Source: Chlamydiota bacterium (lineage in GTDB: Bacteria > Chlamydiota > Chlamydiia > Chlamydiales > Parachlamydiaceae). From it: a stretch of 64,000 nucleotides of DNA. The notes under the pieces are model-generated. The model saw only the letters and a program-made list of their open reading frames with translations. It searched no databases and was not told the DNA's origin. Positions 1 to 64,000 of the stretch are shown here, piece after piece; the stretch's first letter is position 1; the number at the start of each line of letters is the position of its first letter. The stretch lies in contig JABDBC010000003.1 of assembly GCA_013288825.1 (NCBI GenBank), positions 16,409-80,408 of the forward strand. The letters are read 5' to 3'. The translations under genes were made by a program, and so were the position numbers.

Positions 1-1008
1 ATTGCTTCCTCAATACTTTGCGCAGAAGATTTTCCGAAATATAGAATGGTCGATTTGGGTTTGTTTGGAACAGATCAGAGTTCTGCAATTGCAATCAATG
101 AAAATGGACAAGTTTTAGGAACTTGTAAAGAAGGTGCTTGTAATTTTATTTTTCTTTGGGATGCACTTACTGGTCTTAAATTAATCGATCTACCTGATGA
201 TTATAGATCATGGGAATTGAAATTAAATAACAAATGTCAAATAGTTGGCACAAGTTATTCAGAGTTTATTTATAGAGTTTTTCTTTGGGATCCCAGTTTA
301 GGTTTTTGGGAACTTGAATCTTCAAAAAATTCAATAGAAGTAGCAGCTTTTAATGATATGGGGCAAGTTTTAGAGCAGGTGGGAGACCAAATATTTCTTT
401 TGGATCATGGGAAAAAGACTAATTTAACAGTTCTTTTTAAAGAACAGGTACCAGGAAATTGGAGCTCATTTCACGCTGTTTCTCTAAATAATCATGGTCA
501 TGTGGCTTTTAATGCATATAAATCAAATGCTAGTGAATACGATACCTTTGGTCAAAGATCCTTTTTATGGAAAGATGGCCAGTTCAAAATGATTATGCCA
601 GAGAAAGGCTGGGAGACATCGACACAAGTGGGATGCTTGGATGATGAAGGAAACATAATTGTAAATCTTTACCACCCTCAAAGAGGTGGTAATCATAGCC
701 AATACTTTATTAGTCAATCGAGAAATATTTCTACGGAATGTCAAGGGTGTGAACTTATAAGAAATGGCCTTCCTGTTGGAAGAGATTGTATACCTGGGAA
801 ATTAAAAAAAGATAGCCAAGGAAAATGGTATTTTTCCAAAGGCCTTCAAATTAAAAAATTATTTATAGAGGAATTTCCCTATTATAATGTCTCTAATACC
901 ACAGAAGTAAGAGATCAAAATTCCAAAGGCCATGTGATAGGGCACATTGGTACAATGTTTCCAGGGGATCATGCCTTTTTAGCGATTCCAGAAACACAAA
1001 ATGAATAA
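1..1008 (+). CDS. HAF-repeat surface/secreted protein, 5' end outside window
   Basis: The reading frame is open to the left edge, so the gene starts upstream. The first visible residues (SSILCAEDFPKY) look like the end of a signal peptide, followed by a stretch fitting the HAF repeat consensus (YRMVDLGLFGTDQSSAIAIN then GQVLG). Further repeat-like units occur (GHVAFNAY; GHVIGHIG ... HAFLAIP near the C-terminus) with LWD/LWK strand motifs. HAF repeats occur in predicted extracellular beta-propeller proteins. Function is unknown; an envelope or secreted location is inferred from the signal-like start. An internal ATG at 46 is in frame but would lose the first repeat strand. Confidence 0.7.
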   Translation: MASSILCAEDFPKYRMVDLGLFGTDQSSAIAINENGQVLGTCKEGACNFIFLWDALTGLKLIDLPDDYRSWELKLNNKCQIVGTSYSEFIYRVFLWDPSLGFWELESSKNSIEVAAFNDMGQVLEQVGDQIFLLDHGKKTNLTVLFKEQVPGNWSSFHAVSLNNHGHVAFNAYKSNASEYDTFGQRSFLWKDGQFKMIMPEKGWETSTQVGCLDDEGNIIVNLYHPQRGGNHSQYFISQSRNISTECQGCELIRNGLPVGRDCIPGKLKKDSQGKWYFSKGLQIKKLFIEEFPYYNVSNTTEVRDQNSKGHVIGHIGTMFPGDHAFLAIPETQNE

Positions 1009-1042
1009 GGATGTGACTCTCTAATGAAAAAAATTGCCTGCA

Positions 1043-2386
1043 TTAACAAAAATCCGGATTGATTTCCAAAAGATATTGAGTTTGCATTTTTTTCCCAATA
1101 GACTCTTCAAACGATTTAAGGAGGCCCATTTTTTGACAAATATCGAAAGATTTCAATAGTTTAACAGTTAGCCTTGTTTTACGTCCCTCTTTGCGCATTC
1201 TACTTAAACGCAAAACATCTATTAGTGTTTCTTCGTCTCGTAAAATAGAGCATCTTCCTGATTGTTTCTCTCTTAAGAGTAAGTCTTTCAATAATAGGGT
1301 GCATTGTGATATGCGTTTACTGCCAGCCGCACGTGAAAGGCGAAGATGAAGATCTTCTGGGAATTCTATATAACGTTCACGTATATTGTTACTAAATAAT
1401 GGGCTGAATTTGAATAAGAAATTACAGTTTTTTCGTTCTATTAATTTTGTATCTGCATTAAATGTTTGAATTTCAGATTCGGTGAGATCTTTATTTCTAA
1501 TGAATAATTTAAACAACGATTGATATGTTCTCAGTTGTTGAAATTTTCCATTACCTTGAGGGATAGAAAGAGATACCATGAAGTTTTTTTTGGCTAACCC
1601 TTCAAGTACGCTGAGCACATGTTTACAGCCATCTCCAGAATAATTTTCTTTTCCGTAATAGGTAGAGTAGAGTTCATGAGGTGAAATAGACAATCTTGCT
1701 GTTGCCAATTCAACAGACTTTTGTTGAATTGGCTGAGTCCCCTTATTGTCTACAATGAGCCCTTGAATTTTAACATTTCCACGAGTTTGGTTCCCCATAT
1801 AATAATTTTCAGAATTTTGGTTCCATCTTTCGCCTTTTCGGGCCAGAAGAACACTCAACGTGTGAACTAATCTTTCTTCCGCTACATCAAGTTCTATGCT
1901 TGTTTGGATGTTCTTTAAATGTTCTGTCTCAGCTGCTGCCTCTCTTTTTTCTAGGAAATCAAATATGGTACTCTGATTTGTGTCTGTTGTTGGGGTTAAT
2001 TTGTTGTCGATCAAGTCTCTTGATTGTCTAATATTTCCTACATGTGCTGGTGTGATAAGGTTGTCTATTTCTTCTCCACGATCGAGAAGAAACTCCAAAA
2101 ATTCCTTCTCTTCGTTGAGTGGCTTTTCACCATCCTTTTTTATTAATGCAAGAACTTCTTCAGCTGTGGCTCCGTCACGTATACGCTGTCTAAAATGGTC
2201 CAATTCTTCGATAGTTTTCTTAATTTTTTTTAAACCTTTTTTTCCTGCATTTGAACGAGATTTATGCGATAGGACAAGACTAAGGTCTTCTTCTGCAATG
2301 GGCCATATCTGAGCATCAGCAATATTAGGGAATTCTTTTTGCTTAGTAGATTTATCGTCTGATAATACGTTTCTTTTGTTTACCAT
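1043..2386 (-). CDS. pGP2-D-like plasmid protein (447 aa)
   Basis: The gene lies 12 bp downstream of the helicase gene on the same strand, the position pGP2-D holds next to pGP1-D in chlamydial plasmids. The N-terminal 180 residues are charged and helical (many K/E, likely coiled coil near 45-120). The C-terminal half is basic with repeated R/K clusters, consistent with nucleic-acid binding. The synteny argument is stronger than the sequence argument, because I recognise no catalytic motif. pGP2-D is a conserved chlamydial plasmid maintenance protein of unclear biochemistry. It could instead be an unrelated replication initiator. Confidence 0.5.
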   Translation of the reverse strand: MVNKRNVLSDDKSTKQKEFPNIADAQIWPIAEEDLSLVLSHKSRSNAGKKGLKKIKKTIEELDHFRQRIRDGATAEEVLALIKKDGEKPLNEEKEFLEFLLDRGEEIDNLITPAHVGNIRQSRDLIDNKLTPTTDTNQSTIFDFLEKREAAAETEHLKNIQTSIELDVAEERLVHTLSVLLARKGERWNQNSENYYMGNQTRGNVKIQGLIVDNKGTQPIQQKSVELATARLSISPHELYSTYYGKENYSGDGCKHVLSVLEGLAKKNFMVSLSIPQGNGKFQQLRTYQSLFKLFIRNKDLTESEIQTFNADTKLIERKNCNFLFKFSPLFSNNIRERYIEFPEDLHLRLSRAAGSKRISQCTLLLKDLLLREKQSGRCSILRDEETLIDVLRLSRMRKEGRKTRLTVKLLKSFDICQKMGLLKSFEESIGKKMQTQYLLEINPDFC

Positions 2387-2398
2387 ACTCTTTTTCCC

Positions 2399-3808
2399 CT
2401 AAAAATCATTGTTGCTGGCATTAAATATAATTTCCTGTGACGACTGATGGGACAAGTTAGCAAATCTGGCATTTTCTTGCTGGAACGATAAATGAGCGGT
2501 TCCCGTGGGGCCATGCCGATTCTTTGCTACGATTACTTCAGCTTTACCAGGGCTATCGCCTTTATTGTAATAATCTCGTCGGTACAAAAAGACAACTGCA
2601 TCAGCATCTTGTTCAATTTGGCCGCTATCTCGGAGATCAGACATTAATGGACGTTTTTCAGTCCGTTCTTCCACCTTACGGGATAGCTGAGCAATACAAA
2701 CTACAGGTATTTGAAGTTCCATTGCTAATAATTTCAGACGTCTTGATATTTCTGCAACCTCATATTGACGACTATCCCCTCCCCCATCCACTTCAAGCAG
2801 TTGTAGGTAGTCAACCACCATTAAGCCGATTTGTTCCTTTTCTCTCAACTGTCTTGCTTTTGCAATGATTGTCGATATCGTTGCAGAAGCTTGGTCGTAA
2901 ATGTAAAAAGGAGCTGATCTTATAGTACAAATAGTATTTTCTATTTTTCTTAATTCCGAATCAGTGATTGCCCCAGATTTCATTTTTGTAACTGGTACAC
3001 CTGATTGCGAAGAGATGATTTTTTCTGCTAATTGATCTGCACCCATTTCCAAGGAGAAAATAGCCACAGGGATCTTTTGATTAAAGCATACATATTCGGC
3101 AATATTCAGGGCAAAGGTCGTTTTTCCCATTGATGGTCTACCGGCTATGACCGTAAGATGAGTGTTTTCAAGGAGCGTTGCCAGGGCATCTAAATCTATA
3201 AATCCAGTGGGAATTCCTGTTGAAAATTGCTTGCCAGTTTCCCTATAGAATTTCTGGCGTTCAATAAGACGTTCGAGAAGAGGTGTTGTATCTGTCTTTG
3301 AATTGACTCCATCTAACACTGAACCCAAAGATACTCTGTCATTGGAAACGTACTGTTTTGATAGTGTAGTTAAGTGCTGCTGGTACTTCTCACTTAGGAC
3401 AAACGGATCTTGTTTTGATTTTAAGAGTTCTTCACAAAAGGTTCTTGAAAGTTGAATTTGATGCCTTGCAAAAGCATGTGTTCGTATACTTTTGCAGTAT
3501 TCTTCAACATGAGTAGATGTGCCTGCATACTGGACTAAGGTGATTATGTATTCTGTACCCCCTACTTCCTTTAGCTTGTCATTACTTTTAAGATCCTCAC
3601 AAGCAAGGTGAACATCAGCTGGCTTGCCTTTTTTATGAAGGTTTTTAAGTGTTTGATAGATGAACTGATGCTCCTTAATGTAAAAGTCTGATAATGCTAA
3701 CTGCTCAGTACCTATCTTAAGTGCCAGCGGAGAACTTAACATGGACCCTAACACCATCATTTCTGCTTCCTTTGAATGTGGGATAGTTCTTACTTTTTCT
3801 TCTGCCAT
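2399..3808 (-). CDS. dnaB: Replicative DNA helicase, DnaB family (pGP1-D-like)
   Basis: The 469 aa length is typical for DnaB. An N-terminal DnaB_N domain (about 1-110, starting PHSKEAEMMVLGSML) precedes a RecA-like C-terminal domain with Walker A AGRPSMGKTT near residue 222, Walker B-like LMVVDYLQLL, the H4-type AQLSRKVEERTEKRP and the arginine-finger region DLRDSGQIEQDADAV. It would unwind DNA at the plasmid origin as a hexamer. In chlamydial plasmids the equivalent protein is pGP1-D. It is the first gene of a two-gene unit with the pGP2-like gene; the 230 bp upstream hold a duplicated GTGCAC motif. Confidence 0.93.
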   Translation of the reverse strand: MAEEKVRTIPHSKEAEMMVLGSMLSSPLALKIGTEQLALSDFYIKEHQFIYQTLKNLHKKGKPADVHLACEDLKSNDKLKEVGGTEYIITLVQYAGTSTHVEEYCKSIRTHAFARHQIQLSRTFCEELLKSKQDPFVLSEKYQQHLTTLSKQYVSNDRVSLGSVLDGVNSKTDTTPLLERLIERQKFYRETGKQFSTGIPTGFIDLDALATLLENTHLTVIAGRPSMGKTTFALNIAEYVCFNQKIPVAIFSLEMGADQLAEKIISSQSGVPVTKMKSGAITDSELRKIENTICTIRSAPFYIYDQASATISTIIAKARQLREKEQIGLMVVDYLQLLEVDGGGDSRQYEVAEISRRLKLLAMELQIPVVCIAQLSRKVEERTEKRPLMSDLRDSGQIEQDADAVVFLYRRDYYNKGDSPGKAEVIVAKNRHGPTGTAHLSFQQENARFANLSHQSSQEIIFNASNNDF

Positions 3809-3918
3809 AAAGACCTTGTTCGTTTAGAATTCATTTGGGGCTGTTTTTTTGTTGCATATGTATAGTATTGTTCAAACCTGCTATGGAAGAGTCAATCATT
3901 AACAAATCAAAAACAGAA

Positions 3919-3966
3919 TATCTTGTGCACTAATCTAAGCGTTACCTAGTACATTATCTTGTGCAC
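3919..3966. repeat. Two direct copies of a 12-mer with a GTGCAC palindrome
   Basis: The 12-mer TATCTTGTGCAC occurs at 3919-3930 and 3955-3966, 36 bp apart start to start, in the intergenic region upstream of the helicase gene. GTGCAC is self-complementary. Two phased copies about 110-155 bp before a replication gene suggest operator or iteron sites, but two copies are too few to call an origin. Confidence 0.45.
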
Positions 3967-4041
3967 GATCCTATCAGTTGATATCTGAACTTCTAGTTTT
4001 CTTCTGCCATAAAAAATCCTAATTTCTTTGGAATTTCTTCG

Positions 4042-4430
4042 CTAGCTCATATATTTTCGTTTTTCTCCCATGCTTTTTTGGAATAGTATAGGTGATATTT
4101 TATCTTTAAGAAGCCCGCTTAAAGCCCTGTTAAGTGCTCCTGAAATATTTTTATAGTCAAGTAGTTCGGCGATTTCTGCTTTAGAAGATTTTTATTTTTC
4201 AGAAGTTCAAGGATACGATCTTTAAGAGAAATAGCACTTTGAGGTGTTGGTAATAGCTTTGATGTATGCATGGCGGATAAGGGCACAGAAGTTAATTCTA
4301 ATCCTCCAGAACCATTCAACAAAGCGCAGACAGTTTTTGCGACTTCTGTACGTTGGTCAGTAGATCGTTTAAATTCTAAACGTTCTGATTCTACCTGGAA
4401 TATGATTTTTTTCAGTTCTTCTAAATTCAT
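4042..4430 (-). pseudogene. AlbA_2 (Schlafen-type) DNA-binding protein, internally deleted and frameshifted
   Basis: The first 30 residues match an AlbA_2 N-terminus (SERLEFKRSTDQRTEVAK, then CALLNGSGG). The sequence then jumps to a C-terminal helix-turn-helix region, so the central ATP-binding part is missing. The annotated frame ends at 4119, but one base shift near 4180 restores a typical winged-helix tail (KAEIAELLDYKNISGALNRA, continuing to a TAG at 4042-4044). Both lesions make this a relic of a protein like the intact one at 15745-17130. It sits 1 bp downstream of the partition partner gene. Confidence 0.7.
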
Positions 4431-4431
4431 A

Positions 4432-4932
4432 TTACTGAGTTTGCTCTTCTTCCATTTTGATTAGCCACTGAATTGCCTCGCAGATCATTTCAGATTTTTC
4501 AGTTTTGCGTCCTTGCAGCATGCGATTTGCATAAAGGTCGTTGAAGGCTTTGTAAATGTCCTCAGTTAGATTGAAGGTCATTTTATAAGTTGGGATTTTT
4601 TGGATTTGTTGTTTTGTAGTCGGATATACAGCTGTTTGTCGGATATTTTGAGGCTCTTGTTTTATCTCTGGATTGGTTTCCAGCTTTCCAGATTGATGGG
4701 TTATTGTTTGGCCAACTTTGTAACTATGTGGTTGTACCAATTCCTGGAAAGATGGATTGCCAGTTGGGTGGGAATCTGGATTGTTTTGTAGATGAATTTT
4801 TTCTGGCTGGTTGACTGGTATTATTTCTGGGTTTCCATCTTTCTGGTTGTCCAGCTTCCCAACTGGTTGGAAATCATACATTTCATCAATAGACAGCTTT
4901 GCTTTTTTCTTGATTTCATGTAGTCCTGACAT
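4432..4932 (-). CDS. Ribbon-helix-helix partition partner of ParA
   Basis: A 166 aa protein whose gene overlaps the 3' end of parA by 17 bp, so the two are probably translationally coupled. Residues about 117-160 form a CopG/ParG-like ribbon-helix-helix: strand YKMTFNLTE, helix DIYKAFNDLYANRM, then RKTEKSEMICEAIQWLIKME. The N-terminal 110 residues are a Pro/Gln/Asn-rich linker with imperfect repeats. The DNA encoding this linker is itself full of CCAG/TGGA motifs like those upstream of parA. A centromere-binding role (ParB equivalent) is inferred from position and fold; pGP6-D would be the alternative chlamydial label. Confidence 0.65.
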   Translation of the reverse strand: MSGLHEIKKKAKLSIDEMYDFQPVGKLDNQKDGNPEIIPVNQPEKIHLQNNPDSHPTGNPSFQELVQPHSYKVGQTITHQSGKLETNPEIKQEPQNIRQTAVYPTTKQQIQKIPTYKMTFNLTEDIYKAFNDLYANRMLQGRKTEKSEMICEAIQWLIKMEEEQTQ

Positions 4933-5698
4933 AACTTAACCTCTCTTCTAGTTCTTTTGTAAATTCACGGTAAGCGATTGCACTTGAGCTGGCAGGTGCA
5001 AAATCGAAAATAGATTTAGCTGCCTCTTGAGATTCCTTTAGTTTAACATTTTCAGGGATGCGCGCGTTGAAGACTTTATCGCCAAACAATTCATTGATTG
5101 CATCAAAGATGCGCTTTGAATGTTTTGTGGATACTTTAAAGAATGTAAAGAGGACTCCTAAAATTTCTGCTCGGTGGTTAACAAGTTGACCGACTTTTTT
5201 ATTTGTACGATTAATCGTATCCATAAAATTTTGCATGCCTGCCAGATTAAAATAGTCAAGGGCAACAGGTAGGATGATACTATCGGCGGCAAGAACAGCA
5301 TTAGTGAGCAGTGTGCCAAAGGTGGGCGAAGTATCTATGATGATGTAGTCATAGTTAATATCAATGAGCTTAGAGCGTAGAGCAAACTCTTTAGCTTGTA
5401 TTTGAGCCAGTTTTACGTCAGCCACGGCCAACGAAACATCAGCAGGGAGAATGTGCAATCCTTCAATGTAGGTGTCCTGTACGACATCCTTGACAGTGCA
5501 ATCCTCTTGACAGAGCAGCTCAGCGACTGTTTGACGATTTTCTGTCTTGATTCCTAGGCCTATTGTAGAGTTCCCTTGTGGATCGAGATCTACTAGTAAG
5601 ACTTTTCTTCCTTCATAGGCTAAACCTGCCGCAAGGTTAATGCTAGAGGTCGTTTTCCCGCATCCTCCCTTCTGATTGGCGATTGCTATTTTGAACAT
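4916..5698 (-). CDS. parA: ParA-family partition ATPase (pGP5-D-like)
   Basis: 260 aa. A deviant Walker A motif KGGCGKTTSS starts at residue 10, followed by the A' motif LLVDLDPQGNSTIG and Walker B-like YIIIDTSPTFGTL. There is no N-terminal HTH, so this is a small type Ib-like ParA. It is expected to polymerise on or pattern over DNA to segregate the plasmid with its RHH partner encoded immediately downstream. The large upstream non-coding repeat field (about 5740-6245) is the natural centromere candidate. The homologue in Chlamydia is pGP5-D, which has also been linked to chromosomal gene regulation. Confidence 0.92.
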   Translation of the reverse strand: MFKIAIANQKGGCGKTTSSINLAAGLAYEGRKVLLVDLDPQGNSTIGLGIKTENRQTVAELLCQEDCTVKDVVQDTYIEGLHILPADVSLAVADVKLAQIQAKEFALRSKLIDINYDYIIIDTSPTFGTLLTNAVLAADSIILPVALDYFNLAGMQNFMDTINRTNKKVGQLVNHRAEILGVLFTFFKVSTKHSKRIFDAINELFGDKVFNARIPENVKLKESQEAAKSIFDFAPASSSAIAYREFTKELEERLSYVRTT

Positions 5699-5739
5699 GT
5701 ATGAAGTCCTTGGTTTAATGGGTGTCCATAAGCCAACAA

Positions 5740-6245
5740 TCTAATCAAGTCGTCTATTTAAGTAAATAGTTTGGATGGTAAGTTGGAAAATAACCAATAA
5801 AACAAGTTGGCTGGACATCTGGATGTGTGGGTATCCAATAAGAAAATAAAATTGAGTGTAGGGAATACAATAATCCAGATGGAGGTCTGGTTGGGCATAA
5901 CAATGGGAAATAATCAATAAAACAATCCAACTGGACATCCAAATGGGTTGTTGTAAAGAAAGAAAATAATTAATATGGAAATCCAGAAATCCATAAACCC
6001 AACCAACTGGAATTTAGGTTGTTGTATTTATCCATCTGGTTGACGATTAAGGCAACATCAAGCTCCAGCCTTCTAATTTGAGCTTTTTTTTGGAATATGG
6101 GTGGATGTCCAGTTGTATGGGTGGATGGAAAGAAAATAATTAATAAAGATGTCTGGATTGGTGGATGTATGGATATCCAGAAAAAATATAAATAGTATTG
6201 GTGGGAAACCAGGTGTCCAGAAATCCAGATAGTTATGCGATGACA
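5740..6245. repeat. A-rich / TGGA-TCCA repeat field: candidate parS centromere or origin
   Basis: About 500 bp with no credible gene. A-rich blocks of the form GAAAATAATTAATAAA (near 5777, 5906, 5960, 6130) alternate with clusters of TGGA, TCCAG and CATCC words in both orientations. Two long imperfect copies are visible: 5775-5830 and 5905-5950 share the order (A-rich block)-AATAAAACAA-(CTGGACATC)-TGG. It lies directly upstream of parA, where type Ib partition systems place their centromere. The short reading frames here are compositional artefacts. The following stretch, 6246-6592, shows nothing I can name. Confidence 0.6.
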
Positions 6246-6592
6246 TCCGCCACATTCTCCCGTTATCATTCCCAATCAATTAATGAATGACTCACAATGA
6301 CTATTGTAGTTGTATCACTAATCTTGAACACAACTACCTCCTGGAGATAATCCCAGACCATGTGTCTCAGCGAACATCCAGTCAGACATATTAGCTCGAT
6401 CCAGCTTAAAGGTCTGTGTTATAGCTATATTGCGTATTCCACTCAAACCGATCACCCATTCCATTTTAAAGCATATATGGCGGGCCTTTGCCAAAGGTTT
6501 TCGAGCAGTTACAGATTTTCGTGATTGCTGATACAGCTAATGTCATTTACAAATTTTTCTTGATTTCACAAATTTTATATGATATTTATAAG

Positions 6593-6617
6593 TTCCGATA
6601 AGTGAACGTTATCGGAA
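6593..6617. promoter_or_regulatory. Perfect 9-bp inverted repeat with 7-bp spacer before the integrase
   Basis: TTCCGATAA - GTGAACG - TTATCGGAA, ending 18 bp before the integrase ATG. Two short arms around a 7-bp centre is the geometry of a tyrosine-recombinase core site, and placement next to the int gene also suits an attachment site. An autoregulatory operator is the alternative. The same site is not seen upstream of the truncated integrase copies, which lack their 5' parts. Confidence 0.5.
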
Positions 6618-6635
6618 GTTAAAGGAAAGAACCAA

Positions 6636-7703
6636 ATGGAAAACAAGTTATCGGTCGTTACCACGAATGTTCCAAGCGACAACCAATTTGATTCACCACA
6701 TTATGAAAATTCATTTACCGCTCACGCTAAGGCTGCAAACACAGTTAATGCATATCTGTCAGATTGGGAAGATTTTTGCCTATGGTGTAATCAAAACAAC
6801 TGTCGATACCTTCCAGCGGACCCAAAAAAAGTTGCAGATTATTTAGAGGATAGGGCTACAAATACATGGTGGGGTATTTCTGGACAAAATCGGCAAATGA
6901 AAGAGAAAAGACCATTGAAATGGTCGAGCTTATTGAGAAGACTTACAACGATTAGCAAAATGCATCACTATCAGGGAATGCCATTCAAGCGCAAGCATCC
7001 AGCGATAGAAAAAACCTTAAGCGGCATAAAGCGAGTGTTTAGCGAAAAACAGCCTCATCGCATCGTTGAAATAAGAAAGGACCCTCTTTGTATTGAAGAG
7101 ATCCGTGCGATGGTGGAATCTCTACCAAATACGCTCACTGGTATGCGTGACCGTGCTTTATTGCTAATTGGCTTCTCAGGTGCTTTTAGACGTTCTGAAA
7201 TTGTTAAGATATGTATAGAAGACCTGACATTCTGTAAGGAAGGCATCTTGGTGTTCTTACCATGGTCCAAAACGGGTTCTAGGAAAGTCCCAATACCATA
7301 TGGATCTAGCCATGCGACATGTCCTGTGAGAGCATTACAAGAATGGATACAAGCTTCTTGTATTACCCAAGGGGCTGTTTTTCGTGCAATCAACAAGCAT
7401 GGGCATATTCGAGCTACGGGACTATCAGATAAAAGCGTTGTGCTGATTATTAAGCGGAATGATTACCTTAAGCGGATGCTAATTGATGCTTTGGACTTAA
7501 AAAAAATGGATCCGACCATTTCTGTTCCAAACTATGGAGGACATAGCCTGCGGGCAGGATTTGTTACAACGGCTATTTTGAATGGTGTGCCAGAGTATTC
7601 GATCATGAAGCAAACAGATCACAAGAAAAGTGACACTGTTAAAAAATACATACGTGAAACTCTAAAATGGAAGGATAACGCTGCAACTAAACTGGGGCTC
7701 TGA
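6636..7703 (+). CDS. Tyrosine recombinase / integrase (pGP7/8-like), intact
   Basis: 355 aa with an N-terminal SAM-like core-binding domain (about 25-120, TVNAYLSDWEDFCLWC) and a C-terminal catalytic domain. Catalytic residues are visible in order: Arg in GAFRRSEIVKI (about 184), the His-x-x-Arg box GGHSLRAGF (about 303), His in TDHKKSD, and the nucleophile Tyr in VKKYIRE (about 337). A ribosome site AAAGGAAAG precedes the ATG. Chlamydial plasmids carry related integrases. Two decayed copies lie downstream in the same orientation, so this gene is the presumptive active member of the set and may have moved the cassette that follows. Confidence 0.9.
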   Translation: MENKLSVVTTNVPSDNQFDSPHYENSFTAHAKAANTVNAYLSDWEDFCLWCNQNNCRYLPADPKKVADYLEDRATNTWWGISGQNRQMKEKRPLKWSSLLRRLTTISKMHHYQGMPFKRKHPAIEKTLSGIKRVFSEKQPHRIVEIRKDPLCIEEIRAMVESLPNTLTGMRDRALLLIGFSGAFRRSEIVKICIEDLTFCKEGILVFLPWSKTGSRKVPIPYGSSHATCPVRALQEWIQASCITQGAVFRAINKHGHIRATGLSDKSVVLIIKRNDYLKRMLIDALDLKKMDPTISVPNYGGHSLRAGFVTTAILNGVPEYSIMKQTDHKKSDTVKKYIRETLKWKDNAATKLGL

Positions 7704-8008
7704 CATAAGGCAGCGGTTTTACAGAGGGTCGTTCAAAGATTTCGTAAGTTTCTGACTCGTGTAATTAAAAAAAATTACTAGTTTACACAAAAAGATAGAC
7801 GAAACAATACAATAAAATGTCATTAATGACTGAACAATATATTTATTAACTTTCTTTAATTTGCTCATGAAATATTTTAAGTTTTTGAGATTATAATGCC
7901 ATGACAAATTTACACGAATACCGCATTAAAACCACTAACATTTAAACATTTTAATTCAAGTTTAACAATTCAAATATTAAATTTCTAGATATGAGTGTTG
8001 CATATGAT
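7704..8008. other. Intergenic region between integrase and lanthipeptide operon
   Basis: 305 bp of AT-rich sequence between convergent genes. No coding potential, no clear terminator stem and no RNA gene seen. Confidence 0.5.
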
Positions 8009-9373
8009 TTAATTGAGTAGAAAGATCGAAAGCCACCGTGGTTGCCTTTTGGAAATTGAAAAAAGCAAACTCAGAGTGATCCCGGCTGAACCAGTTAGCA
8101 GTCCTGGGTTATCGATAAGTAAGATTTCTTCATACCGATTTGACGGAGCTATAGACTTAAAGCCAAATGCAGCTTCTTCCCTCGATTCTTTTAGAATTAT
8201 TTCTGAGATTTCTCTTGCGCTTTCCAATAAGGATTCATTTCCTAAAAGCACCCCAGCATTGTGTACAATTGTTAGAACGCCTGCGAGCCCGTAACAAAAA
8301 GGCAAGCCTCTACTGGTATGATGGTTGCGAATCCGCTGCATCATCTTGAACAAACCTTCTTTACACTCCTTGACGAGTGCATGATCTTTTAAAGCACATG
8401 CGGCGAGCAATAGAGAATTAAGAATCCCTGGAGCCCCGTGAGCCCACCCATCAAAATAATCAGTAGATCGAACCTCTACAAAATTTGGGTTTTTAAGATT
8501 TAATCCGAGCCTTTTTGTCCAAAGATTACCAAGACCTTCAACCTCTTCTTGAGATTGTTGCAGCCATCGTATTATTTTATACATCGCTTCTCGCTGCCCT
8601 TCCACTTCTACTTGGCAAGACAATGCTTTTGCAAGTGCAGCAAGGCATCCAGAGATTCCGTGAGCTAGTCCCGTTTCGAAAAAGCCGTTTGGATAATTTT
8701 TTAGCAAATCTTCGACAATATGTTTTGGAACGGCTTGTCTAATGCGAGAGTCATGTAAATTAACATACCATCCGGGAATTTTACAGTTTTCAACAGAAAT
8801 GTCTTTTGCAACTCTTACAAGCTGATAAAGCATGCGTTCAAGTAGTTCTCGAACGTCAGAATTGTCTTGATAGGCAAGTAAATAGAAAACGAAACAAGGC
8901 AGCCCTTCGATAGCATCATGTTCAGAGGGAAGTAAGGTTCGTCCAATTTCTTCTTCGCTCTCTATAAGACTTAGAAATTCTCCTTCTAGATATTGCATCA
9001 GCTTAAAACGATAGATATCATCCAATTTAGAATACGAAGGATCTTTTTGAGCGATGAGTTGTGTCGCAAAACAGACTCCGGTAAACCCACCGAATAATGA
9101 GAAATCTGTAGGTTCGATTTCTTTCACAATGGTTTCAAGATCATTCATCAGAGATTGATATACCTCACGCCATCCTTCGTTTGGAACATGGGTATCCATT
9201 TCGGCAAAAAACACAATTAGACCAGGGTATCCATAATCAAGCGATAGTGGATCCCATGGAGATATCTCTTCCATAAAGATGTTTTCATCTCTTAAGGCTA
9301 TCTGTGCTACTTCCTGAGGGTTTTTTAGTTTTTGTGCAACTAAAAGGCAATTTCTTCTGATCGTCTCATTCAA
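8009..9373 (-). CDS. LanC-like lanthipeptide cyclase 1, partly altered zinc site
   Basis: I take the TTG at 9373, which overlaps the lanB stop; a longer frame from 9523 would run inside lanB, and the TTG start aligns with the start of the second LanC. The product is 454 aa. LanC alpha-toroid motifs are present: GLAHGISG (His238, the position of NisC His212), GWAHGAPGI (about 309) and PFCYGLAG (about 358). Canonical LanC zinc ligands are Cys in W-C-x-G and Cys-His in C-H-G. Here the first is Ala311 followed by His312, and the second pair is Cys360-Tyr361. The enzyme would close thioether or avionin rings; whether this site binds zinc is open. The last 25 residues lie in a short repeat shared with 23416-23490. 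Confidence 0.82.
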   Translation of the reverse strand: MNETIRRNCLLVAQKLKNPQEVAQIALRDENIFMEEISPWDPLSLDYGYPGLIVFFAEMDTHVPNEGWREVYQSLMNDLETIVKEIEPTDFSLFGGFTGVCFATQLIAQKDPSYSKLDDIYRFKLMQYLEGEFLSLIESEEEIGRTLLPSEHDAIEGLPCFVFYLLAYQDNSDVRELLERMLYQLVRVAKDISVENCKIPGWYVNLHDSRIRQAVPKHIVEDLLKNYPNGFFETGLAHGISGCLAALAKALSCQVEVEGQREAMYKIIRWLQQSQEEVEGLGNLWTKRLGLNLKNPNFVEVRSTDYFDGWAHGAPGILNSLLLAACALKDHALVKECKEGLFKMMQRIRNHHTSRGLPFCYGLAGVLTIVHNAGVLLGNESLLESAREISEIILKESREEAAFGFKSIAPSNRYEEILLIDNPGLLTGSAGITLSLLFSISKRQPRWLSIFLLN

Positions 9374-12300
9374 GCCATTACACCATGGGGTTGAAATGTC
9401 ATTTTTTCCAAAAAGTACAACGCAGCTACACGAGCTTTTTGCTCTAGCTGAGATGAGGTTCCTAATAATCGATTGCAATGCATATGAATGAGGCTGTCGA
9501 CGATTTGTGGAAGAGGATTCCAAGCTTCTCCACTAGATTCCACTTTTGCGATTGTCTTTGCCAAGAGATCAAATGTGGCATGAGTATGGGAATAGCACTT
9601 TTTAAGAAATTGTAAAAGGGGATCTTGCGTGTCGCTTTCATCATTCACAAGAATTGCTTTTGTAAATTTCATCCCTATTTTGCTAAAGGGTCTGATTCCA
9701 TCTAAAAGGTGTGCCTGATCCTTGCTTGAAGCCATGGTCGTGAGTATATTTTTTGTATCGGGAAAAAAACGATGCAAAATATTGATAATTCCCATGCTGG
9801 CTATTAGGTGGAGTGGTAGTGACGAGTCTTTTCGTGCCAAGATTTTTAATATAGATCCACTATCGGCACAGAAAACATCTTCCGCTAATTTGATACACTC
9901 GGGTCCCCCATAACGCTCTATTTCAGGTTTATAAGAACATATGCTAAAGTCTTCTATTTCTCCCTTTCCAGTTAAAGAAGCAAGCCAACGATTAAGCTCT
10001 GGAATCATCTCCTGTTTGATTTGTTCTGTATCAGCACAAATTCTCAAACGTATATGAAATCCTCCTTCATTATATCGAATGTAGAACCATCGAGGATTGT
10101 GAAATTGCTTCATAACATATTCCATATGAGGAAGAAGAAATCGGCTAAGAAAAAGATCGGCATCATTAGATGATAGAAATATTTTTGCATACCACCAGTC
10201 ACCTCCAGGAAAAAAGAACCGTTCAGACACAGGAAATTGATCTGTCCTGGGATAGAATTTTTTGGTCTCATTTGCAACAATCGAAGGATCTTTGACGACT
10301 GGTACAACAAACTCGCAGACATGCCGTTCTCCAGCCCCTGCGCTGACAAACAAATTCTCTTTTTTATCTCTTTGCTCCTGGAGCGTAATTTCTTTTGTCT
10401 TTATAAATTCTTTGAGAATTACATCAAAATGTAACTCACGATTCCAATGAAGCTGTAAGTGATTATCACCTTGAACTAGTAGAACTGTTGAAGGGACCCG
10501 ATATTTTTTAAAGGCATCCTTTACAACTAAGCTCAACTTTTCCTTGGTAATTGCCTGATCAATATATAATAGCGGATAACTGAAACGCCATTCCGCTGGT
10601 GCCAAGACAATGTTTTCATAGACTATCCTTGGTGAGTAGACCCCTTTTTTAAGAGAGCTCCAACTAGATCTTGTGAATCTGTTCATCTGGTATTGTGATA
10701 AAAACAACAATACCCTTAGTGGAAATGGCATATAAATAGGATTTGTCATCACGTTTGGTGTGATGATGATTTCTTTATTTAATTTTTTCGAAAAGAGATA
10801 AATCTTGTGATGATCTGCTCCAACATAGATATCATCCAGACTTACCACATTTGCTTTTTCCTCTTGATAATGCATTGGCAGCTGGATCGGACGTAATTGT
10901 ATTCCTACAGAAATATTCCCAACCTTGCTTTTATCTGGGACAAACGAGGGCTCCAGAATGATTAGGTGGGGGAATAATTTCTCCTCTTCTTTAACGAAAT
11001 TAGAAATTTCATTTGTTTTTTCTTTATCCCAAAAGTTCAGAAATCTTCCAAACATCCCTCCTGCTTGATGCGATAACCCTCGTATGAGCAATGTAAAACG
11101 GTTTTGTTCTATCTCCTCATAGTCCTTAGCTTCGATTTCGAAAAATAGCTCCTGTGATGGAGGGAGCGTTTGCTGTTCTTGTAATGTTAGAGGGGGAAGA
11201 GAATCAACATAAGGGGCAATATTAATTTGCTCATGTTGTGAGTGGAGAGCTAGGAAATGCTCAAGTGGGTTTATTTCCCTTTGTTCTTCTGCGCCTTCTT
11301 TTCCTGTTACTAGATCAAAAACGCGTTGTGTTTGGGCAATTTCAGAAAATGGAACCAAGCGTTCAGTACCATATTTTTCTAGAAAGAACCTGTAAAAAAT
11401 TGTTAAGACGTTAGGCTTTTCTTGTGTAAACGAAACTCTTGTTAATACATGAATTGCCTTTTCAACAGCTCTCTGTACATTATTGTGCAATATGATTTGT
11501 TTTGAATCATAGTAATGATCCACTCTGAGAGGATTTTTTATCTCTTTTTTCCATACTTTCAGTTCATGTGTGATTTTTTCCAGAAGCTCGATTTTCTCTC
11601 CCAATCGAGAGCTCTCATATTCTTGAATGTCTCTTAGAATTACTTCTAACTTCTTAACTTCATCCAGGTGACCAACTCTTTCCAAAATGTCATGAAAGGC
11701 TTCTGGAAAAGAAGAAAGAATTGATGGATTCACAAGCTGAGAAGTCAGATAATTTCTCTGGAATAATTCCCATAGATAATTTTGAACTTTCTCTTTCTGA
11801 CCAACAGAAAAACAGGACACCATTTGTTCTTCGAGCTCAAGATATTCAATAGGAGTTTGTGCCAAACGACGCACTTCTTCATATGCTGATGTAATTTTGA
11901 TGGAAGTATAATCTTCTTGGAAACTTGGATGATCATTGTTTAGAAATACTCTGTCATTTCTATAGATCAACTGCGTATTAAGTCTTACCCTTAACCGTCT
12001 TACAGCTTCAATATCTTTATGAATCACCTCTATAAGTTCTCTAACGCATTCTGAACCTAGAGAAACCTTTTTTTTCAGAAATTCGACATCAAATGGCATC
12101 TCTGTTTTTTCCCCAAACTTTCCCCAGCCTACAGAAGAAAAAAGACCAAAAGGGGTCGCCCGAGAACTCATCCGTATGAGATATTTGGAAAGGCTTAGGT
12201 AAAAAGGGATTTTATCAGGAATTCTTTCCCATTTTTTCAGGACTTGATGAAGATCAAAGCTGGCTGTGGCGATGGCTTCCTGGAAGAAGGGATTATTTTG

Positions 12301-12420
12301 ATAAAAACGGATTAGCTCCTCAATACTTTCTAGATCCAAAATTTCCAATGACTTGAAAGGGAGATTAGCATAACGAGCCATAAAAAAATCTGCTGACTTG
12401 TATGTGTGTGCGACTTTCAT
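9370..12420 (-). CDS. lanB: Class I lanthipeptide dehydratase LanB, full length
   Basis: 1016 aa, matching single-chain LanB enzymes such as NisB (about 990 aa) rather than split versions. The glutamylation domain occupies about 1-700 and has the hallmark MSSRATPFGLFSSVG at 84-98, with Arg83, Arg87 and Thr89 at the NisB-like positions. The elimination (SpaB_C) domain is about 740-1010: WWYAKIF, WFYIRYNEGGFHIRLR and the YKPEIERYGG motif. It would dehydrate Ser/Thr of the precursor using glutamyl-tRNA. It is the fourth gene of the lanA-D-C2-B-C1 operon; the start is supported by CGGAGA seven bases upstream. No truncation is visible. Confidence 0.92.
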   Translation of the reverse strand: MKVAHTYKSADFFMARYANLPFKSLEILDLESIEELIRFYQNNPFFQEAIATASFDLHQVLKKWERIPDKIPFYLSLSKYLIRMSSRATPFGLFSSVGWGKFGEKTEMPFDVEFLKKKVSLGSECVRELIEVIHKDIEAVRRLRVRLNTQLIYRNDRVFLNNDHPSFQEDYTSIKITSAYEEVRRLAQTPIEYLELEEQMVSCFSVGQKEKVQNYLWELFQRNYLTSQLVNPSILSSFPEAFHDILERVGHLDEVKKLEVILRDIQEYESSRLGEKIELLEKITHELKVWKKEIKNPLRVDHYYDSKQIILHNNVQRAVEKAIHVLTRVSFTQEKPNVLTIFYRFFLEKYGTERLVPFSEIAQTQRVFDLVTGKEGAEEQREINPLEHFLALHSQHEQINIAPYVDSLPPLTLQEQQTLPPSQELFFEIEAKDYEEIEQNRFTLLIRGLSHQAGGMFGRFLNFWDKEKTNEISNFVKEEEKLFPHLIILEPSFVPDKSKVGNISVGIQLRPIQLPMHYQEEKANVVSLDDIYVGADHHKIYLFSKKLNKEIIITPNVMTNPIYMPFPLRVLLFLSQYQMNRFTRSSWSSLKKGVYSPRIVYENIVLAPAEWRFSYPLLYIDQAITKEKLSLVVKDAFKKYRVPSTVLLVQGDNHLQLHWNRELHFDVILKEFIKTKEITLQEQRDKKENLFVSAGAGERHVCEFVVPVVKDPSIVANETKKFYPRTDQFPVSERFFFPGGDWWYAKIFLSSNDADLFLSRFLLPHMEYVMKQFHNPRWFYIRYNEGGFHIRLRICADTEQIKQEMIPELNRWLASLTGKGEIEDFSICSYKPEIERYGGPECIKLAEDVFCADSGSILKILARKDSSLPLHLIASMGIINILHRFFPDTKNILTTMASSKDQAHLLDGIRPFSKIGMKFTKAILVNDESDTQDPLLQFLKKCYSHTHATFDLLAKTIAKVESSGEAWNPLPQIVDSLIHMHCNRLLGTSSQLEQKARVAALYFLEKMTFQPHGVMA

Positions 12421-12475
12421 AAAAAAATCTCCGAATAAAGTGGCTATGTAAACTTAGGAATGGCAATGACAGCCC

Positions 12476-13783
12476 TTAAGTGATTACAAGTGGATCATGC
12501 TTATCCTCAGCAACAAGTAAAGAGAGCCCGATTCCCGCTGCTCCCCCCAACAGAGTTGGACAGTCAACTGGAAACGGTGCTGCGTCTGCATTTATGTTAA
12601 ATTGAGGAAAACAAAAAGCAACATTTGGATCAAACAGGCGACTGCAATGTGTAGTTAATTTTCGTATTGTTTGCAGCAGAGGTTGGTTATTGGTTTCCTT
12701 GGCGATTGGATATAGGGTCGAAATGAACCCAGCTATCCCAAAGTAAAATGAGGATCCTCCCAAAAAGAAGACAGGCTCCTTTTCGATAAATTTTGCACAG
12801 AGATCTTGAGAAAATTGGAAAAGAACTTCATTTTTGAGAGCCTTGCTCGCCAAGAATAGGCTTTTTGCCACTGATGGCCATCCCAAGATCCAAGTATTCT
12901 GGAATCCTTCATGGTGAGCAGGAAGTGCATCGATCTTTCTTTCAGTGGAAATAATGGAGTTCCAATAACAATTTCCGAATACATACTGATAGGTTTCTTT
13001 GAGCCAAAAGGCAATGTGCTCAATGGCCCTAAAAATACTATCAGAACGAATGCCTTCGGTCGCAGCTGAAGATAAGGCTGTCAAACATCCTGTGACTCCA
13101 TAAGCCATTGAGGAGTTATATCCTCTTTCAAAGTCAGGAGTATGATATATCGGTGCAAGCAAATCGTTAGTGTAATACCAGGCTTCGACTTCGGATTGTC
13201 CTACAATCTTTTTCGTGAGCATTAATTTTGCAAGGTCGTTCACACAAGTCTTGGCAAGCTGTTGTAAATATGGATGATCTTTTCTCGTCAAAAGATAGCT
13301 GATAATCCCGCTAAGACCTGAAGCATAGCCATAAAAAAAAGGAGGAATGAGAGTATCCCTTGATAAAAACCTTGGGATTATACTTAAAATTGATCGTGTA
13401 ACATCCTCTATGAGCCAATCATCAATTCCTTCATGAAATTTATGAAAATGGTCTGAACCATTTTGAATGGACGACATCCCTAAACTGATCCCTGCAAGTC
13501 CACCAAATAATGAGCCATTCACAGATTTATGCTCTTTGAAGTGATCTAAGGCTTCTAGGATGTATTTTTGAGCAATTTTTCCCCAATTATTACCTGGGTA
13601 GGCTTTATCCATTGCAGAATAGAAAAAAGCAATTCCAGCAAATCCATGTGCAAAAGAGTAACTTTGCCACTGACTACTTGGTCCCTCTATTCGACTCATT
13701 GAAGTCTCAGCAATCTTCTGTACATTTTTTGGATCTTGCAGTCTTTCAGCAATACTTTCACAAATGAATAGTGGATGTGTCAC
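12476..13783 (-). CDS. LanC-like protein 2, catalytic and zinc residues lost
   Basis: 435 aa starting at a GTG with AGGA upstream, 9 bp after lanD. It aligns along its length with cyclase 1 (N-terminal ICESIAERLQDPKNVQKIA; alpha-toroid repeats FAHGFAG, LFGGLAGIS, YASGLSG, MAYGVTG, LLGGAAGIG). The LanC metal ligands are absent: the W-C-x-G site reads W298-Ile-Leu-Gly, and the C-H-G site reads Tyr347-Phe348-Gly. The catalytic His equivalent is Tyr228. It is therefore probably not a cyclase itself; a scaffold or leader-binding partner of LanB or cyclase 1 is my inference. Retention of the full fold and frame argues against simple decay. Confidence 0.8.
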   Translation of the reverse strand: MTHPLFICESIAERLQDPKNVQKIAETSMSRIEGPSSQWQSYSFAHGFAGIAFFYSAMDKAYPGNNWGKIAQKYILEALDHFKEHKSVNGSLFGGLAGISLGMSSIQNGSDHFHKFHEGIDDWLIEDVTRSILSIIPRFLSRDTLIPPFFYGYASGLSGIISYLLTRKDHPYLQQLAKTCVNDLAKLMLTKKIVGQSEVEAWYYTNDLLAPIYHTPDFERGYNSSMAYGVTGCLTALSSAATEGIRSDSIFRAIEHIAFWLKETYQYVFGNCYWNSIISTERKIDALPAHHEGFQNTWILGWPSVAKSLFLASKALKNEVLFQFSQDLCAKFIEKEPVFFLGGSSFYFGIAGFISTLYPIAKETNNQPLLQTIRKLTTHCSRLFDPNVAFCFPQFNINADAAPFPVDCPTLLGGAAGIGLSLLVAEDKHDPLVIT

Positions 13784-13792
13784 AAGAAATTC

Positions 13793-14386
13793 CTAGGGGG
13801 TATGTAACCAATTTTCATCAAAGATCGCTTCGCTTTCGTTTATCTCTTCTCGAATGAATTGCAAGATTTCGTCCAGAGGCGGTGCGTATTTGCCTTCTAC
13901 AACGGCTCCTGAGGCATACTCAAATCCCATTTGTTGCTTAGGCGCAATGATTTTATGCCCATATTCTTTAAGGATTGAAATATTCCGCTGTGTTGCAGGA
14001 TGATCCCACATTGCCTTATTCATGCTGGGAACGAAAATAATAGGCTTTTGATAGCATAAAATAGTACTTGATAAAAGTGAGCTACTCGTTCCATGCGCAG
14101 CTTCTGCTAGGATGTTTGCTGTAGCAGGTAGTACGATAAAAAGATCTGCCCATCGCGCTAGCTGTACATGACAAAACTCTTTTGGAGTAGAAGATAATGG
14201 AAACAGGCGACTGTAAATGGGGCCGACGATCAACGATAGGGACTCTTCAGGAATAAATTCTTTGGCTGATTCAGTCATTATTACTTTAATAGAAGAAAAA
14301 ATATTCCGAAAATGTTGCAGATACGCAGGCATGCTTAACATGCCAAACGAGCCGGTCATGCCAATTAGCATTTTAGTATTGGTCAT
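13793..14386 (-). CDS. lanD: LanD: peptidyl-cysteine decarboxylase (EpiD-type flavoprotein)
   Basis: 197 aa, the usual HFCD flavoprotein size. Key motifs: an N-terminal GMTGSFGM nucleotide-binding loop, His73 in FCHVQLARWAD (position of the EpiD active-site His67), PATAN at 87-91 (PASANT motif), and PSMNKAMW at 120-127 (PxMNxxMW substrate clamp). Enzymes of this family oxidatively decarboxylate a C-terminal Cys to an ene-thiol, which then forms aminovinyl-cysteine. The neighbouring precursor ends in Cys, as required. The PPC decarboxylase Dfp/CoaC is the main alternative family, but the operon context favours LanD. Confidence 0.9.
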   Translation of the reverse strand: MTNTKMLIGMTGSFGMLSMPAYLQHFRNIFSSIKVIMTESAKEFIPEESLSLIVGPIYSRLFPLSSTPKEFCHVQLARWADLFIVLPATANILAEAAHGTSSSLLSSTILCYQKPIIFVPSMNKAMWDHPATQRNISILKEYGHKIIAPKQQMGFEYASGAVVEGKYAPPLDEILQFIREEINESEAIFDENWLHTP

Positions 14387-14408
14387 TGATAAAACTTCCT
14401 ACTTTAGA

Positions 14409-14434
14409 ATACCCTGCAGGAAGCTGCAGGGTAT
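14409..14434 (-). terminator. Strong hairpin between precursor and enzyme genes
   Basis: A perfect 11-bp stem (ATACCCTGCAG / CTGCAGGGTAT) with a 4-nt loop sits between the lanA stop and the lanD start. In the operon direction there is no U-run behind it, so it fits a transcript-stabilising or attenuating stem-loop better than a full terminator. Leaky hairpins after the precursor gene are known in lantibiotic operons and give excess precursor over enzymes. Read on the plus strand it is followed by CTTTTT. Confidence 0.6.
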
Positions 14435-14470
14435 CTTTTTAACAGAATAAGACTCAAGCTACAGTAGTTT

Positions 14471-14689
14471 TTAACATGCTGCAATTACGCTAGCAACTTT
14501 TAGAAGAGAAGCAGTTGCTGCTACACCTATGCCTATTATAGTTATAGTGGTAGTCGGAGTGGCTTCATTCACTAAAGGTCCTTCAGCAGTAGATCTAAAT
14601 TGACGAATATCCATCGCAAATGGATCTGCAACCTCCTGATTTGATATACCAACCGGTGTTTCACGGTGTATTGGATTAATATTGCTCAT
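14471..14689 (-). CDS. lanA: Lanthipeptide precursor LanA with predicted AviCys C-terminus
   Basis: 72 aa, first gene of the operon, with GGAG seven bases before the ATG. The leader (about 1-40) contains PFAMDIRQF at 23-31, close to the FNLD box that LanB enzymes of class I recognise. The core is hydrophobic and rich in Thr/Ser/Ala: Thr44, 46, 47, 48, 50 and 59, Ser61 and Ser67. The only Cys is the last residue, Cys72. With LanD present, Cys72 should be decarboxylated and joined to dehydrated Ser67 (SVIAAC, i to i+5). Up to seven further residues could become Dha/Dhb. The leader cleavage site and the protease are not evident here. Confidence 0.85.
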   Translation of the reverse strand: MSNINPIHRETPVGISNQEVADPFAMDIRQFRSTAEGPLVNEATPTTTITIIGIGVAATASLLKVASVIAAC

Positions 14690-14731
14690 AATTCACTCCA
14701 TTTTTTTATTGTTGTTTTGAAAACCTCTCTG

Positions 14732-14759
14732 AGTCGATCCAATAACAGTTTGATCGACT
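14732..14759. promoter_or_regulatory. Inverted repeat upstream of the lanthipeptide operon
   Basis: AGTCGATC and GATCGACT, 8-bp perfect arms 12 bp apart, centred about 55 bp before the lanA start. The placement in the 5' leader or promoter suggests an operator or 5' UTR hairpin. A TTGACA box on the minus strand at 14854-14859 has only a weak partner (TTAGCA), so the promoter itself is uncertain. Confidence 0.45.
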
Positions 14760-14895
14760 ATCTCAGAATGCTACTCTGCAATGCAATAGGAATGATCCCT
14801 CATGGGTTTTCTTCGTGAAGGACCAACACATGCTAAAGCAAATAATTTATATTTGTCAAAACATAAAAATGTCCGGTTTCATAGCTAATTGAGAT

Positions 14896-15487
14896 GCAGT
14901 CTTTGTATTGAAGAGGTCCGTGCGATGGTGGAAACTCTACTAAACATACACAGGTTTGCGTGATTGTGCTGGCTTCTCAGGTGCTTTTAGACGTTCTGAA
15001 ATTGTTAAGATATGTATAGAAGACCTGACATTCTGTAAGGAAGGCATCTTGGCGTTCTTACCATGGTCCAAAACGGGTTCTAGGCAAGTCCCAATACCGT
15101 ATGGGTCTAACCATGCTACATGTCCTGTGAGGGCATTACAAGAATGGCTGCAAGCTTCTAGTATTAGCCAGGGTTCTATTTTTCGTGCAATAAACAAGGA
15201 CAGGACTATTTGACAAAAGCGTTGTGCTGATTATCAAGCGGAATGATTACCTTAAGCAAACGTTAATAGACGCTTTGGATTTAAAAAAAATGGACCCGAC
15301 TATTTCTGTTCCAAACTATGGAGGACATAGCTTGCGGGCAGGATTTGTTACAACGGCTATTTTGAATGGTGTGCCAGAATATTCGATCATGAAGCAAACA
15401 GATCACAAGAAAAGTGATACCGTTAAGAAATATATTCGTGAAACTCTAAAATGGAAGGATAATGCTGCAACTAAGCTGGGGCTATGA
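14896..15487 (+). pseudogene. Truncated second copy of the integrase
   Basis: Closely matches 7084-7703 of the intact integrase at the DNA level (for example identical runs around the FRRSEIVKI and GGHSLRAGF codons). It lacks the first 150 codons and carries a 12-base deletion near 14965 plus an 18-20 base deletion and frameshift near 15205. The last 87 codons, including the HxxR box and catalytic Tyr, remain open but cannot make a full enzyme. It lies in the same orientation as the intact copy and brackets the lanthipeptide operon. Confidence 0.88.
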
Positions 15488-15668
15488 TTACATCAGACAG
15501 CGGGTTATAAGGGCGGTAGGGTAGCCGTCTATTACGCAACACCATCCAACCGCGATCAAAATGCTATTGGAATTTATTGGATTTTGATGGTGTAATATGC
15601 AGATTGCTGCACCGCCAGTGCACCGACTCTCGCTTCATAGTTCATATTCATTTACCTTAACTTTCTAA

Positions 15669-15710
15669 TCCGGCAAAATCATGCAAAAATTCTTGCCGGA
15701 TTTTGCCGGA
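15669..15710. promoter_or_regulatory. 12-bp inverted repeat, candidate autoregulatory operator
   Basis: TCCGGCAAAATC and GATTTTGCCGGA are perfect arms 18 bp apart, and the GCCGGA word occurs again just inside. The repeat ends 35 bp before the AlbA_2 gene, whose product carries a DNA-binding domain, so self-control is a reasonable inference. Confidence 0.5.
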
Positions 15711-15744
15711 TTCGGTAAAATAGAAGAAAAAAATAGGATGGATT

Positions 15745-17130
15745 ATGGAAATTGAGATGTTGATTAAACAACCAGAATCAAAGACTTTGGAGTTTAAAAG
15801 GGATCTTTCGTCCTTACTTCCTGTTCTTAAAACTATCATTGCTTTCGCAAATACTGCAGGAGGAATCATCATTATTGGTTGCTCTCCTCCAGGAATAATC
15901 ACTGGTGTGCAAAATGTTTTCAAAGAGGAAGAAAGGCTTGCAAATGCAATTGCAGATAGTATTCATCCATTTCTTCTTCCAGAACTTGAAGTGGCTACTC
16001 TTGAAGGAAAAGATCTTTTAATAATAAAAGTTGCACATTGGAAAGGTCCTTTTTACCTTAAAAAGGAAGGCATGCCCAAAGGTGTCTATGTTCGATTAGG
16101 ATCGACAAGCCGCCCAGCAGGACCCGAGCTTATATCTGAACTTCAACGGTCTGTTTTATCTCTTTCTTTTGATCAACAGCCTTTGCCGGATTTGACAAAA
16201 GGTAGCTTGGACTTAGAAAAAATCGAACAAATTTTCAAAAGTCGAGGCAAAGAAATTAATACAGACAAACTTCAATCTTTAGGTATTTTAGTTCCGCATG
16301 CAAGGAATTTAGTTCCTTCAGTAGGCGGACTTATTTTGTTTGGTAGACCTTCTGAATTAAAGCAATCCTTTCCAGATGCGCGAGTAAGCTGCGGAAGATT
16401 TATAGGAGACAACAAGGCCAATATCCTGGATCGCTATGAAGTAGAAGGGACTATTTTAGATGCTGTTGAATCTGTCCCTAAATTCATAGCTCGTAATACA
16501 AGACTAGCAGCTCAGATTGAGGGAATTCGACGTAAGGATATACCGGAATATCCACATTTGGCTATCCGTGAAGTTTTGATTAACGCTTTGGTCCATAATG
16601 ATTACTCAATTAAAGGCGCACATATTCAAATTGCTATTTTTGACAATCGTTTAGAAGTTCAAAATCCAGGAATGCTCCCATTTGGATTTACTATGGAAGA
16701 CTTAAAGGCAGGGGTAAGTCGAGTACGCAATCGTGTGATTGCACGTGTATTTCATGAATTACAACTTATGGAAGTGTGGGGAAGCGGCTACAAACGATGT
16801 ATGGAAGATTGTAGACTTGGCAACTATTTAGCACCAGAATGGCTGGAATTGGGCGCTGCAGTTCGCGTTACATTTTCTCCTCATCAACGAACACAAACTA
16901 AAGAACTACAACCTTCTCAAGAAGTTCTACATGAACTTTTAGAACGCCAGAAAACCATATTATCTCTTTTTCAACCTGGATTACAACTATCATTCCGCGA
17001 AATTTTTAAACTTCTTTCTGAATCAATCCCTGAGCGCACGTTGCGATATGATCTTGCCCTTTTACGGAGTAGAAAATTATTACTTCCACAAGGGAAGGGG
17101 CGGGCCACTGTATGGCAATTATTTGAGTAA
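15745..17130 (+). CDS. AlbA_2 / RecG-like putative DNA-binding ATPase regulator
   Basis: 461 aa. The N-terminal AlbA_2 (Schlafen) domain is about 1-125: ESKTLEFKRDLSS, then AFANTAGGIIIIGC, then GVYVRLGSTSRPA. A central region of HATPase_c_4 type is at about 270-390, with REVLINALVHNDYS, NPGMLPFGFT and VWGSGYKRCMEDC. A C-terminal winged helix reads ERTLRYDLALLRSRKLL. Such proteins are annotated as ATP-dependent DNA helicase-like or transcriptional regulators; real helicase motifs are absent. AGGATGG precedes the ATG; an in-frame ATG at 15757 is an alternative. It is a free-standing gene with an upstream palindrome. Confidence 0.85.
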   Translation: MEIEMLIKQPESKTLEFKRDLSSLLPVLKTIIAFANTAGGIIIIGCSPPGIITGVQNVFKEEERLANAIADSIHPFLLPELEVATLEGKDLLIIKVAHWKGPFYLKKEGMPKGVYVRLGSTSRPAGPELISELQRSVLSLSFDQQPLPDLTKGSLDLEKIEQIFKSRGKEINTDKLQSLGILVPHARNLVPSVGGLILFGRPSELKQSFPDARVSCGRFIGDNKANILDRYEVEGTILDAVESVPKFIARNTRLAAQIEGIRRKDIPEYPHLAIREVLINALVHNDYSIKGAHIQIAIFDNRLEVQNPGMLPFGFTMEDLKAGVSRVRNRVIARVFHELQLMEVWGSGYKRCMEDCRLGNYLAPEWLELGAAVRVTFSPHQRTQTKELQPSQEVLHELLERQKTILSLFQPGLQLSFREIFKLLSESIPERTLRYDLALLRSRKLLLPQGKGRATVWQLFE

Positions 17131-17321
17131 TCTCCGGTTTCTCTACTTCAGTGGCTGTAAAATAGACTATTTTTGAAAACAGAAGATCGATTCCTAAAGC
17201 TTGAGACTGTAAAATAGAACACAGGTGTCATAGCAATGCTTAATATGCACTTATATGTATAGGAAAAGAAGATGATAAAAAGAACTTGCTGCATTTCCAT
17301 ACCCACTCCTAAATATAAGTG

Positions 17322-17470
17322 AATAAGGACTTACCATTTCTTTTCCAAACTATAGAGGACATAGTCTTCGCGCAGGATTTGTTACAACTGCTATTTTGAA
17401 TGGTGTGCCAGAGTATTCGATCATGAAGCAAACAGATCACAAGAAAAGTGACACCGTAAAAAAACACGTC
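17322..17470 (+). pseudogene. Third integrase fragment
   Basis: About 150 bp nearly identical to the 3' catalytic part of the intact integrase (codons for ISVPNYGGHSLRAGFVTTA through DHKKSDTVKK), ending abruptly before the catalytic Tyr. Same orientation as the other two copies. It marks an old recombination end between the AlbA_2 gene and the AbiE region. Confidence 0.85.
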
Positions 17471-17498
17471 ACCAAATCGTGAATTATTGATTTGGTGA
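17469..17498 (-). terminator. Rho-independent terminator of the AbiE-phosphoesterase operon
   Basis: Ten-bp arms TCACCAAATC / GATTTGGTGA with a 10-nt loop. On the minus strand the stem is followed by CGTGTTTTTTT. It begins 6 bp after the phosphoesterase stop codon. Confidence 0.75.
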
Positions 17499-17503
17499 TT
17501 TAC

Positions 17504-18049
17504 TTAACTTAAATGATCGTCTTTAGGTACTTCACAACTGATTTCATTTTTAGATGCTTTATCCAAAAGACTAAGAATAGTTTTTTCAGAGACAGGTTTG
17601 TAATCCCAAACCTCAACACATAGGTTGAGTCGATTGGATATGATCTTTCTAGGTCTTTTATCGTGGACATGACCGTGCAATTGAAAATGGGTTGGAGCTT
17701 GTTCGGAGGGAATATGAATAAGCTCAACAAGATGACGGCCAATTTTCAAAAAGGCTGACTCCAGAACAATATTGAATCCGACCCGAGTCATCCAGCTTGC
17801 ATTTCGATCGTGATTGCCGCGAATACAAATCTTTTGACCATTGAGTTGTGAGCAAATAGAGTGAAGGTGTTCGACATCTCCCAGTCCGAAATCTCCAAGA
17901 AAGAAGACTTGATCATCCTTACCTACGCTTTGATTCCAATTATCAATGAGATTTCTATCCATCTCTTCAACATTTGTATATGGACGACTTGCGTATCTTA
18001 TGATATTGGTGTGTGAGAAGTGAGTATCTGCGATAAACCATTTTTTCAT
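17504..18049 (-). CDS. Calcineurin-like metallophosphoesterase
   Basis: 181 aa. Metal-binding motifs of the family are in order: FIADTHFSHTNII (D-x-H), VFFLGDFGLGD (GD), IRGNHDR (GNHD), and a C-terminal LHGHVHDK (GHxH). These coordinate a dinuclear metal centre for phosphoester hydrolysis; the natural substrate is not predictable. The gene follows the AbiEii remnant by 11 bp and ends at a clear terminator, so it belongs to the AbiE transcript. Related small phosphoesterases accompany mobile and defence loci, but a joint role here is only inferred. Confidence 0.88.
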   Translation of the reverse strand: MKKWFIADTHFSHTNIIRYASRPYTNVEEMDRNLIDNWNQSVGKDDQVFFLGDFGLGDVEHLHSICSQLNGQKICIRGNHDRNASWMTRVGFNIVLESAFLKIGRHLVELIHIPSEQAPTHFQLHGHVHDKRPRKIISNRLNLCVEVWDYKPVSEKTILSLLDKASKNEISCEVPKDDHLS

Positions 18050-18060
18050 ATTCGATCTCT

Positions 18061-18932
18061 TTATTCAGAAGTGCATAGTTGCGTATTATTACTTAGCCAA
18101 GAATTAATGAAAGAAATTACATCTTGGATTAATTCAGGAGGCTTATTCGCAACTTGATTACTTGAGAGATTCTTTTGATATTCGCGCCATAATGGTTGCA
18201 ACATCTCTATAAATTCAACATCATACTTTAGAGGTAATTTCAGCTGGGTTTGTCTATGATTAAACACTGTTGTCACGACCTTATGAGTGTAATCGGGATC
18301 TAAGCATTTCTTTAAAGAGATGAGAGAGTGGAGGTCATGAAAATCCTTCATTCTGGTGTTACCCATGCCGCGATGAACCACTGTCTCGAGCTTCTCTGCA
18401 AAAATAAACTCTTTGGGATACGAACGAACTTGAATTTTACTTTCAAAAAGAGGACCTTTCGATGTTGATGTTAAATCCATCGAATAGTCAATAGCCTCTA
18501 CGATATCCCCAAAACCTAGATCAATCTGAATATAAGTTTGTGGTCCACCCAGCTTTGCTAAAAGCAGCACCTCAATGCCTGTGTAGTCCATGTGAGGATG
18601 TGCAAGCTTGCCTATTTTTACTTTTTCAAATTCAAATCCATCTTCGAGGTGAACACTACAAATGTGATCGAAGGCTTTACTCACGAACTCTTCTGTATTT
18701 TGCAGTTTATCAACCAAGAAATCTAAATCCTTTGTTTCACGTCCTATGGTATGTATCGAGCTAGAAGAGATCCCCCTTTAAGAATGAAGTTACCCTTATA
18801 CTTAGATTGACAGAGTCGGGCTAAGAACCGCTCTAAAATCAAGTTGTGCCAAATTTCATCAAAAGTAAGATCGCGTTCCTTCGCAATCGACCGAAGTCGT
18901 TGTTTCATGGATTGTTTTAAAGAATTGTTCAT
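18061..18932 (-). pseudogene. abiEii: AbiEii nucleotidyltransferase toxin, frameshifted
   Basis: The N-terminal part (18744-18932) has the nucleotidyltransferase motif LKGGSLLARY. The frame then stops, but a one-base shift near 18740 restores the expected RETKDLDF motif and joins it to the 218 aa downstream frame, which has QIDLGFGD and the C-terminal helical part with FAEKLETVVHRGMGNTRMKDFHDL. The start codon overlaps the antitoxin stop as ATGA. AbiEii toxins transfer nucleotides and arrest growth in type IV systems. A single frameshift could be inactivation or a sequence error. Confidence 0.85.
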
Positions 18933-19525
18933 GTTGTGAGTGCCATAATGAAGGGATGAATATCGACCCGAAGCGTCTTAGCATATTTCAGAAGCTTATT
19001 TAGATCAGGTTTAGCAGAACCAGTTTGACGAAGGTAAGCCTGTAATGCCTTAATGGCAATTTCTTTGCTTAAATACCGAAAGGAATCGACCACTGTTCTT
19101 TCTTTATCAAAAATTTTAAGATGGGCTGTTCCTAATTGAATTACTGTTTGCCCAAGTTCAATATTTCGCATGCGAATGATTCGCGTTTTAGGTCTTTGAG
19201 GACTTTTTAAAGCGTGAGGAATTGCAATCCAAAACTGCCTCATTATTTGATCTGTAAGGCCGTAATAACAAAGTGCTGAGATCAAGCAAATTACCCCATT
19301 GGGTATGCTCATCGCCATTAAAGCTAAATCTTCCCATTGAAAATCGATTTCTATCTTTGCTTGAGAACCTTTGTAAACGCCACGAGTTACTCGTTCTATT
19401 ACGCCTTTTTTACAAAAATGAGCAAGCATACGGGAGGGAATGCCAGCAACTCGAGCTTCAGAAGCCGTGAAAACTGGCGTTTCTATAAAAACTTGAATAG
19501 CAGCATCATATTTTGAAGTAGTCAT
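18929..19525 (-). CDS. abiEi: AbiEi-type antitoxin / transcriptional regulator
   Basis: 198 aa. An N-terminal winged-helix reads VFTASEARVAGIPSRMLAHF, then the conserved VIERVTRGVYKG, followed by the AbiEi C-terminal region (ALMAMSIPNGVICLISAL, CYYGLTDQ, then EIAIKALQAYLRQTG). AbiEi binds its own promoter and neutralises AbiEii without binding it. It overlaps the toxin gene by 4 bp. A perfect inverted repeat at 19543-19571, just upstream, matches the expected autoregulatory site. Confidence 0.88.
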   Translation of the reverse strand: MTTSKYDAAIQVFIETPVFTASEARVAGIPSRMLAHFCKKGVIERVTRGVYKGSQAKIEIDFQWEDLALMAMSIPNGVICLISALCYYGLTDQIMRQFWIAIPHALKSPQRPKTRIIRMRNIELGQTVIQLGTAHLKIFDKERTVVDSFRYLSKEIAIKALQAYLRQTGSAKPDLNKLLKYAKTLRVDIHPFIMALTT

Positions 19526-19542
19526 AGTCTAACGTGTAACAT

Positions 19543-19571
19543 AAGTACCCATAAATTTCAAGTGGGTACTT
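19543..19571. promoter_or_regulatory. Inverted repeat, probable AbiEi operator
   Basis: AAGTACCCA and TGGGTACTT, perfect 9-bp arms 11 bp apart, 18 bp upstream of the abiEi start. AbiEi proteins are known to repress through inverted repeats in their promoters. The following stretch to 19832 shows no gene. Confidence 0.6.
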
Positions 19572-19832
19572 GAATTACATACAATTGAATAGCTTTCCTC
19601 ACTGTGGAGATGACAAGTACAGAGCAAAGTCATAAAATTCGGTGTAATCAACACTGAGATCTGGAATATTGGAGTTAAACGGTGCTCCTTGATTATAGAA
19701 TAGTGTTATCAAATTGACTTTTGCCATGATTCAAAGCATATATGCAAAAGTGCTTTCCTCATCAGAAGGAATGCCTGAAAAAGCTTCTAAGGGAGAAAAT
19801 AAGCACGGCTTCACACCAACCGGAGAAAAACC

Positions 19833-19995
19833 ATGTCACAAACCTTATCGACGTTGTTGCTTCGCAATCTCCACGACGTGTTCGGTGAGATTGATCCCGT
19901 GCGTCGACGCGCAACGGTCGATGAAATCTTTCACGAAGATGCTGTGTTCTATGATCCTAACGGTGGCATTTACCGAGGCTGCGACGAGATCGACA
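19833..19995 (+). pseudogene. NTF2/SnoaL-like protein, 5' fragment only
   Basis: About 54 codons of a SnoaL/NTF2-fold N-terminus (LLLRNLHDVFGEIDPVRRR, then VDEIFHEDAVFYDPNG). CGGAGA lies before the ATG. The base composition is visibly more GC-rich than the surroundings. At about 19989-19996 the sequence switches into an antisense AbiEii fragment, so the reading frame beyond is foreign. The fragment looks like a recent import from a distant donor. Confidence 0.7.
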
Positions 19996-20234
19996 TGGAT
20001 TTTATCTTTCATCTTAGCAAAAGTGGCTTTTAGAATTGTTCGATAACCAGGATATTCCAAATGCGGCTTAGAAAGTGGCTCTATGCGTTCAAAGGAAAAG
20101 GTGAATCCATCGTCTGATGATATCGATACAATCTCTTCAAAGACTTCTTGAAGCCCTTTTACTTCGGCATTCATAGTTTTACTTCGAGCCGTTTCCTTAG
20201 TAAGGTTATGAAAGAGTTTTATTTTATTAAGCAA
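19990..20234 (-). pseudogene. Second AbiEii-like fragment
   Basis: The minus-strand frame encodes ISSDDGFTFSFERIEPLSKP, then HLEYPGYR and KIHVDL, matching the centre of the AbiEii at 18061-18932 (DGFEFEKVKIGKLAHPHMDY, QIDLGFGD). After VDL the frame continues into the reverse of the NTF2-like fragment. It lacks both the nucleotidyltransferase motif and the C-terminal half. A sequence of about 9 bp (GATCGACAT) sits at the junction. Confidence 0.7.
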
Positions 20235-20397
20235 GGCTTTCCAACTATTGGAAAAAAGCTCTGAAGAGCAGACAGAAAAATTAAATTAATGGTGCAAAGT
20301 CTCATCTACGAACTTATGCTTAGTACCGTCATTGCATAGGGACTGCATCTTATGGTATACTACCGTATTTCAGAGAAATGAAGACAAGGAGTCAACT

Positions 20398-20625
20398 ATG
20401 ACACTTAGTGAAGAGGCTATGTGTTTTCTCGAAGAACATATTCCAGAACTCGCTGATGTAGCATTCAAGCAGGCATACTGGGCCGCCCTGGCATCTGGAA
20501 GTAGTGTACTTATAAGTGAAAATGGGAATCTTGTGGAGGTATTTCCTGATGGGAAGCAAAGTTTTATCAAACGTCTACCTCCATCAACGCCAGTAACCCG
20601 CGGTCAGAGGTTGGAAATTCAATGA
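20398..20625 (+). CDS. Small putative antitoxin paired with the zeta-like kinase
   Basis: 75 aa from the ATG at 20398, chosen because AAGGAG lies 6 bases upstream; an earlier in-frame ATG at 20332 has no such site. The sequence (LSEEAMCFLEEHIPELADVAFKQAYWAALASG) is a short helical protein of a type commonly encoded directly before zeta-family ATPases. It overlaps the next gene by 4 bp (ATGA). Its antitoxin role is inferred from that pairing. A TATACT box occurs at about 20355-20360. Confidence 0.65.
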   Translation: MTLSEEAMCFLEEHIPELADVAFKQAYWAALASGSSVLISENGNLVEVFPDGKQSFIKRLPPSTPVTRGQRLEIQ

Positions 20626-21371
20626 ATAAAGGAATCCCTCGTCTTCGTATGTTCGCAGGCCCAAATGGTTCGGGTAAGAGCACATTTAGATCCATCATCC
20701 GTCCTGAACTGCTTGGAATATACATTAACCCCGATGAGATCGAAAAGGAAATTCGTGATTTTGGTTTCCTTGATCTTCAAAGCTATCAAGTAACAACGAC
20801 GGCAAAAGAAGTAATAGATTTTTTTATTAATTCTCCGCTTCTAAAAAAAGCCGATTTGCTAGACGATGTGCATAGCCTGCGTTTCAATGATGAGAAATTG
20901 AGTTTCCATAACGTGGGAGTCAATGCTTATTTTGCCTCAGTTGCAGCCGATTTTGTCCGTAACAAGCTCATTGAATGCTCAAAATCTTTTACTTTTGAGA
21001 CTGTAATGTCCTTTCCAGATAAGGTGGAGTTGCTCCGTAGGGCACAAACAAAAGGCTATCGAACCTATCTCTATTATGTAGCAACCGAAGATCCTTCCAT
21101 TAATATCTCGCGTGTCCGCTATCGGGTAAGAATGGGTGGACATTCCGTGCCGGAGGATAAGATTGTAAGCCGTTACAAACGCTCTCTTGATTTGTTGATG
21201 CAGGCTGTTCAATTCACCAATCGTTCTTACATTTTTGATAACTCGACTCATGAACACATCTGGTTAGCAGAAATCACCGATGGACAAGTGCTGGAAATGA
21301 AAACAGATCAGATCCCTGCATGGTTTAAAAAAACTTTGGGAGGCAAATTCAATATAGAAAATAAGAGATAG
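20622..21371 (+). CDS. Zeta toxin-family P-loop kinase
   Basis: 249 aa. Walker A GPNGSGKST at about 14-22; then YINPDEIEKEI, FTFETVMSFPDKVELLRRA and GYRTYLYYVATEDP, and the zeta signature RVRYRVRMGGHSVPEDKI with SRYKRSLDLL. Zeta toxins phosphorylate UDP-activated sugars and block envelope synthesis. The residue set is complete. Translation is coupled to the upstream small gene. A housekeeping role cannot be excluded, as many chromosomal members lack proven toxicity. Confidence 0.85.
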   Translation: MNKGIPRLRMFAGPNGSGKSTFRSIIRPELLGIYINPDEIEKEIRDFGFLDLQSYQVTTTAKEVIDFFINSPLLKKADLLDDVHSLRFNDEKLSFHNVGVNAYFASVAADFVRNKLIECSKSFTFETVMSFPDKVELLRRAQTKGYRTYLYYVATEDPSINISRVRYRVRMGGHSVPEDKIVSRYKRSLDLLMQAVQFTNRSYIFDNSTHEHIWLAEITDGQVLEMKTDQIPAWFKKTLGGKFNIENKR

Positions 21372-21521
21372 TTAGCATGGATGTCTTTCCATTTAAAAAA
21401 TGACACAGCAGTTAGAATGTGCTGAAGAAAATGCTAGAATCAGAGTGTCTAATGCGTTTTCAAGCTGTCTCCTAGAGGCAAGTTTTGATTTGACTCAAAT
21501 AATTAATAAAAAGTGAAATAA

Positions 21522-22226
21522 ATGCCTTTAATATCTCGCTCTTTGCCACCTAAAAAAATTGAGTATAAAAAAGGAGAAATGCAACTTTTATTTAGACCAT
21601 TTGAAGCAGATGATGCTAGAAAATTTCAAGATGTGCTTAAAGATACTCTCCCAGCCCTTTATAAATATATGTTATGGCCAGAACAAGATTGGAACTTTGA
21701 GGAGTGTCTTCGTTGGACTATACAACGACATGGTGAATATTTTTTAGGGATAGAATTTGAGTGGGGATGTTTTAACCTTTTAACAGGTGAGTTACTTGGA
21801 GCTGTTGGTATAATGCCTGCCTTTTCCTTTAACCCTGATTGTTATGAAATAGGTTATTGGATTTCTCAAAAACACACCAATAAGGGTTTAGCTACTCTCT
21901 GCACACAAGTCATTACTTTGGCTTCGTTTAAATGCCTTGGCGTTAAACGCTTGCAAGTTGGTAGCGCCTCTGCTAATCAAGCAAGCATTCGTGTTATCGA
22001 AAAATGTGGCTTTAAATATGAGGGAGAGCTTAGAGGGCTATTTCCCCCTCCTTCAGAAGAAAAAATTAAAAGGGGTACTCTGTACTGTGAAACCGATTAT
22101 TTGTACGCGCTTTTGTATAATGATTGCGAAAAACTTAACTGGTATGAGGATGTTCAAAAATCATCATCAATTTTCAGCTTAGATGGCGAAAATGTATTAT
22201 TTTCTGAATTGCCAGTAAAAATCTAA
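21522..22226 (+). CDS. GNAT acetyltransferase, RimJ/RimL type
   Basis: 234 aa. N-terminal substrate region to about residue 90; acetyl-CoA domain with LLGAVGIMPAF, YEIGYWISQKHTNKGLATL (the Q/RxxGxG/A-like loop is GLAT) and LQVGSASANQASIRVIEKCG, then FKYEGELRG. Members acetylate ribosomal protein N-termini or small amines including antibiotics. The C-terminal 45 residues extend beyond the usual fold. It converges with the next gene, overlapping it by 4 bp. The substrate is unknown. Confidence 0.85.
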   Translation: MPLISRSLPPKKIEYKKGEMQLLFRPFEADDARKFQDVLKDTLPALYKYMLWPEQDWNFEECLRWTIQRHGEYFLGIEFEWGCFNLLTGELLGAVGIMPAFSFNPDCYEIGYWISQKHTNKGLATLCTQVITLASFKCLGVKRLQVGSASANQASIRVIEKCGFKYEGELRGLFPPPSEEKIKRGTLYCETDYLYALLYNDCEKLNWYEDVQKSSSIFSLDGENVLFSELPVKI

Positions 22227-22804
22227 TAATCTATCTTCTTTTGGATTTTTTTGGTTATTGTGTTTAGAGATTCAGCATCGGTATCGAATTCAATATCAAA
22301 TTCCATGTTGTGATACAAATGAAAATACTGAGCCCTTGAAGAGCCTAAGATACGTCCATTTCTTTCCTTTTCTCTTTTTTCCAAGACCTCCAATGGAGCT
22401 TTAAGCCTTATCCAAAGAACGGGAAAGTCTTTTAGAACTTCTTTCCAAGTACCTATGTTTTCTTGTCCAAAGGCAAAATCATCAACGATAATGCAGTGTC
22501 CAGATATCGCAAGATTTTTAACTACATCTCTGAATGTATGCTGCATCTTGCTGGCAAAAGGGCCCATGCGCAGTTCTTGCATAGTGATTCCATCCTGGTC
22601 GTGCAGACTTTTCCAACTAAAGCCTGAGCATGTATAGCCCCCTACCCAATTGTTCATTTTCTGAGGCATCCATCCGATCACTTTATCAAAGCTTATATGT
22701 AAAAAAGGCCTTTCAAGAACATCTTGAAGAGATTTTGCTAAGGTTGTTTTACCAACGCTGGAAGGTCCATTTAGATAGATGATTTGCATAATATATGATG
22801 ACAC
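22223..22804 (-). CDS. Chloramphenicol phosphotransferase-like P-loop kinase
   Basis: 193 aa. Walker A GPSSVGKTT at about 13-21; downstream HISFDKVIGWMPQKM, a GHCIIVDDFAFG acid motif, LWIRLKAPLEVLEKREKERN and a C-terminal DIEFDTD. This pattern matches the CPT family, which phosphorylates chloramphenicol at the 3-OH in Streptomyces. Many family members have unknown substrates, so resistance is only a possibility. Residue 6 is also Met and could be the true start. Confidence 0.8.
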   Translation of the reverse strand: MSSYIMQIIYLNGPSSVGKTTLAKSLQDVLERPFLHISFDKVIGWMPQKMNNWVGGYTCSGFSWKSLHDQDGITMQELRMGPFASKMQHTFRDVVKNLAISGHCIIVDDFAFGQENIGTWKEVLKDFPVLWIRLKAPLEVLEKREKERNGRILGSSRAQYFHLYHNMEFDIEFDTDAESLNTITKKIQKKIDY

Positions 22805-22836
22805 TTTTCAATAGACGATTGAGAGTTCACATTTCT

Positions 22837-23265
22837 TTATTTCCTAATAAGCAATTCTTTTCTTAGATAATGGAAAGAGGTCTCATACATATATCCTGAG
22901 CGTGTGAATTCCAATTCAAATCCCATTTTTAGATAGAAACCCAGAGCTTGGAAACTCATGGTTTCTACAAACGCGAAAGGACATCGATTGTCTTGACCAT
23001 ATGCTAATGCATGTTGCATGAGTTTGGTGGCAACTCCATGACCTCTATATTCTTCTTCAACATAAACATACTTCACATGCAAAGCTCCCCAAAAAAGTTC
23101 GACGACGATAGCTCCGGCAAAAGAATCTCTTTTGGCATTTGCCACAAAGGCTACAGCGTCAAACTTTTCATCATGACCTGTTATGGCTATTGCATGACGG
23201 CTAAAGCCTTCATAAATCTGTTTTTTCAGTCTTTCGCTTAAAGACTGCTCCTTTATCTCAATCAT
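22837..23265 (-). CDS. GNAT acetyltransferase (small)
   Basis: 142 aa, full single GNAT domain. Strand 4-5 region LHVKYVYVEEEYRGHGVATKLM contains the acetyl-CoA loop RGHGVA; the C-terminal strand has ALGFYLKMGFELEF. It lies 32 bp upstream of the CPT-like kinase on the same strand, and the pair may share a transcript. The substrate is unknown; acetylation of a small amine or antibiotic is plausible in this resistance-like neighbourhood. Confidence 0.85.
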   Translation of the reverse strand: MIEIKEQSLSERLKKQIYEGFSRHAIAITGHDEKFDAVAFVANAKRDSFAGAIVVELFWGALHVKYVYVEEEYRGHGVATKLMQHALAYGQDNRCPFAFVETMSFQALGFYLKMGFELEFTRSGYMYETSFHYLRKELLIRK

Positions 23266-23415
23266 TTTATTATTCTAATCCAGCGGCTATTACAGAACAA
23301 CTTTGGGTTTCGATTAACAGCAACTCCCACTTTTAGCGGAAAGTGCTGGTAATCTAATGCAGGAATTGCGGTTTCTCGCATTGATTAAATATTCATTTCT
23401 CATTGCTGCTAATGT

Positions 23416-23490
23416 GTCTTCAATTGAGCAGAAAGATGGAAAGCCATTGTGGCTGCCTTTTGGAAGTCAGTAAAAGCAAGCTCAGAGCGA
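23416..23490. repeat. 75-bp repeat shared with the end of the first lanC (8013-8085)
   Basis: The stretch from TTGAGCAGAAAGATGGAAAG onward is about 80 percent identical, in the same orientation, to the stretch that forms the 3' end of cyclase 1. On the minus strand it contains an ATG-started 28-codon frame (MNRSELAFTDFQKAA...) directly downstream of a dtd fragment. Its origin is unknown. Confidence 0.55.
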
Positions 23491-23509
23491 TTCATCGTTT
23501 GTTATCGGT

Positions 23510-23576
23510 TTACCGCTCTAACATCAAGGTAACTGGCCCATCATTAACCAAAGAAACTTTCATTTCGGCTCCATGG
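23510..23576 (-). pseudogene. dtd: C-terminal scrap of D-aminoacyl-tRNA deacylase (dtd)
   Basis: Minus-strand codons read GAEMKVSLVNDGPVTLMLER then stop. This is the signature C-terminus of DTD (VSLxNDGPVT), the enzyme that clears D-amino acids from tRNA. Only about 22 codons survive, abutting the next gene's stop codon. It is a remnant of an imported or displaced gene. Confidence 0.7.
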
Positions 23577-24002
23577 CTACTGATCGATTTTCTTATCGGA
23601 AGCCTTAGTGTAGAGTTCCATTGCTTTTCGTTCTTCTCGCTCAAGTTGCTCCCTGATAGCTTCTAAAAACCACTCTTTTTTGGAGTAACGTTTTTTTATT
23701 TTTTTTATACCTGTGATTTCTTCTTCAATTTTTTCATACATCCTATGATTGACATCGAATCGAAGACGCTTTTCTTTAAATTTGCTTTGAGGGTGGGTCA
23801 TTTTATGGCCACTTTCAATCTTTGCTATAAAAGCATCGGTAAAAAATTGCTGCCTTGTATGTTTTTTGACATCCACGTGGTTTAGTAAGCGAATGAGCTT
23901 CTCAATACGTTGGTGCATGCTTTCTTCAATTGAAAAAACATAACATTTTTGAGATGCAGGTGGTAAGTTGTCATATTCAAGGTCTGAGTCTGATGTTTTC
24001 AA
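23577..24002 (-). CDS. Tandem ribbon-helix-helix protein, TraY-like candidate
   Basis: 141 aa with two similar segments of ribbon-helix-helix layout. The first is at about 18-63: strand KCYVFSIEE, helix SMHQRIEKLIRLL, then RQQFFTDAFIAKIE. The second is at about 75-125: strand KRLRFDVN, helix HRMYEKIEEEITG, then SKKEWFLEAIREQLE. F-plasmid TraY is also a single chain with two RHH units and is encoded just before traA. This gene stands divergently next to the tra control region, so a relaxosome or tra regulator role is inferred from fold and place, not from direct sequence identity. Confidence 0.55.
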   Translation of the reverse strand: MKTSDSDLEYDNLPPASQKCYVFSIEESMHQRIEKLIRLLNHVDVKKHTRQQFFTDAFIAKIESGHKMTHPQSKFKEKRLRFDVNHRMYEKIEEEITGIKKIKKRYSKKEWFLEAIREQLEREERKAMELYTKASDKKIDQ

Positions 24003-24796
24003 TTTGAACTCCTATCATCCTTACAAACAAGTATATAACAATTTATTTCTGAAAAATGCAAGGCTTTGCTGATATATGGATCCTGTTTTTTCTTGAAACA
24101 TTTGTAAATATTGCCCAGATTCGTACTTAAGCGTGAAATGACCTCAGTTAAGGTGGAGATTTTACAAATTTCTATCATTTTTGTTAAGCAAATTTAAATT
24201 ATTTAGAATGATTTCATTTTATGGTCTCTAAGAGCATCTGACAGGGCTTGTTGACAGAAAAATGAGAATGAGCTTTTTTTTACATCTTCTTTTGTTTATA
24301 AATAGACTTTCTAGATGAACCCTCAGGCTATTAAAAGCCTTCACAGATATACTAAATCATATGTGATTTTTCAAAGCGTTCAAATGTAGACATAGAAAAT
24401 CGAGACAATTGGATTTTAGCTATTGCTACGGGATGATTTGATCATTATCTAGGAATTGGAAATGGCTGAGCACCATATTTTCTTGAATAGAAACAATATT
24501 AAACACTCTGCAAAACACAATGTAGGTGTTAGATATAAATATTAATCTTGAAAGTATCAAGATAGATTTTAAGCTTGTTACATTCCATAATATTTCTATA
24601 TTTAATTAGTTAAGATCACATAAGTCATTGATATATAATGTGATACATAAAATTGAATTTTTAAAATTGACACAATTTACAGCACATGATAAAACACACA
24701 TATACGTGTTAAATTTAAAACGTAATATATGATATGAAAACATGTCAGAATACCTGTGATAGGAAATAGACAACGAAAAACCTAGGAGGGTTTTAA
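24003..24796. other. Control region before the tra operon (possible oriT)
   Basis: About 790 bp of very AT-rich sequence without a supportable gene. It includes an inverted repeat ATCACAT/ATGTGAT at 24615-24621 and 24638-24644 and an AACAC/GTGTT repeat near 24694-24711. Divergent genes flank it, and F-type systems keep oriT and the main tra promoter here, but no nic consensus was recognised. Confidence 0.4.
24667..24695 (+). promoter_or_regulatory. Candidate sigma-70 promoter of the tra operon
   Basis: TTGACA at 24667-24672, a 17-bp spacer and TAAAAC at 24690-24695, about 100 bp before the pilin gene. The -35 is perfect, the -10 only moderate, and the region is AT-rich enough to give chance hits. 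Confidence 0.35.
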
Positions 24797-25084
24797 ATGA
24801 ATAGAAAGACTGTTTTAGCATATGCGTGTGCCTGTTTAGCTGTGTATATGTTAATGCCTTGTGATTTAACTGCGGCAGATCTAAATGGCAAGACATTGAA
24901 TGCAGAAGGAAATCAAATAACATCATTCGTTTATGGAACACCTATGAACATGATTTGTGCTTTAAGCGGTGTTGTTTGTGCTGTTAGAGCTTTTACAGCT
25001 AGTACGCTAACGCCTTTATTGGGATGGGGAGCTGGTGTAATGTTGGTTAAGTTTATGCCAAAGTTCATTGAGACAGTTTTTTAA
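24797..25084 (+). CDS. traA: TraA-like conjugative pilin precursor
   Basis: 95 aa, preceded by CTAGGAGG. An N-terminal signal or membrane segment (about 5-25) ends near TAADL; two further hydrophobic segments (NMICALSGVVCAVRA and LLGWGAGVMLVKF) give the two-helix pilin layout. It is first in the operon before traL, as in F and related systems. Two Cys residues in the first mature helix region are unusual for TraA. The assignment rests on size, topology and position. Confidence 0.75.
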   Translation: MNRKTVLAYACACLAVYMLMPCDLTAADLNGKTLNAEGNQITSFVYGTPMNMICALSGVVCAVRAFTASTLTPLLGWGAGVMLVKFMPKFIETVF

Positions 25085-25104
25085 TCGATCGAGAGGGAGA
25101 AAAA

Positions 25105-25407
25105 ATGAGCGACGAACATCAGCATATCATTTTTAAATCTTTAGATAATCCTGCCAGAATACTGTTTTGGAATATCGATGAATTTTTGCTCATGGCCTTG
25201 CCCTTTTTTATTGGTGTTTTGCTCAGTAGTTGGTGCTTGATGTTCTCTGGATTTATTGTAAAATACATCTACAGTAAATTCTATAAAAACCATCCTCGTT
25301 TTATCCTCAACCACATTCTTTATTGGTATCTTCCGACAGGAAAATTGAAAAAGATAGGTCTGTTTAAATCTTTTGCTCCTTCTCATATACGAGGTTATTT
25401 TCGATGA
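25105..25407 (+). CDS. traL: TraL, T4SS inner-membrane component
   Basis: 100 aa (F TraL is 91). Starts with a soluble tail carrying IIFKSLDNPARILFWNIDE, the TraL-type N-terminus, then two membrane helices around LLMALPFFIGVLLSSWCLM and a C-terminal IYSKFYKNHP segment. A GAGAGGGAG ribosome site precedes it. TraL is the VirB3 equivalent, needed for pilus assembly. It overlaps traE by 4 bp. Confidence 0.88.
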   Translation: MSDEHQHIIFKSLDNPARILFWNIDEFLLMALPFFIGVLLSSWCLMFSGFIVKYIYSKFYKNHPRFILNHILYWYLPTGKLKKIGLFKSFAPSHIRGYFR

Positions 25408-25958
25408 ATCGTGGTTATTTCGAGGTGAGTTATCAGCAGGCTGTGAATCAGAGAAATTGGCTTGCCCTACTTTCTTTGATTTTAAGTCTTGTTTTGCTTG
25501 TTATTTCTGCATTCCTTTTCTTCAAAACAGAAAGGGTGATTATTGTGCCCCCACATATCGAAAAAGAGCTTTGGGTCGATGGCAATTCCGTTTCTCCAAC
25601 ATATCTTGAGCAGTTTGGATCTTTTACAAGTCAATTATTATTCACTAAGAGCGCTAGTTCTGCTGCTAACCAGAGGAGCATAATCCTTCGTCACACGGAC
25701 TCAGGTTACTCTCCTTCATTGCGTCATAAGCTAATCGAAGAGGAAGCGCTTTTAAAGAAGCAAAATGCCTCCTATGTCTTCTATCCAGTGGAAATCACTG
25801 TAAATCCTGAAAAGATGGAAGTGCTTATTACTGGAGATCACAAGTATTTTGTGGGCGATAAACAAGTGTCTTCAGACAAGGCTGTTTATCTATTGAGCTT
25901 CACCTATAACGGAAGCGGTCTTTTTCTAAATGAAGTAACAGCAAAAAACAAAGACTAG
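25404..25958 (+). CDS. traE: TraE, T4SS assembly protein (VirB5/8-like)
   Basis: 184 aa (F TraE 188). A cytoplasmic tail NRGYFEVSYQQAVNQRN, one membrane helix (LSLILSLVLLVISAFLFF), then a periplasmic domain beginning RVIIVPPHIEKELWVDGN and SPTYLEQFGSF, both characteristic of TraE. It acts with TraL, K, B and V in the envelope-spanning channel. It overlaps traL by 4 bp. Confidence 0.92.
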   Translation: MNRGYFEVSYQQAVNQRNWLALLSLILSLVLLVISAFLFFKTERVIIVPPHIEKELWVDGNSVSPTYLEQFGSFTSQLLFTKSASSAANQRSIILRHTDSGYSPSLRHKLIEEEALLKKQNASYVFYPVEITVNPEKMEVLITGDHKYFVGDKQVSSDKAVYLLSFTYNGSGLFLNEVTAKNKD

Positions 25959-25962
25959 GTTG

Positions 25963-26676
25963 ATGAGAATGAACAAATATACATGTTTTAATATTCTTTT
26001 GGCTATTTCGACTATCCCTATATCCATTTTTGGAGCCGTTTTTCACTGTATAGATACAACAACGCCGCTTAAGTGCACACTTTCTTCAAATCATCACAAT
26101 CGAATCGTAGTAGATGCTGGGGAAATTAGAAAAGTGATTTCAGCAGATCCTGGGCTGTCTATTACTATGGAGCCAGAAAGCGGGCAAGCCTTTGTATATT
26201 CACTCCTACAAAATCCCAAGGAAACAGCCTTGTCAGTGGTAACGAAGGGAGGACACGTTCAGGACATTGAAATTAGCTTTGAAGAGCGTTCTCCAGAGGT
26301 AATTATTTTAATAGAGCCGATATTAATTGAGGAAGAAGTTGAGGTGGTTAGTGAAAGAGAAGAAATTGCGACGAGTGATCAGATCATCGATGTCTTGTTA
26401 GCCGGAGGGGTGCCTACAGGTTATTATTTGTGTGAAATAGATCGCGAGATAAGTGAATTGAGGGCAGGTTTGTGGGTCGAGGCTGTTTCAATGATACGAA
26501 GCTCAAAAGACGACATATATGTTTATCAAATCGTAAATAAATCGCATTTCTCACAGGAAATTACAGAAAAAGAATTAGCAGGTTGTGATTCGCGCTGGGT
26601 CTATCTAGGAACAAGAAAAATTAAGTCTAAAGGCAGAACGATGGCGATTGTTTCTTACAATATGAGGGCCGAATGA
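25963..26676 (+). CDS. traK: TraK, T4SS secretin-like outer-membrane protein
   Basis: 237 aa from ATG 25963 (a TTG at 25960 is also in frame). Signal peptide to about residue 22 (ISTIPISIFGA). Features of the TraK/VirB9 type: an N-terminal domain with NRIVVDAGEIRKVI and GQAFVYSLLQNPKETALSVV, then a C-terminal beta domain. In F, TraK complexes with TraB and TraV to form the outer-membrane core. It ends overlapping traB as ATGA. Confidence 0.85.
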   Translation: MRMNKYTCFNILLAISTIPISIFGAVFHCIDTTTPLKCTLSSNHHNRIVVDAGEIRKVISADPGLSITMEPESGQAFVYSLLQNPKETALSVVTKGGHVQDIEISFEERSPEVIILIEPILIEEEVEVVSEREEIATSDQIIDVLLAGGVPTGYYLCEIDREISELRAGLWVEAVSMIRSSKDDIYVYQIVNKSHFSQEITEKELAGCDSRWVYLGTRKIKSKGRTMAIVSYNMRAE

Positions 26677-27824
26677 ACGAATCAGCAAAAGCTTTATTGA
26701 AGCAAAACCGAATCTTTATTGCTGTTGTATTGAGTATGATTCTATGTGTTGTTGCCTTCTCTTACATGGGAGTGGATGGGCCAGAACAAAAAGCAAACGA
26801 CACCAGAAAAATTAAAGTAGATCTGCCCACTGATAAAGTATCTCCACAAGATATTTGGATGGACAAGCTTGACGCTTCTAATAAGTTAATGGAGCAGAAA
26901 TTTAAGTACCTTGAAAGTGTGATCTTGGACAACAAGAAGGCGGAAATTGAATTGAGTAATGAGAAAATGACCTTACAGAACGATGTAGCCTATCTAAGAA
27001 GCGAACTTCAGAAGATTTCAGAAGGGAAAGCGAAAACCGTAGATTCAAGCCAAAATCCTTTTGTTTATGAAGAGACTGAACAGAGCACTGAACAAGAAGA
27101 CATTATTCTGCGTCAACCATTGCAGGAGATGGTTATGCCTGCATCGAGAGAAAAAATTCATCATGTTGACGAAATGATTCCTGCTGGAACAACTGTTAAG
27201 GCTTTACTCGTTTCATCATTAGATGCCGTTTGTGGCGTCTACACAATCTCTGATCCGACACCCATTAAATTGCGTATTTTAGACAATGCTCATCTTCCAA
27301 AGCACGTGAATGTGAAACTTAAGGGAGGAATAATCATTGGTAGCGCTTATGGGAATATATCAAACGAAAGGGTTTACATGCGGTTAGAGCGTTTAACTCA
27401 GGTACAAAGCAACGGAGATTTTGTGGAAACTGGTGTCACTGGATATGTATCTGGTGAGGATGGGAAATACGGAGTTAGGGGAGAGGTTGTGGACAAGTCT
27501 ACGAAGGCCGTTGTGAATGCCGCAGCCAGTGGATTTCTATCTGGGGTGAGTCAATCTTTACAAGCTGCCTGTGGTCGCAAAAATTTTGATTCGAAAAACA
27601 ATTATAATTTTGGAGTTGAGCTAGCTGCCCAGGGTGGTGTCAACGGGTCATCAAACGGCCTTGACATGCTTGCAGACTATTATATTAAAAGAGCTGAGCA
27701 AATTCAGCCAGTGATTGAGATTGATGCAGGAAGGATTGTGGATGTGACATTTACTTTAGGTGTATCTACAGGTGATTTCCACGCAAAGGAAACGTTAAAA
27801 AAAATCAGGTTAAATAACAAATAG
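26673..27824 (+). CDS. traB: TraB, T4SS core scaffold (VirB10-like)
   Basis: 383 aa (F TraB 475). One membrane helix near residues 12-32 (IFIAVVLSMILCVVAFSYMGV), a coiled-coil from about 65 to 115, a short acidic linker, then the VirB10/TrbI beta-barrel domain: IPAGTTVKALLVSSLDAVCG, VNVKLKGGIIIGSAYG, GVRGEVVDKSTK. It spans the envelope and links the ATPases to the outer-membrane ring. It is shorter than F TraB mainly in the proline-rich linker. Confidence 0.92.
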   Translation: MNESAKALLKQNRIFIAVVLSMILCVVAFSYMGVDGPEQKANDTRKIKVDLPTDKVSPQDIWMDKLDASNKLMEQKFKYLESVILDNKKAEIELSNEKMTLQNDVAYLRSELQKISEGKAKTVDSSQNPFVYEETEQSTEQEDIILRQPLQEMVMPASREKIHHVDEMIPAGTTVKALLVSSLDAVCGVYTISDPTPIKLRILDNAHLPKHVNVKLKGGIIIGSAYGNISNERVYMRLERLTQVQSNGDFVETGVTGYVSGEDGKYGVRGEVVDKSTKAVVNAAASGFLSGVSQSLQAACGRKNFDSKNNYNFGVELAAQGGVNGSSNGLDMLADYYIKRAEQIQPVIEIDAGRIVDVTFTLGVSTGDFHAKETLKKIRLNNK

Positions 27825-27831
27825 GTTTGAA

Positions 27832-28407
27832 ATGAAAGTGCTCATTTACGGTCTATGCCTACTTTTTGCAAGCAGTGCATTTGGATTAGAGAAGTTGTCT
27901 GAGCCCTATTTAGTGACTTACGGGGATCTGACATCAGGTATTAAAATCACTTCTTACTTTTCTTTCAAATGTCCTCACTGCGTAGAGCTATTCAGGAGGG
28001 AGTTTAAAGACATCAAATCTCAGTATATTGAGAGCAAAAAAATCTCTTTTACCTTTCATCCTGTTCCAATGGATCTGTTAACCGTACAAGCCATGGCATG
28101 CTTGGAGAGGCTATCTGACGAAAAGAAAAAGATCTTTCTAGAAGCAATTCTGGAGGAGTTAGATATCGACGATCAGGAATTCTCTTCAATTTTAATGGAG
28201 AAGGCGATGGAAATTTTGGGAGACCCAGTCCCTAATTTACGTGAACGAAGTTACCTCTCACAAACAACTGCCTTTAACGCTGCGTTTAAATTTTTAAAAC
28301 AAGAAGAAGAAATTGTGGCTCTACCAGCAGTTGAAGTTAATGGTCGATTATATTCTGAGGAAATTCCAGATAAAGATTTCATCGAGGGAGTTTTAAATGG
28401 TCTCTAA
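27832..28407 (+). CDS. DsbA/DsbC-like thioredoxin-fold protein of the tra operon
   Basis: 191 aa with a signal peptide (to about SSAFG at 19). The redox motif CPHC occurs in SYFSFKCPHCVELFRREF at about 47-50, and the cis-Pro loop is ALPAVEVNG near 165. It would form or isomerise disulfides in the Cys-rich Tra proteins, particularly TraN, TraU and TraV. Similar dsb genes sit inside other F-type operons (trbB, dsbC). The 3' end overlaps traV by 11 bp. Confidence 0.88.
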   Translation: MKVLIYGLCLLFASSAFGLEKLSEPYLVTYGDLTSGIKITSYFSFKCPHCVELFRREFKDIKSQYIESKKISFTFHPVPMDLLTVQAMACLERLSDEKKKIFLEAILEELDIDDQEFSSILMEKAMEILGDPVPNLRERSYLSQTTAFNAAFKFLKQEEEIVALPAVEVNGRLYSEEIPDKDFIEGVLNGL

Positions 28408-28738
28408 GTTATGTTTAAAGCGGCTTTGTTTAATTATCGCTTGTTCTTTTTTTCTGAGTTCTTGCGCGATGTACAAAAGACAGTTCGACTGTCCGATCCC
28501 ATGTGGGATGCCATGCACTTCTGTTACGGAAATTGAAAGTATGATTGTCGAGACAGTAGATGGGCCCGATGTACTTGTTATAACAGAAGAAAAAAGCTGC
28601 TCATGTTCTCATCCCAAAGACAAATATTGTGGATGCCAGCATGGAAATGGTCGAATAATTTGGATTTGCAATAGACGGGCTCCGAACGGAGTACCTATTA
28701 GAGGCAAGTCAGTTTACGTGGAAGTACAGGGGAAATAG
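28397..28738 (+). CDS. traV: TraV outer-membrane lipoprotein
   Basis: 113 aa, shorter than F TraV (171). Signal peptide with lipobox LSSC (Cys at about 22), then Cys-rich segments FDCPIPCGMPC and CSCSHPKDKYCGCQ, with WICNRRAPNGVPIRG near the end. F TraV is a lipoprotein with paired Cys that anchors TraK to the outer membrane. The position between traB/dsb and traC supports the call. The unusually high Cys count (11 or so in the mature part) fits the adjacent thioredoxin-fold gene. Confidence 0.8.
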   Translation: MVSKLCLKRLCLIIACSFFLSSCAMYKRQFDCPIPCGMPCTSVTEIESMIVETVDGPDVLVITEEKSCSCSHPKDKYCGCQHGNGRIIWICNRRAPNGVPIRGKSVYVEVQGK

Positions 28739-28746
28739 GCTATAAA

Positions 28747-31182
28747 ATGTTAAAAAACTTGCTTAGTCGATTTACAACCGTCAGAGATCCGGCATTAACC
28801 AAAGAGGATGTCTTCGACAAGCATCCCTTTTCAGATGTTTTGCCATACGAGGCTTTTGATGAGGAAAGTGCAATATTTTTAAATAGGACAAGCCTTGGGT
28901 TTACAATTGAGTGTCTTCCTATCATGGGGGCTGATAACGCAACCCAGAAAGAAATTACAAGCATTTTTCAGGAGATACTAGAGGAATGTGATTCTATCCA
29001 ATGTCTTTTATGGGCTGATCATAGGGTTGGAGACATATTAGATGCTTGGGAGAAGTCTAGGGATGGCAATCAAGAGATTTACAAGGAAATTGCTAAAAAG
29101 AGAACGGAGAATCTGAAAAACAGTGAAAACTTCTCCTGTAAAAATTTCCGTTTCATTTTTTCTTATTCAACACCAATTCAGAAAGATTGTGAAATCTCCC
29201 AAATGGAACGTTTGGTAGTTAAGAGAGAGAAAATCCTCAAGCTATTGAAGGCGATAACCTATTCATTTGTGTGGGGTATTGGTGATTTTTTAAATACTGT
29301 CAATGGAATGATTAATTTCTCAAATGAACCAAAAATTGAAAAAAAGAAATGGAATCCTTACCAAACCCTCTCTAGTCAATTTCAAGCTGGGGGTTCATTA
29401 GTTGTTAAAACAAATGGCTTGGAATGGAAAGACAATGGGAACATCGAATTTAAAAGTTTTCGAGTTGTTGATTTTCCTGATCATTGGTCTTTGAATGCGA
29501 TGCAGAATCTAATCGGTGACGTATTTAGAGATGCTTACAGGATTAACGATCCTTTCTATATTCACTATGGTGTCTTTTGTCCCAAGGCTTCTCAGGTAGA
29601 GCATGATTTTTGGAAGCGCTCACAGCTTGTGGAGAAGCAGGGTATGTCATATAGCCTGCGACGGATGATTCCGAAACTAGAAGAAGAATTAAAAGAAGGC
29701 CATCTTGTAAGACAAAACCAAAATGAAGGTATAAAATTTGTCAAAACACAGCTTTCTTGTGGCATCTGGACGAAAGGAAAAGGAAGAATGGCTGGGGCTG
29801 AGCAGGCTTTAAAAAGCCTTTTCAGGATCAATCAATTTTGTATTGTCGAAAACGACTATCTTCATTTGCCGATCTTCCTTTCATGTTTACCGATGACATG
29901 GTCTGAATACTCCTTTGATTTTGAGCGCTTGAAGTTGCTCAGGACTACAATGTCTATAGAATGCGGGAATTTCGTGCCCCTTCAAGGTGAATGGATGGGG
30001 ACTAGTTCAGCAGGGATGTTATTAGTTGGACGCAGAGGGCAGATTGTTAATTGGAATCCATTTGATAATAAGTCTGGGAATTACAATGTGGTTGTATCTG
30101 GTAAAAGTGGTTCTGGAAAATCTGTATTTATGCAGGATCTTCTCTTAAGCGGTCTTGGGATAGGTGCGAAGGTCTTTATCATTGATATTGGAAGAAGTTT
30201 TGAAAAAATGTGTGATTCATTAGATGGACAGCATATTCAGTTTTCGAGCACATCAAATATTTGTCTAAATCCATTTAGCAACATTTCTGAGACAGATGAA
30301 GAAGAAAGAAATATAGCGTTCAGCTACTTAAAGAGCGTAATCGCCTGTATGGCATTACCAGTTGAAGGGACATCTAGTTATGAGAATTCTGCAATAGAAA
30401 TAGCTCTTCAAAGTGTGTGGAGTGCGAAGAAAAGTAAAGCAACAATTACAGATGTTTCGGAATGGCTCAAAAATCAAGTCGATCAAAGAGACAGGTCTCT
30501 AGGTATCATGTTAACGCCATACACGAAAAATGGCGTACACGGCAAATATTTTGAGGGTAAAAACAACGTTGATTTTACAAATCCCATGGTTTTGATCGAA
30601 CTTGAGGAGCTTAACGAGAAAAAAGACCTGCAAGCAGTTGTCTTACAACTTTTCATCATGGCAATCACTAATCATGCGTTTTTAGGTGATCGAAAAACAC
30701 CTTTTTATATTTGCATTGATGAGGCCTGGGAACTATTAAGGGCACGGCAAACGGGTATGTTCATAGAGACGTTGGCGCGACGGCTTAGGAAATATCATGG
30801 TTCGCTCGTGACTGGTACACAATATATAGATGATTTCTTTGTTTCTGCTGGTGCTGAGGCAGCTTTTAACAACAGCGATTGGATGTGCATCTTTTCACAA
30901 AAACAAAGCTCTATAAAGCGGTTAGGCGAAAGCAATAAGATTGATTTAACGCCGCATAAACAAAGATCTTTGGAGTCTGTAGCCACAATACAGGGCCTGT
31001 ATAGCGAATTGGCTATTTGTGATGGAAATGGCAACTATTCTATTTGTAGATCCTATCTAGACCGGTTTTCGCAACTCTTATACAGTACTAAACCACAGGA
31101 GTATTCGATGCTGTCAGATTTTAAAAAACAGGGCTTCACGATTGTGGAAGCAATTAATAAGGCTCTTGAGAAACGCTCATGA
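28747..31182 (+). CDS. traC: TraC, T4SS assembly ATPase (VirB4 family)
   Basis: 811 aa (F TraC 875). The N-terminal TraC_F domain has DVLPYEAFDEESAIFLNRTSLGFTIE. The ATPase domain has Walker A VSGKSGSGKSVFMQDLL at about 449-460, Walker B FYICIDEAWELL near 660, and RRLRKYHGSLVTGTQYIDDF. It energises pilus assembly. Its stop overlaps the traW start by 4 bp. Confidence 0.95.
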   Translation: MLKNLLSRFTTVRDPALTKEDVFDKHPFSDVLPYEAFDEESAIFLNRTSLGFTIECLPIMGADNATQKEITSIFQEILEECDSIQCLLWADHRVGDILDAWEKSRDGNQEIYKEIAKKRTENLKNSENFSCKNFRFIFSYSTPIQKDCEISQMERLVVKREKILKLLKAITYSFVWGIGDFLNTVNGMINFSNEPKIEKKKWNPYQTLSSQFQAGGSLVVKTNGLEWKDNGNIEFKSFRVVDFPDHWSLNAMQNLIGDVFRDAYRINDPFYIHYGVFCPKASQVEHDFWKRSQLVEKQGMSYSLRRMIPKLEEELKEGHLVRQNQNEGIKFVKTQLSCGIWTKGKGRMAGAEQALKSLFRINQFCIVENDYLHLPIFLSCLPMTWSEYSFDFERLKLLRTTMSIECGNFVPLQGEWMGTSSAGMLLVGRRGQIVNWNPFDNKSGNYNVVVSGKSGSGKSVFMQDLLLSGLGIGAKVFIIDIGRSFEKMCDSLDGQHIQFSSTSNICLNPFSNISETDEEERNIAFSYLKSVIACMALPVEGTSSYENSAIEIALQSVWSAKKSKATITDVSEWLKNQVDQRDRSLGIMLTPYTKNGVHGKYFEGKNNVDFTNPMVLIELEELNEKKDLQAVVLQLFIMAITNHAFLGDRKTPFYICIDEAWELLRARQTGMFIETLARRLRKYHGSLVTGTQYIDDFFVSAGAEAAFNNSDWMCIFSQKQSSIKRLGESNKIDLTPHKQRSLESVATIQGLYSELAICDGNGNYSICRSYLDRFSQLLYSTKPQEYSMLSDFKKQGFTIVEAINKALEKRS

Positions 31183-31784
31183 AAACTCCTTTTCTTAGGT
31201 CCTTTCTATACGCGTTGGCTGTCTTGGCAACTTCGTTTGCTTATTCAGCTGATCTTGGATTTCAAGGCTGCGTGTTTCCTATAGAAGAAATGGATTTATT
31301 AGAACACATAGAAAACACAATAAAATCGTTTCCTGAATGCCCTGATGTTGAATTTAAGGAGTCTTTTAAACATCCGAAGCCCGTAGGAATAGGTGCAGCG
31401 CTTGTTAATGACGTCCATTTTTATGATCCTACCGTCACCATACGAGAAGACATTGAAGACAACGAAGGTAATGTGATCGTTAAAAAGGGCACAAGTGTAA
31501 ATCCTCTGAGCAAATATTCGTTAGATCAAGATCTTCTTTTTTTCGATGCAACAAAAACCGAACAGATTACATGGGCGAGAGGACAAGGACAAAAAACCAA
31601 GTGGATTTTAGTCGATGGCCATCCAAGTGAACTGGAAGAACAAGAACAAAGACCCATCTATTTCGATCAGTTTGGCGTTCTGATCCAAAAGCTAAGGATC
31701 AAAGGTGTTCCAGCAAAGGTTTCGCAGCAAGGTTTAAAGTTGAAGATCGAGGAGTTTTTCCTAGAGGAATACCATGAAGACTAA
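31179..31784 (+). CDS. traW: TraW, pilus assembly protein
   Basis: 201 aa (F TraW 210). Signal peptide to about residue 24 (ATSFAYSA), then the TraW signature GCVFPIEEMDLLEHI, a central RxDIEDxxGNVIVKKGTSVNPL segment, FDATKTEQITWA and a C-terminal RPIYFDQFGVLIQKLRIKGVP. Periplasmic, works with TrbC and TraU. The 3' end overlaps trbC by 11 bp. Confidence 0.9.
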   Translation: MKTPFLRSFLYALAVLATSFAYSADLGFQGCVFPIEEMDLLEHIENTIKSFPECPDVEFKESFKHPKPVGIGAALVNDVHFYDPTVTIREDIEDNEGNVIVKKGTSVNPLSKYSLDQDLLFFDATKTEQITWARGQGQKTKWILVDGHPSELEEQEQRPIYFDQFGVLIQKLRIKGVPAKVSQQGLKLKIEEFFLEEYHED

Positions 31785-32424
31785 GCTTATTGCTGTCCTT
31801 GCGATTAAGATTCTCTCTGTCGGTTTTGTTTATGGCAATTCTGTTGCAGATTTGGATGTTGAGATAAAAAATGCCATCAACTCTTCTAAAGAAAATGTCA
31901 TCCGAGAAGAAGATGTAGACTGGTTACGAAACCAATTGAAAAACCAGGTTCCAAAATCTACCGATCTGAGCTTTTTCAAGAATGAGAATCCTAGCCCCAC
32001 TGCTAAAGGCAAATGTAAAAATTGTTTTCATGAAGGCGTTATTCACATAATAGAGGAACCTATGGTTAAGGTTTTCATGTCATTCTCTGTTCCGGAGAAT
32101 ATCTGGATTAACATTTCAAAAGAGCTATCTAAAGTTGGCGGAACCTTTGTCTTGAGGGGGATCCCAGGAAATAGCTTCAATGAACTAGCATCCAAAATTT
32201 CAAAGTTAAAGAAGAATGGCGTTGATGCTCAAATACAAATAGACCCGATGTCATTTAGAGAGTTTGGGGTGGACTGCGTTCCGACATTTGTTGTAGCGAA
32301 TGGAAAAAAATTCGATAAGGTAGCAGGTAATATTTCTCTAGAGTTTGCAATGAATTACTTGTCCGAGAAAGGAGAGCTTGCCATTACTCAACCGATTAAA
32401 CAAAAGCTGTCGGCTGATGAATAA
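31774..32424 (+). CDS. trbC: TrbC, type-F pilus assembly protein
   Basis: 216 aa (F TrbC 212). Signal peptide, then a thioredoxin-like domain with the TrbC hallmarks VKVFMSFSVPENIW, GGTFVLRGIPGNSFNELA and QIDPMSFREFGVDCVPTFVV. It helps TraW in pilin assembly. Here trbC precedes traU, whereas in F it follows traU. It overlaps traU by 8 bp. Confidence 0.9.
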   Translation: MKTKLIAVLAIKILSVGFVYGNSVADLDVEIKNAINSSKENVIREEDVDWLRNQLKNQVPKSTDLSFFKNENPSPTAKGKCKNCFHEGVIHIIEEPMVKVFMSFSVPENIWINISKELSKVGGTFVLRGIPGNSFNELASKISKLKKNGVDAQIQIDPMSFREFGVDCVPTFVVANGKKFDKVAGNISLEFAMNYLSEKGELAITQPIKQKLSADE

Positions 32425-33412
32425 AATCTTAGCCACATTAGCACTTCTACTACAACAAACACTTCCGCTTTTAGGTGGAAGCTATGTTAATCCACTCACA
32501 GATGTTTGCTGGGAGTGTGTTTTTCCTATTACTGTCAGTGGGGTCAATGTAACGCCTAACCATAAAGACTTAACTAAGTATGACACAAGATTTTGCTATT
32601 GTAAAGGAGCTCCTCTTAAAGCTGGCATTCCGCTGACGTTTTGGGAGCCCCTACACATGATCGAAGTGACAAGGCATGCCTACAAGCTCATCGCGATGGG
32701 TGGCACATCTGTTGGAAGCGAAAACATGAAAAATCGCGGTTCCATTGGAATTATAGGCGATGGCCCTTCGCAGACAAGTTTTTATCACGTTCATTGGTAT
32801 ACTTATCCCCTATTTTCGATACTTGGGCTTTTTGGGGATTTCCAGTGCATAGAAAATGGTTCGCTTGACATGGTTTATATGAGCGAATTCGATCCACTTT
32901 GGAACGACGAACAATTATCTATGATAATCAATTCTGAAGCCTCTATTTTCGCTAATCCTTTGGCGCAAATCGCCTGTATAGCAGACTGTATGGCATCAAG
33001 TGTCAACAAGCCATTAGACTCCCTATTCTGGTGCGCTGGTTGTGAAGGGTCTCTCTATCCCTTTACAGGCACTGTTGCGCACCATGTTGGAGCTGTGCAG
33101 GCAAGTTCGCTTCTTGTACAAAGACTTTTGGCCAAACATCATCGCACAGGTGTAGCTAAGGGTTATAATTCTGGAGACTTTTGCGAGCCTAAGTATATGC
33201 CTATCATTAAAAAGAGCCTCTATAAAACTCAAATGGCATATCCAACAGCACAAACTGCTGGCGAATGTCATGCTTTAGGTAAAAGTGATGCCTTATGGGG
33301 TTCTGGAAAGTCATTCCCCGTTGGTGGTGAAGATTTTGTCTATATCATTTGGACAAAAACACAGTGTTGTTTAGATGCGGTTCAACCACTACTAATACAG
33401 GCTAAGCCATGA
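32417..33412 (+). CDS. traU: TraU, mating-pair formation/DNA transfer protein
   Basis: 331 aa from ATG 32417, matching F TraU (330); an upstream in-frame start at 32378 would only add codons within trbC. Signal peptide to about 20, then VNPLTDVCWECVFPITVSG, CYCKGAPLKAGIPLTFWEP, NPLAQIACIADCMASS, FWCAGCEGSLYPF and a C-terminal MAYPTAQTAGECHALG. The numerous Cys are typical of TraU. It overlaps traN by 4 bp. Confidence 0.93.
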   Translation: MNKILATLALLLQQTLPLLGGSYVNPLTDVCWECVFPITVSGVNVTPNHKDLTKYDTRFCYCKGAPLKAGIPLTFWEPLHMIEVTRHAYKLIAMGGTSVGSENMKNRGSIGIIGDGPSQTSFYHVHWYTYPLFSILGLFGDFQCIENGSLDMVYMSEFDPLWNDEQLSMIINSEASIFANPLAQIACIADCMASSVNKPLDSLFWCAGCEGSLYPFTGTVAHHVGAVQASSLLVQRLLAKHHRTGVAKGYNSGDFCEPKYMPIIKKSLYKTQMAYPTAQTAGECHALGKSDALWGSGKSFPVGGEDFVYIIWTKTQCCLDAVQPLLIQAKP

Positions 33413-35169
33413 GGACAACATTCTTTTGCTGTATTTTGTTCTTGGCAGGTAGTTGGTGTTTTGGCGACGTAATGCAAGAAGCTTTAAAGGACGGAAAGGC
33501 ATTCGGAAAAAAACATTTAGCAAGCATTGAGGAAGCCAGTGAAAACTTCAATGTGAATGATATTACGTCTGAAGAAGAAAGTTTTGATGCTGAGCAAGCA
33601 AAGAAGATGGTCCTTACAAATCAGGCTCCGAAATCTGATGTAAGGGAACATATTTTGTGTGCAGAAGTTCAGAGAAATCAAAAGGAAAATAGAGGTTTTG
33701 GCAACGATGAGCACTTTTTGGATAGCGGGAATGAGCTCCTAAGCAACAACCAACCAGGTTTAGAAAATGTTTACGAAGCCAAGGATTTTCAGGTCATTAA
33801 ATGTAAAGAAGCCGTTGATCTGCTTCCTGTAGTTATTGAGAGGAATTTGCAAGTAAATATCGTTGAATCGATTCGTGAAGAGCATCAAAAGAAAGTTTGC
33901 AATGGCCACAGAGAAAAAAAAGAGTGGAGAATCGATGGGGTTGATGTTGTCTCCGCGATAAGTGAACTTGAAAAATTTAAAAAGTGTCTTATGGACAATC
34001 CAACGACAAAATCAGTTGTTTTCGAGAAGATAGATCAACACTCCTCTAAGATGGTTGTTTGGTATCACTTGACTCATGTGGATGATGCTGGAGAATGTAA
34101 TTGCTCGCACATAGAAAATTATTATACTCAAGAGCCCCCTAGAGAAGCAAATGATGAATGGCTCTACAGTGATCCGTCAATGTTGTCTCTACTTCTGTCA
34201 CCAGATTGTACACTACTTAAGCAAGACTGCACAGATACAACACCAGAAAAGACAATCAATGGTAAGCCTGTGAAAAGGTCTTGTTGGTCAGAAAGACTCG
34301 CTCTTGTCTGTAAACACAACAGTCGTGGAGATTGTGCAAAGCTCAGATCTAAGAATTGCGACCTAATCGAAAAAAGATGCTTACAAGAAGGCGAAAATGG
34401 ATGTCTTCTGTGGGAGCTGTCTTTTAAGTGTTATACAAAACTAATCAAGACCTTTCAAACTGGATCTACAGATGCTTCTTGTTTGAGCTCAGAAGATTGG
34501 TTGGTGGAATACAATCCGAACAATTCGCTTCCTGAAATTACCTCTAAATTATCTGTTTTCGAAGAGATTGAAAGAGAGATGAAAGCTGGACAGGTCTCAG
34601 CGGAAAAAATTGAAATCTTCGATGCAAAGAAAATGAAATGTTCAAAAAGCATTGCATCGGCAGTCATGTATGATTGTTGTTTTTCCCATTCTGGTCTTGC
34701 TAAAAAGGCTGGATTAGCTAAGTGTACCTTCGATGAAATAGCTCTTGCGGAATTGCGTGAGCAAGGCGTGTGCTATTATGTAGGTCATTATCCTGAAGAA
34801 ACTCTAGGAATTAAATCTGCCGATAAACACGTGTACTGCTGCTTTAAAACGAAATTAGCAAGAATTGTCAACGAAAAAGCTCGAAAGCAATTAGATAAAG
34901 ATTGGGGCAGTGCTAAGCACCCAGATTGCAGCGGCTTTTCTATAGATGAGCTAGCGAGGCTAGATTTTTCGAAATTAGATTTGAGTGAGATTGCTGAAGA
35001 TTATGCCAAGAAGATGCCTAATGACCTACAAGAGCGTCTTCAGAACTTTCAAGATCGCTTGAATGTGAAAATCAAAGAGAATCCAAAGTCTTTAGCTGGT
35101 GAAAATTGCCAAGGGTCCTCGGCTGATTGTCAGACAAATATTAATGAAAGTGAGGCACAGGATGCCTAG
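33409..35169 (+). CDS. traN: TraN, Cys-rich mating-pair stabilisation protein
   Basis: 586 aa (F TraN 602). Signal peptide (about 1-19), an acidic variable N-terminal third, then a Cys-rich core with CTLLKQDCTDTTPEKTING, CWSERLALVC, CDLIEKRCLQEGENGCLLWE and a C-terminal MYDCCFSHSGLAKKAGLAKC, then YCCFKTKLARIV. TraN is the outer-membrane adhesin that contacts the recipient. The adhesin-tip region between 80 and 240 is the part expected to vary with the host range. It overlaps traF by 8 bp. Confidence 0.92.
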   Translation: MRTTFFCCILFLAGSWCFGDVMQEALKDGKAFGKKHLASIEEASENFNVNDITSEEESFDAEQAKKMVLTNQAPKSDVREHILCAEVQRNQKENRGFGNDEHFLDSGNELLSNNQPGLENVYEAKDFQVIKCKEAVDLLPVVIERNLQVNIVESIREEHQKKVCNGHREKKEWRIDGVDVVSAISELEKFKKCLMDNPTTKSVVFEKIDQHSSKMVVWYHLTHVDDAGECNCSHIENYYTQEPPREANDEWLYSDPSMLSLLLSPDCTLLKQDCTDTTPEKTINGKPVKRSCWSERLALVCKHNSRGDCAKLRSKNCDLIEKRCLQEGENGCLLWELSFKCYTKLIKTFQTGSTDASCLSSEDWLVEYNPNNSLPEITSKLSVFEEIEREMKAGQVSAEKIEIFDAKKMKCSKSIASAVMYDCCFSHSGLAKKAGLAKCTFDEIALAELREQGVCYYVGHYPEETLGIKSADKHVYCCFKTKLARIVNEKARKQLDKDWGSAKHPDCSGFSIDELARLDFSKLDLSEIAEDYAKKMPNDLQERLQNFQDRLNVKIKENPKSLAGENCQGSSADCQTNINESEAQDA

Positions 35170-35914
35170 GGCTATCTTTTTATTTGTTTTGTTCGCAATT
35201 CCTTGGATATCCATAGATGCTGCCTGGGTTAATCGAAAAGCAGAGGGATGGGCTTGGTATGAGGATGTGGAGAAGAAAAAAGAAGAAAACACCATCCAAA
35301 AGCAAACAGCGCTTATTTCTGCTTCAGACAAATTGAAAGAATTTCAAGAAATGCAGCATGAAAAATTAGCAAAAGCAACTTTAGATCCGACCATCGAGAA
35401 TGTCAGAGATTATATGATCGAGAATCAGAAGATTACTGAGCTGTCAGAAAAGTTTGCTGCGATTTGGGCAAAGGTCCTGCTTGAACATCCGGAATTAGAC
35501 GTAACAGCAAGTGAAAACCCAGTATCTTTTTATGGTGTGCATGTTCAAAAGCAGCTGAAACAACAACAGACCGAGCAATTGATTGAGGATGTCGCGAAGG
35601 AAAACGGTTTGTTTTTCATCTATAACGGTAACGATTTACAGTCTCATGCTTTTGCTGTGGTTGTGAGGTTGTTGGAAGAAAAGTACCAATTTGAGGTCTT
35701 AGGCATCTCAGTTGACGGCGTTCTAATCAACGAAGTCAAAAATAACCACGTCGATATTGGTGTTGTAAACAGCTTAGGCATCACTGTTTTTCCAGCGTTA
35801 TTCGTTGTTAATCCAGAAACAGAGGAAGTGGTTCCTGTGGCTTTTGGGATGCGGTCCCTTGACCAGGTGGAGGAAAATATATTTATGCAATTTAATAAGA
35901 GATCAAATGATTAA
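35162..35914 (+). CDS. traF: TraF, pilus assembly thioredoxin-like protein
   Basis: 250 aa from ATG 35162 (F TraF 247); the earlier in-frame start at 35099 lies inside traN. Signal peptide ends near IDAAW; then AEGWAWYEDVEKKKEE, the TraF-type start, a coiled helix, and a thioredoxin-fold domain with GLFFIYNGND, GISVDGV and ITVFPALFVVNPE. The CXXC pair is missing, as in F TraF. Overlaps traH by 8 bp. Confidence 0.92.
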   Translation: MPRAIFLFVLFAIPWISIDAAWVNRKAEGWAWYEDVEKKKEENTIQKQTALISASDKLKEFQEMQHEKLAKATLDPTIENVRDYMIENQKITELSEKFAAIWAKVLLEHPELDVTASENPVSFYGVHVQKQLKQQQTEQLIEDVAKENGLFFIYNGNDLQSHAFAVVVRLLEEKYQFEVLGISVDGVLINEVKNNHVDIGVVNSLGITVFPALFVVNPETEEVVPVAFGMRSLDQVEENIFMQFNKRSND

Positions 35915-37286
35915 GAGACTATTTTCATTCATAGTCATTTTTGCCATTTTCGCATTGCCAATGCTTTATGCTGGCGAAACTAATAAGCTGACAAAAAACT
36001 TGAACAAATTCTTCAATAAACTTGGTTCCTCTGGAAATGTGACAGCAGCCGATGTGTATACAGGTCAACGAGCGGGGTATGCAACTGGTGGTGGTTTGGC
36101 CTTAAGAAATAGAGTAACGAGTGACAAGGTTGCAACGCTTACACTTCCAAAGTTTGATGCAGGTTGTGGAGGAATAGACCTTTATGCCGGTGGCATGTCT
36201 TTCATTAGTGGACCGCAAATTGGAGCTCAGCTTAAAAGCATTGCTTCAGGCTCAATGGGGTATGCGTTTTTATTGGGCGCAGAAACATTATCTCCTCAAT
36301 TTACAAACGTCGTTAAACAGCTGCAAACTTGGGCTAATACGATTAATGGAATTAACATCAATAGCTGTGAAACGGCATCAGCAATGGTTGGCTCTGTTTG
36401 GCCGAGAGATACGCTTGCTAAACAACAGATTTGCCGCAGTGTTGCAGGAAAATCAGGTAAAGTCACGGACTATGTGAATGGTAGACACCAATGTGCGATT
36501 AAGAGCGAATACGAGAATGCTATGCGAAAAATGGAAGAACAAAATGCAGACATGCTCAAAGAAGAGTTTAACTTAGCTTGGGAAGCTATTAAGCGCCAAG
36601 GAGGATGTGACGAGGATGAAAGAGAAATTTTCATGAGTCTGATGGGGACTGTGATTGTTAGAAAAGATAGAGATGGAAACATCGTCAGAGACATTATCCC
36701 AAGTAAAATCAATGATGATTCATTTCTAAAAGCACTTTTAAATGGGGGTATGGTCTCGACATTAGTATGTGATGCGAAATCAGATGTAAAAAAGGAAAGG
36801 TGCTTGATTGTGAAGGACGTAGTATCTGAGATTTCCAGGGAGAATTCTTGGATTGGCAAGATCGAGTCAAAGTTGAATGTAATTCAAAACAAAATATTCG
36901 CTGACCAAACACTGGATACGAACGAACAAGAATTTTTAGCAAAATCCCAATTGCCCCTCCACCAAATCGTCAATGCACTAACAGCTTATAAGCAAGGATA
37001 TTGCCCTGTGGAATTGTCTCAAATTGCCGAGCTGGTCGCAATGGATTTATTAATGCAATATCTTCGCGAAACGATCGAAGTTGTCAGGACAGGCTGCATA
37101 CAACTGAGAGGCACAGAACTCTACTCTTCCGACATTGATTCTTATTTGAAAAACCTGTCCATTGTAGAAAAAAAAGTATCTCAACATGAGTTGCATAACA
37201 GAGATATTCTTCTACAAAGACAGCATTTAGAGCAATTAGTGGAAAAAATTGAACAGCAACTCTCTTCAGAACTCATTATTAGATAG
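35907..37286 (+). CDS. traH: TraH, pilus assembly protein
   Basis: 459 aa from ATG 35907, one residue off F TraH (458). Signal peptide ends at MLYAG; followed by LNKFFNKLGSSGNVTAADVY, GQRAGYATGGGLALRNR, FDAGCGGIDLYAGGMSFI and INSCETASAMVGSVWP, all conserved TraH motifs. The C-terminus is a coiled coil (about 405-459). Periplasmic or outer-membrane partner of TraF, U, W and TrbB/I in pilus extension. Confidence 0.95.
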   Translation: MIKRLFSFIVIFAIFALPMLYAGETNKLTKNLNKFFNKLGSSGNVTAADVYTGQRAGYATGGGLALRNRVTSDKVATLTLPKFDAGCGGIDLYAGGMSFISGPQIGAQLKSIASGSMGYAFLLGAETLSPQFTNVVKQLQTWANTINGININSCETASAMVGSVWPRDTLAKQQICRSVAGKSGKVTDYVNGRHQCAIKSEYENAMRKMEEQNADMLKEEFNLAWEAIKRQGGCDEDEREIFMSLMGTVIVRKDRDGNIVRDIIPSKINDDSFLKALLNGGMVSTLVCDAKSDVKKERCLIVKDVVSEISRENSWIGKIESKLNVIQNKIFADQTLDTNEQEFLAKSQLPLHQIVNALTAYKQGYCPVELSQIAELVAMDLLMQYLRETIEVVRTGCIQLRGTELYSSDIDSYLKNLSIVEKKVSQHELHNRDILLQRQHLEQLVEKIEQQLSSELIIR

Positions 37287-37292
37287 GTTTGC

Positions 37293-40154
37293 ATGGAAAA
37301 TATTTTAGCTACGGCAACCCTGATCACATATGGTGATGGGGAAAAAATTGCAGGTGTACTAAATGCTGTTGCTATGATTATGAATAGCAACGGTACTGAT
37401 AACTTTGTTAGACCACTGGCAATGCTTTGCGCATTTATTTGTGGAGCATTTGGCATCAGTAAGGCATTGTTTTCAGGATCTATGGAGTCCCTTCTGAGCA
37501 AATATTTGTTTCCGATACTAATAATATCTACATTTTTCATGGTACCTACTACAACAGTAAGGGTTGAAGATCTTTTAATACGAGCAAATTCAAGAACAGT
37601 TGACAACGTACCACTACTGTTAGGCCGCTTTGCTGCGCTTACTAGTACAGCCAGTTATCACATCACACGCTCACTTGAAAGTGTCTTTCATTTAACAAAT
37701 GATTCTATAGGAGAACACAAACTGTCAGATTATGAAGAAACAGGGATGATTTTCGGTGCTGGAGCAGCGGTAGATCTAACCTTGTTTAAAATCACAGATG
37801 CTGAACTTGAGAAGAACTTAAGGAATTTTTCAAAACAATGTGTTTTATATGACATTGCACTTGGCCGGTATTCAATTAACAGCTTAAAGAAATCTACAGA
37901 CTTATGGGATTTTTTTGAGGCAAATACATCCAATGTACGCATGATCCCATATTGTAGCTCAGATACTTCAAATCAGACTCAGAAAGTAAAATGTGAGTAC
38001 AAAACCTGTAAAGAAGCAATTACTGAGATGAGAAAAAAACTTTCAAGTGAAGTTGCTTATTATGAAAAGGCCGATATGCTGAAAGGCTTGCCTGTTGCAT
38101 TCCAAGCATTTACAGGGATGGCAAATGCAAGCAAAGAAAATATTCTTGGCCAACAAATGATGATGCAGATGCTTTCTAGTGAGTTTAATGGTAGCAGCTT
38201 TGCAAAAATTCGTGCTGACAACTACCAGAAGAGCTACATGAACACTCTAGGAAGTTTGGCTGCTAAAACAATTATAGGGACTCGAAGCGCTGTTGAAGGG
38301 GTCATATATGGGTCTTTTGTACTTATTTTGCCTTTTTCTTTACTTCCAGGTGGATTGACGTTTATATCCAGATGGATGTGGTTTGTTATATGGATCCAAA
38401 TGTGGCCTCCATTTTTTGTGATTATTAATTATATTATGCTTTTAGTTGCTGAGGCTAAAGTCCAAACATTGTCCGGTATTGGATTGAGCTTTTACACTAA
38501 TGTAGGCATTCAAGATATCCAGGACCAAGTTCTAGCTATGGCAGGTTACTTATCTGCAAATGTCCCTTTCATAACATATACCTTTTTGCATGGAGGTATC
38601 AACGCAGTTGGATCCCTATCAAGCGCTATCATGAGTCCTCTAACAAGTGCAGCCTCTATTGCAGCTGGAGAGGAAACTTCGGGAAATTATTCTTTCGGTA
38701 ATGTCAGCACAGGAAACATGTCCCACCACAACGACAACGCGTTTCAAACAAACAGTGCCCCTTCATTAAGATCACAAGTCATCACGGCAAATAATGGAGT
38801 TGACAGCACAACGTTTGGATATAATGATCAAATTCATTCTCAGGGTCGCTCTGACCTTGGAATGGGATTTGCTTACGATGAGACAAATTCTGCAAGCATG
38901 TCTTCGGCTATCGCTCAATCACAAGCAATGACTGCCTCCAAGGAATCCGCATACACAACAGCAGCTTCTTCTCATGTTAGAAATACGGCAAATTTAGTAG
39001 AGACCCTGTCGAAGTCTGAAAATTATAACAGTGGTACCTCGCAAGGAACTTCGTTTGGTATTCAAAAAGATGCCAGCGAGGCTATTTCTATAGCTGAAAG
39101 ATACGGTAGTTCAATGGGTATGAATACCCGAGATAGCCTTGAAACTCTCGCCTCAGTTTCTGGCGGTTATGGATTGCCTCATTGGTTTCCCATGTTCAAT
39201 CTTGCTGCCAATGGTTCTCTAAGCAGTACAACCAGTGATGATGCTACGAAGGCATTAAGCGCTGCTCAGGATGCTGTTAGGAGTAGTGATTTTAAAACAC
39301 ACCTTCAGAAAATCCAAAATTTTGCCGAAAACAGCGGTGCTACAAGTTTAATAGACGAAGCAAAAAGAACTGCCCATGACTATTCAGAGTCGTGTGATAT
39401 GGTAAAATCCTCTCAGGAGGCTTATAGAGCTGCATTGAGCACCACCAATCAACTTACTGAGAATGCCGCTTGGTTGGAAAATACGTCTCAACATGTGACA
39501 TACAAGCAAACAGAAGAATTTTCTAAATGGATAAACGATACGGGAGCAATGCGTTTTAGCGAATTTGAGAGGGTTACGAATTCAGGTTCAGATGAGGAGC
39601 GCGTATGGTTGCTGAATAAGTATGCTGAATTTAATCGAGAAATGCATCCATCCTTGCTAAGAGAGCCCTCCATTGAGGGTTTTGCACCCCTTGAAGATAT
39701 GTACAATGGCGCTAAAAATGAAATGCCAAACATCAACTATGACGATGAGAAACAGAGGGTCAGTGAAGCGTACACAAAATTCAATAACGATGCAGAATTA
39801 ACGCCTGGAGAAGTAAGTAGAAAACGTGATGAGCTTGATCACTTATATAACAGGAAGGGCGATCACGATATTGAGAATAAGCTAGTGCTTCGAGAACATA
39901 ACCTAGACGTCTCTTTAAAGGAGATACGCAATCCTATCATTAATGAATCTAATAAGTTGCTGGCAATAAGAAAGGTTGGGCATGTGCTCGATGATGCGGT
40001 TTCGGTTGTAGGCAACGTTGTTTCTGGAGGTGTCGAGGCAGGCAGCATTGTATCTCTATGGAGCGATAAGTATTCGCAATATAGCGATCAAAATGAAAAT
40101 AAGAATTCGTTCAACATCAAGAGCAAGCCATTTTGGCTGAAAGAAGCGGATTAA
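37293..40154 (+). CDS. traG: TraG, mating-pair formation and entry-exclusion target
   Basis: 953 aa (F TraG 938). The N-terminal part has several membrane helices (about 20-90 and 330-440, including SFVLILPFSLLPGGLTFISRW and MWPPFFVIINYIMLLVA) with DNFVRPLAMLCAFICGAFG; the C-terminal 480 residues are a Ser/Ala/Asn-rich, helical periplasmic part. The N-terminus assists pilus assembly and the C-terminus stabilises mating pairs and meets TraS in F. No traS or traT is recognisable downstream. Confidence 0.9.
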   Translation: MENILATATLITYGDGEKIAGVLNAVAMIMNSNGTDNFVRPLAMLCAFICGAFGISKALFSGSMESLLSKYLFPILIISTFFMVPTTTVRVEDLLIRANSRTVDNVPLLLGRFAALTSTASYHITRSLESVFHLTNDSIGEHKLSDYEETGMIFGAGAAVDLTLFKITDAELEKNLRNFSKQCVLYDIALGRYSINSLKKSTDLWDFFEANTSNVRMIPYCSSDTSNQTQKVKCEYKTCKEAITEMRKKLSSEVAYYEKADMLKGLPVAFQAFTGMANASKENILGQQMMMQMLSSEFNGSSFAKIRADNYQKSYMNTLGSLAAKTIIGTRSAVEGVIYGSFVLILPFSLLPGGLTFISRWMWFVIWIQMWPPFFVIINYIMLLVAEAKVQTLSGIGLSFYTNVGIQDIQDQVLAMAGYLSANVPFITYTFLHGGINAVGSLSSAIMSPLTSAASIAAGEETSGNYSFGNVSTGNMSHHNDNAFQTNSAPSLRSQVITANNGVDSTTFGYNDQIHSQGRSDLGMGFAYDETNSASMSSAIAQSQAMTASKESAYTTAASSHVRNTANLVETLSKSENYNSGTSQGTSFGIQKDASEAISIAERYGSSMGMNTRDSLETLASVSGGYGLPHWFPMFNLAANGSLSSTTSDDATKALSAAQDAVRSSDFKTHLQKIQNFAENSGATSLIDEAKRTAHDYSESCDMVKSSQEAYRAALSTTNQLTENAAWLENTSQHVTYKQTEEFSKWINDTGAMRFSEFERVTNSGSDEERVWLLNKYAEFNREMHPSLLREPSIEGFAPLEDMYNGAKNEMPNINYDDEKQRVSEAYTKFNNDAELTPGEVSRKRDELDHLYNRKGDHDIENKLVLREHNLDVSLKEIRNPIINESNKLLAIRKVGHVLDDAVSVVGNVVSGGVEAGSIVSLWSDKYSQYSDQNENKNSFNIKSKPFWLKEAD

Positions 40155-40155
40155 A

Positions 40156-40416
40156 ATGAGCATTTTTCACGATATAACAGAAGGTGGGCAAACCACAACA
40201 CATCGCGTCAGAATGTTTAAACAGGTGTTTTTGACAAACACTAAGGCAGCTATTCTGATTGCAATTTCGTTATACGTTTATCTGATGGCTCAACTACCAG
40301 TGGTTTATTATCAGGCCGCATGGTATAATCTAGAGGCTTTATTTTGCATTTCATTAAACGAAAAAATCTCTGTAAAACAAGACTTTTGGAGGAAGGTGGC
40401 TCATCAACACCTTTGA
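40156..40416 (+). pseudogene. traD: traD 5' part, closed by an in-frame TGA
   Basis: 86 aa resembling the start of F TraD (here IFHDITEGGQTTTHRVRMF) with the first membrane helix (about 32-52). The TGA at 40414-40416 is in the same frame as the downstream traD reading frame, and the 18 codons between them are open. A single nonsense change therefore splits an otherwise continuous gene (40156-41835, about 559 codons). Confidence 0.75.
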
Positions 40417-40470
40417 TCTAATGAGGCTGATATTAGTTGCGGTCAGTTAATAATCCGTACTAAACCTCTT

Positions 40471-41835
40471 ATGGATGGCCTAAAGAATGTAGCAATCAAA
40501 AACCTCTTAAAAGCAGCGACTGTGTTCATCTGCTGTTTTCTTGTTGGTTTTGCGTTTTTTTTCTTAAGAGGGCGCGTGAGGAAAAAAAATAAGCACGTTT
40601 CTGGACAGAAAATTGCTTCTGCCTGGAAAATAAGGCTCCTGCTTACACTAAAAGGTAAAGCCTCAAAAATAAAAATAGGACCCCTACCGCTTGTTAAGGA
40701 CACAGAAACGCAACATATTTTAATCACCGGCGGAACAGGGAGTGGTAAAACAAACTGCATCCATCATATATTAACGCAGATTAGATTGTTGGGACATCGA
40801 GCTGTGGTAATTGATACCACTGGCATATACAGGGAGAGATATTTCAGGCCAGGAAAAGACATCCTCCTTAACCCTACAGATCCACAAAGTGTCCCCTGGC
40901 ATCCTTGGGCGGAATGTAGCAATCAGATTGACTATGAAGCGCTTGCAGAAAATTTCATCCCAAACAGCCACTCCGAGCAAGAAAGTTATTGGCGTATTAC
41001 AGCAAGATCGCTGTTTAGCGCTTTGTTACAGAAAACGGAACATTCTAAGAAAACGTCAGACCTCACTAAGTGGATACTTTTCGAAAACCTTTTGCATCTT
41101 AGTCGGTTCTTAGAAGGAACAGAAGCCTCTGCCCACATAGATATGGCATCAGAAAAAACAGCTGGCTCAGTAAGGTCTGTCGCCTCTTCTTTCCTTAGAT
41201 GTTTAAAATATTTGAACGATACAGATACCCCATTTTCAATTAGAGACTGGGTTATGTCTGATAAAAAAGATGACGATGCGTGGTTATTTTTAAGTTGTGA
41301 TCCCGGACAAAGAGCAGCTTTTAGTCCAATGATCTCATGCTGGTTTTCCATTGCAGCTCGCAGCTTGTTAAGAACAAAACCCAATTTTTCCAGACGCCTC
41401 TGGTTTGTTGTAGATGAGTTACCGACATTGAATAAGTTAAAAGAGCTAGAGCCTCTTCTAGCAGAAAGCAGGAAATATGGAGGCTGTGCCTTGCTCGCGA
41501 TTCAATCGCCTGCACAGATTGAAGACATCTACGGAAGAGCTGCCTGCCGAACAATCATAGGACTGTGTGCGACAAAAATAATATTTTCCGAGATGGATGG
41601 CGAAACGGCTGAGAGGATTTCTCGCTCTTTTGGTAGCCACGAATTTAAAGAAATCCATGAGAACATTTCTTATGGAGCGCACGAAATGAGAGATGGCGTG
41701 AGTCTATCTACTCAAACTAAACTACAGCCACTAGTGAGCGCTTCTGCCATTCACTCGCTAAACGCAAACCAATGTTATGTTAAACTTTTTGGCAATCTAC
41801 CAGTTGCTAAAATAATACTTAATATTGTACATTGA
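40471..41835 (+). CDS. traD: TraD coupling protein, main ATPase part
   Basis: 454 aa from ATG 40471. A membrane helix (about 15-33) would be the second TraD helix, followed by Walker A ITGGTGSGKTN at about 86-96, VIDTTGIYRERYF, DILLNPTDPQSVPWHPWAEC, Walker B LWFVVDELPTLNKL and LLAIQSPAQIEDIYG. The coupling protein hands the relaxase-DNA complex to the channel. Compared with F TraD (about 717-732 aa) it lacks the long C-terminal tail that binds TraM. Without read-through of the upstream TGA it lacks the first membrane helix. No ribosome site is evident at 40471. Confidence 0.85.
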   Translation: MDGLKNVAIKNLLKAATVFICCFLVGFAFFFLRGRVRKKNKHVSGQKIASAWKIRLLLTLKGKASKIKIGPLPLVKDTETQHILITGGTGSGKTNCIHHILTQIRLLGHRAVVIDTTGIYRERYFRPGKDILLNPTDPQSVPWHPWAECSNQIDYEALAENFIPNSHSEQESYWRITARSLFSALLQKTEHSKKTSDLTKWILFENLLHLSRFLEGTEASAHIDMASEKTAGSVRSVASSFLRCLKYLNDTDTPFSIRDWVMSDKKDDDAWLFLSCDPGQRAAFSPMISCWFSIAARSLLRTKPNFSRRLWFVVDELPTLNKLKELEPLLAESRKYGGCALLAIQSPAQIEDIYGRAACRTIIGLCATKIIFSEMDGETAERISRSFGSHEFKEIHENISYGAHEMRDGVSLSTQTKLQPLVSASAIHSLNANQCYVKLFGNLPVAKIILNIVH

Positions 41836-42288
41836 CCACGAAAAATGCCATATACAAATGTTTTATATGGCTTTATGTAATGAAGAGGTTTTATGCATCC
41901 TTTGATGATGTTTTTCGTGAACAAGCCAAAAACATTTAAGAACTACATATGGGGTTTCTTTTCAATTTTATGCTTTTGCACAATCCTGTACGGATTCATC
42001 GATACATTTATAAGCTCTTTATTCATTTTAATGACATATACCATCAGTTGCTAAAATAATACTTAATATTGTACATTGACCACGAAAAATGCCATATACA
42101 AATGTTTTATATGGCTTTATGTAATGAAGAGGTTTTATGCATCCTTTGATGATGTTTTTCGTGAACAAGCCAAAAACATTTAAGAACTACATATGGGGTT
42201 TCTTTTCAATTTTATGCTTTTGCACAATCCTGTACGGATTCATCGATACATTTATAAGCTCTTTATTCATTTTAATGACATATACCAT
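41801..42288. repeat. Perfect 244-bp tandem duplication at the end of traD
   Basis: Copy 1 is 41801-42044 and copy 2 is 42045-42288, with no difference seen. The unit runs from the last 11 codons of traD into the first 51 codons of the following gene, so a truncated start of that gene (41893 onward, stopping soon after the junction) precedes the intact one. Absence of divergence suggests a very recent event or an assembly artefact. Confidence 0.9.
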
Positions 42289-42673
42289 TCTGTATCAAAT
42301 TTATCTGGTTTGGAGTTATTTCATTAAAAATGCTGATGACACACTAAAAATCAAAAACATTAGTCTGGCATCCCTCCGTGGGTGTTTCATAAGGCTTTTC
42401 AAAATTACTAGGGTTGTACTTATATTGACGTTTGTCCTTACCCTACCTTTTGTATGGGTATTTTGGAGATCAGATAAATCGGTTGGAATCTTATGCATGG
42501 CTTCATTTCTCCTACTGATTTACACTTTTATTTCCTGCGGGATTTTTCTTGGAATAATTAAAACAAAGCTGACTTCGATGGGAATCAAAAACAATGCCGA
42601 ATTTAATGCCTCCTCCCTAGAAGAAATTTATGCAGATGCCCGTGAATTACTCATGAAGAAATTAATCGACTAA
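42137..42673 (+). CDS. Unrecognised membrane protein after traD
   Basis: 178 aa with four hydrophobic segments: FFSILCFCTILYGFI, SSLFILMTYTILYQIYLVW, VVLILTFVLTLPFVWVFW and ILCMASFLLLIYTFISCGIFLG, then a short charged tail. It is the last gene of the tra block, placed where F has surface exclusion or accessory genes. I cannot assign a family. An entry-exclusion or TraS-like role would be a guess from location and membrane topology. The 5' 51 codons are also present in the upstream tandem copy. Confidence 0.7.
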   Translation: MHPLMMFFVNKPKTFKNYIWGFFSILCFCTILYGFIDTFISSLFILMTYTILYQIYLVWSYFIKNADDTLKIKNISLASLRGCFIRLFKITRVVLILTFVLTLPFVWVFWRSDKSVGILCMASFLLLIYTFISCGIFLGIIKTKLTSMGIKNNAEFNASSLEEIYADARELLMKKLID

Positions 42674-42776
42674 AACGCATTTTTCAAGACCACTCTATCT
42701 GAGGTGGATGGCTTTGATTGGACAGGATTTAACGAGATTAATGTTGTAGTTTACCCGTTTTTTCCATGTGTTTGAT

Positions 42777-42802
42777 GGCCACAGTAAGTGGGCTTTTTTT
42801 TT
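42777..42802 (+). terminator. Terminator after the tra operon
   Basis: A short GC stem (CCAC/GTGG plus a flanking G-C pair, loop AGTAA) followed by a run of ten T. It is about 105 bp downstream of the last tra-block gene. From here to about 43070 no gene is visible. Confidence 0.6.
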
Positions 42803-43074
42803 CTCATAGGTCTTTCTTGTTAGTCTCAAATGGGAGTTTTACCCCTCTTTGAGCCGAATCCGGAAAAAAGATGATAGCAGAATCCATAATTGAGAAATAG
42901 GATAAAAAAATGATAACTATTTTCTAAATGTGACGCCCCATGCCCATCCTAAGATTTGACTCACTATCCTGTTAACAAAAGTTGTAGATGCGCGTTTGCA
43001 AAGAAATTATGGCAGTAGAAAGACGTTCAGCAGCAGTGCTTTTCATGGATAGACTTCAACAGCCTTTTGCGGCT

Positions 43075-43250
43075 ATTGGTATAGAGTGCGAATAACCGCA
43101 ACCAGTATCATAATACACACTGATAATGGCTTGTTTGCGGCTGCGTGGCTTTGGTCTTACAACGATGTCAATTCTTGCCCTAGTGCATTCAAGAAGTGAA
43201 TCAGACGCTCGACAGTAAAACCATCGAGCTTTCGTCGCAGGATGGTTCAA
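43075..43250 (-). pseudogene. HTH (XRE/HigA2-type) antitoxin remnant, frameshifted
   Basis: One minus-strand frame reads LDGFTVERLIHFLNALGQEL and then stops; the adjacent frame carries IVVRPKPRSRKQAIISV. Joined, these give the well-known C-terminal part of small XRE antitoxins (FSxxRLxxFLxALGxDxxIVVxPKPRS). The N-terminal HTH is decayed, and no partner toxin is seen. Confidence 0.65.
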
Positions 43251-43318
43251 GATAAAATCTTCTTTTGATTTTTGTCAAGCATGTTTTTGACTACATGTCT
43301 GGGACGGTTCTGCATAAA

Positions 43319-43347
43319 TGCATAACTTTTATTGGGAAAGTTATGCA
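43319..43347. promoter_or_regulatory. Palindrome with TGCATAAC repeats
   Basis: TGCATAACTTT and AAAGTTATGCA are perfect 11-bp arms with a 7-bp loop. Further TGCATAA words occur at both sides (43312 and 43352), and an outer inverted repeat TGTCTGGG/CCCAGACA (43296-43303, 43373-43380) encloses it. It lies upstream of the decayed antitoxin and may be its operator. The remaining stretch 43381-43706 shows nothing. Confidence 0.5.
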
Positions 43348-43706
43348 GATATGCATAACCTCCTCGGACATCCCCAGACACTTAGTGCAAGAGTTAGAAT
43401 GGACAATCCTGTATCTGTGATAGTTCCGCAATAAGTGAGACCTAATGTCTGATGTCTTGGACAGTTTATAGCAAGCTGAGCTAACCCTAAATCAGTAATA
43501 AAGTAATTGAAATATAAGGAAAAAGTATGTAGATGTGTTAATTTTAGGAGTCCAAGGCCGACATCTGAGACTCCTTTGCTTAGCTGTATTTTACGGATAT
43601 GAGCAAATTTTCCTAAAATGGAGAAACGGAAGGTTATTTACTTGAACATATGCTTTTTTATTTCGGCAAAAGAATAGAATGAAACAATGTTCTATAGCAT
43701 AAAAAA

Positions 43707-44015
43707 TTAGCCATGCGCAGGGTGAAAATCCATTTCTACTCCACAACTTTTAAGAGCTTGCATAATAGTTGAAAACCTAGGCTTCCCTTTTTGAGACAGA
43801 CTTTTATAAAAACTTTCTCGTCCAACATCCATTTTCGAAGACACTTCGGATATTCCGCCTTGTGCTTCAACAACATTACGCAAAGCTAATTGAAATATAC
43901 TGAATTCATTAGTTTCGACTGCTTCATCAAGACATGCTTTTAAGTAAGCTGAAGCCTCCTCAGGATCTTTGAGACTTTCGATTAAATATTCTTGGTACTT
44001 TCTGTATTTTCTCAT
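43707..44015 (-). CDS. HigA/addiction-module antidote protein
   Basis: 102 aa. Typical family segments: YLIESLKDPEEASAYLKACL, ALRNVVEAQGGISEVSSKMDV (HTH start), then GRESFYKSLSQKGKPRFSTI and MQALKSCGVEMDF. These match the 'putative addiction module antidote' XRE family. It is encoded second and overlaps the toxin gene by 4 bp, the HigBA order. It should bind and silence the RelE-type toxin and the operon promoter. Confidence 0.88.
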   Translation of the reverse strand: MRKYRKYQEYLIESLKDPEEASAYLKACLDEAVETNEFSIFQLALRNVVEAQGGISEVSSKMDVGRESFYKSLSQKGKPRFSTIMQALKSCGVEMDFHPAHG

Positions 44016-44344
44016 TTTTTACCTCTCTTTAGCGAAAGATGATCTCGCCAGTATTCTTTTGCCTTGTCAATGTCTCTTTGCTGTCCTTTTTTATTGCCAC
44101 CAAGGAGCAAAATCAAAAAAGTATCGGTTTTAAATCCAAAATAAACTCTATATCCAGGCCCAAAATCAAATTTCAGTTCAAAAATACCATCTCCAACAGG
44201 CTCGAGAGTTCCAAGATTGTTAGTCTCTTGAATTCTTGTAAGACGTGCCTTTATCCTTGTTCGAACAGTTCTGTCAAGGTTTTCAAGCCACTCAACATAA
44301 GGCTCTTTTCCGTTGGATGTTTTGTAGATGTCTATTTCGTACAT
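44012..44344 (-). CDS. RelE/HigB-type toxin (phage Gp49-like)
   Basis: 110 aa. EIDIYKTSNGKEPYVEWLENL at the N-terminus, then RIKARLTRIQETNNLG, IFELKFDFGPGYRVYFGF and FLILLLGGNKKGQQRDIDKAKEYW, the standard signature of this ribosome-dependent mRNA endonuclease group. It is first in the operon with its antitoxin downstream. Complete and apparently functional. Confidence 0.9.
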   Translation of the reverse strand: MYEIDIYKTSNGKEPYVEWLENLDRTVRTRIKARLTRIQETNNLGTLEPVGDGIFELKFDFGPGYRVYFGFKTDTFLILLLGGNKKGQQRDIDKAKEYWRDHLSLKRGKK

Positions 44345-44572
44345 TCGATGTCTTCCCTCTATAATCTATATTGTATCCGAATAGATACATTTATGTAAAC
44401 ACGAAATTCCCACATTCGTTTATTTCTCAAATTACCGCGTTTATTTGATGTTTCGGACTGTTTTTAACACCACTGAAATACTGTAATACAGTATGACTAT
44501 ATCGTGATGTTTCTGTATTGCTTTCTTTTTTGCGATTACTTCTCCAAAAACTGACGACAGTATCGGCAGTTT

Positions 44573-45182
44573 TTATAATCCAATTTTTATGGCTGCATTG
44601 TCTGTCCATTTGTTGGCTATACAAATGTATTTCTTAGTTGTAATGTATTTCTTAGTTGTATCGCTTTTCTTATGTCCTGCCTGTGCCATAATGAGATGTT
44701 CTGGAACGCCTTGAACTGCGGGTTCCTGTTATAGTATTTAGAAGATGTTCTACCATAGAGCGAATATCTGAAAGAAGAAGTGGGTCTTTGCGTTCTTCTT
44801 TTGCTGTATTTTGCCGGCGAAGGCTACTTACAATATTTTCAATTTCCTTGCATTCAGTATCAAGCTGATATCCTCATTCTTTATGCTTATATTTGATGCC
44901 CCAAATGCGATGAAGTAATGTTGGAAGCTATAACGGAGCTTTATCAGTCATTTTGCGCAAGCGACCAGAAGGGCCGTTCCACCTATTCATTGCTCTATCC
45001 GATAAATAAGCGGCGACAACTTGAGGGGTAGCAGGTAATGACAGTAATCTTTTTTGTCGGCACCATGTGTCAAAGTCTTCCCAATCGGATGCATACCCCT
45101 TTAATGTATTCGATGATTTTACGTTTCTGGAGACTCGCATTGTCAATTCTGCAAGCTCCTTCATTTCTTCAATATTTCGCAC
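44573..45182 (-). pseudogene. Fourth integrase, internally deleted and decayed
   Basis: The N-terminal 84 codons are open (TLKGYASDWEDFDTWCRQK, matching the core-binding domain of the 6636 integrase). After stops, the frames continue with ERKDPLLLSDIRSMVEHLLN, then jump directly to VQGVPEHLIMAQAGHKKSD, TTKKY and NAAIKIGL before the stop at 44573. The middle, with the catalytic Arg and HxxR, is deleted, and a short duplication of ITTKKY surrounds the Tyr. It diverged further from the intact copy than the other two. Confidence 0.8.
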
Positions 45183-45681
45183 TATCTTAGCAAATGCATA
45201 CTTAGTGCGGAATTTTTTGTAGAGAGGTCAGTTTAGGAAAATAAAGCATATGCTGATAGCTATAGAATAGGGATTATAGACTTCAAAATCGATTGTATGT
45301 GATCATTTTACGTAATAGCTTGCCAAGTATGCAACAAGGATAAAGGGTATGCACTCTGTATGGTGGAGACCAACATATTATGAAGCTTCAATTTGGAGTC
45401 TTGGGAGCAATGGACAGAAAGCCGGCTTAAGCGCCCTTACTGTTCCACTGCGCCTGCCCTCTCCCAAGTTACTACAACAGGCTAACGCCGATCCAATTTG
45501 TCTTCCATAAATTTATACATTCGCTTATGTCCAATAACATCTGCATTTTCCCCAACCATCCTTGGATTAAGCTTTCTTAACGACTTAGTAAGAGTGACTT
45601 TCCGAGTACTAGTATCATTTCATTGCAACAAAATAATAAATATATATAATGGTGACACAAAACTTTCTACTGGAGGCGCAA
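45183..45681. other. Non-coding stretch with a repeat fragment
   Basis: About 500 bp without a gene. A segment near 45440-45500 (CTGTTCCACTGCGCCT...) resembles 49780-49830 (CTGTTCCATTGCGCCT...), so both probably derive from one mobile or decayed gene. No stem-loops of note. Confidence 0.4.
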
Positions 45682-47043
45682 ATGATGCAAAATGTTCATG
45701 ACGGATTGCCAGTAAGGCATCAACATTCTATCGTCATTAGAGAAACTGAAAAGAAGGTGAGCAGCGAGAATAGACAGTGTCAAGTGAGAATTCACAAAAT
45801 TCAATCTGATACCTTGGGAACTGAACAAGCATTTCCAGACGCTGAAGATCAAAAGTTGCAACTAAAAGCTTATCAAAAAGCGATCGCAGCTATTCTGAAT
45901 ACAGAAGAACTAGAAGGCAATTCTAATCTGCGAGAATTGGTCCCAGATGCGGAAGGTGAAATAGAAGAAAGGTTAAAAAGTCCTACGGAAAAAAAAACAA
46001 TGTTACCCGCATTATGTACGAAACAAGTAGCAGGTCAGATGTTTAAAGTAGAGGAGCCGCCCTCGCCAATTAATGATTCCGGTAATTCTAAAAAATTAGT
46101 AATGGGAATGCTGAGCACAGATGCTGGGTCAGGGGAGAATAAAGAAGCTGCTAGTTCTATTGAAGGGTTTACGGCCATGTATGGAGGCCCTAAAGATATG
46201 GTTAGAATCAAGCAGTGGATTCTTGACGGACAACGTCTTTATAGAGATCTGAGCAATAATAAGCTGCCGATTAAGGAAATCATCAAAGAATGGAATGTTC
46301 AGTCCGATGTAGCAATTCGCCAAGGTCAGGTGGCTTTGGTGTGGTTCCTTCTGTCAAAAGCGATGGTCAAGGCCCAAGGGTTTAGAGATGGAGCCTTTAC
46401 TCTTCCCGATCCCCTAGGACGGATTAGGGACTTCTTCTTAAGTCTGGGAGTAGGATGTGGCCGCTCTTCGACACATTTAAAGGGACTTCAGGAGATGGTT
46501 GTTGGTATAAATATTAACGATGCCTCATTACCTGGGGGATTGATGCATATTTTAGTACAAACAATGAAAGGTAAGGGACGAATATTTTTGAAGCCTGAGA
46601 AATTTGGGTTGCTTGAAAGATATACGGCTCAAGATTTCGGTCAATTGGCGATGCATGGTGGAGACCTAGTTCTTTCTTTAGGCAGAAAGGTTATTCCGAG
46701 TGTTTTAGGTTCCGATGACGCTCCTGAGAATCGCAAAGAGCGGATTCCAGTAAAAGAGGGAGATCAATTCAGGAAGTTAGTTATGGGCATACTTGATGGA
46801 GAAGCGGCCATCACTGAAGTCGGTTCTGGGGATACAGGAGATGGCATCCAGGCCATGGTCAGATACTTGAGTAGTCAACTATCGCTTCAGAAATTAGATC
46901 CTTTAAAACGTGAAGAGTTTGAAAGATTTTTGAATGAGTTAACGCAAAGCTATGATAATTTAGAACACCGTATCGGCAGAGAGATCGTCTTTACATCTGC
47001 TGAATTGGATTCTGATAGCCTTGAATTGCCTAAGGAAGTCTGA
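45682..47043 (+). CDS. Unrecognised soluble protein (453 aa)
   Basis: I choose ATG 45682 because GGAGG lies five bases upstream; a start at 45649 lacks this. No signal peptide or membrane helix. Two related segments are visible: KKLVMGMLSTDAGSGENKEA, then IEGFTAMYGG (about 135-170), and RKLVMGILDGEAAITEVGSG, then GIQAMVRYLSS (about 365-400), which point to an internal duplication. The N-terminal 120 residues are polar. I do not recognise a family; a secreted effector is one possibility for an intracellular bacterium, but there is no direct evidence. Confidence 0.75.
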   Translation: MMQNVHDGLPVRHQHSIVIRETEKKVSSENRQCQVRIHKIQSDTLGTEQAFPDAEDQKLQLKAYQKAIAAILNTEELEGNSNLRELVPDAEGEIEERLKSPTEKKTMLPALCTKQVAGQMFKVEEPPSPINDSGNSKKLVMGMLSTDAGSGENKEAASSIEGFTAMYGGPKDMVRIKQWILDGQRLYRDLSNNKLPIKEIIKEWNVQSDVAIRQGQVALVWFLLSKAMVKAQGFRDGAFTLPDPLGRIRDFFLSLGVGCGRSSTHLKGLQEMVVGININDASLPGGLMHILVQTMKGKGRIFLKPEKFGLLERYTAQDFGQLAMHGGDLVLSLGRKVIPSVLGSDDAPENRKERIPVKEGDQFRKLVMGILDGEAAITEVGSGDTGDGIQAMVRYLSSQLSLQKLDPLKREEFERFLNELTQSYDNLEHRIGREIVFTSAELDSDSLELPKEV

Positions 47044-47226
47044 GTAGAAAAAACAATGTCGTAATATTACTGGAGAAGGGCTTGTTTATTTCCTTTTACC
47101 TGATGTGCCTGATGCCATAATTTACCTCTTTAGCCAAGTTGAAAATAGAAATCAAAACAACGGAGCATTATTTGCACAGCACCCCATAAAAATCTATTTC
47201 ATTTGTTAATTTTCAAGGAGGCAACT

Positions 47227-48594
47227 ATGGCAACACTATCAAGCAGCTCAAGTTCGTCTGGCTTACTTTCACCCCCAATGTCAGATTACTTTAACGCACA
47301 TTATTTAAATATAAGAAATCTTATCAATGGATTAGAATTAGGCGAATCAAAAGCAGCCGTAGATGAGGGAGGGAAGAGTAAAGCTCTCAATTTGATTGAT
47401 AATAATATTAAAACACTGTTGAAAGATCCTCGATTTTCCCCGATTCGTGACGGCCTTGGAAAATTGAATGAAAAAATATTGGAGTTGAAAACTAAAAAGA
47501 TAACTTCCGGAGTAAAGCACGAATTGATAGTAGACCTGATAAATATTTTTAATGGCATAAAACCAAGTATTAATAAGCTGCCTGGCATCGCACAGGCAAT
47601 AATTAGTGGACAATTAGGCAAAATAAGTGGTCGTAATTTTGCTAATACTGAACCAAGAATGCCTGTTAATACGAATCCGACTTCTTTGGCAATAGTACAA
47701 CACGATTTGAAAGAAGAAGAAGAATTGTGGAAAGAGTTAGGCTTAACAGAAGAGGTACTAAGAAAATATAGAAATGTTGAAACTGCTGCTAAACAAATAT
47801 TAGAAGGAACAATACAGATGATATCCACCTCCCGTGGGATGGTTTTACCCCTCGGAGATTTAGGAATGTTAAAGTTTTATCCCGATAGTGAGATTCCTGA
47901 CGAGAATATCATACCTTTGAACCTCTCTGCATTAGATAGTCTATCAAACAATTTTGCGAAACTAAAAGCGCTCAATGAACAACTGAAAGAAGCGAACAAA
48001 AGAGACAAAAGCTATATAGAAGGGTATGGAGATACATCCTTCAGAGGAAGAGCAATAGTAGTCACTCCTGGACCCCAATTAATAGCGGCAAAAAGAGCTA
48101 TTATATCAAATGGCTCTGGAATGATTATTTACCTAGAGCAAGAAGGCAGAAATGCAGGACTAACTGCCAAAGCTGCAGCTTATCGTTTGGATGCTGTTGA
48201 AAAAATCCCTACAGATAAGGCTTATAATGAACTTGGATTAGACTGCAACGACTTAAGAGATTATCACATTGTGCTAGACATTTTCTCTCTCTTTAAAATC
48301 AATAAAGCTGAGTTAATGACAAATAACCCGAAAAAGTTCGCCTTATTAACATCTGCAGGGATAGAGATAATCCAAAAACCAATTTCAATACCTCCAACAG
48401 AACATAACCTACATTATCTTATAACAAAAAAAAATCATATGGGGCATGAGCAGTTAACCCTTGAAAAAAAATCTAGCAATGAGAATCATATCAAAATTGC
48501 AAATATTTTGAATGAAATTTATCAAGTAATAAATGAAAAAAACATGTTTATTTTTCAAAAAATTGTAGATGAAGAAAAAAACAGTAAGTTGTAA
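47227..48594 (+). CDS. Unrecognised protein with Ser-rich N-terminus (455 aa)
   Basis: ATG 47227 is preceded by AAGGAGG; an earlier in-frame start at 47203 is unsupported. The N-terminus is Ser-rich (ATLSSSSSSSGLLSPP), a common composition for chlamydial type III effectors, followed by a mostly helical soluble chain (LIDNNIKTLLKDPRF; LRKYRNVETAAKQILEGT). No enzyme motif identified. It follows the 45682 gene on the same strand, 183 bp apart, and is followed by an IS66 scrap. Confidence 0.75.
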   Translation: MATLSSSSSSSGLLSPPMSDYFNAHYLNIRNLINGLELGESKAAVDEGGKSKALNLIDNNIKTLLKDPRFSPIRDGLGKLNEKILELKTKKITSGVKHELIVDLINIFNGIKPSINKLPGIAQAIISGQLGKISGRNFANTEPRMPVNTNPTSLAIVQHDLKEEEELWKELGLTEEVLRKYRNVETAAKQILEGTIQMISTSRGMVLPLGDLGMLKFYPDSEIPDENIIPLNLSALDSLSNNFAKLKALNEQLKEANKRDKSYIEGYGDTSFRGRAIVVTPGPQLIAAKRAIISNGSGMIIYLEQEGRNAGLTAKAAAYRLDAVEKIPTDKAYNELGLDCNDLRDYHIVLDIFSLFKINKAELMTNNPKKFALLTSAGIEIIQKPISIPPTEHNLHYLITKKNHMGHEQLTLEKKSSNENHIKIANILNEIYQVINEKNMFIFQKIVDEEKNSKL

Positions 48595-48609
48595 TCTTAC
48601 TCTGTCGGC

Positions 48610-48783
48610 ATGAATACAAACGCGACCCCTTCTTTTCCAACTCCTTCTGACGAAGTTTTCGATTCCTTACCCAAGTCGGTTCGTTCTTATATCCATTATC
48701 TCGGAACCACCACCCAGCAACAGCAAGTCCGCATCCAGCAACTGGAAATTCGCATACATGAGCTTGGAGATTCCTTAGAATAG
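48610..48783 (+). pseudogene. IS66-family transposase, N-terminal fragment
   Basis: 57 codons starting ATG, with DSLPKSVRSYIHYLG and QQQVRIQQLEIRIHELGDS: the leucine-zipper-like N-terminus of IS66 TnpC that normally runs into a KNSSNSSKPPSSD motif. Here a TAG comes directly after, so the rest of the element is gone. No terminal inverted repeats were found. Confidence 0.75.
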
Positions 48784-48819
48784 TGTGCTTTTTTCGATTA
48801 AAGCTATAATGACATATTT

Positions 48820-49539
48820 TCAATGATTTATTTCTGTGTATTTATTGCAGCGACCTTTACTTTGTTCGACGGGATATTTTTTAGCTATTTCGGAAAGTTT
48901 ATCATGGGCTGCTTGGTTGAGTTCTATTCCAAGAACATGTGAAAGGTGCAATAAAACTAAGAAAATATCACCAATTTCATCTCGAATCTCACTAAGTTTT
49001 TGCGGGGATTTAACAAAACTCTGAGATTCAGTCAACCATCGAAAATGTTCCATCAACTCTCCTGTCTCTACACCAAGATTCATTGCAAGGTTTTTTGGAG
49101 AATGGAATTGATCCCAATCTCGTTCAGAATTGAGAGCTTGTATTCGTTCGAGAATGCCTTTGTAGGGCGATGAGGCAATATTTGAAACACATTTGTATTT
49201 ATCTTCATGAATTTCCCTCCATTCAACAGGAAGCTCCAGTTCTTTGGCACGAGCAATTTCTGCCGCCACTCCTTTGGAATTTTCCCAACCTGGTAGCTTT
49301 AATACAATCAGTCGATCACATCTTGATAACATCGTATGATCAAATTCTTTCCAAGTAGCCCACGTTCCATGAATTCCTAAATGATCAATAGGTAAATTAT
49401 GAGTTAATGGCGAATAGACCATAATCCCTTGGCTCATTAATTCAAAAGCCACACGAGTAACAATAGTATGACGTTTTTCTTTAACAAGAGGATTTGGATC
49501 AAAATATGGACAAGAAAGATATGCAACGCACATAAACAC
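48820..49539 (-). CDS. DUF1937-MazG fusion, nucleotide pyrophosphohydrolase
   Basis: 239 aa with two domains. Residues about 5-105 match DUF1937 (VAYLSCPYFDPNPLVKEKR, SPLTHNLPIDHLGIHGTWATW, then LPGWENSKGVAAEI), a fold related to nucleoside deoxyribosyltransferases. Residues about 135-230 are a MazG/dCTPase-type domain: LAMNLGVETGELMEHFRW (ExxE) and KLSEIRDEIGDIFLVLLHL (ExxD), the metal-binding acids of all-alpha NTP pyrophosphatases. It may remove modified or surplus nucleotides. Such enzymes occur on phages and plasmids. Both domains look complete. Confidence 0.82.
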   Translation of the reverse strand: MFMCVAYLSCPYFDPNPLVKEKRHTIVTRVAFELMSQGIMVYSPLTHNLPIDHLGIHGTWATWKEFDHTMLSRCDRLIVLKLPGWENSKGVAAEIARAKELELPVEWREIHEDKYKCVSNIASSPYKGILERIQALNSERDWDQFHSPKNLAMNLGVETGELMEHFRWLTESQSFVKSPQKLSEIRDEIGDIFLVLLHLSHVLGIELNQAAHDKLSEIAKKYPVEQSKGRCNKYTEINH

Positions 49540-49999
49540 CTCCTAAAGCTATATAATTTAGATTAATACATGAGCATATTCGTTATAGCCACATTTTAAA
49601 GCGTCATTTTAAAGTGTGCCCTATCCTGATGTCAAGATCAATTCAACAGTCTTTGTGCGCAAACGTTGAGGAAAATCTGTCTTTTCTGATGATTGGATAG
49701 ATCGATGTTTTTAAACAACTCAGCATATTGGAAACGTGGATTGACACTGGCTCTAATATCGGTATGAGAACATTTCTCTGTTCCATTGCGCCTCATCCCT
49801 ATTGCAAAGCGGTCACAAGGATGCCAATACCTTTAGAAAATATGTTCGCGGGCCAATAGATGGAAAAATAGCGCAACAAAAAAATTGGATCTTAAATAAA
49901 TTTTACCCATGAAAAGTTCTGGATAAAAAACAGCGTAAATATGTATGTTATTTTCACGTGACAATTAACAATCAAACAAAACATTAACAATGAGTGCTT
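49540..49999. other. Non-coding stretch with an ORF remnant
   Basis: On the minus strand, 49644-49800 reads through as RRNGTEKCSHTDIRASVNPR, then FQYAELFKNIDLSNHQKRQ and a stop, without a start; it looks like the 3' end of a decayed gene. Its distal end resembles sequence near 45440. I do not know the family. The rest is AT-rich. Confidence 0.4.
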
Positions 50000-50206
50000 A
50001 TGAATCTAGTTAAAAAGTTAATTTATTTTTCAATGTCATTTGCCATGCTGTCTATTGTGTCAGGATGCGCCGCAGGCTCAGCAACAGCAGGATATTCTCT
50101 TAAAGCTCATACCGCTGATAACTTATCTGCGGAAGCTGAACAACGAATTGTTGACCGTACAAAAAGAGAAATGTACGCTGAAATGGAATGCCCTCCTCCA
50201 ATGTAA
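50000..50206 (+). CDS. Small lipoprotein (68 aa)
   Basis: Signal sequence with lipobox IVSGC (Cys at about 23), followed by a small Ala/Glu-rich helical mature part ending in CPPPM. ATG 50000 is preferred over a GTG at 49994. Similar entericidin-sized lipoproteins are common and hard to assign. A strong hairpin follows the stop, supporting a real transcription unit. Confidence 0.65.
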   Translation: MNLVKKLIYFSMSFAMLSIVSGCAAGSATAGYSLKAHTADNLSAEAEQRIVDRTKREMYAEMECPPPM

Positions 50207-50223
50207 TCAAAAGTTTTCACAGT

Positions 50224-50249
50224 CGTACCATTCATTCGGGAATGGTACG
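50224..50249 (+). terminator. Hairpin after the small lipoprotein
   Basis: CGTACCATTC / GAATGGTACG, perfect 10-bp stem with a 6-nt loop, 18 bp after the stop codon. Only a weak T-run follows. From 50250 to 50695 there is AT-rich sequence with no supportable gene. Confidence 0.6.
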
Positions 50250-50695
50250 ATTCCACATAGCATGTCAGATATAAGCGTTAGAAAATATTCTCCACTTCAG
50301 AACAACGTACTTTTATTACACAAGCGTTTAGCATTTTTGAATAGAAATTCATCAAAACCATCTTTGTTGTTTACCCGTTTCTGCTTATAAAAAATTTAAA
50401 TCCTTCAATCTCATATTATCAAATGATTCTTTCAGGTTGTCTTTGAAAACTAAAATCAGATATATCTTTTGCTTTTCAATTAGTTGTGGATTTTTAATGA
50501 AAATAATTTATAGAAACTAGTAATAAAAACTATATTTATGAAATATACTAAATAATTGATGTTGACTCAACTCAAATCTATGAAATTATATACACATGTG
50601 ATAGCGAGTATCAACTATGTTAGTTCTACATTTAAATTTTGTGTGAATTGTTGTGAAAAAATTAAGTATTTATTCAACTATCAAACCGGAGTTAT

Positions 50696-51508
50696 ATGAA
50701 TCTTCTAAAATCTATCACGTGGATTTTGTGTTCTTCAATTTTTTTCTGTCTATGTTCTTGTTCTACCATGCTCTCTTCAAGTCCTATTGAGAAAATAGAT
50801 CAATCACTACTTAAAGAAGCAATTCAAAAAGGACATAGCGGTAATATCTCAAAGGATACGAAGTTAACTGTCAGAAAAATAAGCTTCCAAGAATTTCAAG
50901 ACAAAAGTGATCTAACACCTGAAGAAAATGATTTTTTCGGCAATGCAAAATCGCTGACCTTCTCACGTATTGAAGGATACAATTTCCCTCCTCATTCCCG
51001 CTTCTCTGTCTATAGGGTGCGCATGGATAAAAGTATTTCTTTTGTTGATTACTATACTGCTAGTGAAAATGGACAATTGAACCTACCACTTGTACATCAA
51101 GGCTTTATGCAAGGAGAAGGTGTGAGTTTTATTTTTGTCTCGGAAGATGGTGGTTCCTATATCGCAGAGACTTTATTCCCTAATCCCATAGAAACCTCGT
51201 GGGAAGACGGCGCCTACCTGGTAATTCAAATGATGGATTTTGATACGTTTTGCCTTAAAGGAAAAAACTTTGATCCAGGTGAACAGTTGAAATTCACCTC
51301 TATATCATGCGGTGAAAGACTTTCATATTCAGTTCATGTCAATAAAAGTGGAATATCGGATACCCAATTATTACTACCAGCTGTTACAGGACAAAAAGGA
51401 GGTAAGGCTGTTTTAAAAATTGAAAGAGTGGCTACGAAACAATCACGCGAACTCACTTATTTTTGGGGTACTGAAGCTAAGAAAACGACAAATAGAACGA
51501 ATCAATAA
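50696..51508 (+). CDS. Putative lipoprotein of unknown function (270 aa)
   Basis: A lipoprotein signal peptide with lipobox CLCSC (Cys at about 22) is followed by a mature part rich in beta strands. CGGAGTT precedes the ATG. Segments such as FSRIEGYNFPPHSRFSVYRV and FCLKGKNFDPGEQLKFTS suggest two immunoglobulin- or jelly-roll-like domains. It lies 33 bp before a second lipoprotein gene, probably in one transcript. No family recognised; an outer-membrane-anchored role is inferred from the signal. Confidence 0.75.
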   Translation: MNLLKSITWILCSSIFFCLCSCSTMLSSSPIEKIDQSLLKEAIQKGHSGNISKDTKLTVRKISFQEFQDKSDLTPEENDFFGNAKSLTFSRIEGYNFPPHSRFSVYRVRMDKSISFVDYYTASENGQLNLPLVHQGFMQGEGVSFIFVSEDGGSYIAETLFPNPIETSWEDGAYLVIQMMDFDTFCLKGKNFDPGEQLKFTSISCGERLSYSVHVNKSGISDTQLLLPAVTGQKGGKAVLKIERVATKQSRELTYFWGTEAKKTTNRTNQ

Positions 51509-51541
51509 CTGTATAATGGAATTTAAAAAAATAGGAAAAAT

Positions 51542-53035
51542 ATGAAAGTTGTATTTTGTTTACTAATGATTATAATTGCAACAAGTTGCAATTCAATTTC
51601 TTCTTCTTTAAATTATAGCAAAGGAACAGAGTGCCTCGAAAAAGGCGATTACGAAGAAGCTGTGGCGAGTTTAGAAAAGGCGGTAGAATTGGATCCAGAT
51701 ATGGGAAGAAATCATACGAATTTAGCTACTGCATATGCAGCGTCTGGAGAATGGGACAAAGCTTGGAAACAAAGCAGAACAGGATTAAAAGCTAAATATC
51801 CAGATGAGCATGGTCTGAAATCTTTTGATAGTATTTATAAAGCCTATGTTACTTCACGAGGGATAGATAAAATAGGAAATTCTCGTAAAATGATTGAAGA
51901 AAGACTAGGGCCTCCCGATATGGTGTTAGCAAATGGCGATCAATATAAATATGGCCTTGTGATCATGACTTTTAAGAATGATGTTCTCAAACATGTCGTT
52001 TATCCATATCCACAAAAAATTGCAGATTCTGCCTGTACAAACCAAGTATATCATCCACCTACTGAAACGATTGTTCTAAAATTACCTAAAGGTAGCTTAG
52101 CAAATTGGAAAGAGATCTCCAGATGCGTCAATGAACAAAAGGGAAGTGTAGAGTGCATTCCTTTAAATCAACAGTCCCATAACTGGTCCGAGATGATCTG
52201 TATTCAGCTTTATGGTAGATCAGGCTTTGATCAGAAAAAATCGATTCCTCTTGAGAATATATTGGATAGCATACGAGAGGAAAATCTATCTGCACATCCT
52301 AGCAAAAAGATTACGTGGAAAGTCATCGAGAAAAACAAGAATGATATTATTTACGAGTGTATTTCACATGAACCATGTAAAGGAATTACCGAACACGAAA
52401 TTGCACATATTTTTTTAAGTGAAAAAAATCTACACCGTATCGGATTTACTCGTAGAAATAATGAGATGAGCTCTGATGAAAGGGAGGAAAAGATCAAATT
52501 ACTCAGAGAATCTGTGTCTATTGTGTCTTTAGAAGAAGCAGCCACTATTTCTGATGGATTGTCCTTAGCTGATAAGAACCATTCAGATTTAGGACCAGCA
52601 TTTTATGACTGGGTAGTCTCATATGCCTATATGCTTGATCATGGGTCTACATTAGTTTGTCACATTCCAAAATCACAGGCCTCTTATATAACAGAATTTA
52701 TGCAAACACTCGTAATGCCAAATTGGGATGCCAGTTCCATTGATCAATTGTTTGAAGCAGAGAAAAATACAGAACAAAGAAAGTCTATTGAGAAAATAGA
52801 CTTTCAGGTCATCAAAAAGACCCCTAATGAAATCATTTATTGCTATTCCTATCCGCAAGACGATCTTCAGCTCAAAGTCAATGCAGTGACCAGGTCATTT
52901 ATTTCGGATCAGGAAGGATACTGTTCGATCCGTTATAAACATGCACTTCCAGAGTGGATGAAAAAAGAAGAGATCCTGCAATGGAAAGAGAAATTGGAGG
53001 CGTTGAGGATTTGCAACGGAGTGGTTCAAAAATAA
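51542..53035 (+). CDS. TPR-containing lipoprotein (497 aa)
   Basis: Signal peptide with lipobox ATSC (Cys at about 16). Residues about 28-95 form two TPR units (GTECLEKGDYEEAVASLEKA, then GRNHTNLATAYAASGEWDKA). The rest is of unknown fold: a SmpA-like short motif (MIEERLGPPDMVLANGDQYKYG) near 118, then two long repeats containing KITWKVIEKNKNDIIYECIS and KIDFQVIKKTPNEIIYCYSY, which resemble each other. Likely surface or periplasmic scaffold; partner unknown. Confidence 0.75.
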   Translation: MKVVFCLLMIIIATSCNSISSSLNYSKGTECLEKGDYEEAVASLEKAVELDPDMGRNHTNLATAYAASGEWDKAWKQSRTGLKAKYPDEHGLKSFDSIYKAYVTSRGIDKIGNSRKMIEERLGPPDMVLANGDQYKYGLVIMTFKNDVLKHVVYPYPQKIADSACTNQVYHPPTETIVLKLPKGSLANWKEISRCVNEQKGSVECIPLNQQSHNWSEMICIQLYGRSGFDQKKSIPLENILDSIREENLSAHPSKKITWKVIEKNKNDIIYECISHEPCKGITEHEIAHIFLSEKNLHRIGFTRRNNEMSSDEREEKIKLLRESVSIVSLEEAATISDGLSLADKNHSDLGPAFYDWVVSYAYMLDHGSTLVCHIPKSQASYITEFMQTLVMPNWDASSIDQLFEAEKNTEQRKSIEKIDFQVIKKTPNEIIYCYSYPQDDLQLKVNAVTRSFISDQEGYCSIRYKHALPEWMKKEEILQWKEKLEALRICNGVVQK

Positions 53036-53182
53036 TTATCTTGGATGTCACCTAAAGCATGCTTAGGCAATTTTAGGGTTGCGTAAGCACTAGAGACAGT
53101 CACTGAACTTGAGTTAATTGATTTTAATTTAACATGCGATATAATAAAAAATGGTATAACGAAAATATGAGTGAGGGGTTTT

Positions 53183-54694
53183 ATGGCTGCTTCTTTAGAA
53201 CCTTCATCCAATGAGCCTCCGGTTTATAGTTCACCAACGCCTCCTAAGGCAAAGGAGCATGTTCCTACCGATAGCGTAGGAGAATCATTAGCCCAAGTTT
53301 TGGTTGGCCGGCATTTTCATGTTTTCCCTCCTGACATGTCTCGTTATAGAATCACCCCTCCACCACACTATCCTGAGAAGTTGGGAGAAGGAGAAAAAGC
53401 TCCACGGATTTTTGCTCCCAGTGATGCATCTAAGCATATTTTTTTAGAGCGCAGAGTAGGCGTGGAAGTTCTTTTAAAAGCTCAGGATGTTGTCGATGGC
53501 CTAAATAAAAAAATTATTGGTTCAGCCCCTTTAAATGAAGAGAGTTCGAGAAAATTAGAAGAGGTATTCCTCTCAACCCTCCCATCCCTCGGCAGTGTTG
53601 AGCTAGAAAATGCCATCATCGCTCAGGTATTGAATGAAAAAATTGGCATAAGTAAATTTCACCTAAGAGAACTTAAGGGTGGGTCTGGGGCTAAAATATA
53701 TGGGGTTTTGATTCCTGATGACAAGGGAAAGCTAGCCTATGTTGTTAAAATAATGGAAGGAAAAGTATCCGAATTAGCACGTGAGCTATCTTCTTTACAA
53801 CAATTAAGTGATTTAAACTTACATCATAGCACTCTTTCTACAGTACAAACAGCTGGCAAGTTTGATTTCTCACACAGTAAGACGGTGCGTACCATCTTTG
53901 TCCAAACAGGAGCAAAAGGACAGCCTTTTTCTTCTCACTTGGAAGAACTAGGTCAGGCCACAAGCAAAGGGCGGGCAGAAAAAATGGACGTTCTGGCCAG
54001 AGGATTTCAGCAGGCGGCTAGAGGATTAGCAGAATTACATTTAAAACATAGGGAAAAAGCAACTCCCCTTGGAATAGATGCACAAATAGCTAATCTCGAG
54101 ATGGTAAAGTATGTATACGATTGGGTTAGAGGGGCTATTGTTAATGGTGGAGAGAGAGGGAGAATACCCCTTACTACAGAGGAGTTAGATCGCATCCATC
54201 AAGCTGCTATAAAAGGGATTGAGGGTAATTGGGGAATGTCCGGTTATTCACACGGGGACACTCATCTGGACAATTTGTTTTACGAGGTGGCTTCAGGTCA
54301 ATTTTCGTTTATTGATACACCTTCTTTTCTTGCCAGTGTTGATGCACACGGTGCGCCTATAGGATTTCCTGCCTATGATTTCTCTTGGGCGTGGTGTAGT
54401 ATAAGTGATAACGGCTTAAGAAGTGGTCTTTCGCCAACAGAAGTAGAAGTGCTTCAAAATGTTTTTAAGACAGGGTACGATCAAACGATGGGAGATGCCT
54501 TGCCTCCCTCGACCGCTCAACACTTTGCTGCTTTGCATAAACAACTTTATTATATTGCTAAGGCAAATGAAAATCAACAATATCTGACGGACAATGCATC
54601 TACGATTCCAGACGCTAAAGAAAAAATTGAGAGGCTTCAACTCGTGATCGATCGTGAGGTCGCTTCTATTAAATCAAATTTTCTCAGCCCATAG
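53183..54694 (+). CDS. Phosphotransferase-fold (APH/kinase-like) protein
   Basis: 503 aa from ATG 53183, chosen because GAGGGG precedes it; GTG 53171 is also in frame. The N-terminal 150 residues are Pro-rich and disordered-looking, with no signal peptide. The C-terminal two thirds resemble an aminoglycoside phosphotransferase/protein-kinase fold: YVVKIMEGKVSELARELSSL (Lys-Glu pair), the catalytic loop GYSHGDTHLDNLFY (HGDxxxxN) and metal motif FSFIDTPSF (x-D). The substrate is unknown. A translocated kinase effector acting on the host is attractive but unproven. Confidence 0.75.
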   Translation: MAASLEPSSNEPPVYSSPTPPKAKEHVPTDSVGESLAQVLVGRHFHVFPPDMSRYRITPPPHYPEKLGEGEKAPRIFAPSDASKHIFLERRVGVEVLLKAQDVVDGLNKKIIGSAPLNEESSRKLEEVFLSTLPSLGSVELENAIIAQVLNEKIGISKFHLRELKGGSGAKIYGVLIPDDKGKLAYVVKIMEGKVSELARELSSLQQLSDLNLHHSTLSTVQTAGKFDFSHSKTVRTIFVQTGAKGQPFSSHLEELGQATSKGRAEKMDVLARGFQQAARGLAELHLKHREKATPLGIDAQIANLEMVKYVYDWVRGAIVNGGERGRIPLTTEELDRIHQAAIKGIEGNWGMSGYSHGDTHLDNLFYEVASGQFSFIDTPSFLASVDAHGAPIGFPAYDFSWAWCSISDNGLRSGLSPTEVEVLQNVFKTGYDQTMGDALPPSTAQHFAALHKQLYYIAKANENQQYLTDNASTIPDAKEKIERLQLVIDREVASIKSNFLSP

Positions 54695-54699
54695 GGCTG
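54685..54699 (+). terminator. Small stem-loop over the kinase-like gene's stop codon
   Basis: CAGCCC-ATA-GGGCTG, a 6-bp perfect stem overlapping the TAG at 54692-54694. There is no T-run directly after it. Confidence 0.35.
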
Positions 54700-54731
54700 G
54701 AAGATACAGGGCATCGTCCTGGGTGTCAATA

Positions 54732-54837
54732 GTTTAGATGTAGCAGCCTGAAAGGCTGCAAGAAGACTTAAGGCTACTTATGTTGTCAGTTCAGATTGTG
54801 TGATTTCTGGCAGCCCTTCAGGCTGCTATATCTAAAC
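54732..54837. repeat. Nested foldback element of about 106 bp
   Basis: The left arm at 54732-54759 (GTTTAGATGTAGCAGCC...) and right arm at 54810-54837 (...GGCTGCTATATCTAAAC) are imperfect complements of 28 bp. Each arm is itself a small hairpin (GCAGCC-TGAAA-GGCTGC and GCAGCC-CTTCA-GGCTGC). This has the shape of a MITE or structured 3' region; no gene lies inside. Confidence 0.6.
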
Positions 54838-54842
54838 TTTTG

Positions 54843-54889
54843 GTAACACTTCAGATATCCCGACGAGGGAGGGATATCTGAACTGTTAC
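54843..54889. terminator. 19-bp hairpin
   Basis: Arms at 54843-54861 (GTAACACTTCAGATATCCC) and 54871-54889 pair at 18 of 19 positions, loop 9 nt, followed on the plus strand by TTTTTCTC. It can serve as a plus-strand terminator for the kinase-like gene. Confidence 0.65.
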
Positions 54890-55074
54890 TTTTTCTCTTG
54901 AATATCAGAATTAAGCTCAGCTGTTAATTCCCAGCACAGATCTTGACGGTTCAAGGTTCCAACTGCAGCGTTGTGGATTGCTTTAATTTTTTCATACTGC
55001 AAAGGAACAATTACTCGAAGTGTTCCTAACCGATCAACGCTATCCTCATTCCTTATCCAATAGGCTGTTAACAC
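54886..55074 (-). CDS. Doubtful small ORF (62 aa)
   Basis: Starts at GTG with GGAGG about 22 bases upstream, which is too far to be convincing. The sequence (TLRVIVPLQYEKIKAIHNAAVG) has ordinary protein composition and no strong bias. It lies next to a hairpin and downstream of the Sel1 gene. It may be the end of a lost gene. I cannot name a family. Confidence 0.25.
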   Translation of the reverse strand: MLTAYWIRNEDSVDRLGTLRVIVPLQYEKIKAIHNAAVGTLNRQDLCWELTAELNSDIQEKK

Positions 55075-55223
55075 CGCATTTTGAGTAACTTCAACTGCCT
55101 CCAGCAGTCAAATTCGTGGAAATATCAACAAGTCCAAAAGATCCACATAAAGTTTTTGTTTTATCTAAACATGGAAAATAACATAGAAACATCAGCAACA
55201 ACATACCATTTCTATGTTCCTGT

Positions 55224-56300
55224 TTATGGTTGCGTAAGCATGCTGAGCTTCTTTTTACACGCTTCTGCATATTCTGAGGCATACTTGCAAAAACGGCTTT
55301 TTGCTGCCAGTGTATAGAAAAAAATAGCTTTTTCTAAACAGTGTTCTTTGCTTATGTTAAGAAAACTCCAATCCCCTGTCTCGTATAGTCGAGCAATCTC
55401 ATATTGTGCTCGAAAGTCCTCTAACTCAGCTCCAATTCTATAATAATATGCAGCTACAACTTTGTGGTGTCGACATAGAGCGGGGTTTGCTTCGTAAAGT
55501 TTACCGAGCTCGAAATATGCTGTGGGCTCTGCTAAAGCAGCAGCTTTTAAATAGCACTTTTCTGCATTTGTAATTGACTTTTCTAGCAGATCTCCATCCT
55601 CATAAAATCTTCCAAGGGCCCTTAATGCGTCAGGATCGTTTTTTTCAGCCGCGATGATATAATACCTGAGAGCTTGTTCCCGCGAATTTTTCTGCAATAA
55701 GTAAAACTCTCCTAATTTCGATGAAGCTATAGCAGAGCCACTCTCAGAAGCTATTGATAAATATTTAAGTATAGCGTCATGTTTTTCTTCCATATCTTTA
55801 GCATTTTTGGAATTCTTTATCGATTGTAGGATCGTGTCTGCGTAGCAAATTTGTGCTAAAATAATGCCACGATCAGCAGCGATTTTGTAATATTTCAATG
55901 CTGAATCTTTTGATTTCACTACTCCCTTCCCCGAAGCAAAATACCAGCCTACAAAGAATGCTCCAACAGGGTCTTTTTCCTCTGCTGCTTTTTTAAAGAA
56001 AGAGAAGGCTTCTGGGTAGTACTCTCTTTTGCCAAGCATCATCCCTATTGAGCAATTTTTTGTAGTATGAAGTTCTAGAATGCGATCCCATTCAGCTGTT
56101 AATGCGACTTCTTCTACGTTTTCTTCCTCATCATCATCTTCTTGCTCAGTAGTTTCTAAAATTGTTTCACCAAATTCAAATACCCTTAATAGCAGCTCTC
56201 TTGCATGAGCGTCTCCCTCCTGTGCTAATTCACAGCAGGAAATTATTGCTTTGTTAGTATCGAAATATTTTTCTGGAAAATCGGAATCTATATTAAACAT
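55224..56300 (-). CDS. Sel1-repeat protein A (358 aa)
   Basis: No signal peptide. After an acidic N-terminal third (DDDEEENVEE near 58), Sel1-type TPR-like repeats run from about 80 to 345, for example DPVGAFFVGWYFASGKGVV, SKDSALKYYKIAADRG, DPDALRALGRFYEDGDLLEK and FRAQYEIARLYETGDWSFLN. It ends in MLTQP plus stop. Such proteins mediate protein contacts and are abundant in amoeba symbionts. It is a close paralogue of the N-terminal part of the 508 aa protein upstream, with the same promoter palindrome. Confidence 0.88.
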   Translation of the reverse strand: MFNIDSDFPEKYFDTNKAIISCCELAQEGDAHARELLLRVFEFGETILETTEQEDDDEEENVEEVALTAEWDRILELHTTKNCSIGMMLGKREYYPEAFSFFKKAAEEKDPVGAFFVGWYFASGKGVVKSKDSALKYYKIAADRGIILAQICYADTILQSIKNSKNAKDMEEKHDAILKYLSIASESGSAIASSKLGEFYLLQKNSREQALRYYIIAAEKNDPDALRALGRFYEDGDLLEKSITNAEKCYLKAAALAEPTAYFELGKLYEANPALCRHHKVVAAYYYRIGAELEDFRAQYEIARLYETGDWSFLNISKEHCLEKAIFFYTLAAKSRFCKYASEYAEACKKKLSMLTQP

Positions 56301-56343
56301 GACAAAACCCTATACTAGCAATTAAAATAATTATAACATAATA

Positions 56344-56366
56344 TGTCAATTAATTGTTAATTGACA
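56344..56366. promoter_or_regulatory. Palindrome upstream of Sel1 gene A, repeated at Sel1 gene B
   Basis: TGTCAATTAA-TTG-TTAATTGACA is a perfect 10-bp inverted repeat about 45 bp before the start. An imperfect copy (58157-58179) lies at the same distance before Sel1 gene B, next to ATTATA. It is a likely shared operator or promoter element carried along by the duplication. Confidence 0.5.
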
Positions 56367-56379
56367 TCATTAATAATAT

Positions 56380-56586
56380 TTAAATTATCTGTAAAGAGCT
56401 GGTCAATTTGTAAATTATAGATGCACCCTGCAAGCTTTTTCCGGCTGCAATGTTAATTACATTCTTTCGATGGAAACGATGATCAACTACCCCATTGAAA
56501 GATTCAATGCGTGCAGCAAGGGCATTTGAAAGTGAGATAGCTTCCTCAAGTGGGTAATGCAATAAAGATAAGGATTCTTCTTTGTT
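56380..56586 (-). other. In-frame tail remnant behind Sel1 gene B
   Basis: After the TAG of the 508 aa gene the same frame continues open for 68 codons (HYPLEEAISLSNALAARIES, then FNGVVDHRFHRKNV) to a stop at 56380. A similar stretch (PLEKAILLSKALAARIETFNG ... DHRFH) lies at about 58190-58310 behind the third gene. Conserved coding-like similarity between two places says this was once protein; the parent gene is not identified. Confidence 0.5.
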
Positions 56587-58113
56587 CTAACATGCTTCGC
56601 CCTTCATCTCTTTTTGCAATTTCTTCCGATTGAACTCCGCCAATTCTTTGTTAAAGACCTCTGAGCATTCTTTTCGATAGTGTTCATATGCTGCATCATC
56701 GGCCATATGCATCCAAACGGAATCACATAGATAATTTTTAGATGCTATTTTGACTATAATTTCAATATCACCTGAAAATAGGCTATATCCTTCCTTTATA
56801 TTCCCAAGGTGCTTCATATTATCAGGCATCCACTTGTCACTAACGATAAATCCAGCCTCTTTGTGATCACTTTCGCGAAATACAACTGCCAATCGCTTTT
56901 CCCAGATTGCTTGATGCAGAGTTGAATCCTTAATATTTTTTCCTGGTACAGCTGGTATTAGAATGAAGCGGCGAATGCCACCTCTATCTTGAGGGGGTTC
57001 TGAAATATAAAATTCACGGCCATTTTTAGGTTTCATTATTCCATGGATTAAAGGTTGCGTAAGCATGGTGAGCTTCTTTTTAGACGCTTCTACGTACTCT
57101 GAGCCATGTTTAACTTTGTCTCTCTTAGCGACAAGCTGGTAGAAAAAAATAGCTTTTTTTAAACAGTGTTCTTTGCTTATATTAAGAAAACTCAATTTCC
57201 CTGTTTCATATAATCTAGCAATCTCATACTGCGCACGAAGGTCGTCTAACTCAGCTCCAATTCTATAGTAATATGCTGCTATAACATTGTGATGTAGACA
57301 TAGGGAGGGGTTTGTTTCATAAAGTTTGCCAAGCTCGAAATATGCAGTGGATGCTTCTAAAGCAGCAGCTTTTAAATAACATTTTTCCGCATTTGTAATT
57401 GATTTTTCAACAAGATCCCCGCTTTCATAAAATGCTCCAAGCCCTATTAAACCATTCGCATTGTTTCTTTCAGAAGCAAGTATATAACATTTAAGAGCTT
57501 CCTCACACGAATTTTTATGCACAAGGTAAAAATTTCCTAATTCCGATATAGCTACCGCAGAGCCATTCTCAAATGCAAGAGATAAATACTTAATTATGAG
57601 ATCGTATTTTTCTTCACGGTCTTTATTATTTTTGGAATTCTTTATTGTTTCCATAATCTTCATTGCGTAACAAATCTGCGCTAGAACAATGCCATGATCA
57701 GCAGCTATTTTGTAGTATTTTAACGCTGAATCTAATGATTGTTCTACGCCCTTCCCAGCATCATAATACCAGCCTAAAAAAAATGATCCAACAGGATCAT
57801 TCTCATCAGCTGCTTTTTTAAAAAAATAGAAGGCATCTTCAAAATTCTCTTTTTTGTCCAGCGTTATTCCTATCGAACAATTCTTCGTTTTATTAAGACC
57901 TCGGATACGTGTCCATTCATGCACTAATGCGATATCCTCCATCTCTTCGTCTTCTTCACCTAGTATTTCTGTAATGGCTTCACCAAATTCAAAAACTCTT
58001 AATAACAATTCCCTCGCGTGAGCATCGCCTTGCTGTGCAAATTCAAAGCATGAGATTACAGTTTTGTTAGTTTCAAAATACTTTTCTGGAAAATCAGAAT
58101 CTATGTTGAACAT
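56587..58113 (-). CDS. Sel1-repeat protein B fused to a C-terminal domain (508 aa)
   Basis: Residues 1-355 parallel Sel1 protein A throughout (same FNIDSDFPEKYF start and MLTQP end), with Sel1 repeats from about 75 to 340. Where A stops, B continues LIHGIMKPKNGREFYISEPP for 150 residues, and this domain equals the N-terminus of the 275 aa protein next upstream (58361-59188). The protein is thus a chimera of two neighbouring gene types. The added domain has an RRFILIPAV strand and a YEHYRKECSEVFNKEL helix; its function is unknown. Confidence 0.88.
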   Translation of the reverse strand: MFNIDSDFPEKYFETNKTVISCFEFAQQGDAHARELLLRVFEFGEAITEILGEEDEEMEDIALVHEWTRIRGLNKTKNCSIGITLDKKENFEDAFYFFKKAADENDPVGSFFLGWYYDAGKGVEQSLDSALKYYKIAADHGIVLAQICYAMKIMETIKNSKNNKDREEKYDLIIKYLSLAFENGSAVAISELGNFYLVHKNSCEEALKCYILASERNNANGLIGLGAFYESGDLVEKSITNAEKCYLKAAALEASTAYFELGKLYETNPSLCLHHNVIAAYYYRIGAELDDLRAQYEIARLYETGKLSFLNISKEHCLKKAIFFYQLVAKRDKVKHGSEYVEASKKKLTMLTQPLIHGIMKPKNGREFYISEPPQDRGGIRRFILIPAVPGKNIKDSTLHQAIWEKRLAVVFRESDHKEAGFIVSDKWMPDNMKHLGNIKEGYSLFSGDIEIIVKIASKNYLCDSVWMHMADDAAYEHYRKECSEVFNKELAEFNRKKLQKEMKGEAC

Positions 58114-58360
58114 GACAATCCTCTGTACTAGCTATTAAAATAATTATAGCATAATATGTCAATTAATTGTTAATTGATCATTTGTAATTAGAGTTTTTAA
58201 ATGGAAACGATGATCAGCTAGCAGAAATATCCCATTGAAAGTTTCAATGCGTGCAGCAAGAGCCTTTGAAAGCAAGATTGCTTTCTCAAGTGGAACTATT
58301 TGAGATAAGGCGCTGCATTGGAATGCAGCGCGTTTGAAAGCGAAAATTTTGAGGTGAGAA

Positions 58361-59188
58361 TTATGATTTTTTTCCAAACCACTTCTTAAAGCCACTAGGT
58401 TCTGCTTTCGCCGATGCGACAGCTCCCACTGTTTTTGCCGTTGCTGAAGGTGTTGCTGATGGGGTTGATACTCCTGCAGACAGCGGTACTCTTGTAGCAC
58501 TAGATGGAGGAAGGGCAACAGTAGCTTTTATTATTGCAGGCGTGACCGGTGTAGCTGCGGCTCCTGAAGGTGCTGGAGTTAGAGGCGTTCTTGGAGAAGA
58601 AGCAGCAGCAGCTCCTGATGCGACTGCAGATACCGGTGCAGATCGAGGAGTACCTGCGCCAACTAGGACCGGATCATGACCTCGCTTTAGATCTGCTTCC
58701 CCCTTCATCTCTTTTTCGATTTTTTGCCGATTGAACTCCGCCAATTCTTTGTTAAAGACCTCTGAACATTCCTTTCGATAGTGTTCATATGAAACATCAT
58801 TAGCCATGTACATCCAGATGGCATCACATCGATAATTTTTTGATGCTATTTTTATTATAATTTCAATATTAGAACTGAACATTTGTAAGTTATTATTGAT
58901 TTCTTTAACATGCACTGAATTATCTGGAATCCACTTACCACTAACTATAAATCCACCTTCTTTTGGTGCATTTTCTTGAAATACAACAGCCAATCGCTTT
59001 TCCCAGATGGATTGGTGCAGTGTTGAATCCTTAATGTTTGTTCCTGCATAAGCTGGTATTAAAATGAAGCGGCGAGTACCACCTCGATCTTGAGGGGGTT
59101 CTGAAATAAAGAACTCTCGGCCATTTTTAGGCTTCATTGTTCCATGGATTATTAGAGGATTTGCTTCTTTGCCTACAGCGCTAGCCAT
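58361..59188 (-). CDS. Unknown domain with Ala/Pro/Ser/Thr-rich tail (275 aa)
   Basis: Residues about 12-165 are the same domain found at the C-terminus of Sel1 protein B (KPKNGREFFISEPPQDRGG, RRFILIPAYAGTNIKDSTLH, CSEVFNKELAEFNRQKIEKE). Residues 170-265 are a low-complexity Ala/Pro/Ser/Thr tail ending GFKKWFGKKS. A GGGAG site precedes the ATG. No signal peptide. Low-complexity tails of this kind occur in secreted or surface-associated chlamydial proteins, but no family is recognised. Confidence 0.75.
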   Translation of the reverse strand: MASAVGKEANPLIIHGTMKPKNGREFFISEPPQDRGGTRRFILIPAYAGTNIKDSTLHQSIWEKRLAVVFQENAPKEGGFIVSGKWIPDNSVHVKEINNNLQMFSSNIEIIIKIASKNYRCDAIWMYMANDVSYEHYRKECSEVFNKELAEFNRQKIEKEMKGEADLKRGHDPVLVGAGTPRSAPVSAVASGAAAASSPRTPLTPAPSGAAATPVTPAIIKATVALPPSSATRVPLSAGVSTPSATPSATAKTVGAVASAKAEPSGFKKWFGKKS

Positions 59189-59403
59189 TTTTTCTCCCTT
59201 GTGTTGAAATTGTAAAGTTCCGCACTTATATTTTACTGATTTCTTATATTTAAACGCAAGTCATCTCTGTATATTTAGACTCGATTTACTAGTGTTAGTA
59301 AATAATGACATGCTTAAAAATACAGAACATAAAATATTGTAAATTAAAATAATTATTGTGTATAATTAGGTTAGAAACTTTTTCTGTTTAAGGGGGGTAT
59401 TAT

Positions 59404-60366
59404 ATGAGTTTAGGACCTTCTGGAGATTTTTCTCCTCCAATTCAACCATCATTACCTAAACCAAATGATGCAGACAAAACACCTTCTTTGGCTAATGCAG
59501 ACCAGCTCAATAACATCCAAAAACTTTCTGCGGAAGCCCTTCATGAAAATAATGATTTTTCCATTCTTTCTAAAATGGATATAACTGCAGAGAAGGTTCA
59601 CGAATATGGAGATGTTCTTTGTGATGAGGCGGTCGATAAAAATTCAGCTGCTATTGGTAATGTTAGTAGTATTGAAATGAGCGGCGCTTCACAAAAAAAC
59701 AAGTTCATGGTGTTTGCATCTCGCACTAATATTGAAGAAGTAAAAGCAAGGATTGATAATTCTCTAGTCATACTGCAAGCTCATGAACTGAGGGGCCCAA
59801 TCAAAGACTATGCTATTGTCGGGGTTTTTAATAAAGATAAGGAAGAGGGTGGGCTGAGCCTTAAGCAAGAATACGATGATTTGGCAAGAGTACCAGGTAT
59901 TTCGTTAAGTTTTGGTGGTCGCAAATTTGGCCCCAATGATTTAGCCGGTTTGCTTGGAAGAGCTCTTACAGCCAAAGAATCAGCAGGATTGGATAAATCG
60001 TTTACTGCACTAATAGAAAAAGAGGCCAGAGAAGCCGCTAAGAAAGCCGATGAAAAGAAAGATCAGCAGGCACAACAACAAAGATTAGACGACAATGTAC
60101 GTAGAGATATTGTTAGGGATAATGTAAAACGTGCTGCTGTTCACAGCACCGTTTCAATTATCGAGGGGTGTGCAAAACAATTATCAAGCGCAGCTCGGTT
60201 TGTTCATGAACAACAATTACAGCTTGTGTCAAGCCTTAGAAAACATAATCTTAAGAAAATTTACAATGACAAAATCGAACAATCAAAGTTGAAAAAAGAG
60301 ATTAACATCAAAAAGGACGAAAACCGCCGGGATATTAATCCGCATAATAATGATAGTATCGCTTAA
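59404..60366 (+). CDS. Unrecognised charged protein (320 aa)
   Basis: AAGGGGGG lies eight bases before the ATG. The N-terminus is Pro/Ser-rich (SLGPSGDFSPPIQPSLPKP), the centre globular (IKDYAIVGVFNKDKEEGGLSL), and the region from about 205 onward is a highly charged coiled coil (EKEAREAAKKADEKKDQQAQ). No membrane segment or signal peptide. A substrate of the type III system is conceivable from composition only. Confidence 0.7.
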   Translation: MSLGPSGDFSPPIQPSLPKPNDADKTPSLANADQLNNIQKLSAEALHENNDFSILSKMDITAEKVHEYGDVLCDEAVDKNSAAIGNVSSIEMSGASQKNKFMVFASRTNIEEVKARIDNSLVILQAHELRGPIKDYAIVGVFNKDKEEGGLSLKQEYDDLARVPGISLSFGGRKFGPNDLAGLLGRALTAKESAGLDKSFTALIEKEAREAAKKADEKKDQQAQQQRLDDNVRRDIVRDNVKRAAVHSTVSIIEGCAKQLSSAARFVHEQQLQLVSSLRKHNLKKIYNDKIEQSKLKKEINIKKDENRRDINPHNNDSIA

Positions 60367-60418
60367 TTTCAGGTTCCCCTGTTGGAAACAAGACAACCCG
60401 AATAGAGTTGCCAACACT

Positions 60419-60480
60419 TTAGAACGAATACTTCAGTCCAGTTCCAAAGAGTTATTGTTGGCTCTACCGCTATGTATGGT
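60419..60480 (-). pseudogene. Tail remnant of an outer-membrane barrel gene
   Basis: The minus-strand sequence encodes a frameshifted copy of the C-terminus of the barrel gene at 63596 (there NNSVGAGLKYSF; here NNS.. then GTGLKYSF). DNA around the stop is nearly identical (TTAGAACGAATACTTCAGTC against TTAGAACGAATATTTCAGTC). Only about 20 codons remain. Confidence 0.65.
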
Positions 60481-60595
60481 GCAGAATTGTCGAGGGCTTC
60501 TTTGCTGATTTTTGCGACTTCTTGCCTATATTTACAGAACCACTCCTAATCAACTGTATATGTTCACGTAGATGGGCTATATGTCACACAAGCCT

Positions 60596-60763
60596 CTATG
60601 GAACATCACCAATTTTAATTATCTTATCAAGTTTATTGTATATTTCTATTAGAGTATCATCTTTAGTGGACTTAGCCTTATTTCCTACGAAAGTTTTAAG
60701 CTCCAATAGATTTTCGAAAAATTTTCTCATGTTTTTCGAAGCTACATGTTTTTCTTCTTCCAT
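60596..60763 (-). CDS. Small ORF with a relic paralogue nearby (55 aa)
   Basis: ATG 60763 is preceded by AGGAG at a proper distance. The product is charged and helical (EEEKHVASKNMRKFFENLLE, then KDDTLIEIYNKLDKI). A second copy of the first 12 codons, soon interrupted, lies on the minus strand at about 62850-62886. The pair suggests a real gene family, unrecognised. Confidence 0.45.
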   Translation of the reverse strand: MEEEKHVASKNMRKFFENLLELKTFVGNKAKSTKDDTLIEIYNKLDKIIKIGDVP

Positions 60764-60869
60764 GAAAGACTCCTATATTGGTGTTTAAGGTAATTTTGAC
60801 CAACGATTGCAGTTTGATCTATCTTTATCTTAAATTGCAAGCCCATCATGCACGACATGAGTTTTTTTT

Positions 60870-61079
60870 GATTCTTCTTCACGGGTAAGTATACCTGAAG
60901 GAGAAAATGCATGTGCAGCTAAAGTTTTAGCAAGATCTGGCAAAGTATCAGCACAGGTAGCAGAACAGTTAGCGCTAGAGCATTATGCTGAATTTAACAA
61001 CAAAAGAAAACTCACACAACAATTAGAAGCCGATAATGCTGATATTATTGAGTTGGAAAAAATCCAGTTCAGAAAATAA
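60870..61079 (+). pseudogene. C-terminal fragment, possibly of a RhuM-type protein
   Basis: A 69-codon frame without a start: RVSIPEGENACAAKVLARSG, KVSAQVAEQLALEHYAEF, then IIELEKIQFRK and stop. GKVS followed by a helix ending EHYxxF is reminiscent of the end of RhuM/KilA-type proteins of mobile elements. The similarity is from memory and weak. The stretch 60764-60869 holds nothing visible. Confidence 0.35.
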
Positions 61080-61085
61080 ACCTAA

Positions 61086-61985
61086 CTATTCTTTGCCAAA
61101 TTTTTTTTCTAACTCATCGGATGTTAATTGTGACAAAATGAGCTCTAAAAAATTGCTATTGTGAGCATAGAGCAAAGAGATTTGACCTCGTAAATGATTA
61201 TATTTCTTTTTGAGGCACTTAGTCTCTTTATCATTGGGATCAGCGGCAAAATGGATAGGGGGCAAAAGCAAAGGTGAGTATACATGATCTTCAAAAGATT
61301 TTAGTTGTTCATTTAAAAAATCATATTCCTCCTGAATAGGAGAAAGGCCTTCAGATGTCAATGGAGCTTGTCCTATCAGACTAGGTACAGAAATCAACCG
61401 TTTTAATTTCATTCTTTGCTCATATAGTCTAGCATTATGTTCACCATAACCAAGCAATATACCTAATAATATTTCACTCTCATGTATAAGACTCATAAAT
61501 TTGTGTTCTGTTTCCATCTTTTCTAATAATTGGGATGCTGTTAAATTATCGCCTAATATCTTATTAAAAACATTATTATTCTCATCAACTACTTCTAAAA
61601 AAGCTTTTTTGTTGATAAAGAAAATAAATGTGCTCTTATTAGGTTGGTTATAGGCAGGCTCCTCTATAAAAAGATAATTTTTTATAGAAAATTTATCTTG
61701 ATGCTGTTTCCATACATTCCATTTTTTCCAAAAAACACCCCCGGATTGAAGTCCAGATAATGTATTTTCATAAGGCGTTATTGTAAATTCTCCTGAAACA
61801 GAAACTGGCTTATCTCCAAATAATGTATAGCTGAGATGATCTTCATTCATCAATATATGGAATAGCTCATCTAAATCTTGTCTATCCCTTTCAGGTAATT
61901 TGCTCAAAATATCATTGATATTTTGAGCATTAGCTAAAATAGATATCACACAAAAAAATACGATAAAAATAAGTTGCTTTATCAC
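61086..61985 (-). CDS. Exported protein of unknown function (299 aa)
   Basis: Clear Sec signal peptide (about 1-20, IFIVFFCVISILANAQ). The mature part is mixed alpha/beta with a DLDELFHILMNEDHLSYTLFGDKPVS segment near 40 and a long helical C-terminal half. SYTLFGDKPVS-like segments occur in chlamydia-specific exported families, but I cannot place this one precisely. It is encoded 18 bp downstream of another exported protein gene and probably co-transcribed with it. Confidence 0.7.
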   Translation of the reverse strand: MIKQLIFIVFFCVISILANAQNINDILSKLPERDRQDLDELFHILMNEDHLSYTLFGDKPVSVSGEFTITPYENTLSGLQSGGVFWKKWNVWKQHQDKFSIKNYLFIEEPAYNQPNKSTFIFFINKKAFLEVVDENNNVFNKILGDNLTASQLLEKMETEHKFMSLIHESEILLGILLGYGEHNARLYEQRMKLKRLISVPSLIGQAPLTSEGLSPIQEEYDFLNEQLKSFEDHVYSPLLLPPIHFAADPNDKETKCLKKKYNHLRGQISLLYAHNSNFLELILSQLTSDELEKKFGKE

Positions 61986-62003
61986 ACGATTATATCATTT
62001 TTT

Positions 62004-62378
62004 TTATTTACGAGGTTTTGTGCACGTTGAGCAATATCTACCACCTTCATTAAGTTCTCCACAATATTTGCACTTCCAATAATCAGACTGTTGTGCTCCC
62101 AATATTTCTTCCACCAGCACGAAAACACCGATCTCATCGGAAAATAAATGTGTGACTGGTAAAAGATGTCCAGAAAGATTCACAAAGATTTTCCTCGAAG
62201 CAATATGTACTGTCTCCGACTCTAAATAAAATTTATCATCCACTATTTGGTTTACATTTACAAAATCTCCCACTTCCCAATACTCTTTCACGGTTGGAGA
62301 AAAGTCAGCAAAACAATTGTAACAAAAAAAGAGAAGAAAAAGACTAAAAACCAATACTAAATTGCGATAATTCCTCAT
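62004..62378 (-). CDS. Exported protein with a C-terminal zinc ribbon (124 aa)
   Basis: Signal peptide about 1-24 (VFSLFLLFFCYNCFA). The mature part is beta-rich (YWEVGDFVNVNQIVDDKFYL) and ends with CKYCGELNEGGRYCSTC, a CxxC-x9-CxxC ribbon of the double-zinc-ribbon type. Such ribbons are normally cytoplasmic; joined to an export signal it is unusual. It is the first gene of a two-gene unit with the 299 aa exported protein. Confidence 0.65.
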   Translation of the reverse strand: MRNYRNLVLVFSLFLLFFCYNCFADFSPTVKEYWEVGDFVNVNQIVDDKFYLESETVHIASRKIFVNLSGHLLPVTHLFSDEIGVFVLVEEILGAQQSDYWKCKYCGELNEGGRYCSTCTKPRK

Positions 62379-63167
62379 AAAGACTCATTTGTAAATTAGT
62401 TTTGTAGAATGCATAAAATTGCATAATAAAAGAAAGAACAGTTTGTTCATATATCTTTAAAATTATGACTGTGCTGGCTTATTCCAAAGGTCAAATCGAT
62501 GGTTTCACTCTTTAACCATAATTGGAACTATGCTCTCATCGATTTGACGCACACTAGGGCATCCGTCTGCTACAAATTTAAGGCCCTACGTTTGTTGTAA
62601 AAGCCCCACCAAATTTCGTACTGATTGTGCAGAAAAGATATTTTTTACGCAATTAAGTTTCATAGATGACAGCAATTCCCCAGCAATTGTGGGCGAGTGA
62701 AAAATAAAATTAAAAAATGATTATTCCCAACAGCGCGCAGGTGTATTTCTAAGAAGGATAAAAAAATCCTTTGTGTATAATGAATTTTTCGCAAAAAACC
62801 ACACAAAGGATATCTCGATGATACCTCTAATTACTTCTACTTTTCCATCATGTTTTCCGAAGCTACGTATTTTTCTTCTTCCATTGGCTGCCCCCAAGAA
62901 TCGATGCATCTTGCTATTCTTCTGTCCGTTTGCCATTATTATCCTACTCAGATATACGCTAAAGCGGTTGTTTTGTAGTTTCTCTGCAATTGTTATTTAT
63001 TACTATCTATAAAATCCTCCTGCAGTTGTGCAACTTTGCTTTAAGTCTACTTGACAAATTTTTGCTAAGTTAAATACAAAAAATCCGAACCTATTTAGGA
63101 GATTGGAGGAACAGGATATGGATAAATGGAATAAAATGGACACTTTGCCAAAAAAAAGGGCATTAGG
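62379..63167. other. Non-coding stretch with remnants
   Basis: On the minus strand, 62504-62585 reads ALKFVADGCPSVRQIDES, then IVPIMVKE and stop, a decayed gene end. The 62850-62886 relic matches the start of the 60596 ORF. A perfect 11-bp inverted repeat ATCCTTTGTGT/ACACAAAGGAT is at 62766-62776 and 62801-62811. No intact gene. Confidence 0.4.
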
Positions 63168-63218
63168 TAAGTCCTCAAAAAGTTATGGCGCTGCGCGCCA
63201 TAACTTTTTTAGGACTTA
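63168..63218. mobile_element. 51-bp near-perfect foldback palindrome
   Basis: The arms TAAGTCCTCAAAAAGTTATG... (63168-63191) and 63195-63218 pair at 23 of 24 bases around a TGC centre. The outer sequence GTAAGTCC/GGACTTAC resembles insertion-sequence termini, so this may be a minimal non-autonomous element or excision scar. It is 40 bp before the Sel1 fragment. Confidence 0.45.
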
Positions 63219-63258
63219 CGCAAAATGTCAGACATGAGAAGAAAATCAACTGGGGTTC

Positions 63259-63522
63259 ATGCTTGCATCAACAGGAAACACTCGAGCGTACCGAGAACTT
63301 GGGCAATTGTATGAATCAAATCGGGATATAAGTGTTTGTTCTCATATTATGGCTGCGTATTACTACAGAATTGGAGCAGAACTGGGCGATCCATTTGCAC
63401 AATTTAAAAAAGCCATTTTTTACTATGCGCTTGCTGCGGAGGGGGGTTATTATAAGCATGCCTTGGAGTATGCAGAGGCATGTCGAAAAAAACTTCAAGC
63501 ATTACAGGCAACCAATAGCTGA
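63259..63522 (+). pseudogene. Sel1-repeat gene fragment
   Basis: 87 codons match the C-terminal repeats of Sel1 proteins A and B: GNTRAYRELGQLYESN, HIMAAYYYRIGAELGDP, then directly KKAIFYYALAAEGG and ALEYAEACRKKLQAL. The repeat normally between the last two is deleted. The N-terminal 230 residues are absent. The frame extends upstream of the ATG, so the fragment may be longer than its ORF. Confidence 0.75.
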
Positions 63523-63547
63523 TTCTTATGAAAATTGCTAAAAATCA

Positions 63548-63575
63548 GGTTGCCCTGCTTGTTTGCAGAGCAACC
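63548..63575. terminator. Hairpin between convergent genes
   Basis: GGTTGCCCTGC and GCAGAGCAACC pair over 11 bp with one mismatch; loop TTGTTT. It lies 20 bp after the barrel gene's stop on the minus strand and 26 bp after the Sel1 fragment, so it can serve both. Confidence 0.55.
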
Positions 63576-63595
63576 CGGATTAAGTTCTCAAGACT

Positions 63596-64000
63596 TTAGA
63601 ACGAATATTTCAGTCCAGCTCCAACAGAGTTATTGTGCGATTTATTGTCATGGAAGGCGTAGAAATATCGATATTGAATATCAATGTCAATATTCTCGGT
63701 AATTGGAAATGCAATTCCGGCAATTAGATCCCATGCAAGCCGATGATCCTTGTTTTTGTAGCTAAAGAATTCCTCAATCCTGTAGTTAAATCCCTTTATC
63801 TTTGAATGTTTAAATGCAGAACCAAATCCAGCTCCTAAGTATGGTGTGAAATAATAGTCAGTTTGAAAGTGATACAAAACATGTGCCATAAAGGACAATG
63901 TATGGACATATCCAGATTTGCGTGAATCTGCATATTTCGAAATATCATTGCTGCGATACCCAACTTCTCCTTCCAAACTAATTGCATTTGAGAAAGTATA
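63596..64000 (-). CDS. Outer-membrane beta-barrel protein, 5' end outside window
   Basis: The frame stays open to the right edge (135 codons visible). Alternating amphipathic strands: SLEGEVGYRSND, YFTPYLGAGFGSAFKHS, AWDLIAGIAFPITENIDID, QYRYFYAF, and a final strand VGAGLKYSF ending in Phe, the classical BAM recognition C-terminus. This is the pattern of 8-stranded OmpW/OmpA-like or surface-antigen barrels. A frameshifted tail copy lies at 60419-60480. Confidence 0.8.
   Translation of the reverse strand, partial: YTFSNAISLEGEVGYRSNDISKYADSRKSGYVHTLSFMAHVLYHFQTDYYFTPYLGAGFGSAFKHSKIKGFNYRIEEFFSYKNKDHRLAWDLIAGIAFPITENIDIDIQYRYFYAFHDNKSHNNSVGAGLKYSF

What the first reader, a model, noticed from the sequence alone, without database searches (positions are those of the whole stretch)
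8009..14689. Class I lanthipeptide operon on a chlamydial-type conjugative plasmid
Seen: contiguous minus-strand genes for a 72 aa precursor, EpiD-type decarboxylase, two LanC-like proteins and a 1016 aa LanB with the SRATPFGLF motif, next to chlamydial plasmid core genes and F-type tra genes. Established: this set makes dehydrated, ring-closed peptides. Inference: an obligate intracellular symbiont may use it against co-infecting bacteria or within the amoeba. I know of no characterised lanthipeptide from Chlamydiae, but I could not search. No transporter, protease or immunity gene is evident in the operon.
Basis: partly seen in the sequence, partly recalled or inferred. Interest (0 to 1): 0.93.

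Follow-up and report, generated by a model that had tools for sequence, protein, structure and literature searches.

The report
Zinc-free peptide-ring operon in a chlamydia
A plasmid-like DNA of a chlamydia relative carries five genes predicted to make a chemically modified peptide; both relatives of ring-closing enzymes lack the full set of zinc-binding residues and the peptide has one cysteine, its last residue, so it likely closes a single ring without zinc, which would be a new way to build a rare antibiotic-type ring.

Summary
In detail: precursor, LanD, LanC-like, LanB and LanC-like genes lie on the minus strand at 8009-14689, beside chlamydial plasmid genes and F-type tra genes. The reading "this set makes ring-closed lanthipeptides" needs correction. 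Neither LanC has the Cys/Cys/His zinc triad of class I cyclases: LanC1 has I/Y/F, LanC2 A/C/Y. This is not random decay: LanC2 belongs to a supported clade of 11 zinc-less LanCs, the nearest 57-58% identical, all keeping the acid-base His. Of 64 LanCs found beside non-chlamydial LanBs, 63 keep the triad. Among 21 chlamydial loci with an assessable LanC, the three without a zinc-type one all carry LanD, and their precursors have 1, 1 and 2 Cys and end Ser/Thr-x4-Cys. I conclude that this is a class-I-like route to a peptide with dehydrated residues and one C-terminal AviCys-type ring, probably closed by a zinc-free LanC working on the LanD-made enethiol, as kinase-fold RosX does in class Va. 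LanB matches occur in 27 of 232 chlamydial genomes. Chemistry, export and target are untested.

The parts
14471..14689 (-). precursor (LanA), 72 aa; leader box FAMD at residues 24-27; 10 Ser/Thr and one Cys (C72, last residue) after it; ends SVIAAC
   Evidence: similar leader box in other chlamydial precursor candidates
13793..14386 (-). LanD, flavin-dependent Cys decarboxylase homologue, 197 aa; H73 and PSMN motif kept
   Evidence: PF02441 2e-27; best PDB match MrsD 8e-35, EpiD 3e-20; only TIGR00521-family hit in the genome and below its cut-off
12476..13783 (-). LanC1, LanC homologue with no zinc ligand and no acid-base His (I/Y/F; Tyr in place of the His)
   Evidence: PF05147 1e-25; alignments and tree
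9370..12420 (-). LanB, full-length dehydratase homologue (N- and C-terminal Pfam domains), SRATPFGLF motif
   Evidence: PF04738 5e-104 and PF14028 2e-46; PDB matches MadB 9g04 and NisB; 25-sequence alignment
8009..9373 (-). LanC2, LanC homologue; zinc triad C/C/H replaced by A/C/Y, acid-base His kept; TTG start overlaps LanB stop
   Evidence: PF05147 9e-46; fold model matches MadC 8byk and NisC
14409..14434 (-). hairpin between precursor and LanD (11-12 pairs), possible processing site or attenuator
   Evidence: z -2.45, 4 of 200 shuffles as stable; as a terminator (T run) it fits the + strand only; function inferred
14830..14859 (-). promoter-like site TTGACA-18-TAGCAT upstream of the precursor
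   Evidence: consensus match only, region holds no more such sites than shuffles (16 against 19.3)
6636..7703 (+). tyrosine recombinase, 355 aa, flanking the operon
   Evidence: PF00589 4e-11
14900..15487 (+). truncated second recombinase copy on the other side of the operon (91-93% identical pieces)

Best explanation
Five minus-strand genes encode a peptide whose only cysteine is its last residue, a LanD, a full-length LanB and two LanC homologues that both lack the zinc triad; they are predicted to make a peptide with dehydrated Ser/Thr and one C-terminal aminovinyl-cysteine (AviCys) type ring, likely closed by zinc-free LanC2 acting on the enethiol that LanD would make. Shown: gene content, loss of the ligands, conservation of that loss in a clade, and its coincidence with few-Cys precursors and LanD in three loci. 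Inferred: LanB dehydrates the core (10 Ser/Thr follow the leader box); LanD oxidatively decarboxylates C72; the enethiol adds to dehydrated S67, giving an S-x4-C ring; the enethiol needs no zinc activation, so the LanC2 pocket, which keeps the His that protonates the enolate, serves as the template; LanC1, without ligands or His, is a scaffold or leader-binding partner. Export, leader removal and target (a competing bacterium in the same host cell is my guess) are not known.
For: LanC2 has A/C/Y and LanC1 I/Y/F in place of NisC C284/C330/H331. LanC2 lies in a clade of 11 zinc-less LanCs (support 97/83; with an intact sister 100/99); 11 of 11 keep the H212 equivalent and 7 of 11 the D141 equivalent; nearest members are 57-58% identical over full length. 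63 of 64 LanCs found beside non-chlamydial LanBs keep the triad. Of 21 chlamydial loci with an assessable LanC, all 3 with no zinc-type LanC have LanD, against 2 of 18 others (Fisher p 0.0075); their precursors have at most 2 Cys after the leader box, against 0 of 16 others with an accepted precursor candidate (p 0.001). All three precursors end S/T-x4-C, the ring span of rosin Thr20-Cys25, which is closed by Zn-free RosX (PMC12291118: abstract, passages and section 9). LanD is closest to MrsD among solved structures. A zinc-free LanC-fold cyclase domain is known in class III (PMC10604976, passages).
Against: The three loci share one ancestral zinc loss, so the p-values overstate independence. 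L122's precursor candidate lies on the opposite strand, has a weaker leader box and two Cys. In L127 the only ORF that passed the scan (one Cys after the motif match) was set aside on judgement; counting it would weaken the second contrast. One of L119's two candidates has only 2 Cys beside an intact LanC. No LanD or precursor could be checked for the 8 other zinc-less LanC2 proteins. Four chlamydial precursors with 4 to 10 Cys also end S/T-x4-C. A C-terminal AviCys may also form without a cyclase. Zinc-type LanCs from the genome's other two lan loci could act in trans. LanC2 is modelled at mean pLDDT 74.5 only; the blocks holding the ligand positions average 55 and 53. The LanC control was found with zinc-type queries and could miss very divergent LanCs.
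Confidence: 0.5

Rival explanations
1. The same AviCys ring forms, but without a cyclase: LanD makes the enethiol, which adds by itself to the nearby dehydroalanine; both LanC homologues are only scaffolds or leader-binding chaperones for LanB.
For: LanC1 has lost ligands and acid-base His alike; in rosin work the enethiol still cross-links without RosX, though to the wrong residue (PMC12291118).
Against: LanC2 keeps the acid-base His in 11 of 11 clade members, which a pure scaffold would not need; without RosX the ring is misplaced.
Confidence: 0.22
2. An ordinary class I lanthipeptide: C72 keeps its carboxyl group and is closed to lanthionine by LanC2 with an altered metal site, or in trans by zinc-type LanCs of the C7 or C20 loci.
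For: The genome holds two LanCs with the full triad; LanC2 keeps one Cys ligand and has a His next to the lost one (WAHG).
Confidence: 0.15
3. A decaying cluster: the LanCs are on the way to pseudogenes and no ring is made.
For: Decayed or partial lan loci exist: stops in LanB and split LanD frames in L121 (a record with ambiguous bases), partial LanB in L141-L143, a 118-bp junction remnant in this genome.
Against: All five frames are open; LanC2 is 57-58% identical to relatives that keep the same replaced motif; zinc-less LanC1 is kept in seven loci as one clade at 100/100.
Confidence: 0.08
4. A linear dehydrated peptide with only a decarboxylated or free C-terminal Cys; the hydrophobic core acts in membranes without a ring.
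For: The C-terminal part is strongly hydrophobic (19-residue mean up to 2.0 within residues 44-72).
Against: S/T-x4-C is present in all three precursors of this type.
Confidence: 0.05

Closest known systems
Class I lanthipeptide enzymes MadB/MadC (maddinglicin) and NisB/NisC
   Different: both LanCs lack the zinc triad; one Cys in the precursor; LanD present; two LanCs
RosX and class Va lanthipeptides (rosins, PMC12291118)
   Same: LanD with a predicted zinc-free cyclase; C-terminal S/T-x4-C
   Different: there the cyclase has a kinase fold and dehydration uses LanK/LanY; here LanC fold and LanB
ThurKC, class III synthetase (PMC10604976)
   Same: LanC fold without the zinc ligands (S/F/D there; S/F/Y in the LanC2 of L118)
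   Different: a kinase-lyase-cyclase fusion that also lacks the acid-base Asp and His; here stand-alone with LanB, His kept
MrsD (mersacidin) and EpiD (epidermin) decarboxylases
   Same: LanD homologous at 8e-35 and 3e-20; active-site His and PxMN aligned with MrsD (their roles recalled)
   Different: those precursors have several Cys and zinc-type cyclases (recalled)
Lanthionine synthetase gene group of Candidatus Algichlamydia australiensis (PMC11317633)
   Same: predicted chlamydial lanthipeptide-type gene; T4SS plasmid in the same genome
   Different: the passages I saw name only a predicted synthetase; no precursor, LanD or zinc site is discussed there

Membership tests
class I lanthipeptide cluster | LanB with glutamylation and elimination domains | tested here: met
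   PF04738 and PF14028 both over cut-off; aligned to NisB over residues 35-993
class I lanthipeptide cluster | precursor with FNLD-type leader box and Ser/Thr/Cys core | tested here: met
   FAMD box; 10 Ser/Thr, but only one Cys, after it; like boxes in other chlamydial candidates
class I lanthipeptide cluster | LanC fold | tested here: met
   PF05147 for both; LanC2 model to 8byk and 2g02; LanC1 not modelled
class I lanthipeptide cluster | LanC zinc triad Cys/Cys/His | tested here: not met
   LanC1 I/Y/F, LanC2 A/C/Y
class I lanthipeptide cluster | product contains lanthionine | not testable with these tools
   needs mass spectrometry
LanD (EpiD/MrsD) Cys decarboxylase | flavoprotein fold with active His and PxMN motif, not CoaC | tested here: met
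   alignments; H73, PSMN at 120; no ACGD motif (CoaC motif recalled); below TIGR00521 cut-off
class Va / thioamitide AviCys system | LanK/LanY dehydration and kinase-fold LanX cyclase in the cluster | tested here: not met
   no such family among the seven proteins of 6636-17130 scanned; one PF01636 match lies 39 kb away
class Va / thioamitide AviCys system | C-terminal S/T-x4-C in the precursor | tested here: met
   SVIAAC; rosin Thr20-Cys25; thioamitides recalled
class III lanthipeptide synthetase | kinase-lyase-cyclase fusion | tested here: not met
   LanCs are stand-alone
chlamydial conjugative plasmid | plasmid core genes with F-type tra | tested here: met
chlamydial conjugative plasmid | circular, separate molecule | tested here: inconclusive
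   80,408-bp contig, no exact end overlap

The most novel reading that the evidence does not exclude
Chlamydiae have turned the class I LanC cyclase into a zinc-free AviCys cyclase that works on an enethiol: a second fold, besides kinase-fold RosX, for the same ring closure, paired in the window's operon with a fully degenerate LanC partner. It is kept in at least 11 sequences, including one from the strain Rhabdochlamydia porcellionis.
Probability: 0.4. Interest if true: 0.85.

Novelty: new variant of a known kind. Interest (0 to 1): 0.7.

Why it matters
Outside class III, LanC-type cyclases are described as sharing strictly conserved, required zinc ligands (PMC10604976, PMC9889658, passages). 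A conserved clade of stand-alone LanCs that lost them, found in three loci with precursors reduced to one or two cysteines and a cysteine decarboxylase, makes the question of who closes AviCys rings directly testable in a class-I-like system. It also shows that obligate intracellular bacteria keep, and perhaps move, peptide-natural-product operons: LanB matches in 27 of 232 chlamydial genomes here. A named strain, R. porcellionis, carries the same type of operon.

Tried and rejected
LanB-encoding loci on viral contigs: none found. Plasmid records: 87 with a LanB relative, the 15 listed at 24-26% identity and none of those 15 chlamydial; 72 were not listed. The first genome-contig scan with the single LanB found nothing, the second with an alignment kept 79 distinct loci, the best of 498 stretches. 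Precursor relatives by sequence: only itself. Peptidase_C39 exporter in the genome: none, with 8 of 14 control genomes positive. LanD as the organism's CoaBC: rejected, because it sits in the lan operon, is 47% identical to the LanD of the G151 operon and scores below the CoaBC cut-off; but the genome shows no other CoaBC, so a second role is not excluded. Three of the 8 genomes with a LanD-like hit (G042, G073, G080) have open frames of 408-430 aa, taken as CoaBC and not counted as LanD. A cargo cassette moved by the flanking recombinase was considered: the copies are 91-93% identical direct repeats and another piece lies near the C20 lan locus, but no junction or empty site was shown. Conserved alternative metal site (His of WAHG plus Cys of CYG): rejected, not kept together across the clade. 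Prior-art searches: (open-access library only); none of the listings or passages I read describes a zinc-less stand-alone class I LanC or a chlamydial LanD/AviCys system. Two listed papers with both lanthipeptide and chlamydi words were checked by passages and do not (PMC13083261, PMC11118758); the other listed papers were seen as listings only, unless named in the report; of PMC3482391 I saw passages and of PMC7268733 passages, neither with anything chlamydial on this.
Full report
OBSERVATION. The minus strand of 8009-14689 holds, in this order, a 72-aa precursor, a LanD, a LanC homologue (LanC1), a 1016-aa LanB and a second LanC homologue (LanC2). Families are unambiguous: PF05147 for both LanCs (1e-25 and 9e-46), PF04738 and PF14028 for LanB, PF02441 for LanD. 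The nearest solved structures by sequence are 8byk (MadC) and NisC for the LanCs, 9g04 (MadB) and NisB for LanB, and MrsD for LanD, with EpiD further down. LanC2 probably starts at a TTG at 9373 that overlaps the LanB stop. A GGAG stands six bases upstream of the precursor ATG, a promoter-like site further upstream, and a 12-pair hairpin lies between precursor and LanD; with its T run that hairpin looks like a terminator on the + strand only. The rest of the window carries chlamydial plasmid genes and F-type tra genes. The 19.7-kb Rhabdochlamydia porcellionis plasmid has a similar core set: an ATPase gene beside the matched hypothetical protein, a tyrosine recombinase and ParA. The contig did not close on itself.

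THE ZINC SITE. NisC binds zinc through Cys284, Cys330 and His331, with Asp141 and His212 for acid-base steps (PMC9889658, PMC10604976; passages). In LanC2 the triad is A/C/Y, with the His and Asp kept; in LanC1 it is I/Y/F with both His and Asp lost. Of 31 LanC homologues of 300 aa or more in chlamydial lan loci (the window's two included), 18 have the full triad, 12 do not and one is truncated. As control, 64 LanCs were found in 64 non-chlamydial LanB loci and 63 keep the triad; the exception is L091 with CY for CH. The control queries were zinc-type LanCs, so very divergent ones could be missed. LanD-like genes occur in 7 of those loci (one of only 118 aa), none of them L091, so LanD alone does not go with loss.

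EVOLUTION. The tree of 56 LanCs (four copies or truncated rows dropped first) needs three changes of state: a LanC1 clade of 7 (100/100), a LanC2 clade of 11 (97/83; 100/99 with one intact sister), and a pair in loci L127 and L129 (100/100). In the LanC2 clade all 11 keep the His and 7 keep the Asp. P0124 and P0125, 57-58% identical to LanC2, keep the same WAHG and CYG motifs; they lie on contigs of the same length as LanBs P0003 (a Waddliaceae bacterium) and P0002 (linking by length is inference). So the zinc-less protein looks maintained, not decaying.

LINK TO THE PRECURSOR. Chlamydial precursor candidates share a leader box such as DPFDLD or DLYDLD, like the FDLD motif of MadA (PMC12241602, passages). 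I tabulated 21 loci with an assessable LanC (left out: L135 with a broken LanC, four loci with no LanC match, partial loci L141-L144). The three with no zinc-type LanC are the window, L118 and L122. L118 (G151) is R. porcellionis by its 1,492,183-bp contig, the length given for the named protein P0008. All three have LanD; 2 of the 18 others do (L132, and L121 where it is split). Their precursors have 1, 1 and 2 Cys after the leader box; each of the 16 other loci with an accepted candidate has at least one precursor with 4 or more, though L119 also has a candidate with 2. L123 gave no candidate, and in L127 the one ORF that passed the scan was judged not to be a precursor. All three precursors end S/T-x4-C: SVIAAC, SIFQKC, TAILMC; from the Ser/Thr share of their own tails this has a rough chance of 0.006, a figure taken after seeing the pattern, and four many-Cys precursors end so too. 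These loci share one loss, so the Fisher values (0.0075 and 0.001) are descriptive. My first automatic filter had missed the L118 precursor; one search repeats the scan without that filter. L122's candidate is weaker: opposite strand, EVD box, second Cys.

CONTEXT. LanB matches occur in 27 of 232 chlamydial genomes. The window's own genome has two further lan loci with zinc-type LanCs and many-Cys precursors (C7, C20) and a 118-bp remnant of the LanB-LanC2 junction elsewhere. The operon lies between a full and a truncated copy of a tyrosine recombinase, and a piece of the same recombinase lies about 2 kb before the C20 lan locus, which hints at recombinase-linked movement. L122 adds an ABC transporter pair inside the operon and a methyltransferase next to LanB; the window has none.

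WHAT IS KNOWN. Predicted biosynthetic clusters, RiPP-like ones among them, are reported across Chlamydiae (PMC9666466, passages), a proteusin cluster in a hydra symbiont (PMC13229535, passages) and a predicted lanthionine synthetase in Algichlamydia (PMC11317633, passages). I found nothing on zinc-less stand-alone class I LanCs or chlamydial LanD in the searches named under Tried and rejected.

VERDICT. The operon is real and probably functional, but it is not filed as a canonical class I lanthipeptide cluster because the LanC zinc triad was tested and not met. It is best read as a class-I-derived, zinc-free AviCys-type system.

Noticed in passing
L009 about 8658-8820 (G000:C4:68699-68816): A sharply bounded 118-bp piece, 97% identical to the LanB/LanC2 junction, sits alone in another contig of the same genome.
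   Followed up: partly
window 17333-17467; G000:C20:21202-21428: Further pieces of the flanking tyrosine recombinase, one about 2 kb from the genome's C20 lan locus.
   Followed up: partly
L127:5807-7102 and L129:12705-14063: A third, separate pair of zinc-less LanCs, convergent to an intact LanC-LanB pair.
   Followed up: no
L128, L130, L134, L136: Chlamydial LanB genes with no LanC matched in the fetched stretch; precursor candidates in L130 and L134 end in Gly-rich tails with one or two Cys.
   Followed up: no
L122:7664-14838: The zinc-less operon of genome G176 also holds an ABC transporter pair and a SAM methyltransferase next to LanB.
   Followed up: no
L121:6032-7502: Four different precursor candidates in tandem before a lan operon with stops in LanB and a split LanD; the record holds ambiguous bases, so sequence error is possible.
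   Followed up: no
L091:8357: The one non-chlamydial LanC of 64 without the triad (CY for CH), in Ktedonosporobacter rubrisoli.
   Followed up: no
window 17504-21371: AbiEi/AbiEii type IV toxin-antitoxin pair and a zeta-toxin-like gene near the operon.
   Followed up: no
window 53171-54694: 507-aa protein with a PF01636 (APH) match, the family given for LanK in class V, 39 kb from the operon; link not tested.
   Followed up: no
G000 whole genome: No CoaBC above cut-off; the operon's LanD is the only member of that family found.
   Followed up: partly
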